The position numbers were made by a program, and so were the translations under genes. A stretch of 44,334 nt of DNA, taken from assembly GCA_025057395.1 (NCBI GenBank), contig JANWXU010000020.1:1-44334 (forward strand), read 5' to 3'. Position 1 is the stretch's first letter. The number at the start of each line of letters is the position of its first letter. The stretch is from Bacteroidia bacterium. Lineage in GTDB: Bacteria > Bacteroidota > Bacteroidia > J057 > JANWXU01. This document shows positions 1-44,334 of the stretch, piece by piece. The notes beneath the pieces are model-generated. The model worked only from the letters and a program-made list of their open reading frames with translations, ran no database searches and was not told the DNA's origin.

Positions 1-72
1 ATGCAAGAGCAATCTGGCTACAAATTTATTTACATTACTGGACTGGTGCAGAGTATTTTTCCAAATTTTTAG
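1..72 (+). CDS. C-terminal tail of an unidentified upstream gene (partial)
   Basis: Frame 1 is open from the first base and stops at TAG 70-72, encoding 23 residues that end in SIFPNF. The ATG at base 1 is probably an internal Met or chance. The stop lies 5 nt before the TTG start of the TPR gene, a spacing typical of co-transcribed genes. The tail is too short to assign to a family, so no product is proposed. Confidence 0.35.
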   Translation: MQEQSGYKFIYITGLVQSIFPNF

Positions 73-77
73 AGAAT

Positions 78-1649
78 TTGAAAAATACTAAATTATTTTC
101 TGACTACTCTTATTTCCTTCAGAGCCTAGAAAGTTTTCAACAAAAAAACTATGAAGAAGCAATCAAAAAATTACTATTGCTTGGAGATTCGTTTGCTCCT
201 ATGCATAAAGACCTACTTAAGGCAATTTTATACTTCGAATTACGAAATACTTGTCCTACCTACTATCAAGAATTGCAACTACTCAGTCACCACTATCCTA
301 GCTGTGCTGGCATTCAATATTTATGGGCTTTAGCAGCTAGCGAAATAGAGGCAATTAGTCCTGCAGAGCTAGAAGATTTATTTTCGCAAGTATTAACTAC
401 TGCACCTTTTCTGGCAGAAGGATATGCCAACTGGGCAGTATATTTATACGAAAGAGGAAAATATACCCCAGCTATCGAACTTCTCGATAAGGCAATTACA
501 TTAGACGAAAAACAAAACAGCTTTTTCTTTAATCGGGGTATGATTTATTTAGCGCAAAACAAGCCTACTTTAGCATGGAAAGATTTTCAACAAGCCCAGA
601 AGTTACAGTTTACTATTTCTAGAGAAGTACTTCAAAATTTAGCACATGCTCTCTTATCGCAAAAACAAATTCAAGAAGCCTACGAAGTAGCCAACTTTCT
701 TTTTACTACAGAAAACTCTCTTTCTCCAAGCGAATTGTTTTTGCGTAGCCAGTTATATTGCGCACTAGGCAAATGGCAAGAAGCTCTAAAGGACCTTTAT
801 GCTCTTGAAAAACTGTACCCCACCGAACCTAAGATTCTTTGGCAAATTGCGTGCGCCCTTCAACAATTAGAAAAACATTCTGAAGCTCTAGTATATTTTT
901 TACAATTAAAACCCTTTCAACAAGAATTTCCGCAATTGGAATTGTGCGTGGCTTCCTGTTACCTGGAAATAGGAAATTTGGAGCAAGCAGAGCAATGGTT
1001 ATCGCCTCCCTCTAATTGCCTAGAATACTGGCTACTAAAAGCAAGATTATATGAAAAACAGAATCTATATGAGCAGAGTCTAGAATTTTTAAAGCAAGCT
1101 CCATCTACTTTTCTAAAAGACCTGCGCCTTATTTTAACCCAAGCAAACTTATTGCTTAAACTACAGAGACAACAGGAAGCTTTTTCGCTTCTTTACCAAG
1201 CAATTAAAGAGCACCCGAAAAATCAGGAACTTCTGTTATTTTTAGCACAAGTAGAAATAGAAGAAGGAAAGCGAAAAGAAGCAAAAGACCACCTGCTGGA
1301 GCTATTAAAGCAAGATGAAAATAATCTCCAAGGCTTACACTTGATAGCTCTTCTTCTGGCTCAAGAGGGAAAATATGAGGCTGCTTACGAATACTATACT
1401 CGTATACTAAACCTTTCGCCCCAAGACCCCGAGGTATTAGCTAATCATGCGAATTTAGCTGAAATATTAGGTAACTACAACCAAGCTTTAGCAGACTTAG
1501 ACGCAGCTATAGCCCTTATCCCCTATGAAGCTGAATTTTATCTTCGCAAAGCAGAGATTTATAAAATTTTACATGACCCTAAAGCAGCAGAGGAGCACCT
1601 AAAAATGGCTACTATACTTCAGCAAGAGTCTAGAAACCCACAGAACTAG
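78..1649 (+). CDS. Tetratricopeptide-repeat (TPR) protein
   Basis: This 523-residue protein is almost entirely alpha-helical TPR solenoid. Typical repeat signatures (A..L..A, with G-Y or G-K..EA turns) recur from about residue 60 to the end. The clearest are near residues 110-170 (YERGKYTPAIELLDKAI) and at the C-terminus (GNYNQALADLDAAIALIP). I see no clear signal peptide or membrane helix, so it is probably a cytoplasmic or periplasm-facing scaffold for protein-protein contacts; its partner is unknown. The frame is open upstream, but TTG at 78 is the only reasonable start because the previous gene ends at 72. The first in-frame ATG falls about 40 residues in and would cut repeat sequence. 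The 3' end overlaps the convergent ispF gene by 20 bp. Confidence 0.85.
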   Translation: MKNTKLFSDYSYFLQSLESFQQKNYEEAIKKLLLLGDSFAPMHKDLLKAILYFELRNTCPTYYQELQLLSHHYPSCAGIQYLWALAASEIEAISPAELEDLFSQVLTTAPFLAEGYANWAVYLYERGKYTPAIELLDKAITLDEKQNSFFFNRGMIYLAQNKPTLAWKDFQQAQKLQFTISREVLQNLAHALLSQKQIQEAYEVANFLFTTENSLSPSELFLRSQLYCALGKWQEALKDLYALEKLYPTEPKILWQIACALQQLEKHSEALVYFLQLKPFQQEFPQLELCVASCYLEIGNLEQAEQWLSPPSNCLEYWLLKARLYEKQNLYEQSLEFLKQAPSTFLKDLRLILTQANLLLKLQRQQEAFSLLYQAIKEHPKNQELLLFLAQVEIEEGKRKEAKDHLLELLKQDENNLQGLHLIALLLAQEGKYEAAYEYYTRILNLSPQDPEVLANHANLAEILGNYNQALADLDAAIALIPYEAEFYLRKAEIYKILHDPKAAEEHLKMATILQQESRNPQN

Positions 1650-2124
1650 TATAGTAAACCAAAGCAACAGCAAAAGCAGCAATCCCCTCTCCTCGACCAA
1701 TAGCCCCTAACTTTTCATTGGTGGTAGCCTTAATAGAAATTTGTTCTACATCAACTCGCAAAGTATTCGCTAGCATCTCTTGCATTTGGGGAATATATGG
1801 ATTAATTTTAGGAAATTCCGCACAAACAGTAGCATCAATATTTCCTACGTAGTATCCCTTTGCGAGTAAAAGATTATTTACTCTCTCTAATAATCTAAGC
1901 GAAGAGATATCTTTATATTCCGCCTGGGTACTAGGAAAATGATAACCAATATCTCTTAAATTTGCAGAACCCAGGAGGGCGTCACAAATTGCGTGTACCA
2001 AAACATCGGCATCTGAGTGGCCATCTAATCCTTGGCTATATGGTATCAAAACCCCTCCTAACCATAGGGGGCGATTGGAAATAAAGGGATGAATATCATA
2101 TCCAAATCCAATTCGAAAATTCAT
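1630..2124 (-). CDS. ispF: 2-C-methyl-D-erythritol 2,4-cyclodiphosphate synthase
   Basis: IspF converts CDP-ME 2-phosphate to MEcPP and CMP in the non-mevalonate isoprenoid pathway, as a cytoplasmic homotrimer with a Zn site per subunit. The family motifs are all present: GYDIHPF at the N-terminus (Asp10 and His12 match the metal ligands), DGHSDADVLVHAICDALLG (His44 matches the third ligand), GYHFP, and the C-terminal KATTNEKLGAIGRGEGI. The length from the ATG at 2124 is 164 residues, normal for the family. A TTG two codons upstream (2130) is in frame, but the ATG gives the usual MNFRIGFGYD beginning. The start lies only 13 bp from the divergent TTG start of the DUF4271 gene, so there is no room for separate promoters between them. 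The 3' end overlaps the TPR gene. Confidence 0.96.
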   Translation of the reverse strand: MNFRIGFGYDIHPFISNRPLWLGGVLIPYSQGLDGHSDADVLVHAICDALLGSANLRDIGYHFPSTQAEYKDISSLRLLERVNNLLLAKGYYVGNIDATVCAEFPKINPYIPQMQEMLANTLRVDVEQISIKATTNEKLGAIGRGEGIAAFAVALVYYTSSVGF

Positions 2125-2137
2125 AAACAAAATACTA

Positions 2138-3685
2138 TTGAATCAATATCTACGCAATCTTACTAATTTTTTATCAATTCTATTTTTATTTTTCTTGTAT
2201 GGAGCGCAGGGGCCCTATTACTCTCTAGGAGCTCGAGTTTACACTTATACACCTAGCACTAAGTTACACCCTAGTGCCCTAACTCTCAAAATGCAAGTAG
2301 TATTACCCCTAAGTGGAGAATGGTACGATGAAAATCATCAAAAATGGCAAGTCCCTTTTTGGGTAGATGAAAAAAAAGAACTCACCCTATATAAAGACTT
2401 CTTCCTCCCTTTTTCCCCTAAAGATACCCTCTATTTATATTTCGAAGGTATTGCGTGGAGTAGTGAAATTTACCTCAATAATCGACTATTATTACTTTAC
2501 TATCAACCATTCGAAGAAACATTAATTACTCTTCCGCCTTCCCTGCTTAATAAACAATGGAACCAAATTAAAGTTAAATTATACTCTCAAGGAGTAAGCT
2601 ATGATTGGTATCCCCCAAAAATGCTAGGTATCCATAGAAATGTTTTTTTACTCCAAAAAAAAGAAGACTTTCTTTATTCTTTCTCCTTTCCTAAAGTTGT
2701 ACAGGCAGACACCACCCTTTTTTACGCTCCCTTTTCTTATACATTAGCCTATAACCTAGGCGAAAGTACCTTTCGCCTAGATATGACACATATAAAAAAT
2801 AAAGGCTTTAACACCATTTATTTTCCTTTCCAGCCCCCTCATCGCCTCCTACAAATTGTAGCGGAGTTAGGTCTTAACATAGCTGAAAGACCTGGAAAAA
2901 TAATTGCTTTCTACAATACTTACCCTACTCAAACAGGAAAATATTACCCCGGATGGTATAATGCTGGAATTGTAGACTCCTCACAAATTAACAAATACTA
3001 TCTTGTAGAAGAGTTCATAAAAGCTCCGCCTCAAAAACATTCCCACAACTTGTGGACTATTATCGGGCTTTTTTTACTTCTTGTAATTTGGAAACTCATA
3101 GATACTCCTAGTTTTAATCGCTTAGTAATGTGGCAAAAAGGTGCTACAGGAGCAAGCTCAGAAGCCTTCCCTTACCATCGATGGGTATTAAGTTACATAC
3201 TCATAGTTCGAATAGTAACAAGCAGCTGTTTACTGTATTTTTGCTACCAACTAGCTAACTTATTTGAATACCCCCTCTTTAATTATTTTCGGTCCCAAGA
3301 AGACACTTTCGCCAGTTCCACTACAATTTTTCTCGAAATATTTACGCTAATAAGTATCTACAGCCTACTAAAATATGTGCTTATAGCTTTAGCAGGAACT
3401 ATATATAGGTTCAGTGATCTTTGGGTAAAACTGCTAAACATTGAAGCTAGAGCCTCTTTTCCTACCAACCTTCTTTTAGTAGCTCTTGTTTTTATTGTTT
3501 GGATAGGATTACCATTTAGTCAAATAATTAGTACTTTACTATGCATAATACTCCTGGGAATTCATATACTTCGTAAGTATTACCTCATTTATAATGAATT
3601 CAATACTACATTAAAAATACCGGTTATAATAAATTTTTTGTATATTTGTATCGTGGAATGGGTGCCTTGGCTGCTTCTTTTATGA
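2138..3685 (+). CDS. GH2-like sugar-binding domain fused to DUF4271 membrane domain
   Basis: The protein has 515 residues. After an N-terminal hydrophobic segment (about 9-24), residues about 55-180 read like the jelly-roll N-domain of glycoside hydrolase family 2: LSGEW, LYFEGIAWSSEIYLNNRLL, and GIHRNVFLL. Residues about 210-260 resemble the start of a GH2 TIM barrel (RLDMTHIKNKGFNTIYFP, then ELGLNIAERPG). The catalytic part of the barrel is absent; the sequence passes instead into about six membrane helices (from about residue 305 to the end), which I assign to DUF4271, a family often found beside hemD in Bacteroidota. The TTG at 2138 is the only usable start: an in-frame stop lies at 2090-2092 and there is no ATG. 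Function is unknown; a membrane-anchored carbohydrate-binding or sensing role is inference. Confidence 0.72.
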   Translation: MNQYLRNLTNFLSILFLFFLYGAQGPYYSLGARVYTYTPSTKLHPSALTLKMQVVLPLSGEWYDENHQKWQVPFWVDEKKELTLYKDFFLPFSPKDTLYLYFEGIAWSSEIYLNNRLLLLYYQPFEETLITLPPSLLNKQWNQIKVKLYSQGVSYDWYPPKMLGIHRNVFLLQKKEDFLYSFSFPKVVQADTTLFYAPFSYTLAYNLGESTFRLDMTHIKNKGFNTIYFPFQPPHRLLQIVAELGLNIAERPGKIIAFYNTYPTQTGKYYPGWYNAGIVDSSQINKYYLVEEFIKAPPQKHSHNLWTIIGLFLLLVIWKLIDTPSFNRLVMWQKGATGASSEAFPYHRWVLSYILIVRIVTSSCLLYFCYQLANLFEYPLFNYFRSQEDTFASSTTIFLEIFTLISIYSLLKYVLIALAGTIYRFSDLWVKLLNIEARASFPTNLLLVALVFIVWIGLPFSQIISTLLCIILLGIHILRKYYLIYNEFNTTLKIPVIINFLYICIVEWVPWLLLL

Positions 3686-3762
3686 GAAAAAACTAATTCA
3701 AGTTTTGTTTGGCTTAAAAAGCAATTTTTCAGTCTAGCTTATAGCCTAATAAACACCATATA

Positions 3763-4515
3763 ATGATAAAGACCATTCTTGTATCGCACGCGCCTCCGAC
3801 AGACGAAAATTCGCCTTATCACACGTTGGCTAAGGAATGGAATCTTGAATTTGATTTTCACAACTTTGTTCATGTGGAGGGAATCTCTGCTTCAGAATTT
3901 CGCAAGCAAAACATAAACCCGCTTGACTATACAGCAATTATCTTTACCAGTAAGCAGGCAATAAATCATTTTTTTCGTATTTGTAAAGATTTACGCATAG
4001 AAATGCCTGCTGATACTAAATATTTTTGCATGTCTACCACCTTGGCTAATTACCTTCAAAAGTATATTGTAATCCGGAAAAGAAAACTCTACATAGGCGA
4101 GAAAACCCCTGCCGACATAATTGCTCTAATGAAAAAGCATAGTAAAGAAAAGTTTCTTTTCCCCTGTGGAGATAATACTTCCAATGAAATCACTAATGAA
4201 AATAGCGGCTGTGTTGTAAAGCCAGCCATTGTATTTCAAATGGTGCCTAATGATCTCTCTGAAGTCTTAAAAAAGCATTACGATATGGTCTGCCTTTTTT
4301 CTCCGCTAGGCATTGACGCCCTTCTTAAAAGTAATGCAAACTTAAAAGATTCTAATACGCTCATTGCCGTCTATGGACCTTCTACAGCAAAAGCAGCCCA
4401 AGAAAAGGGACTCCGTATCGATGTTTTGGCGCCCCAGCCTGATACACCGTCCCTTACAATGGCAATAGAAAATTTTCTAAAACAAAATTATAAAAAGGAA
4501 CAAGCTAACCTTTGA
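3763..4515 (+). CDS. hemD: Uroporphyrinogen-III synthase (HemD)
   Basis: HemD cyclises and inverts ring D of hydroxymethylbilane to make uroporphyrinogen III for haem and related tetrapyrroles. The 250-residue length and the two-lobe alternating pattern fit the family: TAIIFTSKQAINHFF in the first lobe, then YDMVCLFSPLGIDALLK and TLIAVYGPSTAKAAQEKGL in the second. The last motif is the usual 'G..TA.A....G' signature. HemD is poorly conserved, but the position after a DUF4271 gene is a recurrent Bacteroidota arrangement. It starts at ATG 3763, 77 bp after the DUF4271 stop. Its TGA (4513-4515) is followed after 6 nt, in the same frame, by the TTG start of the next gene. Confidence 0.9.
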   Translation: MIKTILVSHAPPTDENSPYHTLAKEWNLEFDFHNFVHVEGISASEFRKQNINPLDYTAIIFTSKQAINHFFRICKDLRIEMPADTKYFCMSTTLANYLQKYIVIRKRKLYIGEKTPADIIALMKKHSKEKFLFPCGDNTSNEITNENSGCVVKPAIVFQMVPNDLSEVLKKHYDMVCLFSPLGIDALLKSNANLKDSNTLIAVYGPSTAKAAQEKGLRIDVLAPQPDTPSLTMAIENFLKQNYKKEQANL

Positions 4516-4521
4516 AAAAAA

Positions 4522-5061
4522 TTGGCTGTTTTCTCTCAAGCACTAATATTCAAACGCGGGCGCGTCTGGCTCTTTCAATGTGCTCTCTGGTTAGGAATAT
4601 TCGCGGTTAATTTTTCACAAGCAACTCATTTTAGTCGTTTTGCTTGTCAAAATATAACGCCCCCCCTTCAGTGGTATTCCTGGCAAGATGCTTACTCAAC
4701 TGCGCTTGCTCAGAAAAAAATAATTCTTCTTCACGTTTATACGGATTGGTGTTTTTGGTGTAAAAAAATGGAAAAAGAAACATTCGAAAGCCCAATAATA
4801 ACCACTTTCCTTGACTCCTTCTTTGTAACTACTAAACTGAACCCCGAAGTGGCTAATAAATATGTATACAAAAATAAAGAGTATACTGCCAGGGAACTTT
4901 TCTTCAAACTGGCTGATGACCAAGCCGGTACTTATCCTACACTTATTATCATTATTCCCTCTGAAAATGCCTATTTTGATAAAGTTTATACTTTAGTTGG
5001 CTATTTTTCTGCAAAAGAGTTACTCGCATTATTAAAAGATATTAAGAAGCGCAATCCATAA
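4522..5061 (+). CDS. Exported thioredoxin-fold protein
   Basis: This is a 179-residue protein with a hydrophobic N-terminal segment (about 14-31) that looks like a signal peptide or anchor. A thioredoxin-like domain follows. The redox motif is WCFWC (Cys77 and Cys80) after KKIILLHVYTDW, followed by KKMEKETFESP, which is the Thioredoxin_7/DUF255-like form of the fold. A YPTLIII segment supplies the cis-Pro strand. It probably acts as a periplasmic thiol reductase or disulfide-handling protein; the substrate is unknown. The start is TTG 4522 because the in-frame hemD stop is only 6 nt upstream and no ATG precedes the active site at a sensible distance. It ends 5 nt from the convergent nadK stop. 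Confidence 0.85.
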   Translation: MAVFSQALIFKRGRVWLFQCALWLGIFAVNFSQATHFSRFACQNITPPLQWYSWQDAYSTALAQKKIILLHVYTDWCFWCKKMEKETFESPIITTFLDSFFVTTKLNPEVANKYVYKNKEYTARELFFKLADDQAGTYPTLIIIIPSENAYFDKVYTLVGYFSAKELLALLKDIKKRNP

Positions 5062-5066
5062 ATTAT

Positions 5067-5945
5067 TCAATTGCGCGTATCTACGCCCCAATTCAGCCTT
5101 TTACGCAGAGTCATAAAGTAGCTTTGTTCTTTTAATTTCACCAAGCGAACTTTGAAAGATGACTTTTTTATTGCAATTTCTATTGAATTATTCACCAAAA
5201 TTGTTCGATTATCAATAGCAATAAGCGCCTGCCCGCTGCGACTTTCAATTTCAAAAGAAATAACTACCCTATCGGGTAAAATTACTGGCCTTACTGTTAA
5301 AGAATGAGGGGCTATAGGGGTTAAAACAAAAACATCAGAAATAGGAAAAATTATAGGACCGCCGCAAGCTAAAGAGTAAGCTGTAGAACCTGTAGGAGTA
5401 GCAATAATTAATCCATCTGCCCAATAAGAGTTCATGAATTCTCCATTTACAAAAGTATGCACAGTAATCATCTCATTTGTATTGCTTTTGTGAATAGTAA
5501 CTTCATTTAAGCCGTAATTATGCATTCCAAATATAGGAGCATTGGTTTCTACTTCTACTAAAGAGCGACTTTCTTCTCTCCATGCTCCTCGCTGTAAGTC
5601 TTGAGTTGCTGTTATTAAATCATATTGCGAAACACCTGCTAAAAACCCTAAACGCCCTACATTTACACCAAGAATCGCTAAATTAGCTTCTATTGCAAAT
5701 GGTACAGACTGTAAAATCGTGCCATCTCCACCAATACTATACAAAAAATCAAAACCTTGAATTTCTTGATAGCTCCGAAAAGTAGGCAATTTATAGTCTT
5801 TTAGTACTTCGCTATTTAGTAATTCTTCTGCGTAAAGGTGATAAACAGTGTACTCAATTTTCTCTAAATCTAGAAATCGGAAAAATGAAGCAAGTGCAGA
5901 AAAACAGGTATTTTTAGTTAGTCTACCATACAGAACTATTTTCAT
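5067..5945 (-). CDS. nadK: NAD kinase
   Basis: NadK phosphorylates NAD+ to NADP+ using ATP or polyphosphate. The 292 residues contain the family motifs: GGDGT at residues 72-76 (catalytic Asp), NVGRLGFLAG around 95-104, NEVTIH, then ADGLIIATPTGSTAYSLACG, and finally TPIAPHSLTVRP. The ATG at 5945 gives the usual N-terminus (MKIVLYGR). Length is normal. It is convergent with the thioredoxin-like gene, and its upstream region is shared with the divergent VCBS gene. Confidence 0.97.
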   Translation of the reverse strand: MKIVLYGRLTKNTCFSALASFFRFLDLEKIEYTVYHLYAEELLNSEVLKDYKLPTFRSYQEIQGFDFLYSIGGDGTILQSVPFAIEANLAILGVNVGRLGFLAGVSQYDLITATQDLQRGAWREESRSLVEVETNAPIFGMHNYGLNEVTIHKSNTNEMITVHTFVNGEFMNSYWADGLIIATPTGSTAYSLACGGPIIFPISDVFVLTPIAPHSLTVRPVILPDRVVISFEIESRSGQALIAIDNRTILVNNSIEIAIKKSSFKVRLVKLKEQSYFMTLRKRLNWGVDTRN

Positions 5946-6158
5946 TGAAGAACTATGGATGAAGTTAGTTTTCAGAGTGCTAAATTATTTTTTTCTAGTT
6001 AATAATAATTTTTTTGTAGTCTAGCTTTCGTTAAATAAGTCTCTTTGAAAAAATATAATTCCTTTTATTTATATTTAATATTTAAATTCCCAATAAATCT
6101 AGAGCTCTAATAAATTGAGGTTTACTTCTAGCCTTATCCCTTATTACTCTGCACACGT

Positions 6159-9100
6159 ATGCTTTTAAAGTTATCATGCCTTTGGATTTTGTGTTTTTTT
6201 CTACTCATAGAGAAGAATGCTTTTTCCCAACAAACACAACTTTTTACTCCTCTTACCGCCCAACAAACAGGAATTACTTTCCGAAATACCAGTGATGCAC
6301 AAGTTTACAAAATTAATCCTGCAATTTACACGGATTTCTTTAACGGGGGGGGCATCGCCGTAGGAGACATCAATAACGATAACCTACCCGATATCCTTTT
6401 CACTGGAAACACTACAGCGCCTCGCCTTTACCTTAACTTAGGCAATCTTCAGTTCCAAGATATTACTGAAAAAGCCAAAATTTCACTCACCGGCTGGGCC
6501 ACTAGTGCCGCAATAGTGGACCTCAACAACGATGGCTATTTAGATATTTTCATTTGCCGCTCAGGAGCTTCAGATAGTACTTTATTAAGCAACGTCGTTT
6601 TCATCAATAATCGTGATTTAACTTTTTCTGAAAAAACCCAGGAACTAAAATTAGACCAGGATAAGTCTTATACCCTCTATGCCGCCTTTCTAGACTACGA
6701 CAAAGACAGTGACCTAGATATTTACCTAGTAAATGCTCCAGACTTTGAAGCACTCAAAAAAAGCCCTCCCCATTTACCTCAAGCATTCAAGGCTGAAATT
6801 ATCCGATCTAAAATTAGTCCTCATGAAATGATGCAACTAGAAGGTCCCAGACTAAAAATTTCTTTCAAAGGAAGTGATAAGTTGCTACGCAACGACCTAG
6901 AAAAGGGCTTTGTCGATGTGACAGCGCTAGCCCAATTACCTCAAGAAACAGGCATGGGCCTACATGCCGCTATCATAGACGCCAACAACGATTCATGGCC
7001 CGATATTTACGTTTGCAACGACTTTATTGGCCCCGACTACTTATACATTAACCAAAAAGACGGCACCTTTGTGGATAGCGCTTTTTACTACTTCAAACAA
7101 ATGAGTTTTTCTTCAATGTGTGCTGATTTTGGAGACCTAGATAATGATGGCGAACCCGAAGCACTTATTACCGAAATGCTTCCCTATGAACCATTTCGCG
7201 AAAAAGCTTTTATCTCCTATTACCCCATTTACTACTACGAAAAAATCTTTACCCCTATAAAAAAGCGATTGCCCCAATACTTAAAAAACTCTTTATTTCG
7301 AAAAGTGGGCGGTAAATGGCTAGCAGAAGTAGCCCATTACACAAATCTAGCTCGCACAGATTGGAGCTGGAGCGCCTTAATTGCCGATTTTAATAACGAT
7401 GCGTGGCAAGATATTTTTATTAGCACGGGTATGGCAGTTGAATTTAATTATCTAGATTTTTATACCTACCAAAATAACCCTAATCAAAAATTTCAACGGT
7501 ACCAAAAACAAGAAGATTTAATTTATAGTTTACCCCGCAATCCTCAGCCCAATTTTTTATTTCTAAACCAAAAAAATTTTCAGTTTGAAAATGCTGGAAA
7601 CCAAAATGGGCTCGCTTGGAAAGGAATAACTCCCGCCGCTACTTACGCTGACCTGGATAGAGACGGAGATCTTGACCTAATCTATAATAACCAAGATACT
7701 ACAGCTTTTATTCTTCGAAATAATGTAAGAGAAAATTCTCAAAACCCTTTTTTTACTATCACTTTTGAAAAAAAAGATTTTATCCAGTCTTTAGGTGCCA
7801 AAATTTACTTAAAAGCTAAAGATTTATGGCAATTTCGAGAAGTAAGTATTTCCAAGGGCTACCAAGCTAGCACTGAAAACATAGCCCACTTCGGATTACC
7901 TCCCCAAACCACAAATATTGACTCCTTACTTATTCTTTTTGCAGATAATAAATTTTTGCTTTTTACAAATTTGAAATCTAACCAGATCTTCAAAGCAAAG
8001 TATGCGGAAGCCCAGCTTTGGCAAAATAAGTCCCTCTACGCCACCATTTTCAAAAAAGAACCCTTTTTCAAAAAAGCTTCTTTAATCCATGAGTATAAAC
8101 ATCAAGAAAACCCATTTATCGACTTTGAAACAGAACGTCTTTTATTAAAAAAATATTCCTGCCAAGGCCCTGGTATTAGCGTAGAAGATATTAACCAAGA
8201 CGGATTAGAAGATATTTTTCTAGGAAATGGAGCGGGTCATGCTCCTATGATTTGGTTACAACAACCAAATGGTAACTTCATACCCAGCCTGCAACCTGGG
8301 TGGCAAAATGAATTTTACCAAGATGCTGTGGGTAGTATTTTTGTAGATTATGACAATGATAACGATAAAGATATCCTCCTTTTTTTTGCTGGTAATGAAA
8401 CTCCAGTGGAAAAACCAAATAATTATCGAATTAGGCTCTACAAAAATCTGGGCAAGGGCCAATATTTAGAAGATACAACCTCCCTCCCTATACAATTACC
8501 TACTACTTGCATTGCTGCTTCTGATTACAATAAAGACGGCTTCATAGATTTATTCATTGGCGCTAGCGTTTTACCTAGCAATTGGCCTCTAGCTAAAGGT
8601 TCTTTACTACTCAAAAATAATAAAGGAACTTTTGAGCCCCAAACTCAATTGTCCTGGCTCGATACGTTAGGCATCATTACTAATGCTTTATTTTCCGACA
8701 TTGATAACGACGGGTGGCAAGACTTAATAATAGTAGGAGAAGGAACGCCTATTTACTTTATAAAAAATGAGCAAGGTACCCTAAAACCTATAAGAACAAA
8801 CTTAGAACCTATTCATGGCTTTTGGCAAAGTATCACTGCAGCTGATTTTGATAATGATGGAGATATTGACTATGTAGTAGGTAACGTTGGTAATAACCAC
8901 CGCTATAGTGCTTCTCTCCAGAAACCCATCACCATTGTAGTGCAAGACCTGGATAAAAATGGCAAAATAGACCCTCTCACTTTTTTCTATGATAGAGGGC
9001 AACAAGTATCTCTTTTTAATCGAGACCTTATCTGTGAACAAGTTCCAGCATTTCGTAACCAGTTTCTTACTTATGCAGACTTTGGCAAGGCTAAACTTCA

Positions 9101-9728
9101 AGATTTCTTCAAAGTATTTCCTTACCAGCCCCAAAAAGTTATTACTATTCACACCCTTAGCTCTATCTATCTAGAAAATTTGGGTAATTTTCAATTTCGT
9201 TCCACCCCATTACCCTTCCAGGCACAATTATTTCCTATCAAGGGCATGCTAGCCTGTGATATAAACCAGGATGCATGGCTGGATCTTTTAATCATAGGAA
9301 ACGAATACAATACCCATCCTAATTTTGGGCGTCAAGACGCAGGCAATAGCCTAGTGCTTTTAGGCCAAGGCAATGGTAACTTTACTGCTCAAGAAAATAC
9401 AGGTTTCTGGGTATCCTCTGATGCACGTGCGCTTACCAAAATAAAAATAAAAAATCTTCCTTGCTTTTTAGCTTCAGCTAACCAAGATTCACTTTTTTTC
9501 TTTACCCTCCATAAACCTCAAAATTACTTCTACTTTGAATTTATTCCCAATGAAGCCTACGCCCATATCTATTTCAAAGGATCTACTCAACCCCGAAAAC
9601 TTGAAAACATTCCCGTCACCTCTTACTTATCTTATTCGTCATCCAGCTCTTTTTTGAACAAGAACTTAATTGAAAAAATTATTACCTTTAACTCTACTCA
9701 TCAGCATGTTCGAACAATTAAACCTTAA
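6159..9728 (+). CDS. Exported VCBS/FG-GAP repeat protein with ASPIC/UnbV domain (copy 1)
   Basis: The 1189-residue protein begins with a signal peptide (about 1-23, ending AFSQ) without a lipobox. Two beta-propeller-like halves of FG-GAP/VCBS repeats follow, each repeat marked by a calcium-loop pattern of the DxNxDGxxD type. Examples in the first half are DINNDNLPDI, DLNNDGYLDIF, DANNDSWPDIY and DLDRDGDLDLI. In the middle (about 530-620) is an ASPIC/UnbV domain, seen as the GYQAS...HFGLPP signature. The second half has DINQDGLEDIF, DYNKDGFIDLF, DIDNDGWQDLI and DFDNDGDIDYVVGN. This CRTAC1-like architecture is common in Cytophagales. No C-terminal type IX signal is evident. It lies 15 bp upstream of its paralogue, so the two are probably co-transcribed. 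A run of eight G at 6345-6352 sits early in the gene. The ligand is unknown. Confidence 0.88.
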   Translation: MLLKLSCLWILCFFLLIEKNAFSQQTQLFTPLTAQQTGITFRNTSDAQVYKINPAIYTDFFNGGGIAVGDINNDNLPDILFTGNTTAPRLYLNLGNLQFQDITEKAKISLTGWATSAAIVDLNNDGYLDIFICRSGASDSTLLSNVVFINNRDLTFSEKTQELKLDQDKSYTLYAAFLDYDKDSDLDIYLVNAPDFEALKKSPPHLPQAFKAEIIRSKISPHEMMQLEGPRLKISFKGSDKLLRNDLEKGFVDVTALAQLPQETGMGLHAAIIDANNDSWPDIYVCNDFIGPDYLYINQKDGTFVDSAFYYFKQMSFSSMCADFGDLDNDGEPEALITEMLPYEPFREKAFISYYPIYYYEKIFTPIKKRLPQYLKNSLFRKVGGKWLAEVAHYTNLARTDWSWSALIADFNNDAWQDIFISTGMAVEFNYLDFYTYQNNPNQKFQRYQKQEDLIYSLPRNPQPNFLFLNQKNFQFENAGNQNGLAWKGITPAATYADLDRDGDLDLIYNNQDTTAFILRNNVRENSQNPFFTITFEKKDFIQSLGAKIYLKAKDLWQFREVSISKGYQASTENIAHFGLPPQTTNIDSLLILFADNKFLLFTNLKSNQIFKAKYAEAQLWQNKSLYATIFKKEPFFKKASLIHEYKHQENPFIDFETERLLLKKYSCQGPGISVEDINQDGLEDIFLGNGAGHAPMIWLQQPNGNFIPSLQPGWQNEFYQDAVGSIFVDYDNDNDKDILLFFAGNETPVEKPNNYRIRLYKNLGKGQYLEDTTSLPIQLPTTCIAASDYNKDGFIDLFIGASVLPSNWPLAKGSLLLKNNKGTFEPQTQLSWLDTLGIITNALFSDIDNDGWQDLIIVGEGTPIYFIKNEQGTLKPIRTNLEPIHGFWQSITAADFDNDGDIDYVVGNVGNNHRYSASLQKPITIVVQDLDKNGKIDPLTFFYDRGQQVSLFNRDLICEQVPAFRNQFLTYADFGKAKLQDFFKVFPYQPQKVITIHTLSSIYLENLGNFQFRSTPLPFQAQLFPIKGMLACDINQDAWLDLLIIGNEYNTHPNFGRQDAGNSLVLLGQGNGNFTAQENTGFWVSSDARALTKIKIKNLPCFLASANQDSLFFFTLHKPQNYFYFEFIPNEAYAHIYFKGSTQPRKLENIPVTSYLSYSSSSSFLNKNLIEKIITFNSTHQHVRTIKP

Positions 9729-9743
9729 TTTGCAAAAAGTCCT

Positions 9744-12700
9744 ATGAATAAAACTTTTTTTTGCATCTGGACTGCCATAAAACTCACTTTGCTTTTTAAG
9801 CCTTTAGCAGCCCAACCCCTTTTTTATCCTCTACCACCATCTACTACTAACATCGACTTTACCAATACCGTCGATGATAAGCCCGAAATTAATGGGCTTA
9901 ACTACCCCTACTATTACAATGGTGGTGGAGTTGCTGTAGCCGACTTAAATAATGACGGACTAAGTGATATTATCTTAACCGGTAATGGAGTACCTTCTAA
10001 AATCTATCTTAATTTGGGCAAACTTAAATTTAGGGATATTACCCAAGAGTCAGGTTTTGTTTTTCCAGGATGGGCAACCGGCGTAACCGTCGGTGATGTG
10101 AATAACGATGGTTATCTTGATATCTTTGTTTGCCGATCGGTTTCTGACAAAGCAGAGCTTTTGCAAAACCTTCTCTTTATTAACAATGGAAACCTAACTT
10201 TTACCGAAAAGTCTTCGGCTTGGGGGCTTATAGAAAAAGAACTTACTATCCATGCAGCTTTTTTAGACTACGACAATGATGGTGATTTAGACCTCTATAC
10301 TCTTAACCACCCTAATATTATTAACTTTAAGGGCAGCCCTACTATGGCGGTTGATAGTAAAATGCGGGAAGAAGTAGCAAGACTTAAAATTAATCCTAAC
10401 GACTACATTCAACTTACACCTGGCTCCACACTAATAGAAACTGGAACTGATAAATTATACGAAAACATAGGCGGTAAGTTTGTAGAAGTTACCCACAAGG
10501 CCGGTCTACCAGCCGAGCATGCCATGGGTTTAAGCGTTACTGCCGCAGATATTAACCAAGATGGATATGTAGATCTTTTCATTGGAAATGATTTTATTGG
10601 TCAAGATTTTTTGTACATTAATCAAAGAAACGGCACTTTTGTAGATAGTACTATCTACTACTTTCCTCATTTGTGTTACTACTCCATGGGTAACGATATA
10701 GCTGATATTAATAATGACGCTTTGCCAGATCTTATTGTTCTAGATATGCTCCCTGAGGATAATTTCCGAGAAAAGTCTGCTATTCAATATATGCCCTTAC
10801 ACTTCTATGAAACTGTATTTACTTCCCAAAATAGAAGAATTCCTCAGTTCATAAAAAATCATTTATATATCAATACTGGAAAGCCCCCTTTTCTAGAAAT
10901 TGGGCAATTTGCAGGTATAGCTCGTACCGATTGGAGCTGGGCTCCCCTATTCGCTGATTTTGATAACGACGGTTACAAAGATTTATTTATCTCTAACGGA
11001 CTTAAAAAAGACCTTAACTACTTCGATGTTTTACAAGGCGAAGAAATATATAAAGTGGGTGCTAAATTTAGCTTTAACCCCCAAGAAATGTTACGCAAAT
11101 TACCTGACCTTAGGTTACCTAATTATATTTTTCAAAATAATAGGCAATACCGCTTTCTCCCTAAAATGCAAGAATGGGGAATGCTAGGGGCTATAAATAC
11201 CAGCGGTGCCGCTTACGCCGATTTAGATAATGATGGCGACCTAGAAATTATTACTAATAATATGGATACCGTTGCTATCATTTATAAAAATCAATCTCAA
11301 GAAATATCGAAAAATCATTTTTTACGTATTTTACCCTTTTGGAAACCGCAAGGGGCTATCGCCTTTCATACCAAAGTTTGGCTTTACACGCCTGAAGGCA
11401 TTCAATATCAGGAGCTAAAAACTACAGCCGGCTATCAATCTTGCTCGGAACCTATCCTACACTTTGGCTTGGGGAAAATCAATAAAGTAGATTCTATTAT
11501 CGTAGTTTTTCCTAACCAACAAAAGCTCGTGCTTTTGAATCCTGCCTTAGATAAGCTTCATACCCTTTTTGCCACACAAGCTCTGCTTAAGTTTACTACT
11601 ACTTTGCCAATTCAATCTCCGCTTCTTTTCGAAGACCAAACTAAAAAGCGAGAGCTAAATTGGAGCCACACAGAAAATAAATATTTAGACTTTGAATATG
11701 AGCGCCTTCTATTACAAAAAAAATCACATGTACCTCCTCCACTTGCAATAGGAGACCTTAATGGAGATGAAATGGAAGACTGTATAATAGGTAGTAGTGC
11801 CATGATGACTCCTACTCTCTGGCTCCAAACCAAAGAAGGAAAATTCCAAAAATTACAGAATTGTCCTTGGGAAAAAGAAAAACACGCTGACATTACAGCT
11901 ATATTACTATGGGATTTAGATAATGATTCTGATTTGGATATTTACTTTGTAATGGGGGGAAATGAAGTACATAAAGATACTACTCTTCTGCAAGATTGGA
12001 TCTACTACAACGACGGCAAAGGCAACTTTAGTAAATACCCTTATCCATTACCTGCTAATAACAGCAATTGCATTGCTGCCGCTGATTACGATAAAGATGG
12101 AGATTTAGATATTTTCCTAGGAGGGGGAAGTGTACCTGGCAGCTACCCGCTAGCTGCCGGTAGCTACCTAATAAAAAATGAAAAGGGAATTTTACAAGAC
12201 GCCACAGAAACAGAGGCTCCAGAACTAAAAATTCCTGGAATTATAAATGCTGCCCTTTGGACCGACTTTGATAATGATAGCTGGCAAGATTTAATTCTTT
12301 GCCCAGAATGGCTTCCACTTCAATTCTACAAAAACGAAAAAGGTAAATTGAAGCGTATCGAAATAGAGGGCTTAGAATACACTTCGGGATTATGGCAAAG
12401 TATTGTAGGTGGCGATTTTGATAACGATGGCGATACTGACTACATAGTTGGCAATTGGGGCTTAAATAATCGTCTAAGCAACTTCGTAAGTCCCACCTCA
12501 CCCTTAATTTGCATAGTAACAGATATAGATAAAAATGGCAGCCTCGATCCTCTAGTTTTCTATTTTCAAAAAGGACAGTATTACCCTGTTACAGCCCGCA
12601 AAGAACTTTTTGAACAGGTACCCTCCTTACGCAATCAATTCATTACTTTTAGTGCTTATGGTAAAGCTACTCAAAATGATATTTATAAAAATGTTTCTCT

Positions 12701-13307
12701 TGAGGGTTCTCTGCGCTATGAAATACATACACTTACTTCCTGTTATCTAGAAAACCTAAGTAAGGGAAAATTTCGACTCATACCCTTGCCACTTCAATTA
12801 CAGTGGAGCCCCTTGCGCGGTCTTCTGGTAGAAGATTTCGATCAAGATGGCAACCTAGATATTCTAGCCACTGGTAATTCACAAGAACCTCATCCTAATT
12901 TAGGTTATGAATATGGTTCTCAAGGATGGTTTCTAAAAGGAAAGGGCGATGGCACTTTTGAAGTACTTCAACATACTGGCTTTCGTATAGAAGGAAGCGG
13001 TAGAGCACTCGCTTTAAGCATTTCTGCCAAAGAAAATCAACCTCTTATTTGGGCAACCCAAAATCAAAATCAAGCAAAAGTTTTTGGTCTTTTACCTCCT
13101 TTTACTCCCAAAAGTATTTGGCAAGCCCCCCACTTACTACATTCTTGCTGGCTAGAGCTTAGCGGCGGCAAAAAAAGAAAAATTGAATTTTACTATGGCT
13201 CGGGCTATCACTCCCAAAGTACTAGAAAAGTATTTTTTAATATCCACTCTAAAAACTTACTACAATACGACCATTCAAGCCAAACTTTCCAGGCACTAAA
13301 ACCTTAA
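9744..13307 (+). CDS. Exported VCBS/FG-GAP repeat protein with ASPIC/UnbV domain (copy 2)
   Basis: This 1187-residue paralogue of the preceding gene matches it in length and colinear architecture: signal peptide (ending PLAAQ), FG-GAP/VCBS repeats, central ASPIC/UnbV domain (GYQSC...LHFGLG), and a second set of repeats. Shared landmarks include the ARTDWSW segment, the FREKS/FREKA segment, and the late NWGLNNR versus NVGNNHR loop. Its calcium loops are more canonical than in copy 1 (DFDNDGYKDLF, DLDNDGDLEII, DYDKDGDLDIFLGGG, DFDNDGDTDYIVGN). The two genes clearly arose by tandem duplication and have diverged substantially. It is probably surface-exposed or periplasmic, with Ca2+-dependent ligand or protein binding. 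Nothing next to it (no SusC/SusD pair) identifies the ligand. Confidence 0.88.
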   Translation: MNKTFFCIWTAIKLTLLFKPLAAQPLFYPLPPSTTNIDFTNTVDDKPEINGLNYPYYYNGGGVAVADLNNDGLSDIILTGNGVPSKIYLNLGKLKFRDITQESGFVFPGWATGVTVGDVNNDGYLDIFVCRSVSDKAELLQNLLFINNGNLTFTEKSSAWGLIEKELTIHAAFLDYDNDGDLDLYTLNHPNIINFKGSPTMAVDSKMREEVARLKINPNDYIQLTPGSTLIETGTDKLYENIGGKFVEVTHKAGLPAEHAMGLSVTAADINQDGYVDLFIGNDFIGQDFLYINQRNGTFVDSTIYYFPHLCYYSMGNDIADINNDALPDLIVLDMLPEDNFREKSAIQYMPLHFYETVFTSQNRRIPQFIKNHLYINTGKPPFLEIGQFAGIARTDWSWAPLFADFDNDGYKDLFISNGLKKDLNYFDVLQGEEIYKVGAKFSFNPQEMLRKLPDLRLPNYIFQNNRQYRFLPKMQEWGMLGAINTSGAAYADLDNDGDLEIITNNMDTVAIIYKNQSQEISKNHFLRILPFWKPQGAIAFHTKVWLYTPEGIQYQELKTTAGYQSCSEPILHFGLGKINKVDSIIVVFPNQQKLVLLNPALDKLHTLFATQALLKFTTTLPIQSPLLFEDQTKKRELNWSHTENKYLDFEYERLLLQKKSHVPPPLAIGDLNGDEMEDCIIGSSAMMTPTLWLQTKEGKFQKLQNCPWEKEKHADITAILLWDLDNDSDLDIYFVMGGNEVHKDTTLLQDWIYYNDGKGNFSKYPYPLPANNSNCIAAADYDKDGDLDIFLGGGSVPGSYPLAAGSYLIKNEKGILQDATETEAPELKIPGIINAALWTDFDNDSWQDLILCPEWLPLQFYKNEKGKLKRIEIEGLEYTSGLWQSIVGGDFDNDGDTDYIVGNWGLNNRLSNFVSPTSPLICIVTDIDKNGSLDPLVFYFQKGQYYPVTARKELFEQVPSLRNQFITFSAYGKATQNDIYKNVSLEGSLRYEIHTLTSCYLENLSKGKFRLIPLPLQLQWSPLRGLLVEDFDQDGNLDILATGNSQEPHPNLGYEYGSQGWFLKGKGDGTFEVLQHTGFRIEGSGRALALSISAKENQPLIWATQNQNQAKVFGLLPPFTPKSIWQAPHLLHSCWLELSGGKKRKIEFYYGSGYHSQSTRKVFFNIHSKNLLQYDHSSQTFQALKP

Positions 13308-13352
13308 TCCTGCTTCTACAACTTCGTGTCTTAAAAAATACGAAAAATTCAC

Positions 13353-13360
13353 TATTTTTG
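13353..13360 (+). promoter_or_regulatory. Possible Bacteroidota -7 element upstream of lysS
   Basis: TATTTTTG fits the Bacteroidota sigma-factor -7 consensus TAnnTTTG and sits 24 bp before the lysS GTG. No TTG occurs at the expected -33 distance, so only half the promoter is recognisable and the call is weak. Confidence 0.3.
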
Positions 13361-13384
13361 GCTTTAATTAATTTTCAGTAAGCA

Positions 13385-14896
13385 GTGTTACACCTATCAG
13401 AACAAGAACTTGTACGGCGCCAAGAGCTAGAGACCCTACTATCGCTTAACGTAAACCCTTATCCTACAGAAGAATTTTTAATAACTCACCATGCAGCCGA
13501 AATTAAACAAAAATTTAATCCTGAACAGCCCGAGCTGCTTGGTAATGTAAGCATTGCAGGCCGTATTATGATTAAAAGAATCCAGGGCAAAGCTTCTTTT
13601 GTGGATATTCAAGACGCTACTGGTAAAATCCAGCTCTACATTAATCGTGAGGAGCTTTGCCCCACAGAAGATAAAAGCCTATATGAAAATATCTTCAAAC
13701 ACAATATCTCCATTGGTGATATTATTGGAGTAGAAGGAACAGTATTTTTGACCAAAACCGGTGAAATTACTGTTCGAGTAAAAAAACTCAAGATTCTTTC
13801 CAAGTGTTTGCGTCCCTTACCTATGCCTAAAGAAGTAGATGGTAAGGTGTATGATGCTTTTACAGATCCTGAGCAACGTTACCGAATGCGCTACGTCGAT
13901 TTGATTGTCAACCCCCATGTACGAGAGGTTTTTATCAAAAGAACACGCATTATTAATGCTATCCGCGATTTCTTTAACGCCCGTGGCTTTTTAGAAGTAG
14001 AAACTCCTATTCTGCAACCTATATACGGCGGAGCTACTGCAAGACCTTTTGTTACTCATCACAATGCTTTAAATATGAAGCTATACTTACGTATAGCTAA
14101 CGAGTTATACCTTAAACGACTCATTGTAGGCGGCTTTGAAGCTGTGTATGAATTTGCACGTGATTTTCGAAATGAAGGACTTTCACGTTTCCACAATCCT
14201 GAATTTACACAGGTAGAGCTCTATGTAGCCTACAAAGACTACCTTTGGATGATGAATCTAGTTGAAGAACTAATAGAGCAGGTAGCTATTACTGTCAATG
14301 GTTCCCCAATCGTACATTACAATGAAAACATAACTATTGATTTTTCACGCCCCTGGAAAAGATATACCCTGCAAGAAGCTATCCTAAAATTTGCTGGTAT
14401 TGATATTGATCAAGCTACTCTTGAAGAAATCCATCAATTTGCTTTACGGGCAGGTATCTCTCCAGAAGCTCATTGGAAAAGAGAACATTATATTGATGAA
14501 TTAATTAGCAAATTTGTAGAGCCTAATCTTATTAATCCTACTTTCCTTATGGATTACCCTATAGAAATGAGTCCCTTAGCTAAAAAGCATCGTTCTAAAC
14601 CTGGTTATGTAGAACGCTTTGAACTCATTTGTAATACTAAAGAAATCTGCAATGCATATTCTGAATTAAATGATCCTCTTGATCAGCGAGCTCGCCTAGA
14701 AGAACAAGCTGCTAATCGGGCAGCGGGCGATGAAGAAGCAATGATCCTTGACGAAGATTTTTTAAGAGCTCTTGAATTTGGAATGCCCCCTACTGCTGGC
14801 TTAGGTATTGGAATAGACCGATTGGTTATGCTCCTTACAGGAGCCCAATCTATTAAAGACGTTATCTTTTTCCCACACCTTAGACCCGAGAACTAG
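13385..14896 (+). CDS. lysS: Lysyl-tRNA synthetase, class II
   Basis: LysS charges tRNA-Lys with lysine. The 503 residues show an N-terminal OB-fold anticodon-binding domain (around GRIMIKRIQGKASFVDIQD) and a class II catalytic core. Motif 1 lies near RGFLEVETPILQP; motif 2 contains FRNEGLSRFHNPEFTQVE; motif 3 is GLGIGIDRLVMLLTG near the C-terminus. Length is normal for bacterial LysRS. The start is GTG 13385: an in-frame TAA lies immediately upstream at 13379-13381, and the resulting MLHLSEQELVRR beginning matches the usual family start. It lies 77 bp after the VCBS pair, with no terminator visible in the gap. Confidence 0.97.
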   Translation: MLHLSEQELVRRQELETLLSLNVNPYPTEEFLITHHAAEIKQKFNPEQPELLGNVSIAGRIMIKRIQGKASFVDIQDATGKIQLYINREELCPTEDKSLYENIFKHNISIGDIIGVEGTVFLTKTGEITVRVKKLKILSKCLRPLPMPKEVDGKVYDAFTDPEQRYRMRYVDLIVNPHVREVFIKRTRIINAIRDFFNARGFLEVETPILQPIYGGATARPFVTHHNALNMKLYLRIANELYLKRLIVGGFEAVYEFARDFRNEGLSRFHNPEFTQVELYVAYKDYLWMMNLVEELIEQVAITVNGSPIVHYNENITIDFSRPWKRYTLQEAILKFAGIDIDQATLEEIHQFALRAGISPEAHWKREHYIDELISKFVEPNLINPTFLMDYPIEMSPLAKKHRSKPGYVERFELICNTKEICNAYSELNDPLDQRARLEEQAANRAAGDEEAMILDEDFLRALEFGMPPTAGLGIGIDRLVMLLTGAQSIKDVIFFPHLRPEN

Positions 14897-14936
14897 CACT
14901 TCAAATTTTCTAGTAGGAAAGCTTAGATTTAAAAAA

Positions 14937-17147
14937 GTGAAGTTCATATTACTACACTTTACATTACTATTCTTTGTGGTTTTTAAAGCATATAAAAATC
15001 CTCTCTTATTAGCTCAAATACCAGATAGCGCCGAGAAGGCTACCAAAGTAACTGAGTTAGCCCCTATTTCTATAGAAGATAATAATAATAAGCCCTCTAT
15101 CACTCGTCTTAAACCAATAGTAGGAACTTACATCTATGCTGGAAAAAAGAATGAAGTAATAGAATTAACTCAATTAGATGCAAATATCACTGAAAAAATA
15201 GCACGTCAAATTTTTAGCAAAGTACCCGGCGTTTTTGTTTACGATTTGGAGGGCAGTAATCAATTAAATATTTCCACACGAGGTCTAGACCCTCATAGAG
15301 GATGGGAATATAACGTTCGCAAAGATGGAATCATTACTAACTCTGATATGTACGCTTACCCTGCAAGCCATTTTAGTCCCCCTATGGAAAGTATAGAACG
15401 CCTAGAGCTTATAAGGGGAACTGCAGCCTTGCAATATGGAGCCCAGTTTGGCGGCATGCTTAATTATATTACTAAACAAGGCGATACTACCAAACTTATT
15501 AGTTTTGAAAACTTTAGTACGGTAGGCTCCTTCAACCTGCTTAGTACCTATAACGCTATTGGCGGAAAGATAGGAAAAATAAAATACTATAGCTACTATG
15601 CTAAAAGATATAGAAAGGGCTATCGAAAAAATGAGCAAACAGATTACGAAGCCCAGGGAATTATTCTTACTTACCAGTTACTTCCTAACCTTAGTCTAAG
15701 AGCTGAATGGTCTCACTCGGTTTATATTTATCGCATTCCGGGTCCTCTTAATGATGCAATGTTTCAAAGAGACCCTACCCAAGCTACGCGTTTGCGAAAT
15801 TATTATAGCCCTGATATCCACGTACCTTCGTTTATGGCCTACTGGTCACTTACCCCTAAAATTAATTTACAATACCAAGCTTCAGCAGTAATAGGGCAAA
15901 GAAGAAGTGTGATTTTTGATAGGCCTGCTACAATAAGAGATACTATTCAAGCTTCTACTTTGCAATATACTCCTCGTCAAGTAGATATCGATGATTACAA
16001 TAGTTTCACGCAGGAGCTTCGAGGCATTGGGCACTATTCTATCTTAGGCATTAACGGTTCCTTACTTTTGGGATTACAGTGGATGCATAATCATATGCTA
16101 AGAAGGCAATTAGGCAAAGGAACCCCAGGCTTTGATTTCGATTTAACTTTAATTGATCCTGCATGGGGAAGAGACATGCGCTTTAAAACGCATAATATTG
16201 CTTTTTTCGCTGAAAATAGTTGGCAACTCCATAAAAACTTTCGAATAAACCTAGGAATACGCTTAGAAAATGGAGAAAGCCGCATGGGAGGTAAAATTAT
16301 TTATTACCCCGAAAATCAAATTCCTGTAACCATGCCCCATAAATTTCCTTTGTTAGGTGCAAGCTTTAGTTATATGCCATTTAACGATGTGGAACTATAC
16401 GGTGGTATTGCCCAAAACTATAGACCTACTTTATTCAAAGACATAGTACCTGCTTCTATTTATGAAAAAGTAAACCCTGAGCTAAAAGATGGCAGGGGAT
16501 TTAATGCCGAAATAGGTTGCAGGGGCAGATTAGAATTTTTAGAGTGGGACATTACCCTTTTCTGGCTACAATATAATAACCGCTTCGGTACGCTAGCTAT
16601 CACTGAACCTAATGGCAATTTTTATATTTACCGAACTAATGTCGGAAATAGTGCCACCAAAGGCATAGAAATATTCCTACAGACGCAAGGTCAACTTACC
16701 ACCAAAACTCTTTTCTTTCTATTTACTGCTACTTCTATAATGGATGGCAGATATACAGAAGGTCAATTACGTTCTGGGAATGTAAACGTAGACCTTAAGG
16801 GAAAAAAAATAGAAAGCGTACCTGAGATAATTACTAGAAACGGACTTACAGTGCAACACAAAAAATTACGTTTTACCTTATTGCAAAGTTATACCGCTGC
16901 ATCTTTTGCTGATCCATTAAACACCCCAGAACCTAACCCTACTGGGTCTATAGGCCTAGTGCCTGCTTATCTTTTGTGGGATTGTAATGTTTCATGGCAA
17001 GTATCTAAAAATTTCGAATTCAGAGCCGGTTTACATAATATTACAAATAAGCAATATTTTACTAAAAGACCTACCTTTTATCCTGGGCCTGGCATTTGGC
17101 CCTCAGACGGCAGAAATTGGAATATGTCTTTGATAATAAGGCTATAA
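14937..17147 (+). CDS. FecA-like TonB-dependent outer-membrane receptor
   Basis: This 736-residue protein has a signal peptide (about 1-27), a plug domain and a 22-stranded barrel. The plug shows the Bacteroidota FecA-type pattern: an AGKKNEVIELTQLDAN linker, ARQIFSKVPGVFVYD, STRGLDPHRGWEYNVRKDG, and IERLELIRGTAALQYGAQFG. The C-terminus has HNITNKQYFTKRP then YPGPGIWPSDGR, typical of receptors annotated as Fe(III)-dicitrate (FecA) transporters, and ends in a beta-strand. It lacks both an STN signalling domain and a carboxypeptidase-like N-terminal domain, and no fec transport genes are present. Iron-chelate uptake is therefore family-based inference. The start is GTG 14937 after an A-rich tract, 40 bp after lysS. 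A strong terminator follows. Confidence 0.88.
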   Translation: MKFILLHFTLLFFVVFKAYKNPLLLAQIPDSAEKATKVTELAPISIEDNNNKPSITRLKPIVGTYIYAGKKNEVIELTQLDANITEKIARQIFSKVPGVFVYDLEGSNQLNISTRGLDPHRGWEYNVRKDGIITNSDMYAYPASHFSPPMESIERLELIRGTAALQYGAQFGGMLNYITKQGDTTKLISFENFSTVGSFNLLSTYNAIGGKIGKIKYYSYYAKRYRKGYRKNEQTDYEAQGIILTYQLLPNLSLRAEWSHSVYIYRIPGPLNDAMFQRDPTQATRLRNYYSPDIHVPSFMAYWSLTPKINLQYQASAVIGQRRSVIFDRPATIRDTIQASTLQYTPRQVDIDDYNSFTQELRGIGHYSILGINGSLLLGLQWMHNHMLRRQLGKGTPGFDFDLTLIDPAWGRDMRFKTHNIAFFAENSWQLHKNFRINLGIRLENGESRMGGKIIYYPENQIPVTMPHKFPLLGASFSYMPFNDVELYGGIAQNYRPTLFKDIVPASIYEKVNPELKDGRGFNAEIGCRGRLEFLEWDITLFWLQYNNRFGTLAITEPNGNFYIYRTNVGNSATKGIEIFLQTQGQLTTKTLFFLFTATSIMDGRYTEGQLRSGNVNVDLKGKKIESVPEIITRNGLTVQHKKLRFTLLQSYTAASFADPLNTPEPNPTGSIGLVPAYLLWDCNVSWQVSKNFEFRAGLHNITNKQYFTKRPTFYPGPGIWPSDGRNWNMSLIIRL

Positions 17148-17217
17148 GAAGCCATTTCTTCTACCATTTCGTAGAACTGCAACTCGATAAATAGAGAAAT
17201 GTAAGTAAAAAAATAAG

Positions 17218-17257
17218 TGCAAATCTTAAATTACTTTAAGATTTGCATTTTGTTTTT
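17218..17257 (+). terminator. Rho-independent terminator after the TonB receptor
   Basis: A perfect 13-bp inverted repeat (17218-17230 with 17235-17247, loop TTAC) is followed by a T-rich tail. The stem is AT-rich but long. It separates the receptor gene from the two-component genes. Confidence 0.8.
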
Positions 17258-17290
17258 GTATTAGGTTTTAGTGAAATACACAAAAAAGCA

Positions 17291-17977
17291 ATGAAAATTC
17301 TTATTATTGAGGATGATAATAGAGTAGCCGAGCTAATTACTAGGGGGCTAAAAGAGCAAAATTTTGAAGTAGAATGGGCCAATACTGGAAAACTAGGTAA
17401 AAGTTTAGCCCTGCATAACGACTATGATTTAATTATAGTAGACGTACTTTTGCCTGATACTAACGGCGTTGAACTTTGCAAACAAATTCGTACCCAGCGC
17501 ATAGATATGCCTATTCTTCTACTTACTGCTTTAGGTACTACAGACGATAAAGTTGAGGGTTTTGAAGCCGGTGCTGATGACTACTTAGTAAAGCCTTTTG
17601 AGATGCGTGAACTTATAGCCAGAGTAAAAGCTTTAATTTCTAGAAAACAGCGTTATTCTCTAAGTAATAAGTCTATAACTATTCTACAGTACGCCGACCT
17701 AGAAATGAATCTAATCACTAAAACAGTTAGACGCAATGGCAAAGAAATTACCCTTACTCCCAAAGAATTCAAATTGTTGCAATATATGCTTGAAAACCCT
17801 GAACGCGTTTTAAGTCGAGAAGAAATTGCGCAAAAAGTTTGGAATACTTACTTTGATACAGGCACTAACTTCATTGATGTATACATTAACTACCTACGAA
17901 AAAAAATAGATAAAGATTTTTCTCATAAGCTTATTCATACTAAGATAGGCATGGGATTTATCTTACAGAAAGAATAA
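17291..17977 (+). CDS. OmpR/PhoB-family response regulator
   Basis: The protein has 228 residues from ATG 17291. The receiver domain has the acidic pair in IIEDD (residues 7-9), phosphoacceptor Asp51 (LIIVDVLLPD), Thr79 and Lys101 (LVKPF). The C-terminal winged-helix domain contains LTPKEFKLLQYMLENP and ends in a typical GMGFIL strand. A longer reading from TTG 17243 is rejected because it would begin inside the terminator stem. The kinase gene starts 9 nt downstream, so the pair is one unit. Sequence style is closest to the CusR/ArlR group, but no efflux genes are adjacent, so the regulon is unknown. The FecA-like receptor upstream or the type IX cargo genes downstream are possible targets by position only. 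Confidence 0.95.
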   Translation: MKILIIEDDNRVAELITRGLKEQNFEVEWANTGKLGKSLALHNDYDLIIVDVLLPDTNGVELCKQIRTQRIDMPILLLTALGTTDDKVEGFEAGADDYLVKPFEMRELIARVKALISRKQRYSLSNKSITILQYADLEMNLITKTVRRNGKEITLTPKEFKLLQYMLENPERVLSREEIAQKVWNTYFDTGTNFIDVYINYLRKKIDKDFSHKLIHTKIGMGFILQKE

Positions 17978-17986
17978 AGAATACTG

Positions 17987-19405
17987 ATGAAAATTCGTAC
18001 CCGCCTTACACTACTATTCACATTTATAACAGCAACTATACTTTTGGGATTTGCTATCACTATTTATTTTTCTGCCCGCAACAATAGAGAAAAAGAATTT
18101 TATATTCAATTAAGGAAAGAAGCAATTACCAAAGCCAATTTGTTTTTAGAAGCAAAAGTTGATAGCAAAACTTTGCAAGATATTTATAAAAATAATAGGG
18201 CTATTCTTAGCGAAGTAGAAGTAGCTATCTATTCAAGTAATCAAAAACTCCTATACCATGACGCTGTAGACATTGATTTCGTTAAAGAAACTCCTAGAAT
18301 GCTTCAAGAAATACTCCAAAAAGCAGAAATTCAGTTCTATCAACAAGATTGGCAAGTAGTAGGAATACGCTACACATTTCAAAATCAAAATTATATTATC
18401 ACGGCAGCAGCTTATGATCAGCATGGGTATAACGAACTAAACAGTTTATTGAAAAACAGTTTAATGTTCTTCTTGCTTTCTCTAACTGTAATTTACTTTT
18501 CAGGACGCTTCTTTTCGCAAAAAGCCCTTGAACCTATTAAACAAATGGTAGATAGAGCGCAAAAAATATCTGCTATAAATTTAGACCTAAGACTCCCTTT
18601 ACCCCATACCAAAGATGAACTCGCCGAACTAGCTAATACATTTAATCAAATGCTAGACCGTTTACAAAATGCCTACGAAGAGCAAAAGCGTTTTATTTTG
18701 CATATTTCTCATGAGTTAAGAACCCCTCTTACAGCCCTCACTGCAGAATTGGAGCTTTCTCTTCAAAACAATCACAATATGCAGGAATATAAAGCTGCAA
18801 TCCAAAACGTATTAAAAGATACTCAAAAATTAGTGCGCCTGATTAATAGTCTTCTAGACCTTGCTAAAGCAAGTAGCGAACCTTCACAAATTTCCTTTAA
18901 GCCTGTAAGAATCGACGAACTGCTATTAGATGCTAGGCAACAAGTATTACAAGCTAATCCCGAATATAAAGTCACTATCTACTTTCAAACCCCTTTTGAA
19001 AATGAAGAACAAATATCTGTGTGGGGAAATGAATATCTATTGAAAATAGCATTCATTAATCTTATCGAAAATGGTTGTAAGTTCTCAACCCCTAGTGAGT
19101 GTGTAGTATCAGTAGCTTTATATCCCTCCAAAATTATACTTAGCTTCTCTGATAAAGGAATTGGCATTGCTAAGGAAGATTTAAAGAATATTTTTACCCC
19201 TTTTTATCGTGGAAAAAACAAGCATTTTGCCCAAGGGCATGGCATTGGGCTTACCTTAACTCATAAAATTATTCTTCTGCACCACGGAACTTTGAATGTT
19301 ATTTCCCAGCCCTCCTTTGGAACAACTTTTACCGCTGAAATACCTAATCTTACCGTTTCCAATTTTGCGGTTACCCTTACCAACGTCACTCCACTTCCTC
19401 GCTAA
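17987..19405 (+). CDS. Sensor histidine kinase
   Basis: This 472-residue inner-membrane kinase has a first membrane helix at about 7-29, a periplasmic sensor region of about 130 residues, and a second helix at about 157-175. A HAMP domain (about 176-230) follows, then a HisKA domain with phosphoacceptor His242 (HISHELRTPLTAL). The HATPase_c domain has the N box NLIENGCKFS, G1 box DKGIGIAKEDL, F box FTPFYRG and G2 box GHGIGLTLTHKI. It is encoded 9 nt after its response regulator. The periplasmic region has no recognisable named domain and the stimulus is unknown; general layout resembles CusS-type kinases. Confidence 0.95.
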   Translation: MKIRTRLTLLFTFITATILLGFAITIYFSARNNREKEFYIQLRKEAITKANLFLEAKVDSKTLQDIYKNNRAILSEVEVAIYSSNQKLLYHDAVDIDFVKETPRMLQEILQKAEIQFYQQDWQVVGIRYTFQNQNYIITAAAYDQHGYNELNSLLKNSLMFFLLSLTVIYFSGRFFSQKALEPIKQMVDRAQKISAINLDLRLPLPHTKDELAELANTFNQMLDRLQNAYEEQKRFILHISHELRTPLTALTAELELSLQNNHNMQEYKAAIQNVLKDTQKLVRLINSLLDLAKASSEPSQISFKPVRIDELLLDARQQVLQANPEYKVTIYFQTPFENEEQISVWGNEYLLKIAFINLIENGCKFSTPSECVVSVALYPSKIILSFSDKGIGIAKEDLKNIFTPFYRGKNKHFAQGHGIGLTLTHKIILLHHGTLNVISQPSFGTTFTAEIPNLTVSNFAVTLTNVTPLPR

Positions 19406-19526
19406 TCATGTGTTTATTTTGCTAGCTAGATAATTTTTTATATACTTTTTAGAAATATTGTGTTAATTTAAATTAATTTTGAGATAAGTATTGCTTTTTT
19501 TTCACAAAAGTCCATGTTTTAAGAGT

Positions 19527-22500
19527 ATGACTTACCTGCAGAAGTATATCGTCTTTATACTTGCTTGGTTCTTGCTTTGCAAAGCAATAATAGCACAACA
19601 GGTGCCGCAAGAATATGTCTTGCACTACCTTACCTTCAATGACCCTATACAAGATGGAGTTCGAATGAACTTAAATCTACAGCCTATCAGCGGTCCTCAC
19701 CGCTGGGTAATTGGAAACGCTTATACAGACCCTAATGAAACTATAGAAACACCAGACCAAACCCGGGTAGTTCAAGGAAATATTTTTGGTGCTCCTAGAA
19801 GTGGATACCTATATATAACCAATCCATCAAACCCTTTATTCCCTAATGCTGCATATAATAAAAGATCTACTTCTAACGTAGTAAGCAAATTAAATGCCCA
19901 GACAATTTGTACTCTAGGATTTCAAATTGTAGAAATTTCTTTTTTCTGGATGGCAGGTGGAGATGGAGTAAATGCCTATGGTGAAATTTTATGGTCTGCT
20001 CGCGGCTCTGATCCTACACCAGTTACTATAGATGGACAGCCTCTGCGTCTTTTCGGTAGTAGAGATAAATGGCAATATACTACAGTTTCGGTACCGGGTA
20101 CAGCTAACACCAGCGATGTAGAATATTACATTCGATGGGTTAATCGCGCTAACAACGCAGGAGAGCCTATGGATCTATCAATTGGAATTGATGATTTTAC
20201 TGTAAAAGGCACTATAACAAAACTACCCAGACTTTTTACTGAAATTCGTCCGGCTCTACCAGGTAACCAAGTTTGCCAGGGCACTACTATTCAAGTTTGT
20301 TTGCGACATGAATGGCAACTGTGCCCGGGTTTTTATCGAATTCGCCTTTCAGAACCTAATGGCGAATTTACTCCCACCTCTCCCCAAATAGGACCGCTGT
20401 TTCATAGTATTGATACTACTCCTGGGCCTTTTAATATGTATTATCCTTCTTGGCCCTGCTTCACCGTACCTATTCCCCAATTTGCTTCTCCAGATATTTG
20501 CTATAAAATTCGCTTTGAACGATTTACTCAATATCCAATAGGAGGGGTAGGTAATTTTGCAGTTGACGATCTTACAGGTTATCCTTTTCTTCCGCCTGCT
20601 GTAGATGGCAGACCTGCTGATGCCCCCTGCTTTGAAGTAATTAATTGTCAACCACGATATATTATCGATACTCAACCAGAAGGACCTCCCTTCAGTCCAC
20701 GAATACCTGACGGTGCTCCCCCCACTCTTATTTCTCGAGAAAGGAATTGTGATATTGTTTGTGTAAATTCTCCATTAACTATAACTTTTGGTTCTCGTAT
20801 TCAAGTACGTAATCCTAATACTGGCCAGTGGCAAAACGCGCCTTCCTACTTATATGACCCTGGTAATGAGTATATCGGACAACTATTGCGGCTAAATATA
20901 AGTGGAAGAGATACCACGATTACCGTAGTGCGACAAATTGGACAGCCCTTAAGAGAGCGCGCAGGACTCGCACAATACCCTACTCGAAACAGCCCGTGGG
21001 GAAGCATTAGCGACTTAGTGCCGGATGTACCTGACGGCTGCAATTATTACTTGCGGGTAATCTCTACCAATCCCCCTTCGATAGACTCAAGATATTGGGG
21101 GCCCTTCTGCATCCGACATTGCGATATTGAAACAAATAACTTACGTCCTGTAAGCATTTGTTATTCTTGCAATGTGAAAGCTGAAGATGAATTTCCCACA
21201 GACCCTGAGCGCTCTTTGGTACCCTATGATTGGTATGTATGTACCCGCTGTAATAATGCGCCAGGTAAGTGTGAAGGGTGCAATGAGGAGCAAAAAAAGA
21301 TTTACCTGAATGCTTGTAAGGATACTATTCCTACTGGCTTACCTCACCGCTTAGAGCACGGAGCTTTGATACCTGTCTTAGTAAAAATCAATCGCTGGCC
21401 ATGGCCGCAAAACGCTCCAGTAAGATATTCTCCTGGTGATATTTTCGAAATTGAATTGTGGCAACCTGTTTCGCCTCCCCCTAGCGTTCCGCCTCCACTA
21501 AGACCTAGTCACGAGTATCCCACAATAGCCAAAGTAGATATCGACCAAACGTACCAAGAAATTCAGAACGCAGAAAATAGGCAAGTAGCTTTTATGCAAA
21601 TGGTTTCTAATACAAGGTGGCAACCCTCTAACCCTCCCCCCTCACAAGAAGCTATTATCTGGCTAAAAGTAATAGGGAGCGATAGAGGGGGGCCCCATCC
21701 TGCTAAAGCACCCAATCCTCCCCCTTACCCAGGGCCTTATTTCTTCCGTATTATTTCTAAAAAGAATCCACCCAATACCGCCCCCGATACTATTCCGGGA
21801 TTTCCGCATTCGCGTATTGGAAATGTTAATTGCAAACCCCAAGATGCATTTGGGCAGTTTACTACTCTTACTATTGCCGAACCGGCCCAAGCTGCCCCTA
21901 TGCTTATATTAAGCGATAACGTACCCGAATGTTACAATAAAAACGATCCTAATCCTAACGAAGGATATATAGGTATGGATATAGTACCCCCAGTGCAAAG
22001 TAGCTGCTATGAATGGTACATTAAGCGTCCTGGGGAAACAGAATTTAGCTACTTTTTTACTACCTGTCCTCCCAACAATAGTTCCTTGGGAGTAATAGTA
22101 ACTCAGGGAGAAACTTATGAGTTTAAAGTCCGGGAGCGTGCCGGCGGAGTAAACCAAGGGTGCTTTGGACCATTTTCGGAACCTCTCATAGTGGTAGCAG
22201 GGCAAAATCAACGCATTAAATTCAAACTCAATGAGCCCCCTCCTTTTTGCATCGGGGATGAAGTAGTGTATTCTGTGGAGTTTGATGCTACTACCCCTAC
22301 CCAGTACTCCTTTGCCGAGGCGCGTTTTGAGCCACCTACAGCAGGTAGAGTTACCTATACTGCTAATAATGAAATCCGCATCTTATGGCAAGATACGGGT
22401 ATGTGCCGCCTAAAAGTGCTGGGTATAGTAAAACCCTCACCCCTATGTGAGCTTAGAGATTCAGCATATTTTGTAGTACGTTCCTATGCAGATCCTCTTC

Positions 22501-24122
22501 CTATTTTTGGAGGAAAATCTCCTAAAATTCCGATTTGCTCTAATGAACCTTTTTACCTATTCAACATTCCTCCTCTTGCCCAAATGAACCGAAGAAAAGA
22601 CTTTTACGGCAAGCTCTTTGATTACGGTATGTGGGTTACGGATAAAGACTTCAAAGATGAATTAGGTCCTAATGACAGAATCAATACCTTTTGGCCCTCC
22701 CAAACAGCTATTGAAATTAAAGAAAATGTGAATAGTGACTTAGCCACGGAACAAGATTCTATCTTCCGCACTCGCGATGGCAGAGATGTTTGGAGGGGGG
22801 CTTTAGTAATTCCCGCAAGACAAATACCACCTGGCCAAGTTCGATATCTATTTTTAAGAACACGTAACGAAAATGGATGTGTAGCCCGCGACCCTATTAC
22901 CTTGCTAACCCCACCCGATTTCATCATAGACGTAGGAAAAGATACCCTAATTTGCCCAGGGCAAGTATTCCAACTCAATGCCAAAACCTTATTTACTACC
23001 CCATTTCCAGAGGGAGCCGAAAACTGGAAAACGGAAATTATGTATGAATGGGAAGAGCACCCGGGTGTAACTTACCTTGACCCAAGAAATATTCCTAATC
23101 CTAAAGTACGTCTGAGCAGACCCGTGAATACCCTAAAAGTAAATGTCACGGTAACCTATAAGCCTGATGAAAATTCAGCGCAGAGCCTCACTTGTGATAC
23201 TAAGTCTCGAGTACTAATAGTTCAAGTATATCAGCCTGCAGAAATGCAAGATAGAGTTTGCCTTTTAGATAGTACCTATTTCCTGCCACTACCCATTCGT
23301 GAAAATATGCCTGGAAAGTGGGAAAGTGGTTTTTATCAAAAGCCGCCTGACCAACTTCCTGTGCCTATCGAAGAAGAAAATAAAGTCCGTCTTGGCGCAA
23401 TAGACCAAGTAGGCGGAGTTAGAATAGGTAGAGCGGGCACCCCACAAGGATATAAAACAGTAAGCTTTGTTTATCGGCATGAGTCAAGTGGTTGCACTGA
23501 TACCCTACATTTAACTGTAACTGGTTCTCCAGAAATTGATTTCAAAGCTCTTAAGCCTAATTATCTTAAGTTTTTTCCCAGAGATTCAGCTATTAATTCT
23601 TTCTTAGATAAATCTTTAGGAACAGACCCTAACAGAAATCGGTGGCGAGTTTGGATTAATAAGCCCCACCTACCTAAAGCCGACACAAGTGTCTTTTTGA
23701 ACCAAAAGGATCTGGAAAATTACTTTTTTGAGTATAATAAAATTTTCCCAGATACAGTTTCTTATTTTGTAGAACTTACTGTCATTTCGCATGAAGGATG
23801 CGCAGCTAAAGATACACTCGAAGTACTAGTAGTAAACGTCTATAGCCTTATCGTTTACAATGTATTCACCCCCAATGGAGATGGTGTAAATGATCGTTTT
23901 GTAGTAGAAAATGAGGGGGTAAAAGAATATCGGCTTTCTATTTTTGATAGGTGGGGAAATCAAGTATTTTTTACTCAAAACCCCATGGAGCATTGGGATG
24001 GTACTCGCAATAATGATGGTGTTACTAAAATGCAGGAGGGAGCTTATTTTTATTACCTTGAAGGTAGATTTCATAATGATAGACAATTTCAACGTTCTGG
24101 AAATGTTACCTTACTAAGGTAA
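19527..24122 (+). CDS. Giant exported protein with type IX (CHU_C) sorting domain, copy 1
   Basis: The protein has 1531 residues from ATG 19527, which opens directly into a signal peptide ending IIAQ. A TTG 12 codons upstream would add a non-signal-like extension. Residues about 30-230 look like a MAM/jelly-roll module ending GIDDFTVKG. A long Cys-rich central region follows, including three CxxC motifs at 545-548, 572-575 and 582-585. The final 90 residues are the gliding-motility-associated C-terminal domain: VYNVFTPNGDGVNDRF, then SIFDRWGNQVF, WDGT and EGAYFYYLEG. This marks a type-B substrate of the type IX secretion system, exported across the outer membrane. It is colinear with the next gene. 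Adhesin or surface-scaffold function is inference. Confidence 0.85.
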   Translation: MTYLQKYIVFILAWFLLCKAIIAQQVPQEYVLHYLTFNDPIQDGVRMNLNLQPISGPHRWVIGNAYTDPNETIETPDQTRVVQGNIFGAPRSGYLYITNPSNPLFPNAAYNKRSTSNVVSKLNAQTICTLGFQIVEISFFWMAGGDGVNAYGEILWSARGSDPTPVTIDGQPLRLFGSRDKWQYTTVSVPGTANTSDVEYYIRWVNRANNAGEPMDLSIGIDDFTVKGTITKLPRLFTEIRPALPGNQVCQGTTIQVCLRHEWQLCPGFYRIRLSEPNGEFTPTSPQIGPLFHSIDTTPGPFNMYYPSWPCFTVPIPQFASPDICYKIRFERFTQYPIGGVGNFAVDDLTGYPFLPPAVDGRPADAPCFEVINCQPRYIIDTQPEGPPFSPRIPDGAPPTLISRERNCDIVCVNSPLTITFGSRIQVRNPNTGQWQNAPSYLYDPGNEYIGQLLRLNISGRDTTITVVRQIGQPLRERAGLAQYPTRNSPWGSISDLVPDVPDGCNYYLRVISTNPPSIDSRYWGPFCIRHCDIETNNLRPVSICYSCNVKAEDEFPTDPERSLVPYDWYVCTRCNNAPGKCEGCNEEQKKIYLNACKDTIPTGLPHRLEHGALIPVLVKINRWPWPQNAPVRYSPGDIFEIELWQPVSPPPSVPPPLRPSHEYPTIAKVDIDQTYQEIQNAENRQVAFMQMVSNTRWQPSNPPPSQEAIIWLKVIGSDRGGPHPAKAPNPPPYPGPYFFRIISKKNPPNTAPDTIPGFPHSRIGNVNCKPQDAFGQFTTLTIAEPAQAAPMLILSDNVPECYNKNDPNPNEGYIGMDIVPPVQSSCYEWYIKRPGETEFSYFFTTCPPNNSSLGVIVTQGETYEFKVRERAGGVNQGCFGPFSEPLIVVAGQNQRIKFKLNEPPPFCIGDEVVYSVEFDATTPTQYSFAEARFEPPTAGRVTYTANNEIRILWQDTGMCRLKVLGIVKPSPLCELRDSAYFVVRSYADPLPIFGGKSPKIPICSNEPFYLFNIPPLAQMNRRKDFYGKLFDYGMWVTDKDFKDELGPNDRINTFWPSQTAIEIKENVNSDLATEQDSIFRTRDGRDVWRGALVIPARQIPPGQVRYLFLRTRNENGCVARDPITLLTPPDFIIDVGKDTLICPGQVFQLNAKTLFTTPFPEGAENWKTEIMYEWEEHPGVTYLDPRNIPNPKVRLSRPVNTLKVNVTVTYKPDENSAQSLTCDTKSRVLIVQVYQPAEMQDRVCLLDSTYFLPLPIRENMPGKWESGFYQKPPDQLPVPIEEENKVRLGAIDQVGGVRIGRAGTPQGYKTVSFVYRHESSGCTDTLHLTVTGSPEIDFKALKPNYLKFFPRDSAINSFLDKSLGTDPNRNRWRVWINKPHLPKADTSVFLNQKDLENYFFEYNKIFPDTVSYFVELTVISHEGCAAKDTLEVLVVNVYSLIVYNVFTPNGDGVNDRFVVENEGVKEYRLSIFDRWGNQVFFTQNPMEHWDGTRNNDGVTKMQEGAYFYYLEGRFHNDRQFQRSGNVTLLR

Positions 24123-24448
24123 GCTTTAGTTAGTTAGCTTAAAATTTAAAATCCAAAGCCGGAATTTTTTCCGGCTTTTTTATTTTTCGGCTGCATAAAA
24201 CTTTACTGAAAAAACTGCGGAACCTTCTACTATTTCAATTAAAATCTAAATTACTCACAGAGCACAATACTAGTTAACTCAAAAAGACTTATTGTCACGC
24301 TTTATAGAACGTAAGCACAAAATATTCTAAGATATAAAATTTGAATAGAAGCAATTAGTTATTTTCATAAATATCTTTATATATTTACTATAATTCTTTT
24401 AAATTTTATAAAAATCAATTTATTAGAGGTAATAATTTAAAATAAAAA
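24123..24448. other. Intergenic region between the two giant type IX cargo genes
   Basis: This 326-bp stretch carries the terminator of the upstream gene (24155-24181), then very AT-rich sequence up to the ATG at 24449. I see no reading frame or RNA gene. TATCTTTA at 24372-24379 is one mismatch from the -7 consensus TAnnTTTG, but the nearest upstream TTG is too far away for a confident promoter. Confidence 0.5.
24155..24181 (+). terminator. Rho-independent terminator after cargo gene 1
   Basis: A perfect 10-bp stem (AAAGCCGGAA with TTCCGGCTTT, 4-nt T loop) runs directly into a T tract. It lies 32 bp after the stop, so the two cargo genes are probably transcribed separately. Confidence 0.93.
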
Positions 24449-27400
24449 ATGCATTGGCAATTAATACACTTAATCTTTTTAGTTCTTGCTTTTAGCTTAG
24501 GTAACGTACTAAAGGCGCAACCCTTGCCCGCCTCCTATGTACTATATTCTCTTCATTTTAACGACCCAAGCGAGTTACCCAAAATATTACTTAATAGTCA
24601 GCAACGAATTGCAGGCCCCAACCAATGGCTGATGAATAATAGCTATAGCGGAGCCCATGTAGAAAATCCACGGCAAGATAATGTAAATAGTGGGAATATT
24701 TTTAATGCTCCCCAAAGTGGCTACTTACACGTTACGAACATGCGAGACACCGCTATTGATAAAAATGCTGTTTTCAACCCTGCCGAAGCGACCGATGTCG
24801 TAACTATGTTGAACGTCAACCCCATTTGCCTAAAGGGCTTTCAAAAAGTAGAAATTTCATTTTTTTGGTTTGGCGGCGGTGATGGCGTAAATACCTATGC
24901 TGAAATTTTATATTCTCTTGGATGGGGGGGAACTCCTGAGCCTGTTCTGGGCACTAGCGGACCCATCCGTCTCTTTGGCTCTCCTAACCAGTGGAAATTT
25001 TTTGTAGTAGAAGTTCCACAGGTAGCTATGAAAGGAGATGTACGTTTTTACATTCGTTGGTTCAACAGCCGAAGTGAAACAGGTAATAATACTCCCCAAC
25101 CCTCTTTTGGAATAGATGATTTCTCTGTAAAGGGCACTATTCTCAAAAAGCCTAGGATTAAAACGATTTTAGATCCGACTCCTACGGGTCCAATTTGCCA
25201 GGGCGGACAAGTACGAGTTTGTTTCGAGCATGAATTTGACCTCTGCGCTGGCGTATACATCGTTCGACTTTCAGAACCGGGCGGCCAATTTACGCCTAAT
25301 TCTGCCGCTCGTGGCTTCTTCATTATCAACCCAGAATGGTACCCTAATGGTCGGTTTTGCACTACTATGCCTATCGGGCAGTTTAATGCCGCTGATGATT
25401 GCTATAAAATTCGTCTTGAGCGTGTAACGCAAGTAACCTCCGGGGGACTTATTTTCCCTGCAGACTCTATGTTTAATTATCCAGTCTATCCCCCTATTAT
25501 CAACGATGGCTACCATGATGAAGATTTACCCTGCTTTAAAGTAGATTTTTGTTCTACAAGATATTTCATTAACACGCAACCGGTACCAGGCGGCCCTGGA
25601 GTAAACGTAGGGCGTCTACCTACCTTTATGTCTCGGCAAGAACAATGCGATGTAGCATGTGTTAATTCTCCCCTTACAGTACACTTTGAGTCCTATGTAG
25701 AAATATGGGACCAAAGCTTGCAGCCTCCGCGGTGGGTGCGCTCTCCTACTTACCTTTTTGAACCTGGTAACGAATACCGCTGCCAATTATTACGTATACG
25801 AGGAAGAGATACTACTATTGTACAAGAAATTGGAGGCGCAATTCAAGACCCTAATATTTACCCCGGCCCTGTACGGGGAGATTTTGGTTCTTTTAATGCC
25901 TCGGTACCTGATGTACCAGACGGGTGTGATTATTATTTTCGAGTCGTTTCTACTCGTCCTGTAGCCATCGATGCTTCTTTACGTGGTCCTGTTTGCATCA
26001 AGCACTGTGATATTGTAACTAATAACAACCGTCCTGTAGATATTTGCTATTCTTGTAATATAGATGCCGACTTGGAAATGCGTGGCAAAGGAGCGGGAGA
26101 CCCGGTCCAAGCCCTTTTCGATTGGTACATTTGCCCTACGTGCACCACTTTTAATTGTATCAATTGCACAGCAGAAGATTATAAGCGCATTCTAGTTGCC
26201 TGCAAAGACACAGTTGTTCCCGAACGCGCAGAAAATCATCCCTTAAAGAATGTACGCGGTGCGCTTGTTCCCGTAAAAGTAGGAATAAATCGATGGCCGT
26301 GGCCACAAAATGCACCCGTACGTTACAACCCCAATGATGAATTTGAAATACAGCTCTGGCAACCTCAGCCTATGAATCCAGCTCCTCCCTTAAACCCTAA
26401 TCATACTTACCCAGCCATGGGAGATGTAGATGTCAACCAAACATACGGAGAAATTGCCTCCTTTAGGGGTATTCTCACCTGGAACCCCTCTACCTTAGAT
26501 CCCCCTCCTACTCGTGAAGCTATCTTATGGCTCAAAATAGACCCTAATGGCCCCAAACCAGCTGCCGGTACCTACTTTTTTAGAATCGTGGCTAAACGAA
26601 ATCCTGGTGGCAATGATCGAGATACCATACCCTACTTTTATGATTTGGTTCCACGCCCCAATTGTGAATTATTTGACAACACCGGTCAATTTACCACTCT
26701 TAGCATTGTAGAACCCAGTAGTACTAAACTCTCTCTAATGCAGGGAATGAACCAATCCGATTGTGATGGAGAACGCACTATGATGACTGTATTCATAATA
26801 GGTGCCCAACCTGGTAAATGCTATGAATGGTATGTAAATGACGAGTATGTAAATACATATTGCTTCCCCTTTACGGGGCTACGTTTTATAGGAAGACCAG
26901 GCACGGAATATCGGATACGTGTAAGAGAAAGAGCTGGCGGTGAAGCTCGAGGATGCTTTGGCCCCATGTCTGATGAATTTAAGTTTACAATGAAGAAAGG
27001 ACACCAATTTAGATTTGCCCTCAATGAACCTCCCCCCTTCTGTTTAAACGAAGTAATTAAATATTCCGTGGTCTTTGATACTATCACTCCTACTCTTTAT
27101 ACTTTTGAAGAATTTAAGTTTAATCCTCCTGACGCGGGTGACACAGTAGCTATTGGTAACAATGAATTTTATATTTTATGGAAAAAAGAAGGAACTTGCG
27201 ATATAAAAGTGCAAGCTATTGCAAAAGTCAATCAACTTTGTGAATTAAAAAAAGATACTACTTTTCATATCCGCTCTTATAGAGACCCTCTCCCCCCCTA
27301 CAATGAAGAACCTAAGCAAATTTATTTCTGCAGTAAAGATAGTGTATATTTACTACATAGTTTAGGCTTAGAACAAATGCTTAAAGATACCCTTACCTAT

Positions 27401-28873
27401 GGAAAAAGTTTTCAATATGGTCTTTGGAAAAGCAATGCTGAGTGGGAAGCACCCTTTGCTTCTGATGAAGAAGGACAAGCCCGAAAGTGGAGCCGCCTTA
27501 ACCGTATAGAAACTACACCTCCATTATCTTTCGATGCCGTAGCCAACCCTCAAATCATTGAAGCTAATAGAAAAATTTATTTACCAGGACTTTATATTCT
27601 ACCCCAAGCAATAAAACCCTCAGAAAGCGCTTATTACCTCTTAAAAGTACGCAACACAAATGGCTGTGTAGTAACTAGTAAAGTACAACTAAATGCCGCT
27701 CCTACTTTTAATCTAAAAGTAAGTAAAGATACTTTAATCTGCCTACACCAAACCCTTGAACTAAAAGCACAAACTGAATTTCCGGCTCCCGCACCTAATG
27801 TTCCCGGCAATTGGCAGATGATTTCTAAATATCGCTGGTATTCTACTGATGATGCCTCCTTTATCACTGCCATTGATATTCCCAATCCTGTAGTAAAACC
27901 TACTCAACCCAGTACTACTTACTACGTAGAAGCCACAGTTGAACATAAAATAGGAGACTATGTCTTCAGCTGTGAAACAATTACTAAACCCGTTGTAGTA
28001 AACGTTTATTTTCCTCAAGTAGAAACTAGGTATGTTTGCTTACAGGATTCTATAGCGGTTTTGCCTACCCCTCTAAGGCCCGAAGCCCCAGGAAATTGGT
28101 TGAACCCAGGAAGCGTGCGACTAGCAACAGGTAGCCAAAATATAGAACATATTAATAATCAAATTGCTTTAAGCCAAGTAAACCGTGCAGGCAATCAACC
28201 AATTGGTATTTCTGAAAAAAGAGAAGTTACATTTTTGTATCAGTTGGAAAAGCCAGAGTGCATTGATACTTTGCGTCTCAATGTGGTGGGCGATCCAAAA
28301 GTAAAAATAAGTAGCCCCAAACCTAATCCCCTTAAGTTTTTCCCACCTGAGGCGGCCACTAATTCTTTTATAGATGCTTCTATAGGCAATGATAAAACTA
28401 AGAACCAATGGACACTTTGGGCAGTTACTTATGGAGACACTATCAAAAGTAAGGGGGGTAACTGGGAGAACTATACCTTTATTTACGATAGAAAATATTC
28501 AGATACTGTAAAATATGTAGTCAAACTGGCCATTGAAAACGAATATGGTTGCAAGCAAACAGATACCCTAAACGTGATAGTAATAAACGAGAACATGCTT
28601 GTAGTGTACAATGTATTTACCCCTAACAATGACGGTGTAAATGATCGTTTTGTGATTGAAAACGCAGGAGTAAAAGAATTTCATATTTCTATTTTCGATC
28701 GTTGGGGTATGGAAGTATTTCGTTCCAATGATGTAAATAATTTTTGGGATGGCACTAAGTTTAATGATGGTACTACTCTAATGCAAGAGGGAGTTTATTT
28801 TTATTACATTAAAGGAGCTTTCAATACTGGTGCTACTTTCACTCGATCGGGAAATGTAACTTTACTTAGGTAG
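24449..28873 (+). CDS. Giant exported protein with type IX (CHU_C) sorting domain, copy 2
   Basis: This 1474-residue protein is colinear with the preceding cargo gene. It has a signal peptide (ending LKAQ) and an N-terminal jelly-roll-like module ending GIDDFSVKG (about residue 229). A Cys-rich centre follows, with CxxC motifs at 533-536, 562-565 and 570-573. The shared segment NRWPWPQNAPVRY and the NEPPPFC block match copy 1. The C-terminal CHU_C domain reads VYNVFTPNNDGVNDRF, SIFDRWGMEVF, WDGT, EGVYFYYIKG. ATG 24449 follows an A-rich leader. The Cys framework and proline-rich linkers are conserved while surface residues differ, which suggests duplication followed by ligand or partner divergence. 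Secretion through the type IX system is expected from the C-terminal domain; the function is not known. Confidence 0.86.
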   Translation: MHWQLIHLIFLVLAFSLGNVLKAQPLPASYVLYSLHFNDPSELPKILLNSQQRIAGPNQWLMNNSYSGAHVENPRQDNVNSGNIFNAPQSGYLHVTNMRDTAIDKNAVFNPAEATDVVTMLNVNPICLKGFQKVEISFFWFGGGDGVNTYAEILYSLGWGGTPEPVLGTSGPIRLFGSPNQWKFFVVEVPQVAMKGDVRFYIRWFNSRSETGNNTPQPSFGIDDFSVKGTILKKPRIKTILDPTPTGPICQGGQVRVCFEHEFDLCAGVYIVRLSEPGGQFTPNSAARGFFIINPEWYPNGRFCTTMPIGQFNAADDCYKIRLERVTQVTSGGLIFPADSMFNYPVYPPIINDGYHDEDLPCFKVDFCSTRYFINTQPVPGGPGVNVGRLPTFMSRQEQCDVACVNSPLTVHFESYVEIWDQSLQPPRWVRSPTYLFEPGNEYRCQLLRIRGRDTTIVQEIGGAIQDPNIYPGPVRGDFGSFNASVPDVPDGCDYYFRVVSTRPVAIDASLRGPVCIKHCDIVTNNNRPVDICYSCNIDADLEMRGKGAGDPVQALFDWYICPTCTTFNCINCTAEDYKRILVACKDTVVPERAENHPLKNVRGALVPVKVGINRWPWPQNAPVRYNPNDEFEIQLWQPQPMNPAPPLNPNHTYPAMGDVDVNQTYGEIASFRGILTWNPSTLDPPPTREAILWLKIDPNGPKPAAGTYFFRIVAKRNPGGNDRDTIPYFYDLVPRPNCELFDNTGQFTTLSIVEPSSTKLSLMQGMNQSDCDGERTMMTVFIIGAQPGKCYEWYVNDEYVNTYCFPFTGLRFIGRPGTEYRIRVRERAGGEARGCFGPMSDEFKFTMKKGHQFRFALNEPPPFCLNEVIKYSVVFDTITPTLYTFEEFKFNPPDAGDTVAIGNNEFYILWKKEGTCDIKVQAIAKVNQLCELKKDTTFHIRSYRDPLPPYNEEPKQIYFCSKDSVYLLHSLGLEQMLKDTLTYGKSFQYGLWKSNAEWEAPFASDEEGQARKWSRLNRIETTPPLSFDAVANPQIIEANRKIYLPGLYILPQAIKPSESAYYLLKVRNTNGCVVTSKVQLNAAPTFNLKVSKDTLICLHQTLELKAQTEFPAPAPNVPGNWQMISKYRWYSTDDASFITAIDIPNPVVKPTQPSTTYYVEATVEHKIGDYVFSCETITKPVVVNVYFPQVETRYVCLQDSIAVLPTPLRPEAPGNWLNPGSVRLATGSQNIEHINNQIALSQVNRAGNQPIGISEKREVTFLYQLEKPECIDTLRLNVVGDPKVKISSPKPNPLKFFPPEAATNSFIDASIGNDKTKNQWTLWAVTYGDTIKSKGGNWENYTFIYDRKYSDTVKYVVKLAIENEYGCKQTDTLNVIVINENMLVVYNVFTPNNDGVNDRFVIENAGVKEFHISIFDRWGMEVFRSNDVNNFWDGTKFNDGTTLMQEGVYFYYIKGAFNTGATFTRSGNVTLLR

Positions 28874-28896
28874 AAAATATCACAATTATAAATAAG

Positions 28897-28931
28897 CCCC
28901 TGGATACAAAAAATGTATCCAGGGGTTTTTT
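28897..28931 (+). terminator. Rho-independent terminator after cargo gene 2
   Basis: A perfect 12-bp stem (CCCCTGGATACA with TGTATCCAGGGG, A5 loop) is followed by six T. It lies 23 bp after the stop. Confidence 0.95.
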
Positions 28932-29043
28932 ATTTAACATTAGTACTAGCTCCTTTTTCGTTGTTGTGCATTTTTCTTCTCCTATGGCTAAGCTAGACTT
29001 TGCTGCTGATAACAAATAAATTTTCTGATGCTATCCTAGAAAA

Positions 29044-30726
29044 TCATTTTTCACCTAAGTTGATGAGCTGATTATTGATAATTACTGCATCTAATCCCAT
29101 CACTTGCGCACTACTAATCGCTTGCTCTGGAGTATGCACTATGGGCTCGCCCTGCTGGTTAAAAGAAGTATTAATTAAGCCTAAAATTTGATGTTTGTGA
29201 TAGAGACAGTGCAATAGCTTATAAAGCAAAAGATTATCCTCTTCTTGGAAAAGAACTTGTATTCTTGCTGTTCCATTCGCATGGATTACACCTTGTAGGG
29301 CTTTATAAAAAGAAGGTAAGACTATAAAATCTAACAACATATATTTAGCAAGCAAAGAAACTTTCTTGCCAGTAACCATTTCAGCTACTTCTTTAAGCAT
29401 AATAGGAGCTACCGGCCTGTACCATTCTCTTTTTTTACACTTCATACTAACTTTTTTAGCTAGTTCTTTGGAATTAGGTAGTGCAATAATACTTCGATTA
29501 CCTAAAGCTCGGGGCCCTATTTCTCCATATCCATTGCATATGCCTATAACTTTTTTAGATAATAGTAAATTAATAGTCTGCTCAATAAGATTTTCAGGGG
29601 GTGAGGGTACTTCAATAATACCTAAGCCGTAATTGCAAAGGTAGGGAGAATGGCAAGCAACAACATTTCCCTTCTGCATCTCTAGCAAAGCGGCAGCCCC
29701 TAAGCTTAAGCCACTATCATTACAGCAGGGTGGAATAAAAACTTCCCGAAACCAATTCTTTTCCACTATTGCGGTATTAGCCACAATATTTAGAGCACAC
29801 CCACCAGAATAATATAAATAATCGGCTTGTACTTTAGATTGGAGATGTTCTATTTTAGCCAAAAGATCTCGGGTAAATATATGCTGAAAGGTAGCTGCAA
29901 CATCTTGAAAAAATGGCTCTTGAGTAGAAAAGTGATTTATCTTTTTACCAAAACTTTTATAAATACTTTCTAAAATAGCTTCGGGGTTATGCCAATATTG
30001 ACGAAAGTAATCATTTTCTATCAACCATTTTTCTATAGTCTCCTCATACTTACCTAGGGCTGCATAGCCCATAAATTTACCAGGATGACTACAGTGAGTA
30101 CTAGGTTTAGAGCCTATTATTTTAAAACTTAAGGCGTTATCATTAAAAAACTTGGAAAGGTAACTTAATTCCCAGTGGCATTCTATTAATTGAATTTTAC
30201 TCTCTTTATAAAGAAAAGCCGAAAAATTACCTTGGCTAGCTCCACCATCGAAGTGAATGAGTAAGCTATTTTCCCGAAAAGGACCATAAAAAGGTAAACA
30301 CGCTCCAATGTGAGCTAGCTCCTGAGGGCAAAGCCAAGCCGAAATTTCTATTCCTTGCCAATGCCAAACTTGCCAATAGGCAAACCCAGTACTCAGAGGA
30401 AATTGCAATTGCTCTTTTCCATTAATTTTTGCTTCAAAACGAAAGCGACCGTTCTGAGAAATAAAGGCATTTCCTACGAAAGAATTAACACAAACAAAAT
30501 CAAATTCTTGTAGCTCGTTCTTTTGAATAAACAATTCTGCCAAAATAGGCTCTATATACTGGGCTAGGCAATTATCATATTTTTTCCGCGATACTCGCTC
30601 TAAGTGCAAATAAGTAATTACTTTACCCTGCTGCATAAGGCAGAGATTATGGTCGTGAATATACGCCGGGTAGGGTAAAGCTGCATTCCGGTCTTGAATA
30701 CCATAGATAGCAAAAGTAGGTTTCAT
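29044..30726 (-). CDS. NodU/CmcH-family carbamoyltransferase (divergent)
   Basis: Members of this family transfer a carbamoyl group from carbamoyl phosphate through a carbamoyl-adenylate to hydroxyl groups of sugars or antibiotics. In 560 residues I see an N-terminal Kae1-like ATPase fold and the characteristic C-terminal domain. Landmarks are ERVSRKKYD (about 43-51), HFDGGASQGN (158-167), SGGCALN (307-313), NDSGLSLGAA (336-345), GEIGPRALGNRSI (401-413), REWYRPVAP (433-441), HANGTARIQ (482-490) and NTSFNQQGEPIVHTP near the end. Two positions differ from the usual motifs: the HHxxH element reads QELAH (135-139), and HxDGTAR reads HANGTAR. No glycosyltransferase or biosynthetic cluster is adjacent, so the acceptor is unknown. 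It is a single-gene unit with about 180 bp of non-coding sequence upstream. Confidence 0.87.
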   Translation of the reverse strand: MKPTFAIYGIQDRNAALPYPAYIHDHNLCLMQQGKVITYLHLERVSRKKYDNCLAQYIEPILAELFIQKNELQEFDFVCVNSFVGNAFISQNGRFRFEAKINGKEQLQFPLSTGFAYWQVWHWQGIEISAWLCPQELAHIGACLPFYGPFRENSLLIHFDGGASQGNFSAFLYKESKIQLIECHWELSYLSKFFNDNALSFKIIGSKPSTHCSHPGKFMGYAALGKYEETIEKWLIENDYFRQYWHNPEAILESIYKSFGKKINHFSTQEPFFQDVAATFQHIFTRDLLAKIEHLQSKVQADYLYYSGGCALNIVANTAIVEKNWFREVFIPPCCNDSGLSLGAAALLEMQKGNVVACHSPYLCNYGLGIIEVPSPPENLIEQTINLLLSKKVIGICNGYGEIGPRALGNRSIIALPNSKELAKKVSMKCKKREWYRPVAPIMLKEVAEMVTGKKVSLLAKYMLLDFIVLPSFYKALQGVIHANGTARIQVLFQEEDNLLLYKLLHCLYHKHQILGLINTSFNQQGEPIVHTPEQAISSAQVMGLDAVIINNQLINLGEK

Positions 30727-30910
30727 ATGCTGCTTAACACACCACTTGCACTACATGAATTGCAAAAGCGTACCTTATAAAAGGAAAACTTAATTATACT
30801 CTACTTTGAAAAAAAATATAAAAGACCATGAAAAAATTTTTGTAGTTTCTATAGCAGCTAATACCCAAAAGAGAAGATAAGGTAACTAGAAAAAGGGGGG
30901 AAATAAAATT

Positions 30911-32242
30911 TTATACCCGAATCTTCTTCCAATTTCCGCGTTGTAAGTAAGCCCATCCAATTAAGCCAATCACCACCATATAGACGATTTCGCAAAGCCA
31001 AATAATCTTTAAATCAGCTTTGACAATAATAGCAGCCCAGTAAATATAACCAGCATATATAATTATAGTGATAATTTCAGCTAGTAAAGCAAAACGAGTA
31101 GCTCCCAAGCCAATAACAGCACTTATAATAACCCCTGTAATAGAATACATCAATAGAGAAATAACGAGAATGACAGTTAGCGGTAAGGCCAGCTGAATGA
31201 TAGCTACTTCGTTGGTGTAAATTTTTAAAAACCACTCTGGGGCAAAAGCAAGAGTCGAAGCAATTCCAATACTTGCCAAAAAACTGAAACGAATAATCTT
31301 ATAGATAGTAGGCAAAACTAATTCTGTTTTATTTTGCCCCTGTAAATTACTTACAAGAGTTCCTACTGCTGTAGTAAACCCCCAGGTAGGAACCATCAAA
31401 AAAATATAAAGCCCTTTGATAACTTCCGATACTGCTAGAGCACGCTCACCCATCTTTTCAATACATGCCATCATAAAAAAGAAAGAAGCAATGCTAGTAA
31501 GATGCTGAATAATAGTAGGTCCGCAAAGAGAAAGAATCTCTTTATTAACTTTTGCGTTCCAGGAAAATTTGAATTGTAAACCAAAATTTTGTGGATAGTG
31601 TTTGTAGAATAAATGTCCAAGCATAATAAGAAGTGCTCCAGCTAAAGAAATGGAAGTAGCTAAGGCTGCTCCCGCAATCCCCATCCGCGGGAAGCCCCAA
31701 TGCCCAAAAATCAATGCATAATTGAATACGAAATTAATACCTGCCATTCCTAAAGTGCTGGCAATAATAATCTTATTTTCACCCACCCCATTGTAAAAGC
31801 CACGTAAAATATATATAGCAAACATAATAGGAATATCGAGTGTACGCCAAGCTAAATAAGTACAAGTAGCCTGATGAACCTCGGGAGAATATATTATTAA
31901 ATCTAAAATCGGTGGAGTACCCCAAAGGAAAAAAAGAATAAGTCCTAAAGAAAAAATAATACTAATGAGAAGAGCTTGATTTACAGTAGCACCTACTGCT
32001 CGAGCTTCATTCTGCCCTACTCTACGCGCAACAATAGTCTGTACACCTGTACCCAAACTAACCGCAATAACAATAAAAGTATAATACCAAACACCTGCTA
32101 AACCACTTGCCCCCAATTCTACTTCACCATATCTACCTAAAAAAGCAGTGTCCATTAAGCTAACTATATTTTGGGCAAGTCCACCTACTATGGGTGGATA
32201 AGCCAGGCTCCAAATATTCCTCCAGCTAATTTCTGTACTCAT
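30911..32242 (-). CDS. MATE-family efflux transporter
   Basis: MATE proteins export cationic drugs or metabolites in exchange for Na+ or H+. The 443 residues contain about twelve membrane helices in two pseudo-symmetric halves. Typical family segments are seen: the opening WRNIWSLAYPPIVGGLAQNIVSLMDTAFLG (written in two parts, Trp6 to about residue 35), then ASGLAGVWY, ILRGFYNGVGENK and AGINFVFNYALIFGHWG. Length is normal for the DinF/NorM-like branch. The ATG is at 32242. It lies downstream of thiG on the same strand, but hairpins in the 133-bp gap suggest separate transcription. The substrate cannot be read from sequence. Confidence 0.92.
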   Translation of the reverse strand: MSTEISWRNIWSLAYPPIVGGLAQNIVSLMDTAFLGRYGEVELGASGLAGVWYYTFIVIAVSLGTGVQTIVARRVGQNEARAVGATVNQALLISIIFSLGLILFFLWGTPPILDLIIYSPEVHQATCTYLAWRTLDIPIMFAIYILRGFYNGVGENKIIIASTLGMAGINFVFNYALIFGHWGFPRMGIAGAALATSISLAGALLIMLGHLFYKHYPQNFGLQFKFSWNAKVNKEILSLCGPTIIQHLTSIASFFFMMACIEKMGERALAVSEVIKGLYIFLMVPTWGFTTAVGTLVSNLQGQNKTELVLPTIYKIIRFSFLASIGIASTLAFAPEWFLKIYTNEVAIIQLALPLTVILVISLLMYSITGVIISAVIGLGATRFALLAEIITIIIYAGYIYWAAIIVKADLKIIWLCEIVYMVVIGLIGWAYLQRGNWKKIRV

Positions 32243-32275
32243 AGGATATAAGGGTAGTACCTCTTATACAATTGC

Positions 32276-32302
32276 AAAAAAACCATCTTTTTATTTGATG
32301 GT
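32276..32302 (-). terminator. Possible weak terminator between thiG and the MATE gene
   Basis: Read on the minus strand, ACCATC and GATGGT (32297-32302 with 32282-32287) form a 6-bp stem followed by a run of seven T. It lies about 75 nt beyond the thiG stop. The stem is short and the loop is 9 nt, so termination is uncertain. Confidence 0.4.
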
Positions 32303-32345
32303 AGGCACTCGATTTAACTTCAATGTTAACTTTGGGCAAATTATT

Positions 32346-32368
32346 ATTATTCTATTTCTTAGAATAAT
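32346..32368 (-). other. AT-rich hairpin just downstream of thiG
   Basis: ATTATTCTA (32346-32354) and TAGAATAAT (32360-32368) are perfect inverted repeats with a 5-nt loop, 8 nt beyond the thiG stop. It lacks a good T tract and may act as an mRNA-end stabiliser rather than a terminator. Confidence 0.4.
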
Positions 32369-32375
32369 TTACTTT

Positions 32376-33158
32376 TCAGGGACGAGCAAGCTCAATTTTG
32401 CCAGTAGTAGGGGAAGAGGGCTTAGCATAAGTAGATTTAGGAATTCGACCTGCTCTATAAGCAGCCCTTCCTGCTTCTACTGCCTTTCGCATAGCTTCAG
32501 CCATAAGTACAGGATCCATAGCTTGTGCAACAGCAGTATTCAATAAAACGGCATCAGCGCCTAGTTCCATAGCTAAAGCTGCGTCTGAGGCAGTCCCTAT
32601 ACCTGCATCAATAATAATAGGAATAGAAACGCTTTCTCGAATGAGTTCTATATTATGTGGAGTTCGTATTCCTAAACCACTTCCAATAGGAGCTGCTAGC
32701 GGCATTACAGCTGCACACCCTATTGCCTCAAGGCGCTTACAAAGAATAGGATCATCAAAACAATAGGGCAACACCACAAAGCCTTTAGCTACCAACTTCT
32801 CACAAGCTTTAAGTAATTCCACACCATCGGGCAAAAGAGTATAATCATCACCGATTACTTCCACTTTTATCCAATTAGTCTGTAAAGCTTCACGAGCAAG
32901 CTCTGCCGTAAGGATAGCCTCCTGGGCAGTACGGCAACCTGCAGTATTAGGTAGCAATACTAATTGAGGGTCTAATAACTCTAAAAATGTTTCTTCTTTT
33001 TGCTGTAAATTAACTCTTCGAATAGAAACTGTAACAATTTGCGCTGCTGCAGCTTTTATGGCCGCTAACATTAATTCGAGATTAGGATATCGCGCCGTAC
33101 CTATTAATAAACGAGATTGAAAAGTTTTTCCACCTAAAATAAATGGGTCTTCCAGCAT
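32376..33158 (-). CDS. thiG: Thiazole synthase
   Basis: ThiG forms the thiazole phosphate moiety of thiamin from 1-deoxy-D-xylulose 5-phosphate, dehydroglycine and ThiS thiocarboxylate. The 260-residue (beta/alpha)8 protein has the expected [10 protein letters not shown] opening, [11 protein letters not shown] (71-81), Schiff-base Lys98 in [30 protein letters not shown], the phosphate-binding [26 protein letters not shown] region, and [11 protein letters not shown] near the C-terminus. It starts at ATG 33158, 9 nt after ccmB. No thiS, thiF, thiH/O, thiC or thiE lies nearby and no TPP riboswitch was seen upstream, so the rest of the pathway must be encoded elsewhere or acquired. Confidence 0.96.
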
Positions 33159-33167
33159 GATAATCTT

Positions 33168-33824
33168 TTATTCTTTCCAAAGATACGGAAAAAGTATTGT
33201 AGAAAGAAGAAAGACAATCGCATTCATAAGCATTAGCCCTGTAAAGTATTTGTTAAGTAATATACCATCCAAAGCCGCAAGGCAAAGGCGAATACTTAGT
33301 AATAATTGAGGTAATAATACGGGAAAACTAAGTACAGCCATTAAACCTACGGAGGCACCTGCAATAGCAGTAATAGCAGAAATAAAAGTTAAACTAATAG
33401 CAATGCCACTATTACCCAAACAAACAAGCCATAATAAAAAAATTAAATCCCCACGCGGGGGACCAACAAAAAAAGAAAAAACAAAAAAAGCGGCTCCTCC
33501 TATAACCACTAGTAAGATAATATTATAAATACTTTTAGCAACAATAATAGCTGTAGCGCTTGCCAATTGATATAGGTAAAGAGTTTGGCTTCGGCTTTCG
33601 TTAATAAAACTTTTAGCTATTGTATTAATACCAATAAATAACATCAATAGCCAAAATAAAACTACCCATAAAATAGGGCTTATCCCTTCCCGAAAAAAAA
33701 AACTTACCACAAAAACGGAGCTAAATACATAAAGCAATATTCCTCCTAAAGCTGCTTTACTTCGCCACTCGACTAGCAATTCTTTATAAAGCAAAGCTTT
33801 TAACTCTTTAAAAAACAAAAACAC
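33168..33824 (-). CDS. ccmB: CcmB-like haem exporter membrane subunit
   Basis: CcmB is the membrane component of the CcmAB transporter used in system I cytochrome c maturation. This 218-residue protein has about six membrane helices and the family opening KELLVEWRSKAALGGILLYVFSS (in two parts around residues 15-37), then TIAKSFINESRS and a late ASVGLMAVLSFPVLLPQLLL-type helix. Length matches the family. The start is GTG 33824. CcmA, CcmC and other Ccm genes are not in the window; its neighbours are thiG (9-nt gap) and a PBP gene (40 bp upstream), so it is co-transcribed with unrelated functions. Confidence 0.88.
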   Translation of the reverse strand: MFLFFKELKALLYKELLVEWRSKAALGGILLYVFSSVFVVSFFFREGISPILWVVLFWLLMLFIGINTIAKSFINESRSQTLYLYQLASATAIIVAKSIYNIILLVVIGGAAFFVFSFFVGPPRGDLIFLLWLVCLGNSGIAISLTFISAITAIAGASVGLMAVLSFPVLLPQLLLSIRLCLAALDGILLNKYFTGLMLMNAIVFLLSTILFPYLWKE

Positions 33825-33864
33825 TATTTTATGATAAATTTATAATAAAGTCTATAATAAGAAA

Positions 33865-36099
33865 TTATTGTTTTTGGAGGGTGTCTGCAATCAAGGCTGA
33901 GTAGTCGAACTCAGAAGCAGAACTATCAGGAATTACCTTTTTAATAGGATCATTATAGCAGTCAATTTGAACATCAAAATCATCAGGGCCTGGTATTTTC
34001 TTGTTTACTTGCCAACCCAGCTTTGAATCATTGTATGCTTTATGCATATAAATACTCCAAATAGGTAAAGCCATAAAAGAGCCTCTTCCTAATTCCGTTC
34101 TGCCAAAATTAATTCCTCTTTCGGCACAGCCTACCCAAACACCAGTCACTGCTTCAGGAGTGAAGCCTACGAACCAAGCATCAGAATTATTTTGTGTAGT
34201 GCCTGTTTTTCCGCCTATATCTAATTCATAAGGAAGGTTAGCAATAGAACGGGCATTTCCTGCCGTGCCTATTAAGGTTACTTTTCTAAGTAGTTCAAGC
34301 ATGGTGTGGGCTATTTTAGGCTCTAAAACTCTTTGCGCAGTACTATCCTGTTCATATACTATCTCTCCATCTATGTTTTCAATTTTAGATACTACATTAA
34401 AAGGATACTTCAATCCCCCATTAGTGAAAGGAAGATAAGCGTAAGTTAGCTCTGCTACAGAAAGGTCTACTGTACCTAGTGCAATAGAAGGCAAAGGGGA
34501 AAAGTTGGCCTCTATACCTAAACGCCTACAAAGCGCAACAACCTTTTCAGTGCCTACTTTTTGAATTAGCCGCGCTGCTACTACATTAATTGAATTCACT
34601 AAACCGTAGCGTAGGCTCACCGCTCCCCCATAATCAAAATCTGCATTTTGGGGGCGCCACTTTTGTCCATCGGGAGCAATTATTGTAAGGGGTTGGTTCA
34701 GCAGTGTATCGCAGGGTACATAGCCAGCTTCGAAAGCCGCTGCATATACAAAGGGCTTAAAAGTAGAACCTACCTGCCTTTTGCCTTGCCCCACATGGTC
34801 ATATTTAAAGAAAGTATAGTCTATTCCTCCTACCCAGGCAACCACATTTCCATTATTTTGATTAATGCTAATGAGCCCCGCCTCCAAAAAAGGAATATAA
34901 TATTTTATGGAGTCTAAAGGAGAAAGAAGAGTATCTAGATAACCCGGTTTTTGCCACTGGAATACACGCATGGGCTGCACCTTTTCAAACTCCTTAATAA
35001 TCTGATTTTCAGAATATCCTAAAAGCTTTAATTTCTTATATCGATCAGTTCGGCGTATAAAACGCCATAGCATATTAGGATCTTTTTCCCATGGTACTCC
35101 CTTAGTTTTCAAATAATGGTTTAGCAACTGCTGATAAGCAGATAAATGCTGGGCAACAGCTTTTTCTGCATGGATTTGCAAACGATAATTAAGAGTAGTA
35201 TGTACTCTAAGCCCGTAAGGAGAAAAACCATGAACCTTAGCAAAACGGAATAGCCATTTTTTTACGTACTCCAAGAAATAAGGAGCTTTCCAAGGTGGTT
35301 TTTCAAAATGAATAATAGAATTTTGCACTCGAATAGGAGTCTTGATAAGGCTAGCAGCTATTGTAGGTTCAAGGATGTGGGCAAGTACCATTTGCTGTAA
35401 AACTTCATTTCTACGAGCTAATGCTCTCTCGGGTGCTTTGATAGGGTGGTAACGCGTAGGAGCCCTTAGCATTCCTATCAGCAAAGCAGCTTCGGCAGGA
35501 GTTAATTCCTGAGTTTTTTTATTAAAAAACTGTAAAGCCGCCGCTTTAATGCCCTGTACTGCGCCCCCAAAGGAGGCTTGATTTAAATAATGATGTAAAA
35601 TTTCTTTTTTGGAAAATTTCCACTCTAAAAATAGAGCCGTAAATAGTACCTTTAGGTTTCCTATAAAACTATTTATTGGAATATGTTGATTTTGATACAA
35701 CGCCCGAGCTAATTTTTGCGAAAGGGTACTTTTTATATCATAGCTAAATAAAAGATTTTTGAGGTTATGGGAAAGATTCCACCCTGAATGCGCATAAAAA
35801 TAGGGATCTTCTACAACCACTAGGGCCTTGTAAACCCAATCAGGAATTTCGCTTGCAAGCGCTAGGTCTTGATATTCTTGGCTTTTTATTCTGCCTAACT
35901 CTACACCATCACTAGAATATATAATAGTTAGGTCTTCGTTTATATCTTTAGTTAAAGCATCTAGATTAGGGAGTGTAAGAAAAAAAAATATACTTATGCC
36001 CGCCCCCCCCAAGAACAAACTAGCAATAAGGATAAGATGAATTCTATATTTTTGTGCAATGGCAGGAATAGTGCTTATCAGTTTGCTAAAATTAGTCAT
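33865..36099 (-). CDS. PBP1A-like protein with degenerate glycosyltransferase domain
   Basis: This 744-residue membrane protein (helix about 19-42) has the class A penicillin-binding protein layout. The transpeptidase domain is intact: Ser445 in GSTFK, SIN at 503-505 and KTG at 631-633. The GT51 domain looks damaged. Motif 1 keeps EDPYFYAHSG (Glu97). Motif 2 reads KSTLSQKLARALY instead of GGSTITQQLARNLY, and the motif-3 Glu of RKxxE is Val151 (GNLKV in place of RKLKE in the neighbouring gene). It may therefore be a transpeptidase with a non-catalytic GT fold. The ATG at 36099 overlaps the end of the upstream PBP gene by 8 bp, so translation is coupled and the two proteins may work as a pair. 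Confidence 0.9.
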   Translation of the reverse strand: MTNFSKLISTIPAIAQKYRIHLILIASLFLGGAGISIFFFLTLPNLDALTKDINEDLTIIYSSDGVELGRIKSQEYQDLALASEIPDWVYKALVVVEDPYFYAHSGWNLSHNLKNLLFSYDIKSTLSQKLARALYQNQHIPINSFIGNLKVLFTALFLEWKFSKKEILHHYLNQASFGGAVQGIKAAALQFFNKKTQELTPAEAALLIGMLRAPTRYHPIKAPERALARRNEVLQQMVLAHILEPTIAASLIKTPIRVQNSIIHFEKPPWKAPYFLEYVKKWLFRFAKVHGFSPYGLRVHTTLNYRLQIHAEKAVAQHLSAYQQLLNHYLKTKGVPWEKDPNMLWRFIRRTDRYKKLKLLGYSENQIIKEFEKVQPMRVFQWQKPGYLDTLLSPLDSIKYYIPFLEAGLISINQNNGNVVAWVGGIDYTFFKYDHVGQGKRQVGSTFKPFVYAAAFEAGYVPCDTLLNQPLTIIAPDGQKWRPQNADFDYGGAVSLRYGLVNSINVVAARLIQKVGTEKVVALCRRLGIEANFSPLPSIALGTVDLSVAELTYAYLPFTNGGLKYPFNVVSKIENIDGEIVYEQDSTAQRVLEPKIAHTMLELLRKVTLIGTAGNARSIANLPYELDIGGKTGTTQNNSDAWFVGFTPEAVTGVWVGCAERGINFGRTELGRGSFMALPIWSIYMHKAYNDSKLGWQVNKKIPGPDDFDVQIDCYNDPIKKVIPDSSASEFDYSALIADTLQKQ

Positions 36100-38446
36100 C
36101 GTAATTCAGGGTACTCTCTTCCTCATTGTTACTGCCAGAAGTACGAGCATTATATTTAGAGCAGTCCAATTCTACCCTTAAATTTTTAGGTCGAGGAATT
36201 CGCCGCTTTTTATCAAGATTAAGAATAGGATCTTCGTACACTTTTCTAACATAATGTGCAAAAATAGGCATTGCCATCCGCCCACCATATCCTTCTGGGG
36301 AATATCGAAAGTTTACCTTTCTTTCGGCACAACCTACCCAAACCCCCGTTGTAAAATAGGGAGTAAAACCAACAAACCAACCATCAGAATGTTCTTGGGT
36401 AGTACCAGTTTTGCCTGCAACAAAAATTTCTTGAGGAACCTTATATTCCCAGTGCAAATTAGCAGCAGTACCATTAGTCACTACTTTTCTAAGTAACTCG
36501 GTCATTACATAACAGCTCTCTTCAGGAAATACTTCTTTGCTAAGCCTTTCAGCCGTATAAATTACATTTCCGTCTCTATCTTCTATTCGACTTACGAACT
36601 GTGGTTTGTGCCTTACCCCTAAGGCAGCAATAGTGGCATAGGCATTGGTAAGTTCAAGTACGGATAAATCAAAAACTCCTAGGGCAATAGAAGGGACGGG
36701 GTCAAGTTCAGATTCTATACCCATGCTTTTAGCTGTCTGGACTACATTTTCAGGGCTCACCCATTCATTACAAACTCTTGCAGCAATAATATTAATCGAT
36801 AATGCTAGTCCTACCCACATAGGATACGCCCCCCCCACACTACCGTCTGCATTTTTGGGACTCCAGGTAGGAGGATCGCCCCATGGAAGATGTATCGTAA
36901 AGGGTTCGTTAGACACTTCTTCACAGGGAGAATGATTATTATCGATAGCTGTTAAATATACGAAAGGCTTAAAAGTAGAACCCACTTGTCTTTTCCCTTT
37001 GCCCACATGATCGTATTGAAAAAACTTTTGATCAATACCTCCTACCCAAGCTAAAATATTCCCATTACTTTGGTCAATAGTTACAATTCCTGGTTCTAAA
37101 TAAGGCGCATAATAGATGAGCGAATCCCAAGGACTCATAATAGTATCGATTTCAATGGGATAAGACTTTCCCCATTTGAAAACTGTCATTTTCGTTTTTT
37201 TCTTAAACTCTTTAATAATCTCTTCGTCCTTTAGCCCTTTTTCTTTAAGTACCCGATAGCGTTCTGTTCGCATCATCGAGCGAATAAGGATACTTTTATC
37301 CTCCTCCCAGGGTTTTTTTCTGCCTTTTAAGTAATTAAAAAAAACTTGCTGGTGCTTGGAAAGGTGTTCACGCATAGCTTCCTCGGCGTGCAATTGGTGC
37401 CTAGAATTAATAGTAGTATATACTCGTAAACCGTCTCTATCTAAATCGGGACATCCCTTAGAACCATCAGCTTTACGCACCTTTTTTTCACACCTATCAC
37501 ACCAAGCTTTCAGCCATTGCCGTAAGTGTGTTCTAAAGTAAGTAGCAATTCCTTCATTGTGGGCCATCCGAGAAGTACTTTTTTTGATGCCCGTTAACTG
37601 CAGATATTCCTTTCTACGCTTTTCACTTAGAGTAGAAAAATTTATTTTTTGAAAAGCTTTGAGTATACTATCCGCCGTAGCTTTTTGTGCAGTATTATGT
37701 TGAATAAGTAAGCTTAAAACCACATTTCTACGGTGAATACAATTTTCAGGATTTTTTTCAGGATGATACACCGTAGGCCCTTTTAACATACCCACCAAAA
37801 TACTACACTCGCTTAAATTTAAGTCTCTACAATCTTTATCAAAATAAAATTGAGAAGCAGCTTGTATTCCATATAGATTCCCTCCAAAGGGAACCGTATT
37901 TAGGTAATACATTAAAATTTCAGACTTGGTAAATTTGCGCTCCAGGTAAATAGCGGCTACCATTTCTTTTAGCTTCCTAAGGATGGAGCGTTCCTTTCCT
38001 ACAGAAGTATCGTACAAATTACGTGCTAGCTGTTGAGTAATAGTACTTCCTCCCCTCACTTGCCCTCCCCAAAGCTTACTAACGCCTGAAGCAAACATAT
38101 TTAGTACCCCTAGCATATCAATGCCTGAATGGCTATAAAAGCGAATGTCCTCCGTTACCACCAAAGCATCTAACATGGCAGCAGGGATTTCATCTAGCCG
38201 TACATTGATTCTATTATATTCTGAAAAAAAAGTGCCTAAAAGCTTATTATCACTAGAATATACTTCTGTACCAATATCACTATCAGTTACCTCGAAATAC
38301 TGCACAATTCCTACTATTTCATAAACAGCATAAATAAGAAATAGGAATATAAAAAGCCCTATGGTCCCTACTATCCCTAACAAATACTTTCTTTGCCTTT
38401 GAAACCGCGGAGAAAAACTTACCGAAAAAAAAGATCCATTTTTCAT
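36092..38446 (-). CDS. Class A penicillin-binding protein (bifunctional PBP1A)
   Basis: PBP1A polymerises lipid II into glycan strands and cross-links the stem peptides in the periplasm. The 784 residues have a membrane helix at about 20-42. The GT51 domain has all catalytic motifs: Glu99 in TEDIRFYSHSGID, RGGSTITQQLARNLY (131-145), and Glu161 in RKLKE. The transpeptidase domain has Ser490 in GSTFK, SIN at 550-552 and KTG at 679-681. A Cys-containing insertion near residues 315-335 (CDRCEKK, then KGCPDLD) sits between the domains. The ATG is at 38446, 59 bp after the phosphohexomutase gene. It is the upstream member of a translationally coupled PBP pair. Confidence 0.96.
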   Translation of the reverse strand: MKNGSFFSVSFSPRFQRQRKYLLGIVGTIGLFIFLFLIYAVYEIVGIVQYFEVTDSDIGTEVYSSDNKLLGTFFSEYNRINVRLDEIPAAMLDALVVTEDIRFYSHSGIDMLGVLNMFASGVSKLWGGQVRGGSTITQQLARNLYDTSVGKERSILRKLKEMVAAIYLERKFTKSEILMYYLNTVPFGGNLYGIQAASQFYFDKDCRDLNLSECSILVGMLKGPTVYHPEKNPENCIHRRNVVLSLLIQHNTAQKATADSILKAFQKINFSTLSEKRRKEYLQLTGIKKSTSRMAHNEGIATYFRTHLRQWLKAWCDRCEKKVRKADGSKGCPDLDRDGLRVYTTINSRHQLHAEEAMREHLSKHQQVFFNYLKGRKKPWEEDKSILIRSMMRTERYRVLKEKGLKDEEIIKEFKKKTKMTVFKWGKSYPIEIDTIMSPWDSLIYYAPYLEPGIVTIDQSNGNILAWVGGIDQKFFQYDHVGKGKRQVGSTFKPFVYLTAIDNNHSPCEEVSNEPFTIHLPWGDPPTWSPKNADGSVGGAYPMWVGLALSINIIAARVCNEWVSPENVVQTAKSMGIESELDPVPSIALGVFDLSVLELTNAYATIAALGVRHKPQFVSRIEDRDGNVIYTAERLSKEVFPEESCYVMTELLRKVVTNGTAANLHWEYKVPQEIFVAGKTGTTQEHSDGWFVGFTPYFTTGVWVGCAERKVNFRYSPEGYGGRMAMPIFAHYVRKVYEDPILNLDKKRRIPRPKNLRVELDCSKYNARTSGSNNEEESTLNYDD

Positions 38447-38505
38447 GCCACAACCTATCGCCTATTTATTTGTATTTGTAGGGAATTTCTCCAAAATTTT
38501 ATTCT

Positions 38506-39906
38506 TTAGGTAAGAAACACAGCCTGCGCTGCTGCAAGAATATCTTGTGCCTCCTTCGCAGTAGGAGCCTCCGCATAAATACGTAAAACTGGTTCTGTAC
38601 CCGAAGAACGAAGCATTACCCAACTTTCTTCGCTAAAATAATATTTAAAGCCATCTAGGGATTCTACTTTAATGATATTATACAAACCTATTGAGGAAAA
38701 CGAATTTTGAGCACACCGATCTAGTACTTTCTTCTTCTGCTCTTCTGAGATATGCAAATCTACCCTTTCTACTGCAAAGCTACCTACAATAGCATAAATT
38801 TCTTGAATCAACTCAGATAATTTTTTTTGAGTTTTGACCATAAAATCCATTAAAGTTAGACCCACGTAAATACCGTCTCTTTCCGGAATGTGACCCTCTA
38901 TGGCTATACCGCCGGATTCTTCTCCTGCTACAAGTACTCTTTCTTGAGCCATTATCTCTCCAATGTATTTAAAACCAATTTTGGTCACTTGATAGGGCAG
39001 GCCATAATGAGCAGCAAGCTTGGCAATTTTAGAGGAGCAAGAAAAAGTACAAACTACCTTGCCCTTCTTTTTTTGATAATGCGCAAGATAGTGAATGAGC
39101 AATAATAAAACATGATGGGAATCAACAAAATTGCCATTTTCATCAAATAAACCAATTCGGTCAGCATCCCCATCTGTAGCTAAGCCTAACTGTATGTGCT
39201 TTTGTTGGATTAATTTTTGGAGCGTACCTAGATTCCGAGCAATTGGCTCAGGTGCCTGACCCAAAAAGGAAGGATTGTATTCACAACGAACAAGTTCTGC
39301 TTTAGGAAATAGTTTTCGAAAAATTCTTTGCCCACTTCCGAACATGGCATCATAAGCAGTACTTATTCCGGAAGCAGCAATTGCTTTTAAGTCAAAAGAT
39401 TGCCTAAGGTAGTTCAAATAAAGAGCCTCCATATCGTAATACTCTACGGTTCTATTTTCTAGGAGCTGCTCAAAACAATCTTCTATCTCGATAGGTTCGG
39501 ACGGTATTAAAGCTTCAATTTCAGCAATGGCACTAGTAAAAATAGGTCCTCCAAAGGGTCCTTTAATTTTAAACCCAGAGTATTCCGGAGGATTATGAGA
39601 AGCAGTAATCATAATTCCGGCGTGGCATTGCTTTTGCAAGGTAGCCAAAGAAAGCATAGGCGTGCTTACAAAACTTGTACTCAAAAAACAACGACAGTGG
39701 TGCAACCCCAAATAACTAGCTACAAACCTTGCAAAAAGAGCTCCATTAAATCGACAATCATATCCTATGGCTACAGAAGGCTGACTATGATACTTAAATA
39801 ACCAAAGCCTCACCCCTTCACATACCCGACTTAAATTATCTAAAGTGAAGTCTTTGGCAATAATTCCACGCCAACCATCAGTACCAAATTTTATATTTCT
39901 ATTCAT
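38506..39906 (-). CDS. Phosphoglucomutase/phosphomannomutase family protein
   Basis: Alpha-D-phosphohexomutases interconvert hexose 1- and 6-phosphates to feed glycan and cell-wall precursor synthesis. The 466 residues show all four domain signatures: FGTDGWRG (7-14), the phosphoserine loop TASHNPPEYSG (Ser103), the Mg2+ loop DGDADRIG (Asp245, 247 and 249), the sugar-specificity loop GEESGG (328-333), and the phosphate-binding RSSGTEP (433-439). Specificity between glucose, mannose and glucosamine cannot be settled by eye. The GEESGG sugar loop suits phosphoglucomutase or phosphomannomutase. It lies 7 nt after the desaturase gene and 59 bp before the PBP pair, consistent with a cell-envelope transcription unit. 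Confidence 0.95.
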   Translation of the reverse strand: MNRNIKFGTDGWRGIIAKDFTLDNLSRVCEGVRLWLFKYHSQPSVAIGYDCRFNGALFARFVASYLGLHHCRCFLSTSFVSTPMLSLATLQKQCHAGIMITASHNPPEYSGFKIKGPFGGPIFTSAIAEIEALIPSEPIEIEDCFEQLLENRTVEYYDMEALYLNYLRQSFDLKAIAASGISTAYDAMFGSGQRIFRKLFPKAELVRCEYNPSFLGQAPEPIARNLGTLQKLIQQKHIQLGLATDGDADRIGLFDENGNFVDSHHVLLLLIHYLAHYQKKKGKVVCTFSCSSKIAKLAAHYGLPYQVTKIGFKYIGEIMAQERVLVAGEESGGIAIEGHIPERDGIYVGLTLMDFMVKTQKKLSELIQEIYAIVGSFAVERVDLHISEEQKKKVLDRCAQNSFSSIGLYNIIKVESLDGFKYYFSEESWVMLRSSGTEPVLRIYAEAPTAKEAQDILAAAQAVFLT

Positions 39907-39913
39907 TGAAGTT

Positions 39914-40741
39914 TCATTTAAGAGTTGGAACTTTCTGCGGAATCAAACGAATAATTCCTAGCCAATTAAAAAATAAAATGATAGGATAAACAGGATCTAG
40001 CTCATGCCACCGTAGACCAAAATTAGGGCGGGAGGGATATTTATGATGATTATTATGATAGGCTTCACCAAGCATTAAAATATCTAGGGGTAATAAATTT
40101 TTAGAAGTATCATTACTAGCGTGATTAACGTACCCCCAACGATGTGCATACCAGTTTATTATAGCTCCATGAAACGGCCCCATTACTACTTGGATAGGTA
40201 AAAATATGAAGTACATCCACAGCGGAGCACTAAATTGCCAGTACAGGAAAATATATACCAACACCCACGCTATTCTAGCCACATAAGAATCAGCTATATT
40301 ATCGAAAACTTTCCACTCGGGTAGATTCTTTTTAAAGTTTTCAGGAATGCCAGATAAGTCTTTAAAGATTCGAGCATAATACTTTTTGGTTTTCCACATC
40401 AAACTAAATATATTCCTAGAAAACTTAGGAGAATGCGGGTCTTTATCTGTATCTGCATACGCATGATGGAGACGATGTAAAATAGCATACGCCCATGGGC
40501 TTAAATACGAAGACCCTTGGAAAATAAATGAACCAATATAAAAGACCTTTTCCCAAAATTTACTCATAGTAAATTGCCTATGAGCAGAATAACGATGATG
40601 AAAGAAAGTTTGGAAAAATAATGAACTGTACCAATGAATAACAAAAAAAATTATAACTAAATACATAAATACAAGAATAGAAGAAAATGGAGAAAAATTT
40701 ATAGTAAAAATATCGATTTCTAAGACCTTAGCCAAGCTCAA
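39914..40741 (-). CDS. Delta-9-type acyl-CoA/lipid desaturase
   Basis: This is a membrane di-iron desaturase that introduces a cis double bond into fatty acyl chains. The three histidine boxes are present: HHRYSAH (48-54), HRLHH (89-93) and HNNHH (229-233), with hydrophobic helices around them and MSKFWEKVFYIG typical of Bacteroidota members. The full reading frame begins at TTG 40741, inside the end of thpR (14-bp overlap), and gives 275 residues. An ATG at 40666 would give 250 residues beginning just before the first helix, closer to many homologues. The choice is unresolved because neither has a clear ribosome-binding site. The gene is followed after 7 nt by the phosphohexomutase. Confidence 0.9.
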   Translation of the reverse strand: MSLAKVLEIDIFTINFSPFSSILVFMYLVIIFFVIHWYSSLFFQTFFHHRYSAHRQFTMSKFWEKVFYIGSFIFQGSSYLSPWAYAILHRLHHAYADTDKDPHSPKFSRNIFSLMWKTKKYYARIFKDLSGIPENFKKNLPEWKVFDNIADSYVARIAWVLVYIFLYWQFSAPLWMYFIFLPIQVVMGPFHGAIINWYAHRWGYVNHASNDTSKNLLPLDILMLGEAYHNNHHKYPSRPNFGLRWHELDPVYPIILFFNWLGIIRLIPQKVPTLK

Positions 40742-41291
40742 AACGCAAAAGGCTGTTATAAACGGCGCCTGTAGGTTTCAGGGTAGACTCCCATAATTCA
40801 AGCGTATGTACCTCTAAACTATCCAAAACCAAACTAGTTTCTAAAGAAGGTAATTGGCTAGCTCGAAATTGACCAAAGCGTACGAGAGTAATATGGGCTT
40901 TAGGATGCCGAATGTCTAACTGCAAGTAAGGCAAGATAGAAACTGCTAGGCGGCAACTATTACATAGAGATAAAAACGAAGCATGAGTTTGATAAGTAGC
41001 CCACACCATTCGGTGCATATTGCCTGCAGGGGCATATATAAATTTGTCAAAAGCAAGGGTAAACTTCGAAAGCTTTAGGCACTCTTGAGACAATCGCTGC
41101 TGCAATAAACAAATATCCTTTTCTTCGACATCTCCTAAAAAAAGAACCGTCATATGCAAATTACGAGGCTGTACCCATTTAGGAGGACCTACTATAGACT
41201 GAATGACAGGGGTTTGCTCCTGATAAAAGCTTAAAATAGTCGTTTTTATTGATTCACTTAAAGGAATGGCAAGAAATAAGCGGCGCTTCAT
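40728..41291 (-). CDS. thpR: RNA 2',3'-cyclic phosphodiesterase (2'-5' RNA ligase family)
   Basis: ThpR/LigT proteins of the 2H phosphoesterase superfamily hydrolyse 2',3'-cyclic phosphate ends of RNA. From ATG 41291 the protein has 187 residues with both HxTx motifs in place: HMTV at 46-49 and HITL at 133-136, spaced as expected. The opening RRLFLAIPL and FLGDVEE after the first motif are also typical. A TTG four codons upstream (41303) is possible, but the ATG gives the standard start. It overlaps the downstream desaturase by 14 bp if that gene starts at its TTG. Confidence 0.93.
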   Translation of the reverse strand: MKRRLFLAIPLSESIKTTILSFYQEQTPVIQSIVGPPKWVQPRNLHMTVLFLGDVEEKDICLLQQRLSQECLKLSKFTLAFDKFIYAPAGNMHRMVWATYQTHASFLSLCNSCRLAVSILPYLQLDIRHPKAHITLVRFGQFRASQLPSLETSLVLDSLEVHTLELWESTLKPTGAVYNSLLRFELG

Positions 41292-41424
41292 TGGTTTCAC
41301 CAATCTAGTGCGAATATACTAATATCTGAATAGTACTCCTTCAAAAAATCTTGGTTATTTTTATCGATTATCTTTAAGTCTATCCTTTTTGCCAAACGGA
41401 AGGTGAGTATTTAAAAAAACAAAA

Positions 41425-42450
41425 TTAAAAGTAATATTCTATAGGATTAGTTCTAATACTAGTTTTATAAATAGGAATAAAAGGGGCAAATTTGTCGCTA
41501 AGTAATTCGAATAGGATATCAATTGTGTACTGCTCAGATTCATAGTGCCCAATATCTACTAGCAGCATTCTTTGCTCGTTATCGAAAAATTTATGATAAG
41601 TAATATCTCCAGTAACAAAGGCATCTGCCTGAGAACTTAGGGCAACTTCAATTAAAAAGCTTCCAGCGCCTCCACAAAGCGCAACCCTCTGCACTTTCTC
41701 AATAGCAGCTTTTGCGTAACGTAAAGCCCCACATTGAAAAGTATTTTTTAATAGATCCAAAAAGTCTTTAATGGTAAGTGCCAAGGGTAATTCTCCTATA
41801 ACCCCTGTACCACTTAGTCCGCTCAATAAGCCATCTTGTAGCTCTCCATTTTGCACCACAGCAATAATTTTTTCTCTATAAGAAGATAGTAACTGCTGAA
41901 ATTGTGAAATTCTATGCTTATGTACTTGCCAAATACTCTTATTTTCTGAAGATTCTAATAGTTGCACCCAGTTACGAGCACAAAACAAATTTTTCAGTTC
42001 TTCCACTAATTGAGCATTCGAGTGATAAATATGCAAACACAACCACTGCCCTTTTTCTGGTTGTAAAATTTTTACATTCTGGAGTCCTAGCATGCGAGCC
42101 ATGCGCTCACTTACCCCATTTTCTAAGACATTATCCAAGTTGGTATGAATAGCATATAGAAAAATATTATTCTCTATAGCCTTAAGCAAACACCTTGCTA
42201 CGTAGCCTCTTCGATGTAATTGCTTACGCGGCGTAAACCAAATAGGATGATGGGCTACAATTAAATTACATCCCTTACCTATAGCCTCCTCAATAACTTC
42301 TTCAGTTACATCCAAGCATACTAGTATTCCTTTTACTTTTGCTTCGCTCTCTCCTACTATTAAGCCAACGTTATCGTAGCTTTCTGCTAGTGTTCTAGGA
42401 GCATATTCTTCTAAAAAATTAGCTACCTCCTTTACTATAATTGAATTCAT
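41425..42450 (-). CDS. Nif3-like dinuclear metal-centre protein (DUF34)
   Basis: Nif3/YbgI proteins form toroidal hexamers with a two-metal site; their biochemical role is debated (a GTP cyclohydrolase I type 2 annotation is common but weakly supported). The 341 residues show the family ends: YDNVGLIVG (25-33), AHHPIWF (His67 and His68), HTNLDNV (His102, Asp106), and near the C-terminus DIGHYESE (His302, Glu306). The central portion matches the longer version with an inserted PII-like domain. ATG 42450. It is divergent from the ZIP metal transporter across a 335-bp gap, and 133 bp separate it from thpR downstream. Confidence 0.93.
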   Translation of the reverse strand: MNSIIVKEVANFLEEYAPRTLAESYDNVGLIVGESEAKVKGILVCLDVTEEVIEEAIGKGCNLIVAHHPIWFTPRKQLHRRGYVARCLLKAIENNIFLYAIHTNLDNVLENGVSERMARMLGLQNVKILQPEKGQWLCLHIYHSNAQLVEELKNLFCARNWVQLLESSENKSIWQVHKHRISQFQQLLSSYREKIIAVVQNGELQDGLLSGLSGTGVIGELPLALTIKDFLDLLKNTFQCGALRYAKAAIEKVQRVALCGGAGSFLIEVALSSQADAFVTGDITYHKFFDNEQRMLLVDIGHYESEQYTIDILFELLSDKFAPFIPIYKTSIRTNPIEYYF

Positions 42451-42458
42451 TAGCTTGC

Positions 42459-42474
42459 TTGTATTACTTAATTA
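42459..42474 (+). repeat. 16-bp direct repeat, copy A
   Basis: TTGTATTACTTAATTA is identical to 42633-42648. This copy lies 8 bp upstream of the Nif3-like gene start, where a bound protein could affect its expression. Confidence 0.6.
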
Positions 42475-42632
42475 AAACTAGTGGTTTCTATCGCCCTATC
42501 TTTTGGTAAATACCAAACTTCCCTTAACTTATTGCAAAATCTTTTCATAAATTTGAAAATTGCAACTATATTGCACTAGTATCTACCTATTTTTGAGCAG
42601 TAAAAATAAATACAGTGATGCCCAGGAATTAG

Positions 42633-42648
42633 TTGTATTACTTAATTA
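42633..42648 (+). repeat. 16-bp direct repeat, copy B
   Basis: This is the second exact copy of TTGTATTACTTAATTA, 174 bp from copy A and about 137 bp upstream of the ZIP transporter gene. Confidence 0.6.
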
Positions 42649-42785
42649 CTCCTTGAACCTGCAATAACAATAATGAAACAATGGTGAAAAATTAAAAAGC
42701 GCAGATGACAATACAAAATTTATTGAAACTAATTCTTTAAACTAAACATAAAAAAGCTTCCACTTTTAATCCTTTTCTGCACATA

Positions 42786-43523
42786 ATGCAAATTCACTTA
42801 GGGTATCTTATCATTAGTAGTTTGATACTAGCTAGCTATCCTTTTATAGGATTGCTTCTTTTTATCCATAAAAGAATTATATTTACCCTAAGTAACTACC
42901 TCTTAATTTTTACGTTTGGCACTTTTTGGGGTAATATCTTATTTCATCTATTGCCAGCAACCCTGAAAAAATTACCTATAAAGGAAATTTTGATTTTCCT
43001 ACCCTTAGGAATGTTGATAAGCTGGACCATAGATAAATTCATTCAACATAAATGCCAACGAGGAATTAATTCTATAGCTTACCACCTATTCAGCAATGAC
43101 GTGCTACACAACTTTATGGATGGTATTATTATTCTACTGAGTTATGGAATTAGCCCCCTAAGCGGTATTTCGAGTACATTAGCTGTTCTATTGCACGAAA
43201 TTCCTCATGAGCTCTGCGAGTGGGGTATTATGCTAAAAGCTAATTTTTCTTACCGAAAAGTCGTGCTCCTCAATTTAATAGCTGCTATGGTTGCGATAGC
43301 GGGTATGGGAGCGGCTTATTTATTTTTTCAACTTTTCCAAACATGGACACCATATTTTGTAGCTACAATCACAGGAAATTTTATCTTTATTGCTAACGCT
43401 AAGTTATTACCCTTAGCACTTCGCTCTACTATGCCCATTGTTACCTTTCGCAACCTTTTGGTCTTTTTCTCTGGTTTTCTACTCATTGGTTGCAGTAATT
43501 TCATTCATCCCCATTTACATTAA
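42786..43523 (+). CDS. ZIP-family divalent metal transporter
   Basis: ZIP transporters import Zn2+ or related divalent metals. The 245-residue protein has about seven to eight membrane helices and both metal-binding signatures: HNFMDG at 108-113 and HEIPHE at 137-142, the binuclear centre of TM4 and TM5. FHLLPATL near residue 53 is the usual TM2 motif. ATG 42786. The ruvA gene starts 5 nt after its stop, so they are probably co-transcribed. Metal specificity cannot be told by eye; zinc is the family default. Confidence 0.93.
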   Translation: MQIHLGYLIISSLILASYPFIGLLLFIHKRIIFTLSNYLLIFTFGTFWGNILFHLLPATLKKLPIKEILIFLPLGMLISWTIDKFIQHKCQRGINSIAYHLFSNDVLHNFMDGIIILLSYGISPLSGISSTLAVLLHEIPHELCEWGIMLKANFSYRKVVLLNLIAAMVAIAGMGAAYLFFQLFQTWTPYFVATITGNFIFIANAKLLPLALRSTMPIVTFRNLLVFFSGFLLIGCSNFIHPHLH

Positions 43524-43528
43524 TTGAT

Positions 43529-44116
43529 ATGATTACCCATATTAGGGGCAGCCTAGAAGAAATAGAACCTACTTTTGCCGTAATAGAGTGCCATGGAGTA
43601 GGGTACCTCCTAAAAATTTCCTTATTTACTTACGAATGCCTAAGAAAGAGTCAAAAAAAAGAAGTAAAATTATATACTTATTACCAAGTAAAAGAAGATG
43701 GGCACACACTATACGGTTTTGCGAGCAAAGAAGAACGCGCTCTTTTTGAAAGACTAATCAGTGTCTCTGGAATAGGGGGTAATATAGCCCTTACGCTGCT
43801 CTCAGGCCTTAGCATTTCCGAAATACAAACTGCTATTTCAAACGGAGAGGTTCATACTCTTCAAAAAATTAAAGGAATTGGAGCCAAAACAGCAGGAAGA
43901 ATTATTTTAGAGCTAAAAGGGAAGCTACCCTCTTCCAATATTCCTGCAGAAGTTCAGCCACTTTCTCCTACAGCTGTTCTTAAAGAAGATGCCCTAGCTG
44001 CTTTAGTGAGCCTAGGATTTGAAAGAAAGACTATGGAAAATAAACTAGACGAAATTTTAGCTCGTTCAGAAATACAAAGTGTTGAGGCACTAATAAAAGC
44101 TGCTCTTAAAAATTAG
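43529..44116 (+). CDS. ruvA: Holliday junction branch-migration protein RuvA
   Basis: RuvA binds four-way junctions and loads the RuvB motor during recombinational repair. The 195 residues have the N-terminal OB-fold (MITHIRGSLEEIEP, then HGVGYLLKIS, then DGHTLYGFAS), two helix-hairpin-helix motifs (LISVSGIGGNIALTLL and LQKIKGIGAKTAGRIILELK), and the C-terminal three-helix RuvB-binding domain (KEDALAALVSLGF). Length is normal. In many Bacteroidota ruvA is followed by sprA, which is the likely case here. Confidence 0.97.
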   Translation: MITHIRGSLEEIEPTFAVIECHGVGYLLKISLFTYECLRKSQKKEVKLYTYYQVKEDGHTLYGFASKEERALFERLISVSGIGGNIALTLLSGLSISEIQTAISNGEVHTLQKIKGIGAKTAGRIILELKGKLPSSNIPAEVQPLSPTAVLKEDALAALVSLGFERKTMENKLDEILARSEIQSVEALIKAALKN

Positions 44117-44127
44117 TATTTATTACT

Positions 44128-44158
44128 TTGCATTCGAATCTTCAATTTGCTATCTTTG
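44128..44158 (+). promoter_or_regulatory. Bacteroidota-type promoter upstream of the final reading frame
   Basis: A TTG at 44128-44130 (in ACTTTG) and TATCTTTG at 44151-44158 match the -33 TTG and -7 TAnnTTTG elements, with a 20-nt spacer inside the usual range. Transcription would begin near 44165, leaving a leader of about 60 nt before the TTG at 44227. Confidence 0.65.
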
Positions 44159-44226
44159 TTTCCTTAACTTAACGTCACCTTTTGAATGAAGCATCTCTAC
44201 CTATAGCCTTAACCTCGTTTTAAAAA

Positions 44227-44334
44227 TTGTTTGCTTCCGTTCTTGTTCTCGCTTTTCTCCTCTTTGCGTGGGTTTCTATAGAGGAGGCGTTAGCTTTGTG
44301 TACGATAAAAGATAGTTTTTCTAAAGTCTTATAC
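44227..44334 (+). CDS. Start of an exported protein, probably SprA (partial)
   Basis: A 36-codon frame runs off the window end, starting at TTG 44227 after A-rich sequence; an in-frame TAA lies at 44221-44223, so no earlier start exists. The predicted N-terminus is signal-peptide-like: a hydrophobic core (SVLVLAFLLFAWV) followed by ALAL and a polar stretch. The frame is too short for a homology call. Identification as sprA, the outer-membrane translocon channel of the type IX secretion system, rests on the known ruvA-sprA gene order in Bacteroidota and on the strong promoter upstream. It would fit the two CHU_C-domain cargo proteins in this window. Confidence 0.45.
   Translation, partial: MFASVLVLAFLLFAWVSIEEALALCTIKDSFSKVLY

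Follow-up and report, generated by a model that had tools for sequence, protein, structure and literature searches.

A truncated glycoside hydrolase family 2 domain fused to a DUF4271 membrane protein, and its constant HEM4-fold partner, in Bacteroidia

What would the front part of a glycoside hydrolase do on a membrane protein that is encoded beside a gene taken for hemD? The question is raised by an uninterrupted, TTG-started open reading frame of 515 amino acids, located at positions 2138-3685 of the forward strand of the window, which is the whole stretch of 44,334 nucleotides from a Bacteroidia bacterium that was analyzed here. An earlier, sequence-only reading had described it as the jelly-roll and the first part of the TIM barrel of a glycoside hydrolase family 2 (GH2) enzyme, continuing into a DUF4271 membrane protein, and the motifs quoted in that description (LSGEW, LNNRLLL, GIHRNV and KNKGFNTIYFP) are all present in the frame. 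Homologues support a layout of four parts, all on the forward strand. The protein begins with a hydrophobic segment that could act as signal or anchor (residues 1-29; 2138-2224), predicted as a helix from residue 2 to residue 29 and delimited with the family alignment A1. It is followed by a jelly-roll similar to the GH2 sugar-binding domain (residues 52-175; 2291-2662), by what is left of the beginning of a GH2 TIM barrel (residues about 186-265; 2693-2932), namely its first strands and helices, and by a DUF4271 membrane domain (residues 305-515; 3050-3682) with about six transmembrane helices and an LYxCxxExxP motif at its end. In many homologues of A1 the hydrophobic segment is closed by an A-x-A-Q-like motif, which we take to be typical of Bacteroidota signal peptides. 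This signal-like N-terminus and, weakly, the distribution of charges point to a periplasmic N-terminal domain: Lys and Arg outnumber Asp and Glu in the loops predicted as cytosolic, and not in the loop predicted as periplasmic, an excess that is small except in the last loop and that weakly favours this topology.

The searches made with the single sequence (NCBIfam, Pfam and phmmer against the PDB) are too weak or empty. Pfam places DUF4271 at residues 359-514 (E=1.4e-4) with a score of 22.2, below the curated cut-off of 29.7, and Glyco_hydro_2_N2 at residues 63-150 (E=0.005), also below its curated cut-off, and phmmer against the PDB gives no matches for the window protein alone. Family profiles were therefore required. 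Alignment A1 has 21 rows, the window protein and its homologues at 19-30% identity to it, and is collinear through all parts of the fusion. Member by member, Pfam finds DUF4271 in 17/21 homologues (best E=2.1e-12), GH2_N2 in 5/21 (best E=1.2e-7) and GH2_N in one. Alignment of A1 by hhalign to five GH2 proteins of the same genome set has a probability of 98.5% (E=3e-15), and alignment to DUF4271 one of 99.8% (E=3.6e-29), the latter being not fully independent because the DUF4271 alignment includes some fusion rows. When the A1 profile is run against PDB sequences at E<=0.01, all 25 matches are GH2 enzymes. A profile search of the whole class resolves the two halves: positions about 70-165 of A1 match frames of GH2 size (about 600-1170 amino acids), positions 177-248 and 190-276 match two GH2-type frames (L123 and L124), and positions about 285-520 match short DUF4271 frames.

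The predicted structures agree with this assignment. The AlphaFold model built on A1 has a mean pLDDT of 77, with the jelly-roll mostly at about 85-95 and lower confidence in the linker and in the loops of the membrane part. Foldseek returns 302 PDB matches for it at E<=0.001 (best 1.2e-9), and the best 50 of these 302 are all enzymes of the GH2 family. The DUF4271 domain modelled alone from 31 sequences (pLDDT 84, pTM 0.79) finds neither a fold match (best E=8.5) nor a sequence match in the PDB. Because family profiles, hhalign, PDB matches and Foldseek agree, the GH2 match goes far beyond what chance would give, and an assembly artefact can be ruled out as the origin of the fusion. The GH2 ancestry of the N-terminal half, as well as its continuation into about six DUF4271 helices, both claimed in the sequence-only reading, thus stand on firm ground. 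That reading had made its GH2 claim depend on a match above threshold and on a jelly-roll fold; although the single sequence by itself literally stays below the curated cut-offs, this outcome is overturned by the family evidence, and the fold predicted is the one expected.

The fusion shares with the GH2 family (PF22666/PF02837, PF00703, PF02836) both the jelly-roll and the beginning of the TIM barrel, arranged in identical order, but it differs from it in lacking the Ig-like domain, in having the barrel cut before the acid/base and the nucleophile, and in carrying a membrane domain. In the hmmsearch alignments it matches residues 356-425 of L123 (E=2.9e-10), while in the LacZ-like protein L124 it matches the jelly-roll, skips the whole Ig-like domain and resumes at residues 347-431; the acid/base NE motif of L124 is at 448 and its nucleophile motif at 515, both past the end of the match. 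The Ig-like second GH2 domain is absent from the fusion, since the profile alignment jumps over it and the model has no strands at residues about 175-190, and a complete TIM barrel with acid/base and nucleophile Glu is absent as well, the chain running into transmembrane helices instead. As the match ends before both catalytic Glu residues and the Ig-like domain is gone, GH2 hydrolase function is excluded by anatomy: judged by its sequence, the fusion protein cannot be a GH2 hydrolase. The absence of the catalytic part had already been recognized in the sequence-only reading, and that of the Ig-like domain now adds to it. In the jelly-roll, W62 and P73 are invariant and G104 and N114 nearly so, residues that look structural. 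Two relatives deserve mention here. L123 (positions 380-3121, genome G009) is a GH2-type protein of 914 amino acids that matches the fusion in both of its GH2 parts; within its barrel, Pfam covers the start alone, and the [GHF]NE motif was not found, which makes it a further candidate for an inactive GH2. A homologue of the fusion in genome G001 (L022, 1492-3288) has an insert of about 80-90 amino acids in the TIM-barrel remnant.

The architecture had been proposed as new. It is apparently undescribed, since a narrow literature search found DUF4271 mentioned only twice and in passing, both times in animal papers, and gave nothing useful on GH2-membrane fusions or on a link between hemD and type IX secretion; it is not, however, unique to the window, a notion to be rejected because homologues matching both halves occur in 20 other genomes among 60 related ones searched. 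Of the order's 21 other genomes, 19 are among these, and the twentieth (G059) comes from another family in the class; the class-wide profile search adds two further genomes of that same family (G098 and G131). The fusion is a lineage-wide variant and not a unique oddity. Within the class, 225/247 genomes have a DUF4271 protein as such, in most cases encoded by a frame of 220-370 amino acids, and A1 detects divergent copies of the fusion in five more genomes beyond these 225, all from the same order. The fusion shares with DUF4271 (PF14093) the C-terminal membrane domain, the LYxCxxExxP signature and an adjoining HEM4 gene, and in contrast to most members of about 220-370 amino acids, with their short N-terminal extensions, the fusion branch adds a GH2 remnant of about 250 amino acids, in accordance with the earlier remark that DUF4271 proteins are usually shorter. 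For the membrane domain, a quick tree, rough because of long branches, splits 23 fusions from 40 non-fusions by one branch (SH-aLRT 98), which is consistent with a single origin of the fusion. The N-terminal domain could also be older than the fusion branch and lost in other lineages, as suggested by a non-fusion DUF4271 protein (L156, 1911-3152, genome G255) whose long N-terminus is weakly like the jelly-roll in a search of 11 sequences (E=1.6e-5) and has no match in a Pfam search; its gene is followed by HEM4, porP and gldK.

The constant partner of DUF4271 is the HEM4-fold protein annotated as 'hemD', encoded in the window at 3763-4515 of the forward strand and characterized by Pfam (HEM4, E=7.2e-26), a tree and a residue table. 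In the non-fusion families sampled, HEM4 lies directly after DUF4271 on the same strand in 40/40 cases, and in the fusion loci, the window's included, it follows co-oriented in 22/23 (the exception being L087), with HemC in between in seven. DUF4271 is also absent from all eight genomes that lack HEM4, seven of which belong to one genus and one of which is incomplete, so that this co-loss represents one or two events. The adjacency may reflect co-expression only. The partner matches human uroporphyrinogen-III synthase (UROS, 1jr2; E=1e-5) and has in common with HemD/UROS (PF02602) the HEM4 fold and most of the pocket residues checked, but it is set apart from it by belonging to a separate clade with a long stem and by being retained without HemB and HemC. 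In a tree of 80 HEM4 sequences, the 60 DUF4271-linked copies are set off from all others by a single branch (support 100/99, with the bootstrap not fully settled), the stem of this clade is very long (2.46 changes per column), and the haem-operon HEM4 sits elsewhere in the tree. In family f46 (L083, 5380-6711; L128; L129), the HEM4 partner lies within a frame of 403-444 amino acids, and in L083 Pfam finds no domain outside HEM4.

The protein family of this neighbour suggests a role in the haem pathway, in which DUF4271 would tether HemD (and HemC) to the membrane or channel their intermediate, and the position of HemC between the fusion and HEM4 in seven loci of the order speaks for it. So do the residues of the pocket. 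The equivalents of S63, Y168, S197 and T228 of human UROS are mostly retained in the linked HEM4 (in the window's copy, Phe takes the place of the Tyr168 equivalent), which makes an enzymatic role possible, and all five residues checked, the T103 equivalent among them, are kept in 6/6 linked HEM4s from HemC-positive genomes that have no other HEM4. The T103 equivalent is retained in just 3/14 linked HEM4s from genomes without HemB and HemC, a comparison of small samples of related sequences. Loss of the UROS active site was considered as a clean marker of lost function and rejected, given that most pocket residues stay and only Thr103 relaxes. The linked clade is, to judge from these residues, probably still UROS in some lineages; the T103 pattern, together with the occurrence of the pair without HemB and HemC, argues that in other lineages it is kept for something else. 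Against a haem-pathway partnership stands the distribution of the pathway itself: HemC is found in 162/247 and HemB in 156/247 genomes of the class, and 69/247 (about 28%), many of them near-complete, have DUF4271 and HEM4 while lacking HemB as well as HemC. The window's genome (G000, 96% complete) is one of these, and HemB, HemC and HemE were not found in it. Moreover, many HemC-positive genomes possess an additional HEM4 that is separate in the tree and frequently shares a frame with HemC or adjoins it. As the pair is retained in genomes without the early haem steps, it probably does a different job, and a haem-pathway partner seems unlikely. The description of the fusion as lying next to haem biosynthesis is not supported, because its neighbour belongs to a DUF4271-specific HEM4 clade. 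The haem context misleads; of greater interest is the relation of DUF4271 to its HEM4 partner.

The gene order further downstream raises the alternative that the pair is an accessory of type IX secretion and gliding, aiding the assembly or regulation of PorP-GldKLMN. In the loci of the order, porP follows HEM4 in 18/20, with gldK next in 15 of those 18, whereas gldK follows in 7/40 in the other families, and the window's genome encodes GldL and five PorP homologues. However, porP-gldK does not adjoin the window's own pair, three near-complete genomes that retain the pair (G052, G092 and G156) have no GldL match, and GldL is present without DUF4271 in G080, G116 and genus g60, the last of which also lacks HEM4. 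An obligatory dependence on type IX secretion was rejected, because the pair can persist in genomes that lack GldL and be missing from genomes that have it: porP and gldK are the usual downstream neighbours in the order, but they are neither required by the pair nor sufficient for it, and since GldL and the pair occur independently, the link is positional. An accessory function of this kind is accordingly improbable. The envelope glycan sensor proposed in the sequence-only reading, in which the jelly-roll would bind sugar and signal through DUF4271, looks rather more doubtful. In 7TMR-DISM receptors an extracytoplasmic jelly-roll is followed by membrane helices, and the GH2 jelly-roll is among the galactose-binding-like folds, both of which speak for the idea; the comparison with PF07695/PF07696 is nevertheless one of way of working only, as the fusion lacks an output domain, has a GH2-derived jelly-roll and a different membrane domain, and shows no Pfam match to 7TMR-DISM domains at E<=1. 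In GH2 enzymes, most of the sugar site is supplied by the barrel, which is truncated here, and the conserved jelly-roll residues would serve structure. That the fusion is accidental, a neutral relic with a functionless N-terminal domain, would fit the low identity to the window protein within the family, but it is very improbable in view of the open and collinear homologues across the order, only one of the 22 matches having an internal stop, near its start, and of the conserved motifs found throughout both GH2 parts in A1.

The reading that we favour, which has about an even chance, is that of a non-haem envelope module, in which a cytosolic HEM4-fold partner would sit on a membrane protein whose periplasmic domain is not an enzyme. 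The GH2 remnant would lie on the periplasmic side, where it would bind, without catalysis, a glycan or protein ligand of the envelope and would position or gate the membrane module, while the cytosolic HEM4 protein would dock on the cytoplasmic loops of DUF4271. The pair would thus work in the cell envelope and not in haem synthesis, with the same HEM4 probably doubling as uroporphyrinogen-III synthase in some lineages. The steps on which this proposal depends (periplasmic side, HEM4 docking, envelope ligand and non-haem function) could equally well prove right or wrong. Somewhat short of even is the wider proposal of an unrecognised module common to the Bacteroidota, in which the UROS fold serves as cytosolic partner of DUF4271 and is retained by haem auxotrophs for a function unrelated to tetrapyrroles, one order having gained a periplasmic receptor domain that derives from the first third of a GH2 enzyme.

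The retention of 'hemD' without the early pathway in haem-auxotrophic Bacteroidota such as P. gingivalis is a known oddity (PMC13227078), to which the envelope module gives a testable reading. In P. gingivalis, PG_0202 (HEM4) adjoins rnpA, yidD and tatD (PG_0201 to PG_0199) (PMC10101095), and the same order is seen in two non-fusion loci (L130 and L169), which read DUF4271-HEM4-rnpA-yidD-tatD-tyrS. These gene surroundings suggest that PG_0202 probably belongs to the DUF4271-linked clade; PG0202 was also on a 2007 list of Bacteroidetes-specific proteins (PMC1887533). Should the pair serve some other function, the label 'hemD' would be misleading for many genes annotated so in Bacteroidota, and DUF4271, a widespread membrane protein of unknown function, would acquire a partner.

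The remaining neighbours complete the picture of the locus. Next in line after HEM4 is a gene for a DsbH/thioredoxin-like protein (4522-5061, forward strand), which occupies the usual place of porP-gldK and is not claimed as part of the module, and on the other side the divergent ispF (1630-2130, reverse strand), which is context only, adjoins the fusion in five relatives too. Further along the window, two tandem proteins of about 1190 amino acids (6159-9728 and 9744-13307) each combine FG-GAP repeats with an ASPIC/UnbV domain, and two class A penicillin-binding proteins are encoded in tandem at 33865-38446. Between them, proteins of 1543 and 1474 amino acids (19491-24122 and 24449-28873) end in CHU_C type IX secretion signals, and this set of two directly follows a response regulator/histidine kinase pair.

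Follow-up and report, generated by a model that had tools for sequence, protein, structure and literature searches.

Lineage-specific cysteine-rich insert, probably disulfide-stabilised, in two tandem type IX cargo proteins of a Bacteroidia bacterium

Introduction

Two large neighbouring proteins are encoded in the window, i.e. the whole 44,334-nucleotide stretch of DNA that was analysed, and each of them carries three CxxC motifs close together in a Cys-rich middle part. Do these motifs form a metal-binding site, are they oxidised to disulfides, or do they merely reflect the common origin of the two proteins? A sequence-only reading of the window had described them as a conserved triple-CxxC module resembling a metal-binding knuckle. 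Here we compare the two proteins with each other and with homologues from sampled genomes, and we weigh the possible roles of the additional Cys.

Results

Protein A (1531 aa, 19527..24122, plus strand) and protein B (1474 aa, 24449..28873, plus strand) are encoded by open, intact and colinear frames, in agreement with the sequence-only reading. Both have a signal peptide by inspection, comprising approximately residues 1-23 in A. As tandem paralogues they share 45% identity over the full length (644 of 1441 aligned positions), and B has a Cys at 33 of the 35 aligned Cys positions of A, so that strong Cys conservation spans the whole protein and is not confined to the CxxC region. A search of the own genome with B yielded no further full-length copies than A and B; the other 29 of the 31 matches are parts of the C-terminal region 1252-1474 or lie inside 1041-1110.

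Both proteins end in a CHU_C / T9SS type B sorting domain, located at 23850..24104 (plus strand) in A and at 28604..28837 (plus strand) in B (PF13585, E 6.3e-20 and 8.4e-21, respectively; TIGR04131 in both). Another sorting-domain model, TIGR04183, reaches its cut-off in B, and nothing else in either protein scored above cut-off in Pfam and NCBIfam. Since the sorting domains are above cut-off and the own genome encodes the translocon protein SprA (TIGR04189, 2147.8 bits), the assignment of A and B as type IX cargo with a CHU_C C-terminus stands, and export to the cell surface is predicted for both. The earlier statement that no named domain is recognisable in the middle part likewise holds for Pfam and NCBIfam. 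PKD, SprB or Ig_7 repeats above cut-off are absent from A and B (Ig_7 in B: E 0.011, below cut-off), no peptidase family of the Pfam and NCBIfam models matched, and a PDB sequence search with whole A and B gave no match. The architecture is probably of the beta-sandwich/Ig-like type. A jelly-roll N-terminus, as proposed earlier, is plausible: of four homologues scanned, two gave a sub-threshold hit to Reelin_subrepeat-B, which was not obtained for A or B.

The CxxC motifs were found where they had been reported, and neither protein contains any further CxxC. In A these are CYSC at residues 545-548 (21159..21170), CTRC at 572-575 (21240..21251) and CEGC at 582-585 (21270..21281), and in B CYSC at 533-536 (26045..26056), CPTC at 562-565 (26132..26143) and CINC at 570-573 (26156..26167), all on the plus strand. 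In 5000 shuffles per protein, three or more CxxC occurred anywhere in 4.3% (A) and 5.0% (B), while three CxxC within 40 residues occurred in only 0.08% (A) and 0.14% (B); the clustering is thus the unusual feature. Since A and B are full-length paralogues with 33 of 35 Cys kept, the equal spacing of the motifs is expected and cannot count as a separate argument for a special module.

The first of these Cys belongs to an older structure. C545 of A is the last residue of a four-Cys module (A 500-545, C505/C528/C532/C545, 21024..21161, plus strand; B 488-533, C493/C516/C520/C533, 25910..26047, plus strand), which we recognised by its homologues in class and order genomes, by the A-B alignment and by the pattern GC-x-YY-x-RV...GPFC-x-x-x-C-DI...C, in A with GPFC-I-x-x-C-DI. 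With a 381-aa query from B, the module was detected in 12 of 60 genomes; it was also detected in 4 of 22 genomes of the order and in at least 56 of 395 sampled genomes of the class, each count including the own genome. The class value is a lower bound, since scoring was limited to nine first-look candidates in each genome. No match was obtained in the viral contigs and plasmids searched. A full-length profile matched one locus among genome contigs, in a Saprospiraceae MAG (L043), and there with the C-terminal end only. For the comparisons below we used 66 distinct modules defined by the pattern and drawn from the 60 genomes, the class sample and further loci, leaving out the loci of the order search, which are own loci or partly overlap with the others, and modules deviating from the pattern (e.g. 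L121 and one repeat of L032/L038).

T9SS type B surface proteins with Ig-like or PKD repeats have the sorting domain, the signal peptide (by inspection), the Cys-rich middle and the four-Cys module in common with A and B, and four of four scanned homologues end in CHU_C. PKD, SprB or Ig_7 repeats above cut-off are present in two of these four, unlike in A and B. What distinguishes A and B is the stretch following the module. From the fourth Cys to the Y-x-P-x-N-x-F motif of the next domain there are 13-35 residues in 63 of 65 measured modules, compared to 89 in A and 93 in B. Of the two outliers, L080 (51 residues) appears to continue into another kind of domain, and L030 (83 residues) appears to be a miss of the pattern. 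Distances in L025, L078, L102 and L113 may not be equivalent either, as the domain after the module seems to differ there too. The stretch up to the motif holds no Cys in 33 of the 65 modules, one in 31 and two in a single module, whereas A and B have six each. Due to this longer stretch and its extra Cys, the triple CxxC resolves into one ancestral Cys, C545, plus an insert of ∼65 residues that brings six Cys, of which C548 is the first and C597 (21315..21317, plus strand) in A or C585 (26201..26203, plus strand) in B the sixth according to sequence and A-B alignment. With approximate ends, the insert covers residues ∼546-612 of A (21162..21362, plus strand) and ∼534-604 of B (26048..26260, plus strand).

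The insert is a small lineage-specific variation that is absent from the sampled relatives. Downstream of all 66 related modules, the adjoining ∼120 residues are free of CxxC (the stretch in L076 being shortened by a contig end), so the homologues do not bear out the proposed conservation of a triple-CxxC module. Matches of a 152-position profile outside the own genome stop at positions 40-79, corresponding to the middle of the insert or before it. A profile of the insert alone (A3) found only the own genome among 22 genomes of the order (E<=0.01) and among 395 genomes sampled from the phylum (E<=0.001). At E<=0.1 it matched 9 of 395 genomes of the class, a sample that overlaps with that of the phylum, both being drawn from larger groups. 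For the eight matches other than the own genome (E 0.001-0.095), the open frames span 27-99 codons and seven of the eight have an internal stop; these matches were therefore taken as chance. Since the own genome is the sole member of its family in the set, closer relatives could carry the insert unseen. Papers on such an insert were not found in the open-licence PMC literature.

All six Cys of the insert are shared by A and B. The claim that the residues between the motifs differ was overstated, as 28 of 60 aligned positions (47%) agree, or 41% if Cys are left out, which is about the level of the whole proteins. The flanking regions are 53% (A 400-545) and 56% (A 613-800) identical, and the insert is no better conserved between A and B than its surroundings.

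Evidence on the state of the Cys comes from the neighbouring domains. A Cys equivalent to C505 (sought in the 40 upstream residues) and one equivalent to C528 are both present in 62 of 66 modules and both missing in 4, with no module having one alone. The four exceptions are repeat units within one 3726-aa frame of a genome that is 56% complete (G006), and a fifth repeat in this frame likewise lacks both Cys. A similar pattern links a Cys at the insertion site with a later Cys of the downstream domain, which stands as P-C-x-D-S/T in 21 modules: where the stretch could be measured (63 modules), both are present in 30 and both absent in 30, while two have the later Cys alone and one the insertion-site Cys alone. 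A narrower count of the same association gave 27/27 vs 6/38 (Fisher p 9e-13). Both associations are to be read as ignoring relatedness among the modules, and paired variation was found for neighbouring Cys only, as the later-Cys association concerns a Cys of the domain and not those of the insert itself. The count over 66 modules slightly raises the support for paired Cys. Taken by our analysis, the paired variation favours disulfides in the host domains and, by extension, may argue for them in the insert. A simple pair of C532 and C545 does not fit, given that L030 and L121 have lost C532 and kept the fourth Cys. By hand count, 35 Cys follow the signal peptide in A and 36 in B, i.e. an even number in B only, and among 23 homologues regarded as full-length, 16 have an odd number (with a rough cut of the signal peptide, and one maybe cut at its start). 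The odd counts make a within-chain pairing of all Cys impossible. Two structure predictions from an alignment of A and B only reached a mean pLDDT of 38.4 and 42.5, which is too poor for Cys geometry.

The search for oxidation machinery covered VKOR, DsbB and DsbA in the own genome, which is 96% complete. None of the three had a match at E<=0.001, while the controls matched in 3 (VKOR), 6 (DsbB) and 8 (DsbA) of 14 genomes. Across the 60 genomes VKOR was present in three, all of them outside the group of 12 (including the own genome) that carry the module. The lack of recognisable DsbA, DsbB and VKOR counts against the assignment of the Cys as disulfides.

Discussion

We propose, as the probable reading, that the insert forms a loop which is stabilised by disulfides, is specific to this lineage and sits on a T9SS surface protein. 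A and B would be T9SS-type surface proteins; they derive from a tandem duplication, and their insert of ∼65 residues with its six additional Cys separates the four-Cys module from the beta-sandwich predicted to follow. Once exported via Sec, these Cys would most likely form three disulfides, as the other Cys of A and B probably do. The disulfides could stabilise a small protruding loop, and this loop may tune surface contact or stability. We infer the oxidation of the insert Cys, their pairing and the contacts of the loop from the predicted export and from the Cys of the adjacent domains.

Among secreted proteins of the Bacteroidota, disulfides are also predicted in cytophagalysin CPL1, a large protein built of many Ig-like domains (PMC11674741), to which A and B can be likened in these respects. 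CPL1 differs by its metallopeptidase domain (PMC11674741); A and B match no peptidase family. Engineered cross-links in the T9SS machinery have been described as well (PMC12421860).

A structural zinc site is the alternative that survives best, and we consider it possible but unlikely. Two close CxxC (572-585 in A, 562-573 in B), or CYSC together with one of them, would coordinate zinc, while the other Cys would be disulfide-bonded. In its favour are a clustering of CxxC that is rare by composition, the retention of all six extra Cys in both copies and a genome in which none of the three oxidation proteins is recognised. Against it, no zinc-binding family model matched, neither zinc ribbon nor other, with whole A and B (Pfam and NCBIfam) or with the insert (Pfam). 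Moreover, the second and third CxxC are separated by 4 residues in B and 6 in A with no Gly after the pairs, unlike usual zinc knuckles, and nearby Cys vary in pairs among homologues. The missing family match and the paired variation, together with the absence of the motifs from sampled homologues, also speak against the metal-binding knuckle of the sequence-only reading, which had itself named such an absence as a ground for rejection.

Unlikely as well is a further reading, in which the insert would be an undescribed small extracellular domain around a Cys-bound metal, or would form its disulfides via a route other than DsbA, DsbB and VKOR.

That the insert is an unconstrained linker, Cys-rich in both copies merely through duplication, appears improbable. 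Its occurrence in one genome only is in line with a linker, but the copies have diverged to 45% identity and yet have kept six Cys and the non-Cys identity given above, so that the insert has been preserved to about the same degree as the remaining protein. That the insert descends from a ferredoxin-like 4Fe-4S motif (KC-x-x-C...AC-x-x-T-x-PTG), or has converged on one, is hardly credible: Fer4_11 matched the insert of A with E 0.01 and the weak matches of the insert profile to PDB were led by formate dehydrogenase beta subunits (E 0.027), but Fer4_11 reached 16.5 bits compared to a Pfam cut-off of 26.2 and did not match B, the Cys of the ferredoxin CPTG motif falls on a hydrophobic position of the profile (Ile in A), so that neither the full Cys motif nor a score above cut-off was found, and an Fe–S cluster would be unusual in a Sec/T9SS-exported protein.

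With a disulfide-stabilised loop as the preferred reading, A and B illustrate that a single site in a widespread T9SS surface-protein scaffold can be extended by a Cys-rich loop specific to one lineage. If the Cys are indeed oxidised although DsbA, DsbB and VKOR are not recognisable, T9SS cargo in this branch would have to acquire its disulfides by a different route. This raises a testable question, namely by what means bacteria of this group without these three recognisable proteins oxidise T9SS cargo rich in Cys.

Among the remaining genes of the window, positions 4522-5061 encode a thioredoxin-like protein.

Cys oxidation and genomic context

Several copies of the four-Cys module, the conserved stretch before the Cys-rich insert of the tandem T9SS cargo proteins A and B, lie within a single open frame of 3726 aa in a relative's genome (G006:C89; loci L032, L034, L038-L042), and some of these copies are without the first two Cys (equivalent to C505 and C528 of A), both being missing together. 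DsbA, DsbB and VKOR were not recognised in the own genome (G000) at E<=0.001, and VKOR was absent from all 12 module-bearing genomes (own included) among the 60 searched. The Cys-rich homologues examined stand in contrast to this missing VKOR.

Immediately upstream of A, a TonB-dependent receptor gene precedes response-regulator and sensor-kinase genes (14937-19405, +). Further upstream, two FG-GAP repeat/UnbV_ASPIC proteins of 1189 aa (6159-9728, +) and 1187 aa (9744-13307, +) share 39% identity and represent a second tandem paralogue pair. The window also encodes a ZIP-family zinc transporter (PF02535; 42786-43523, +), with no apparent link to the insert.
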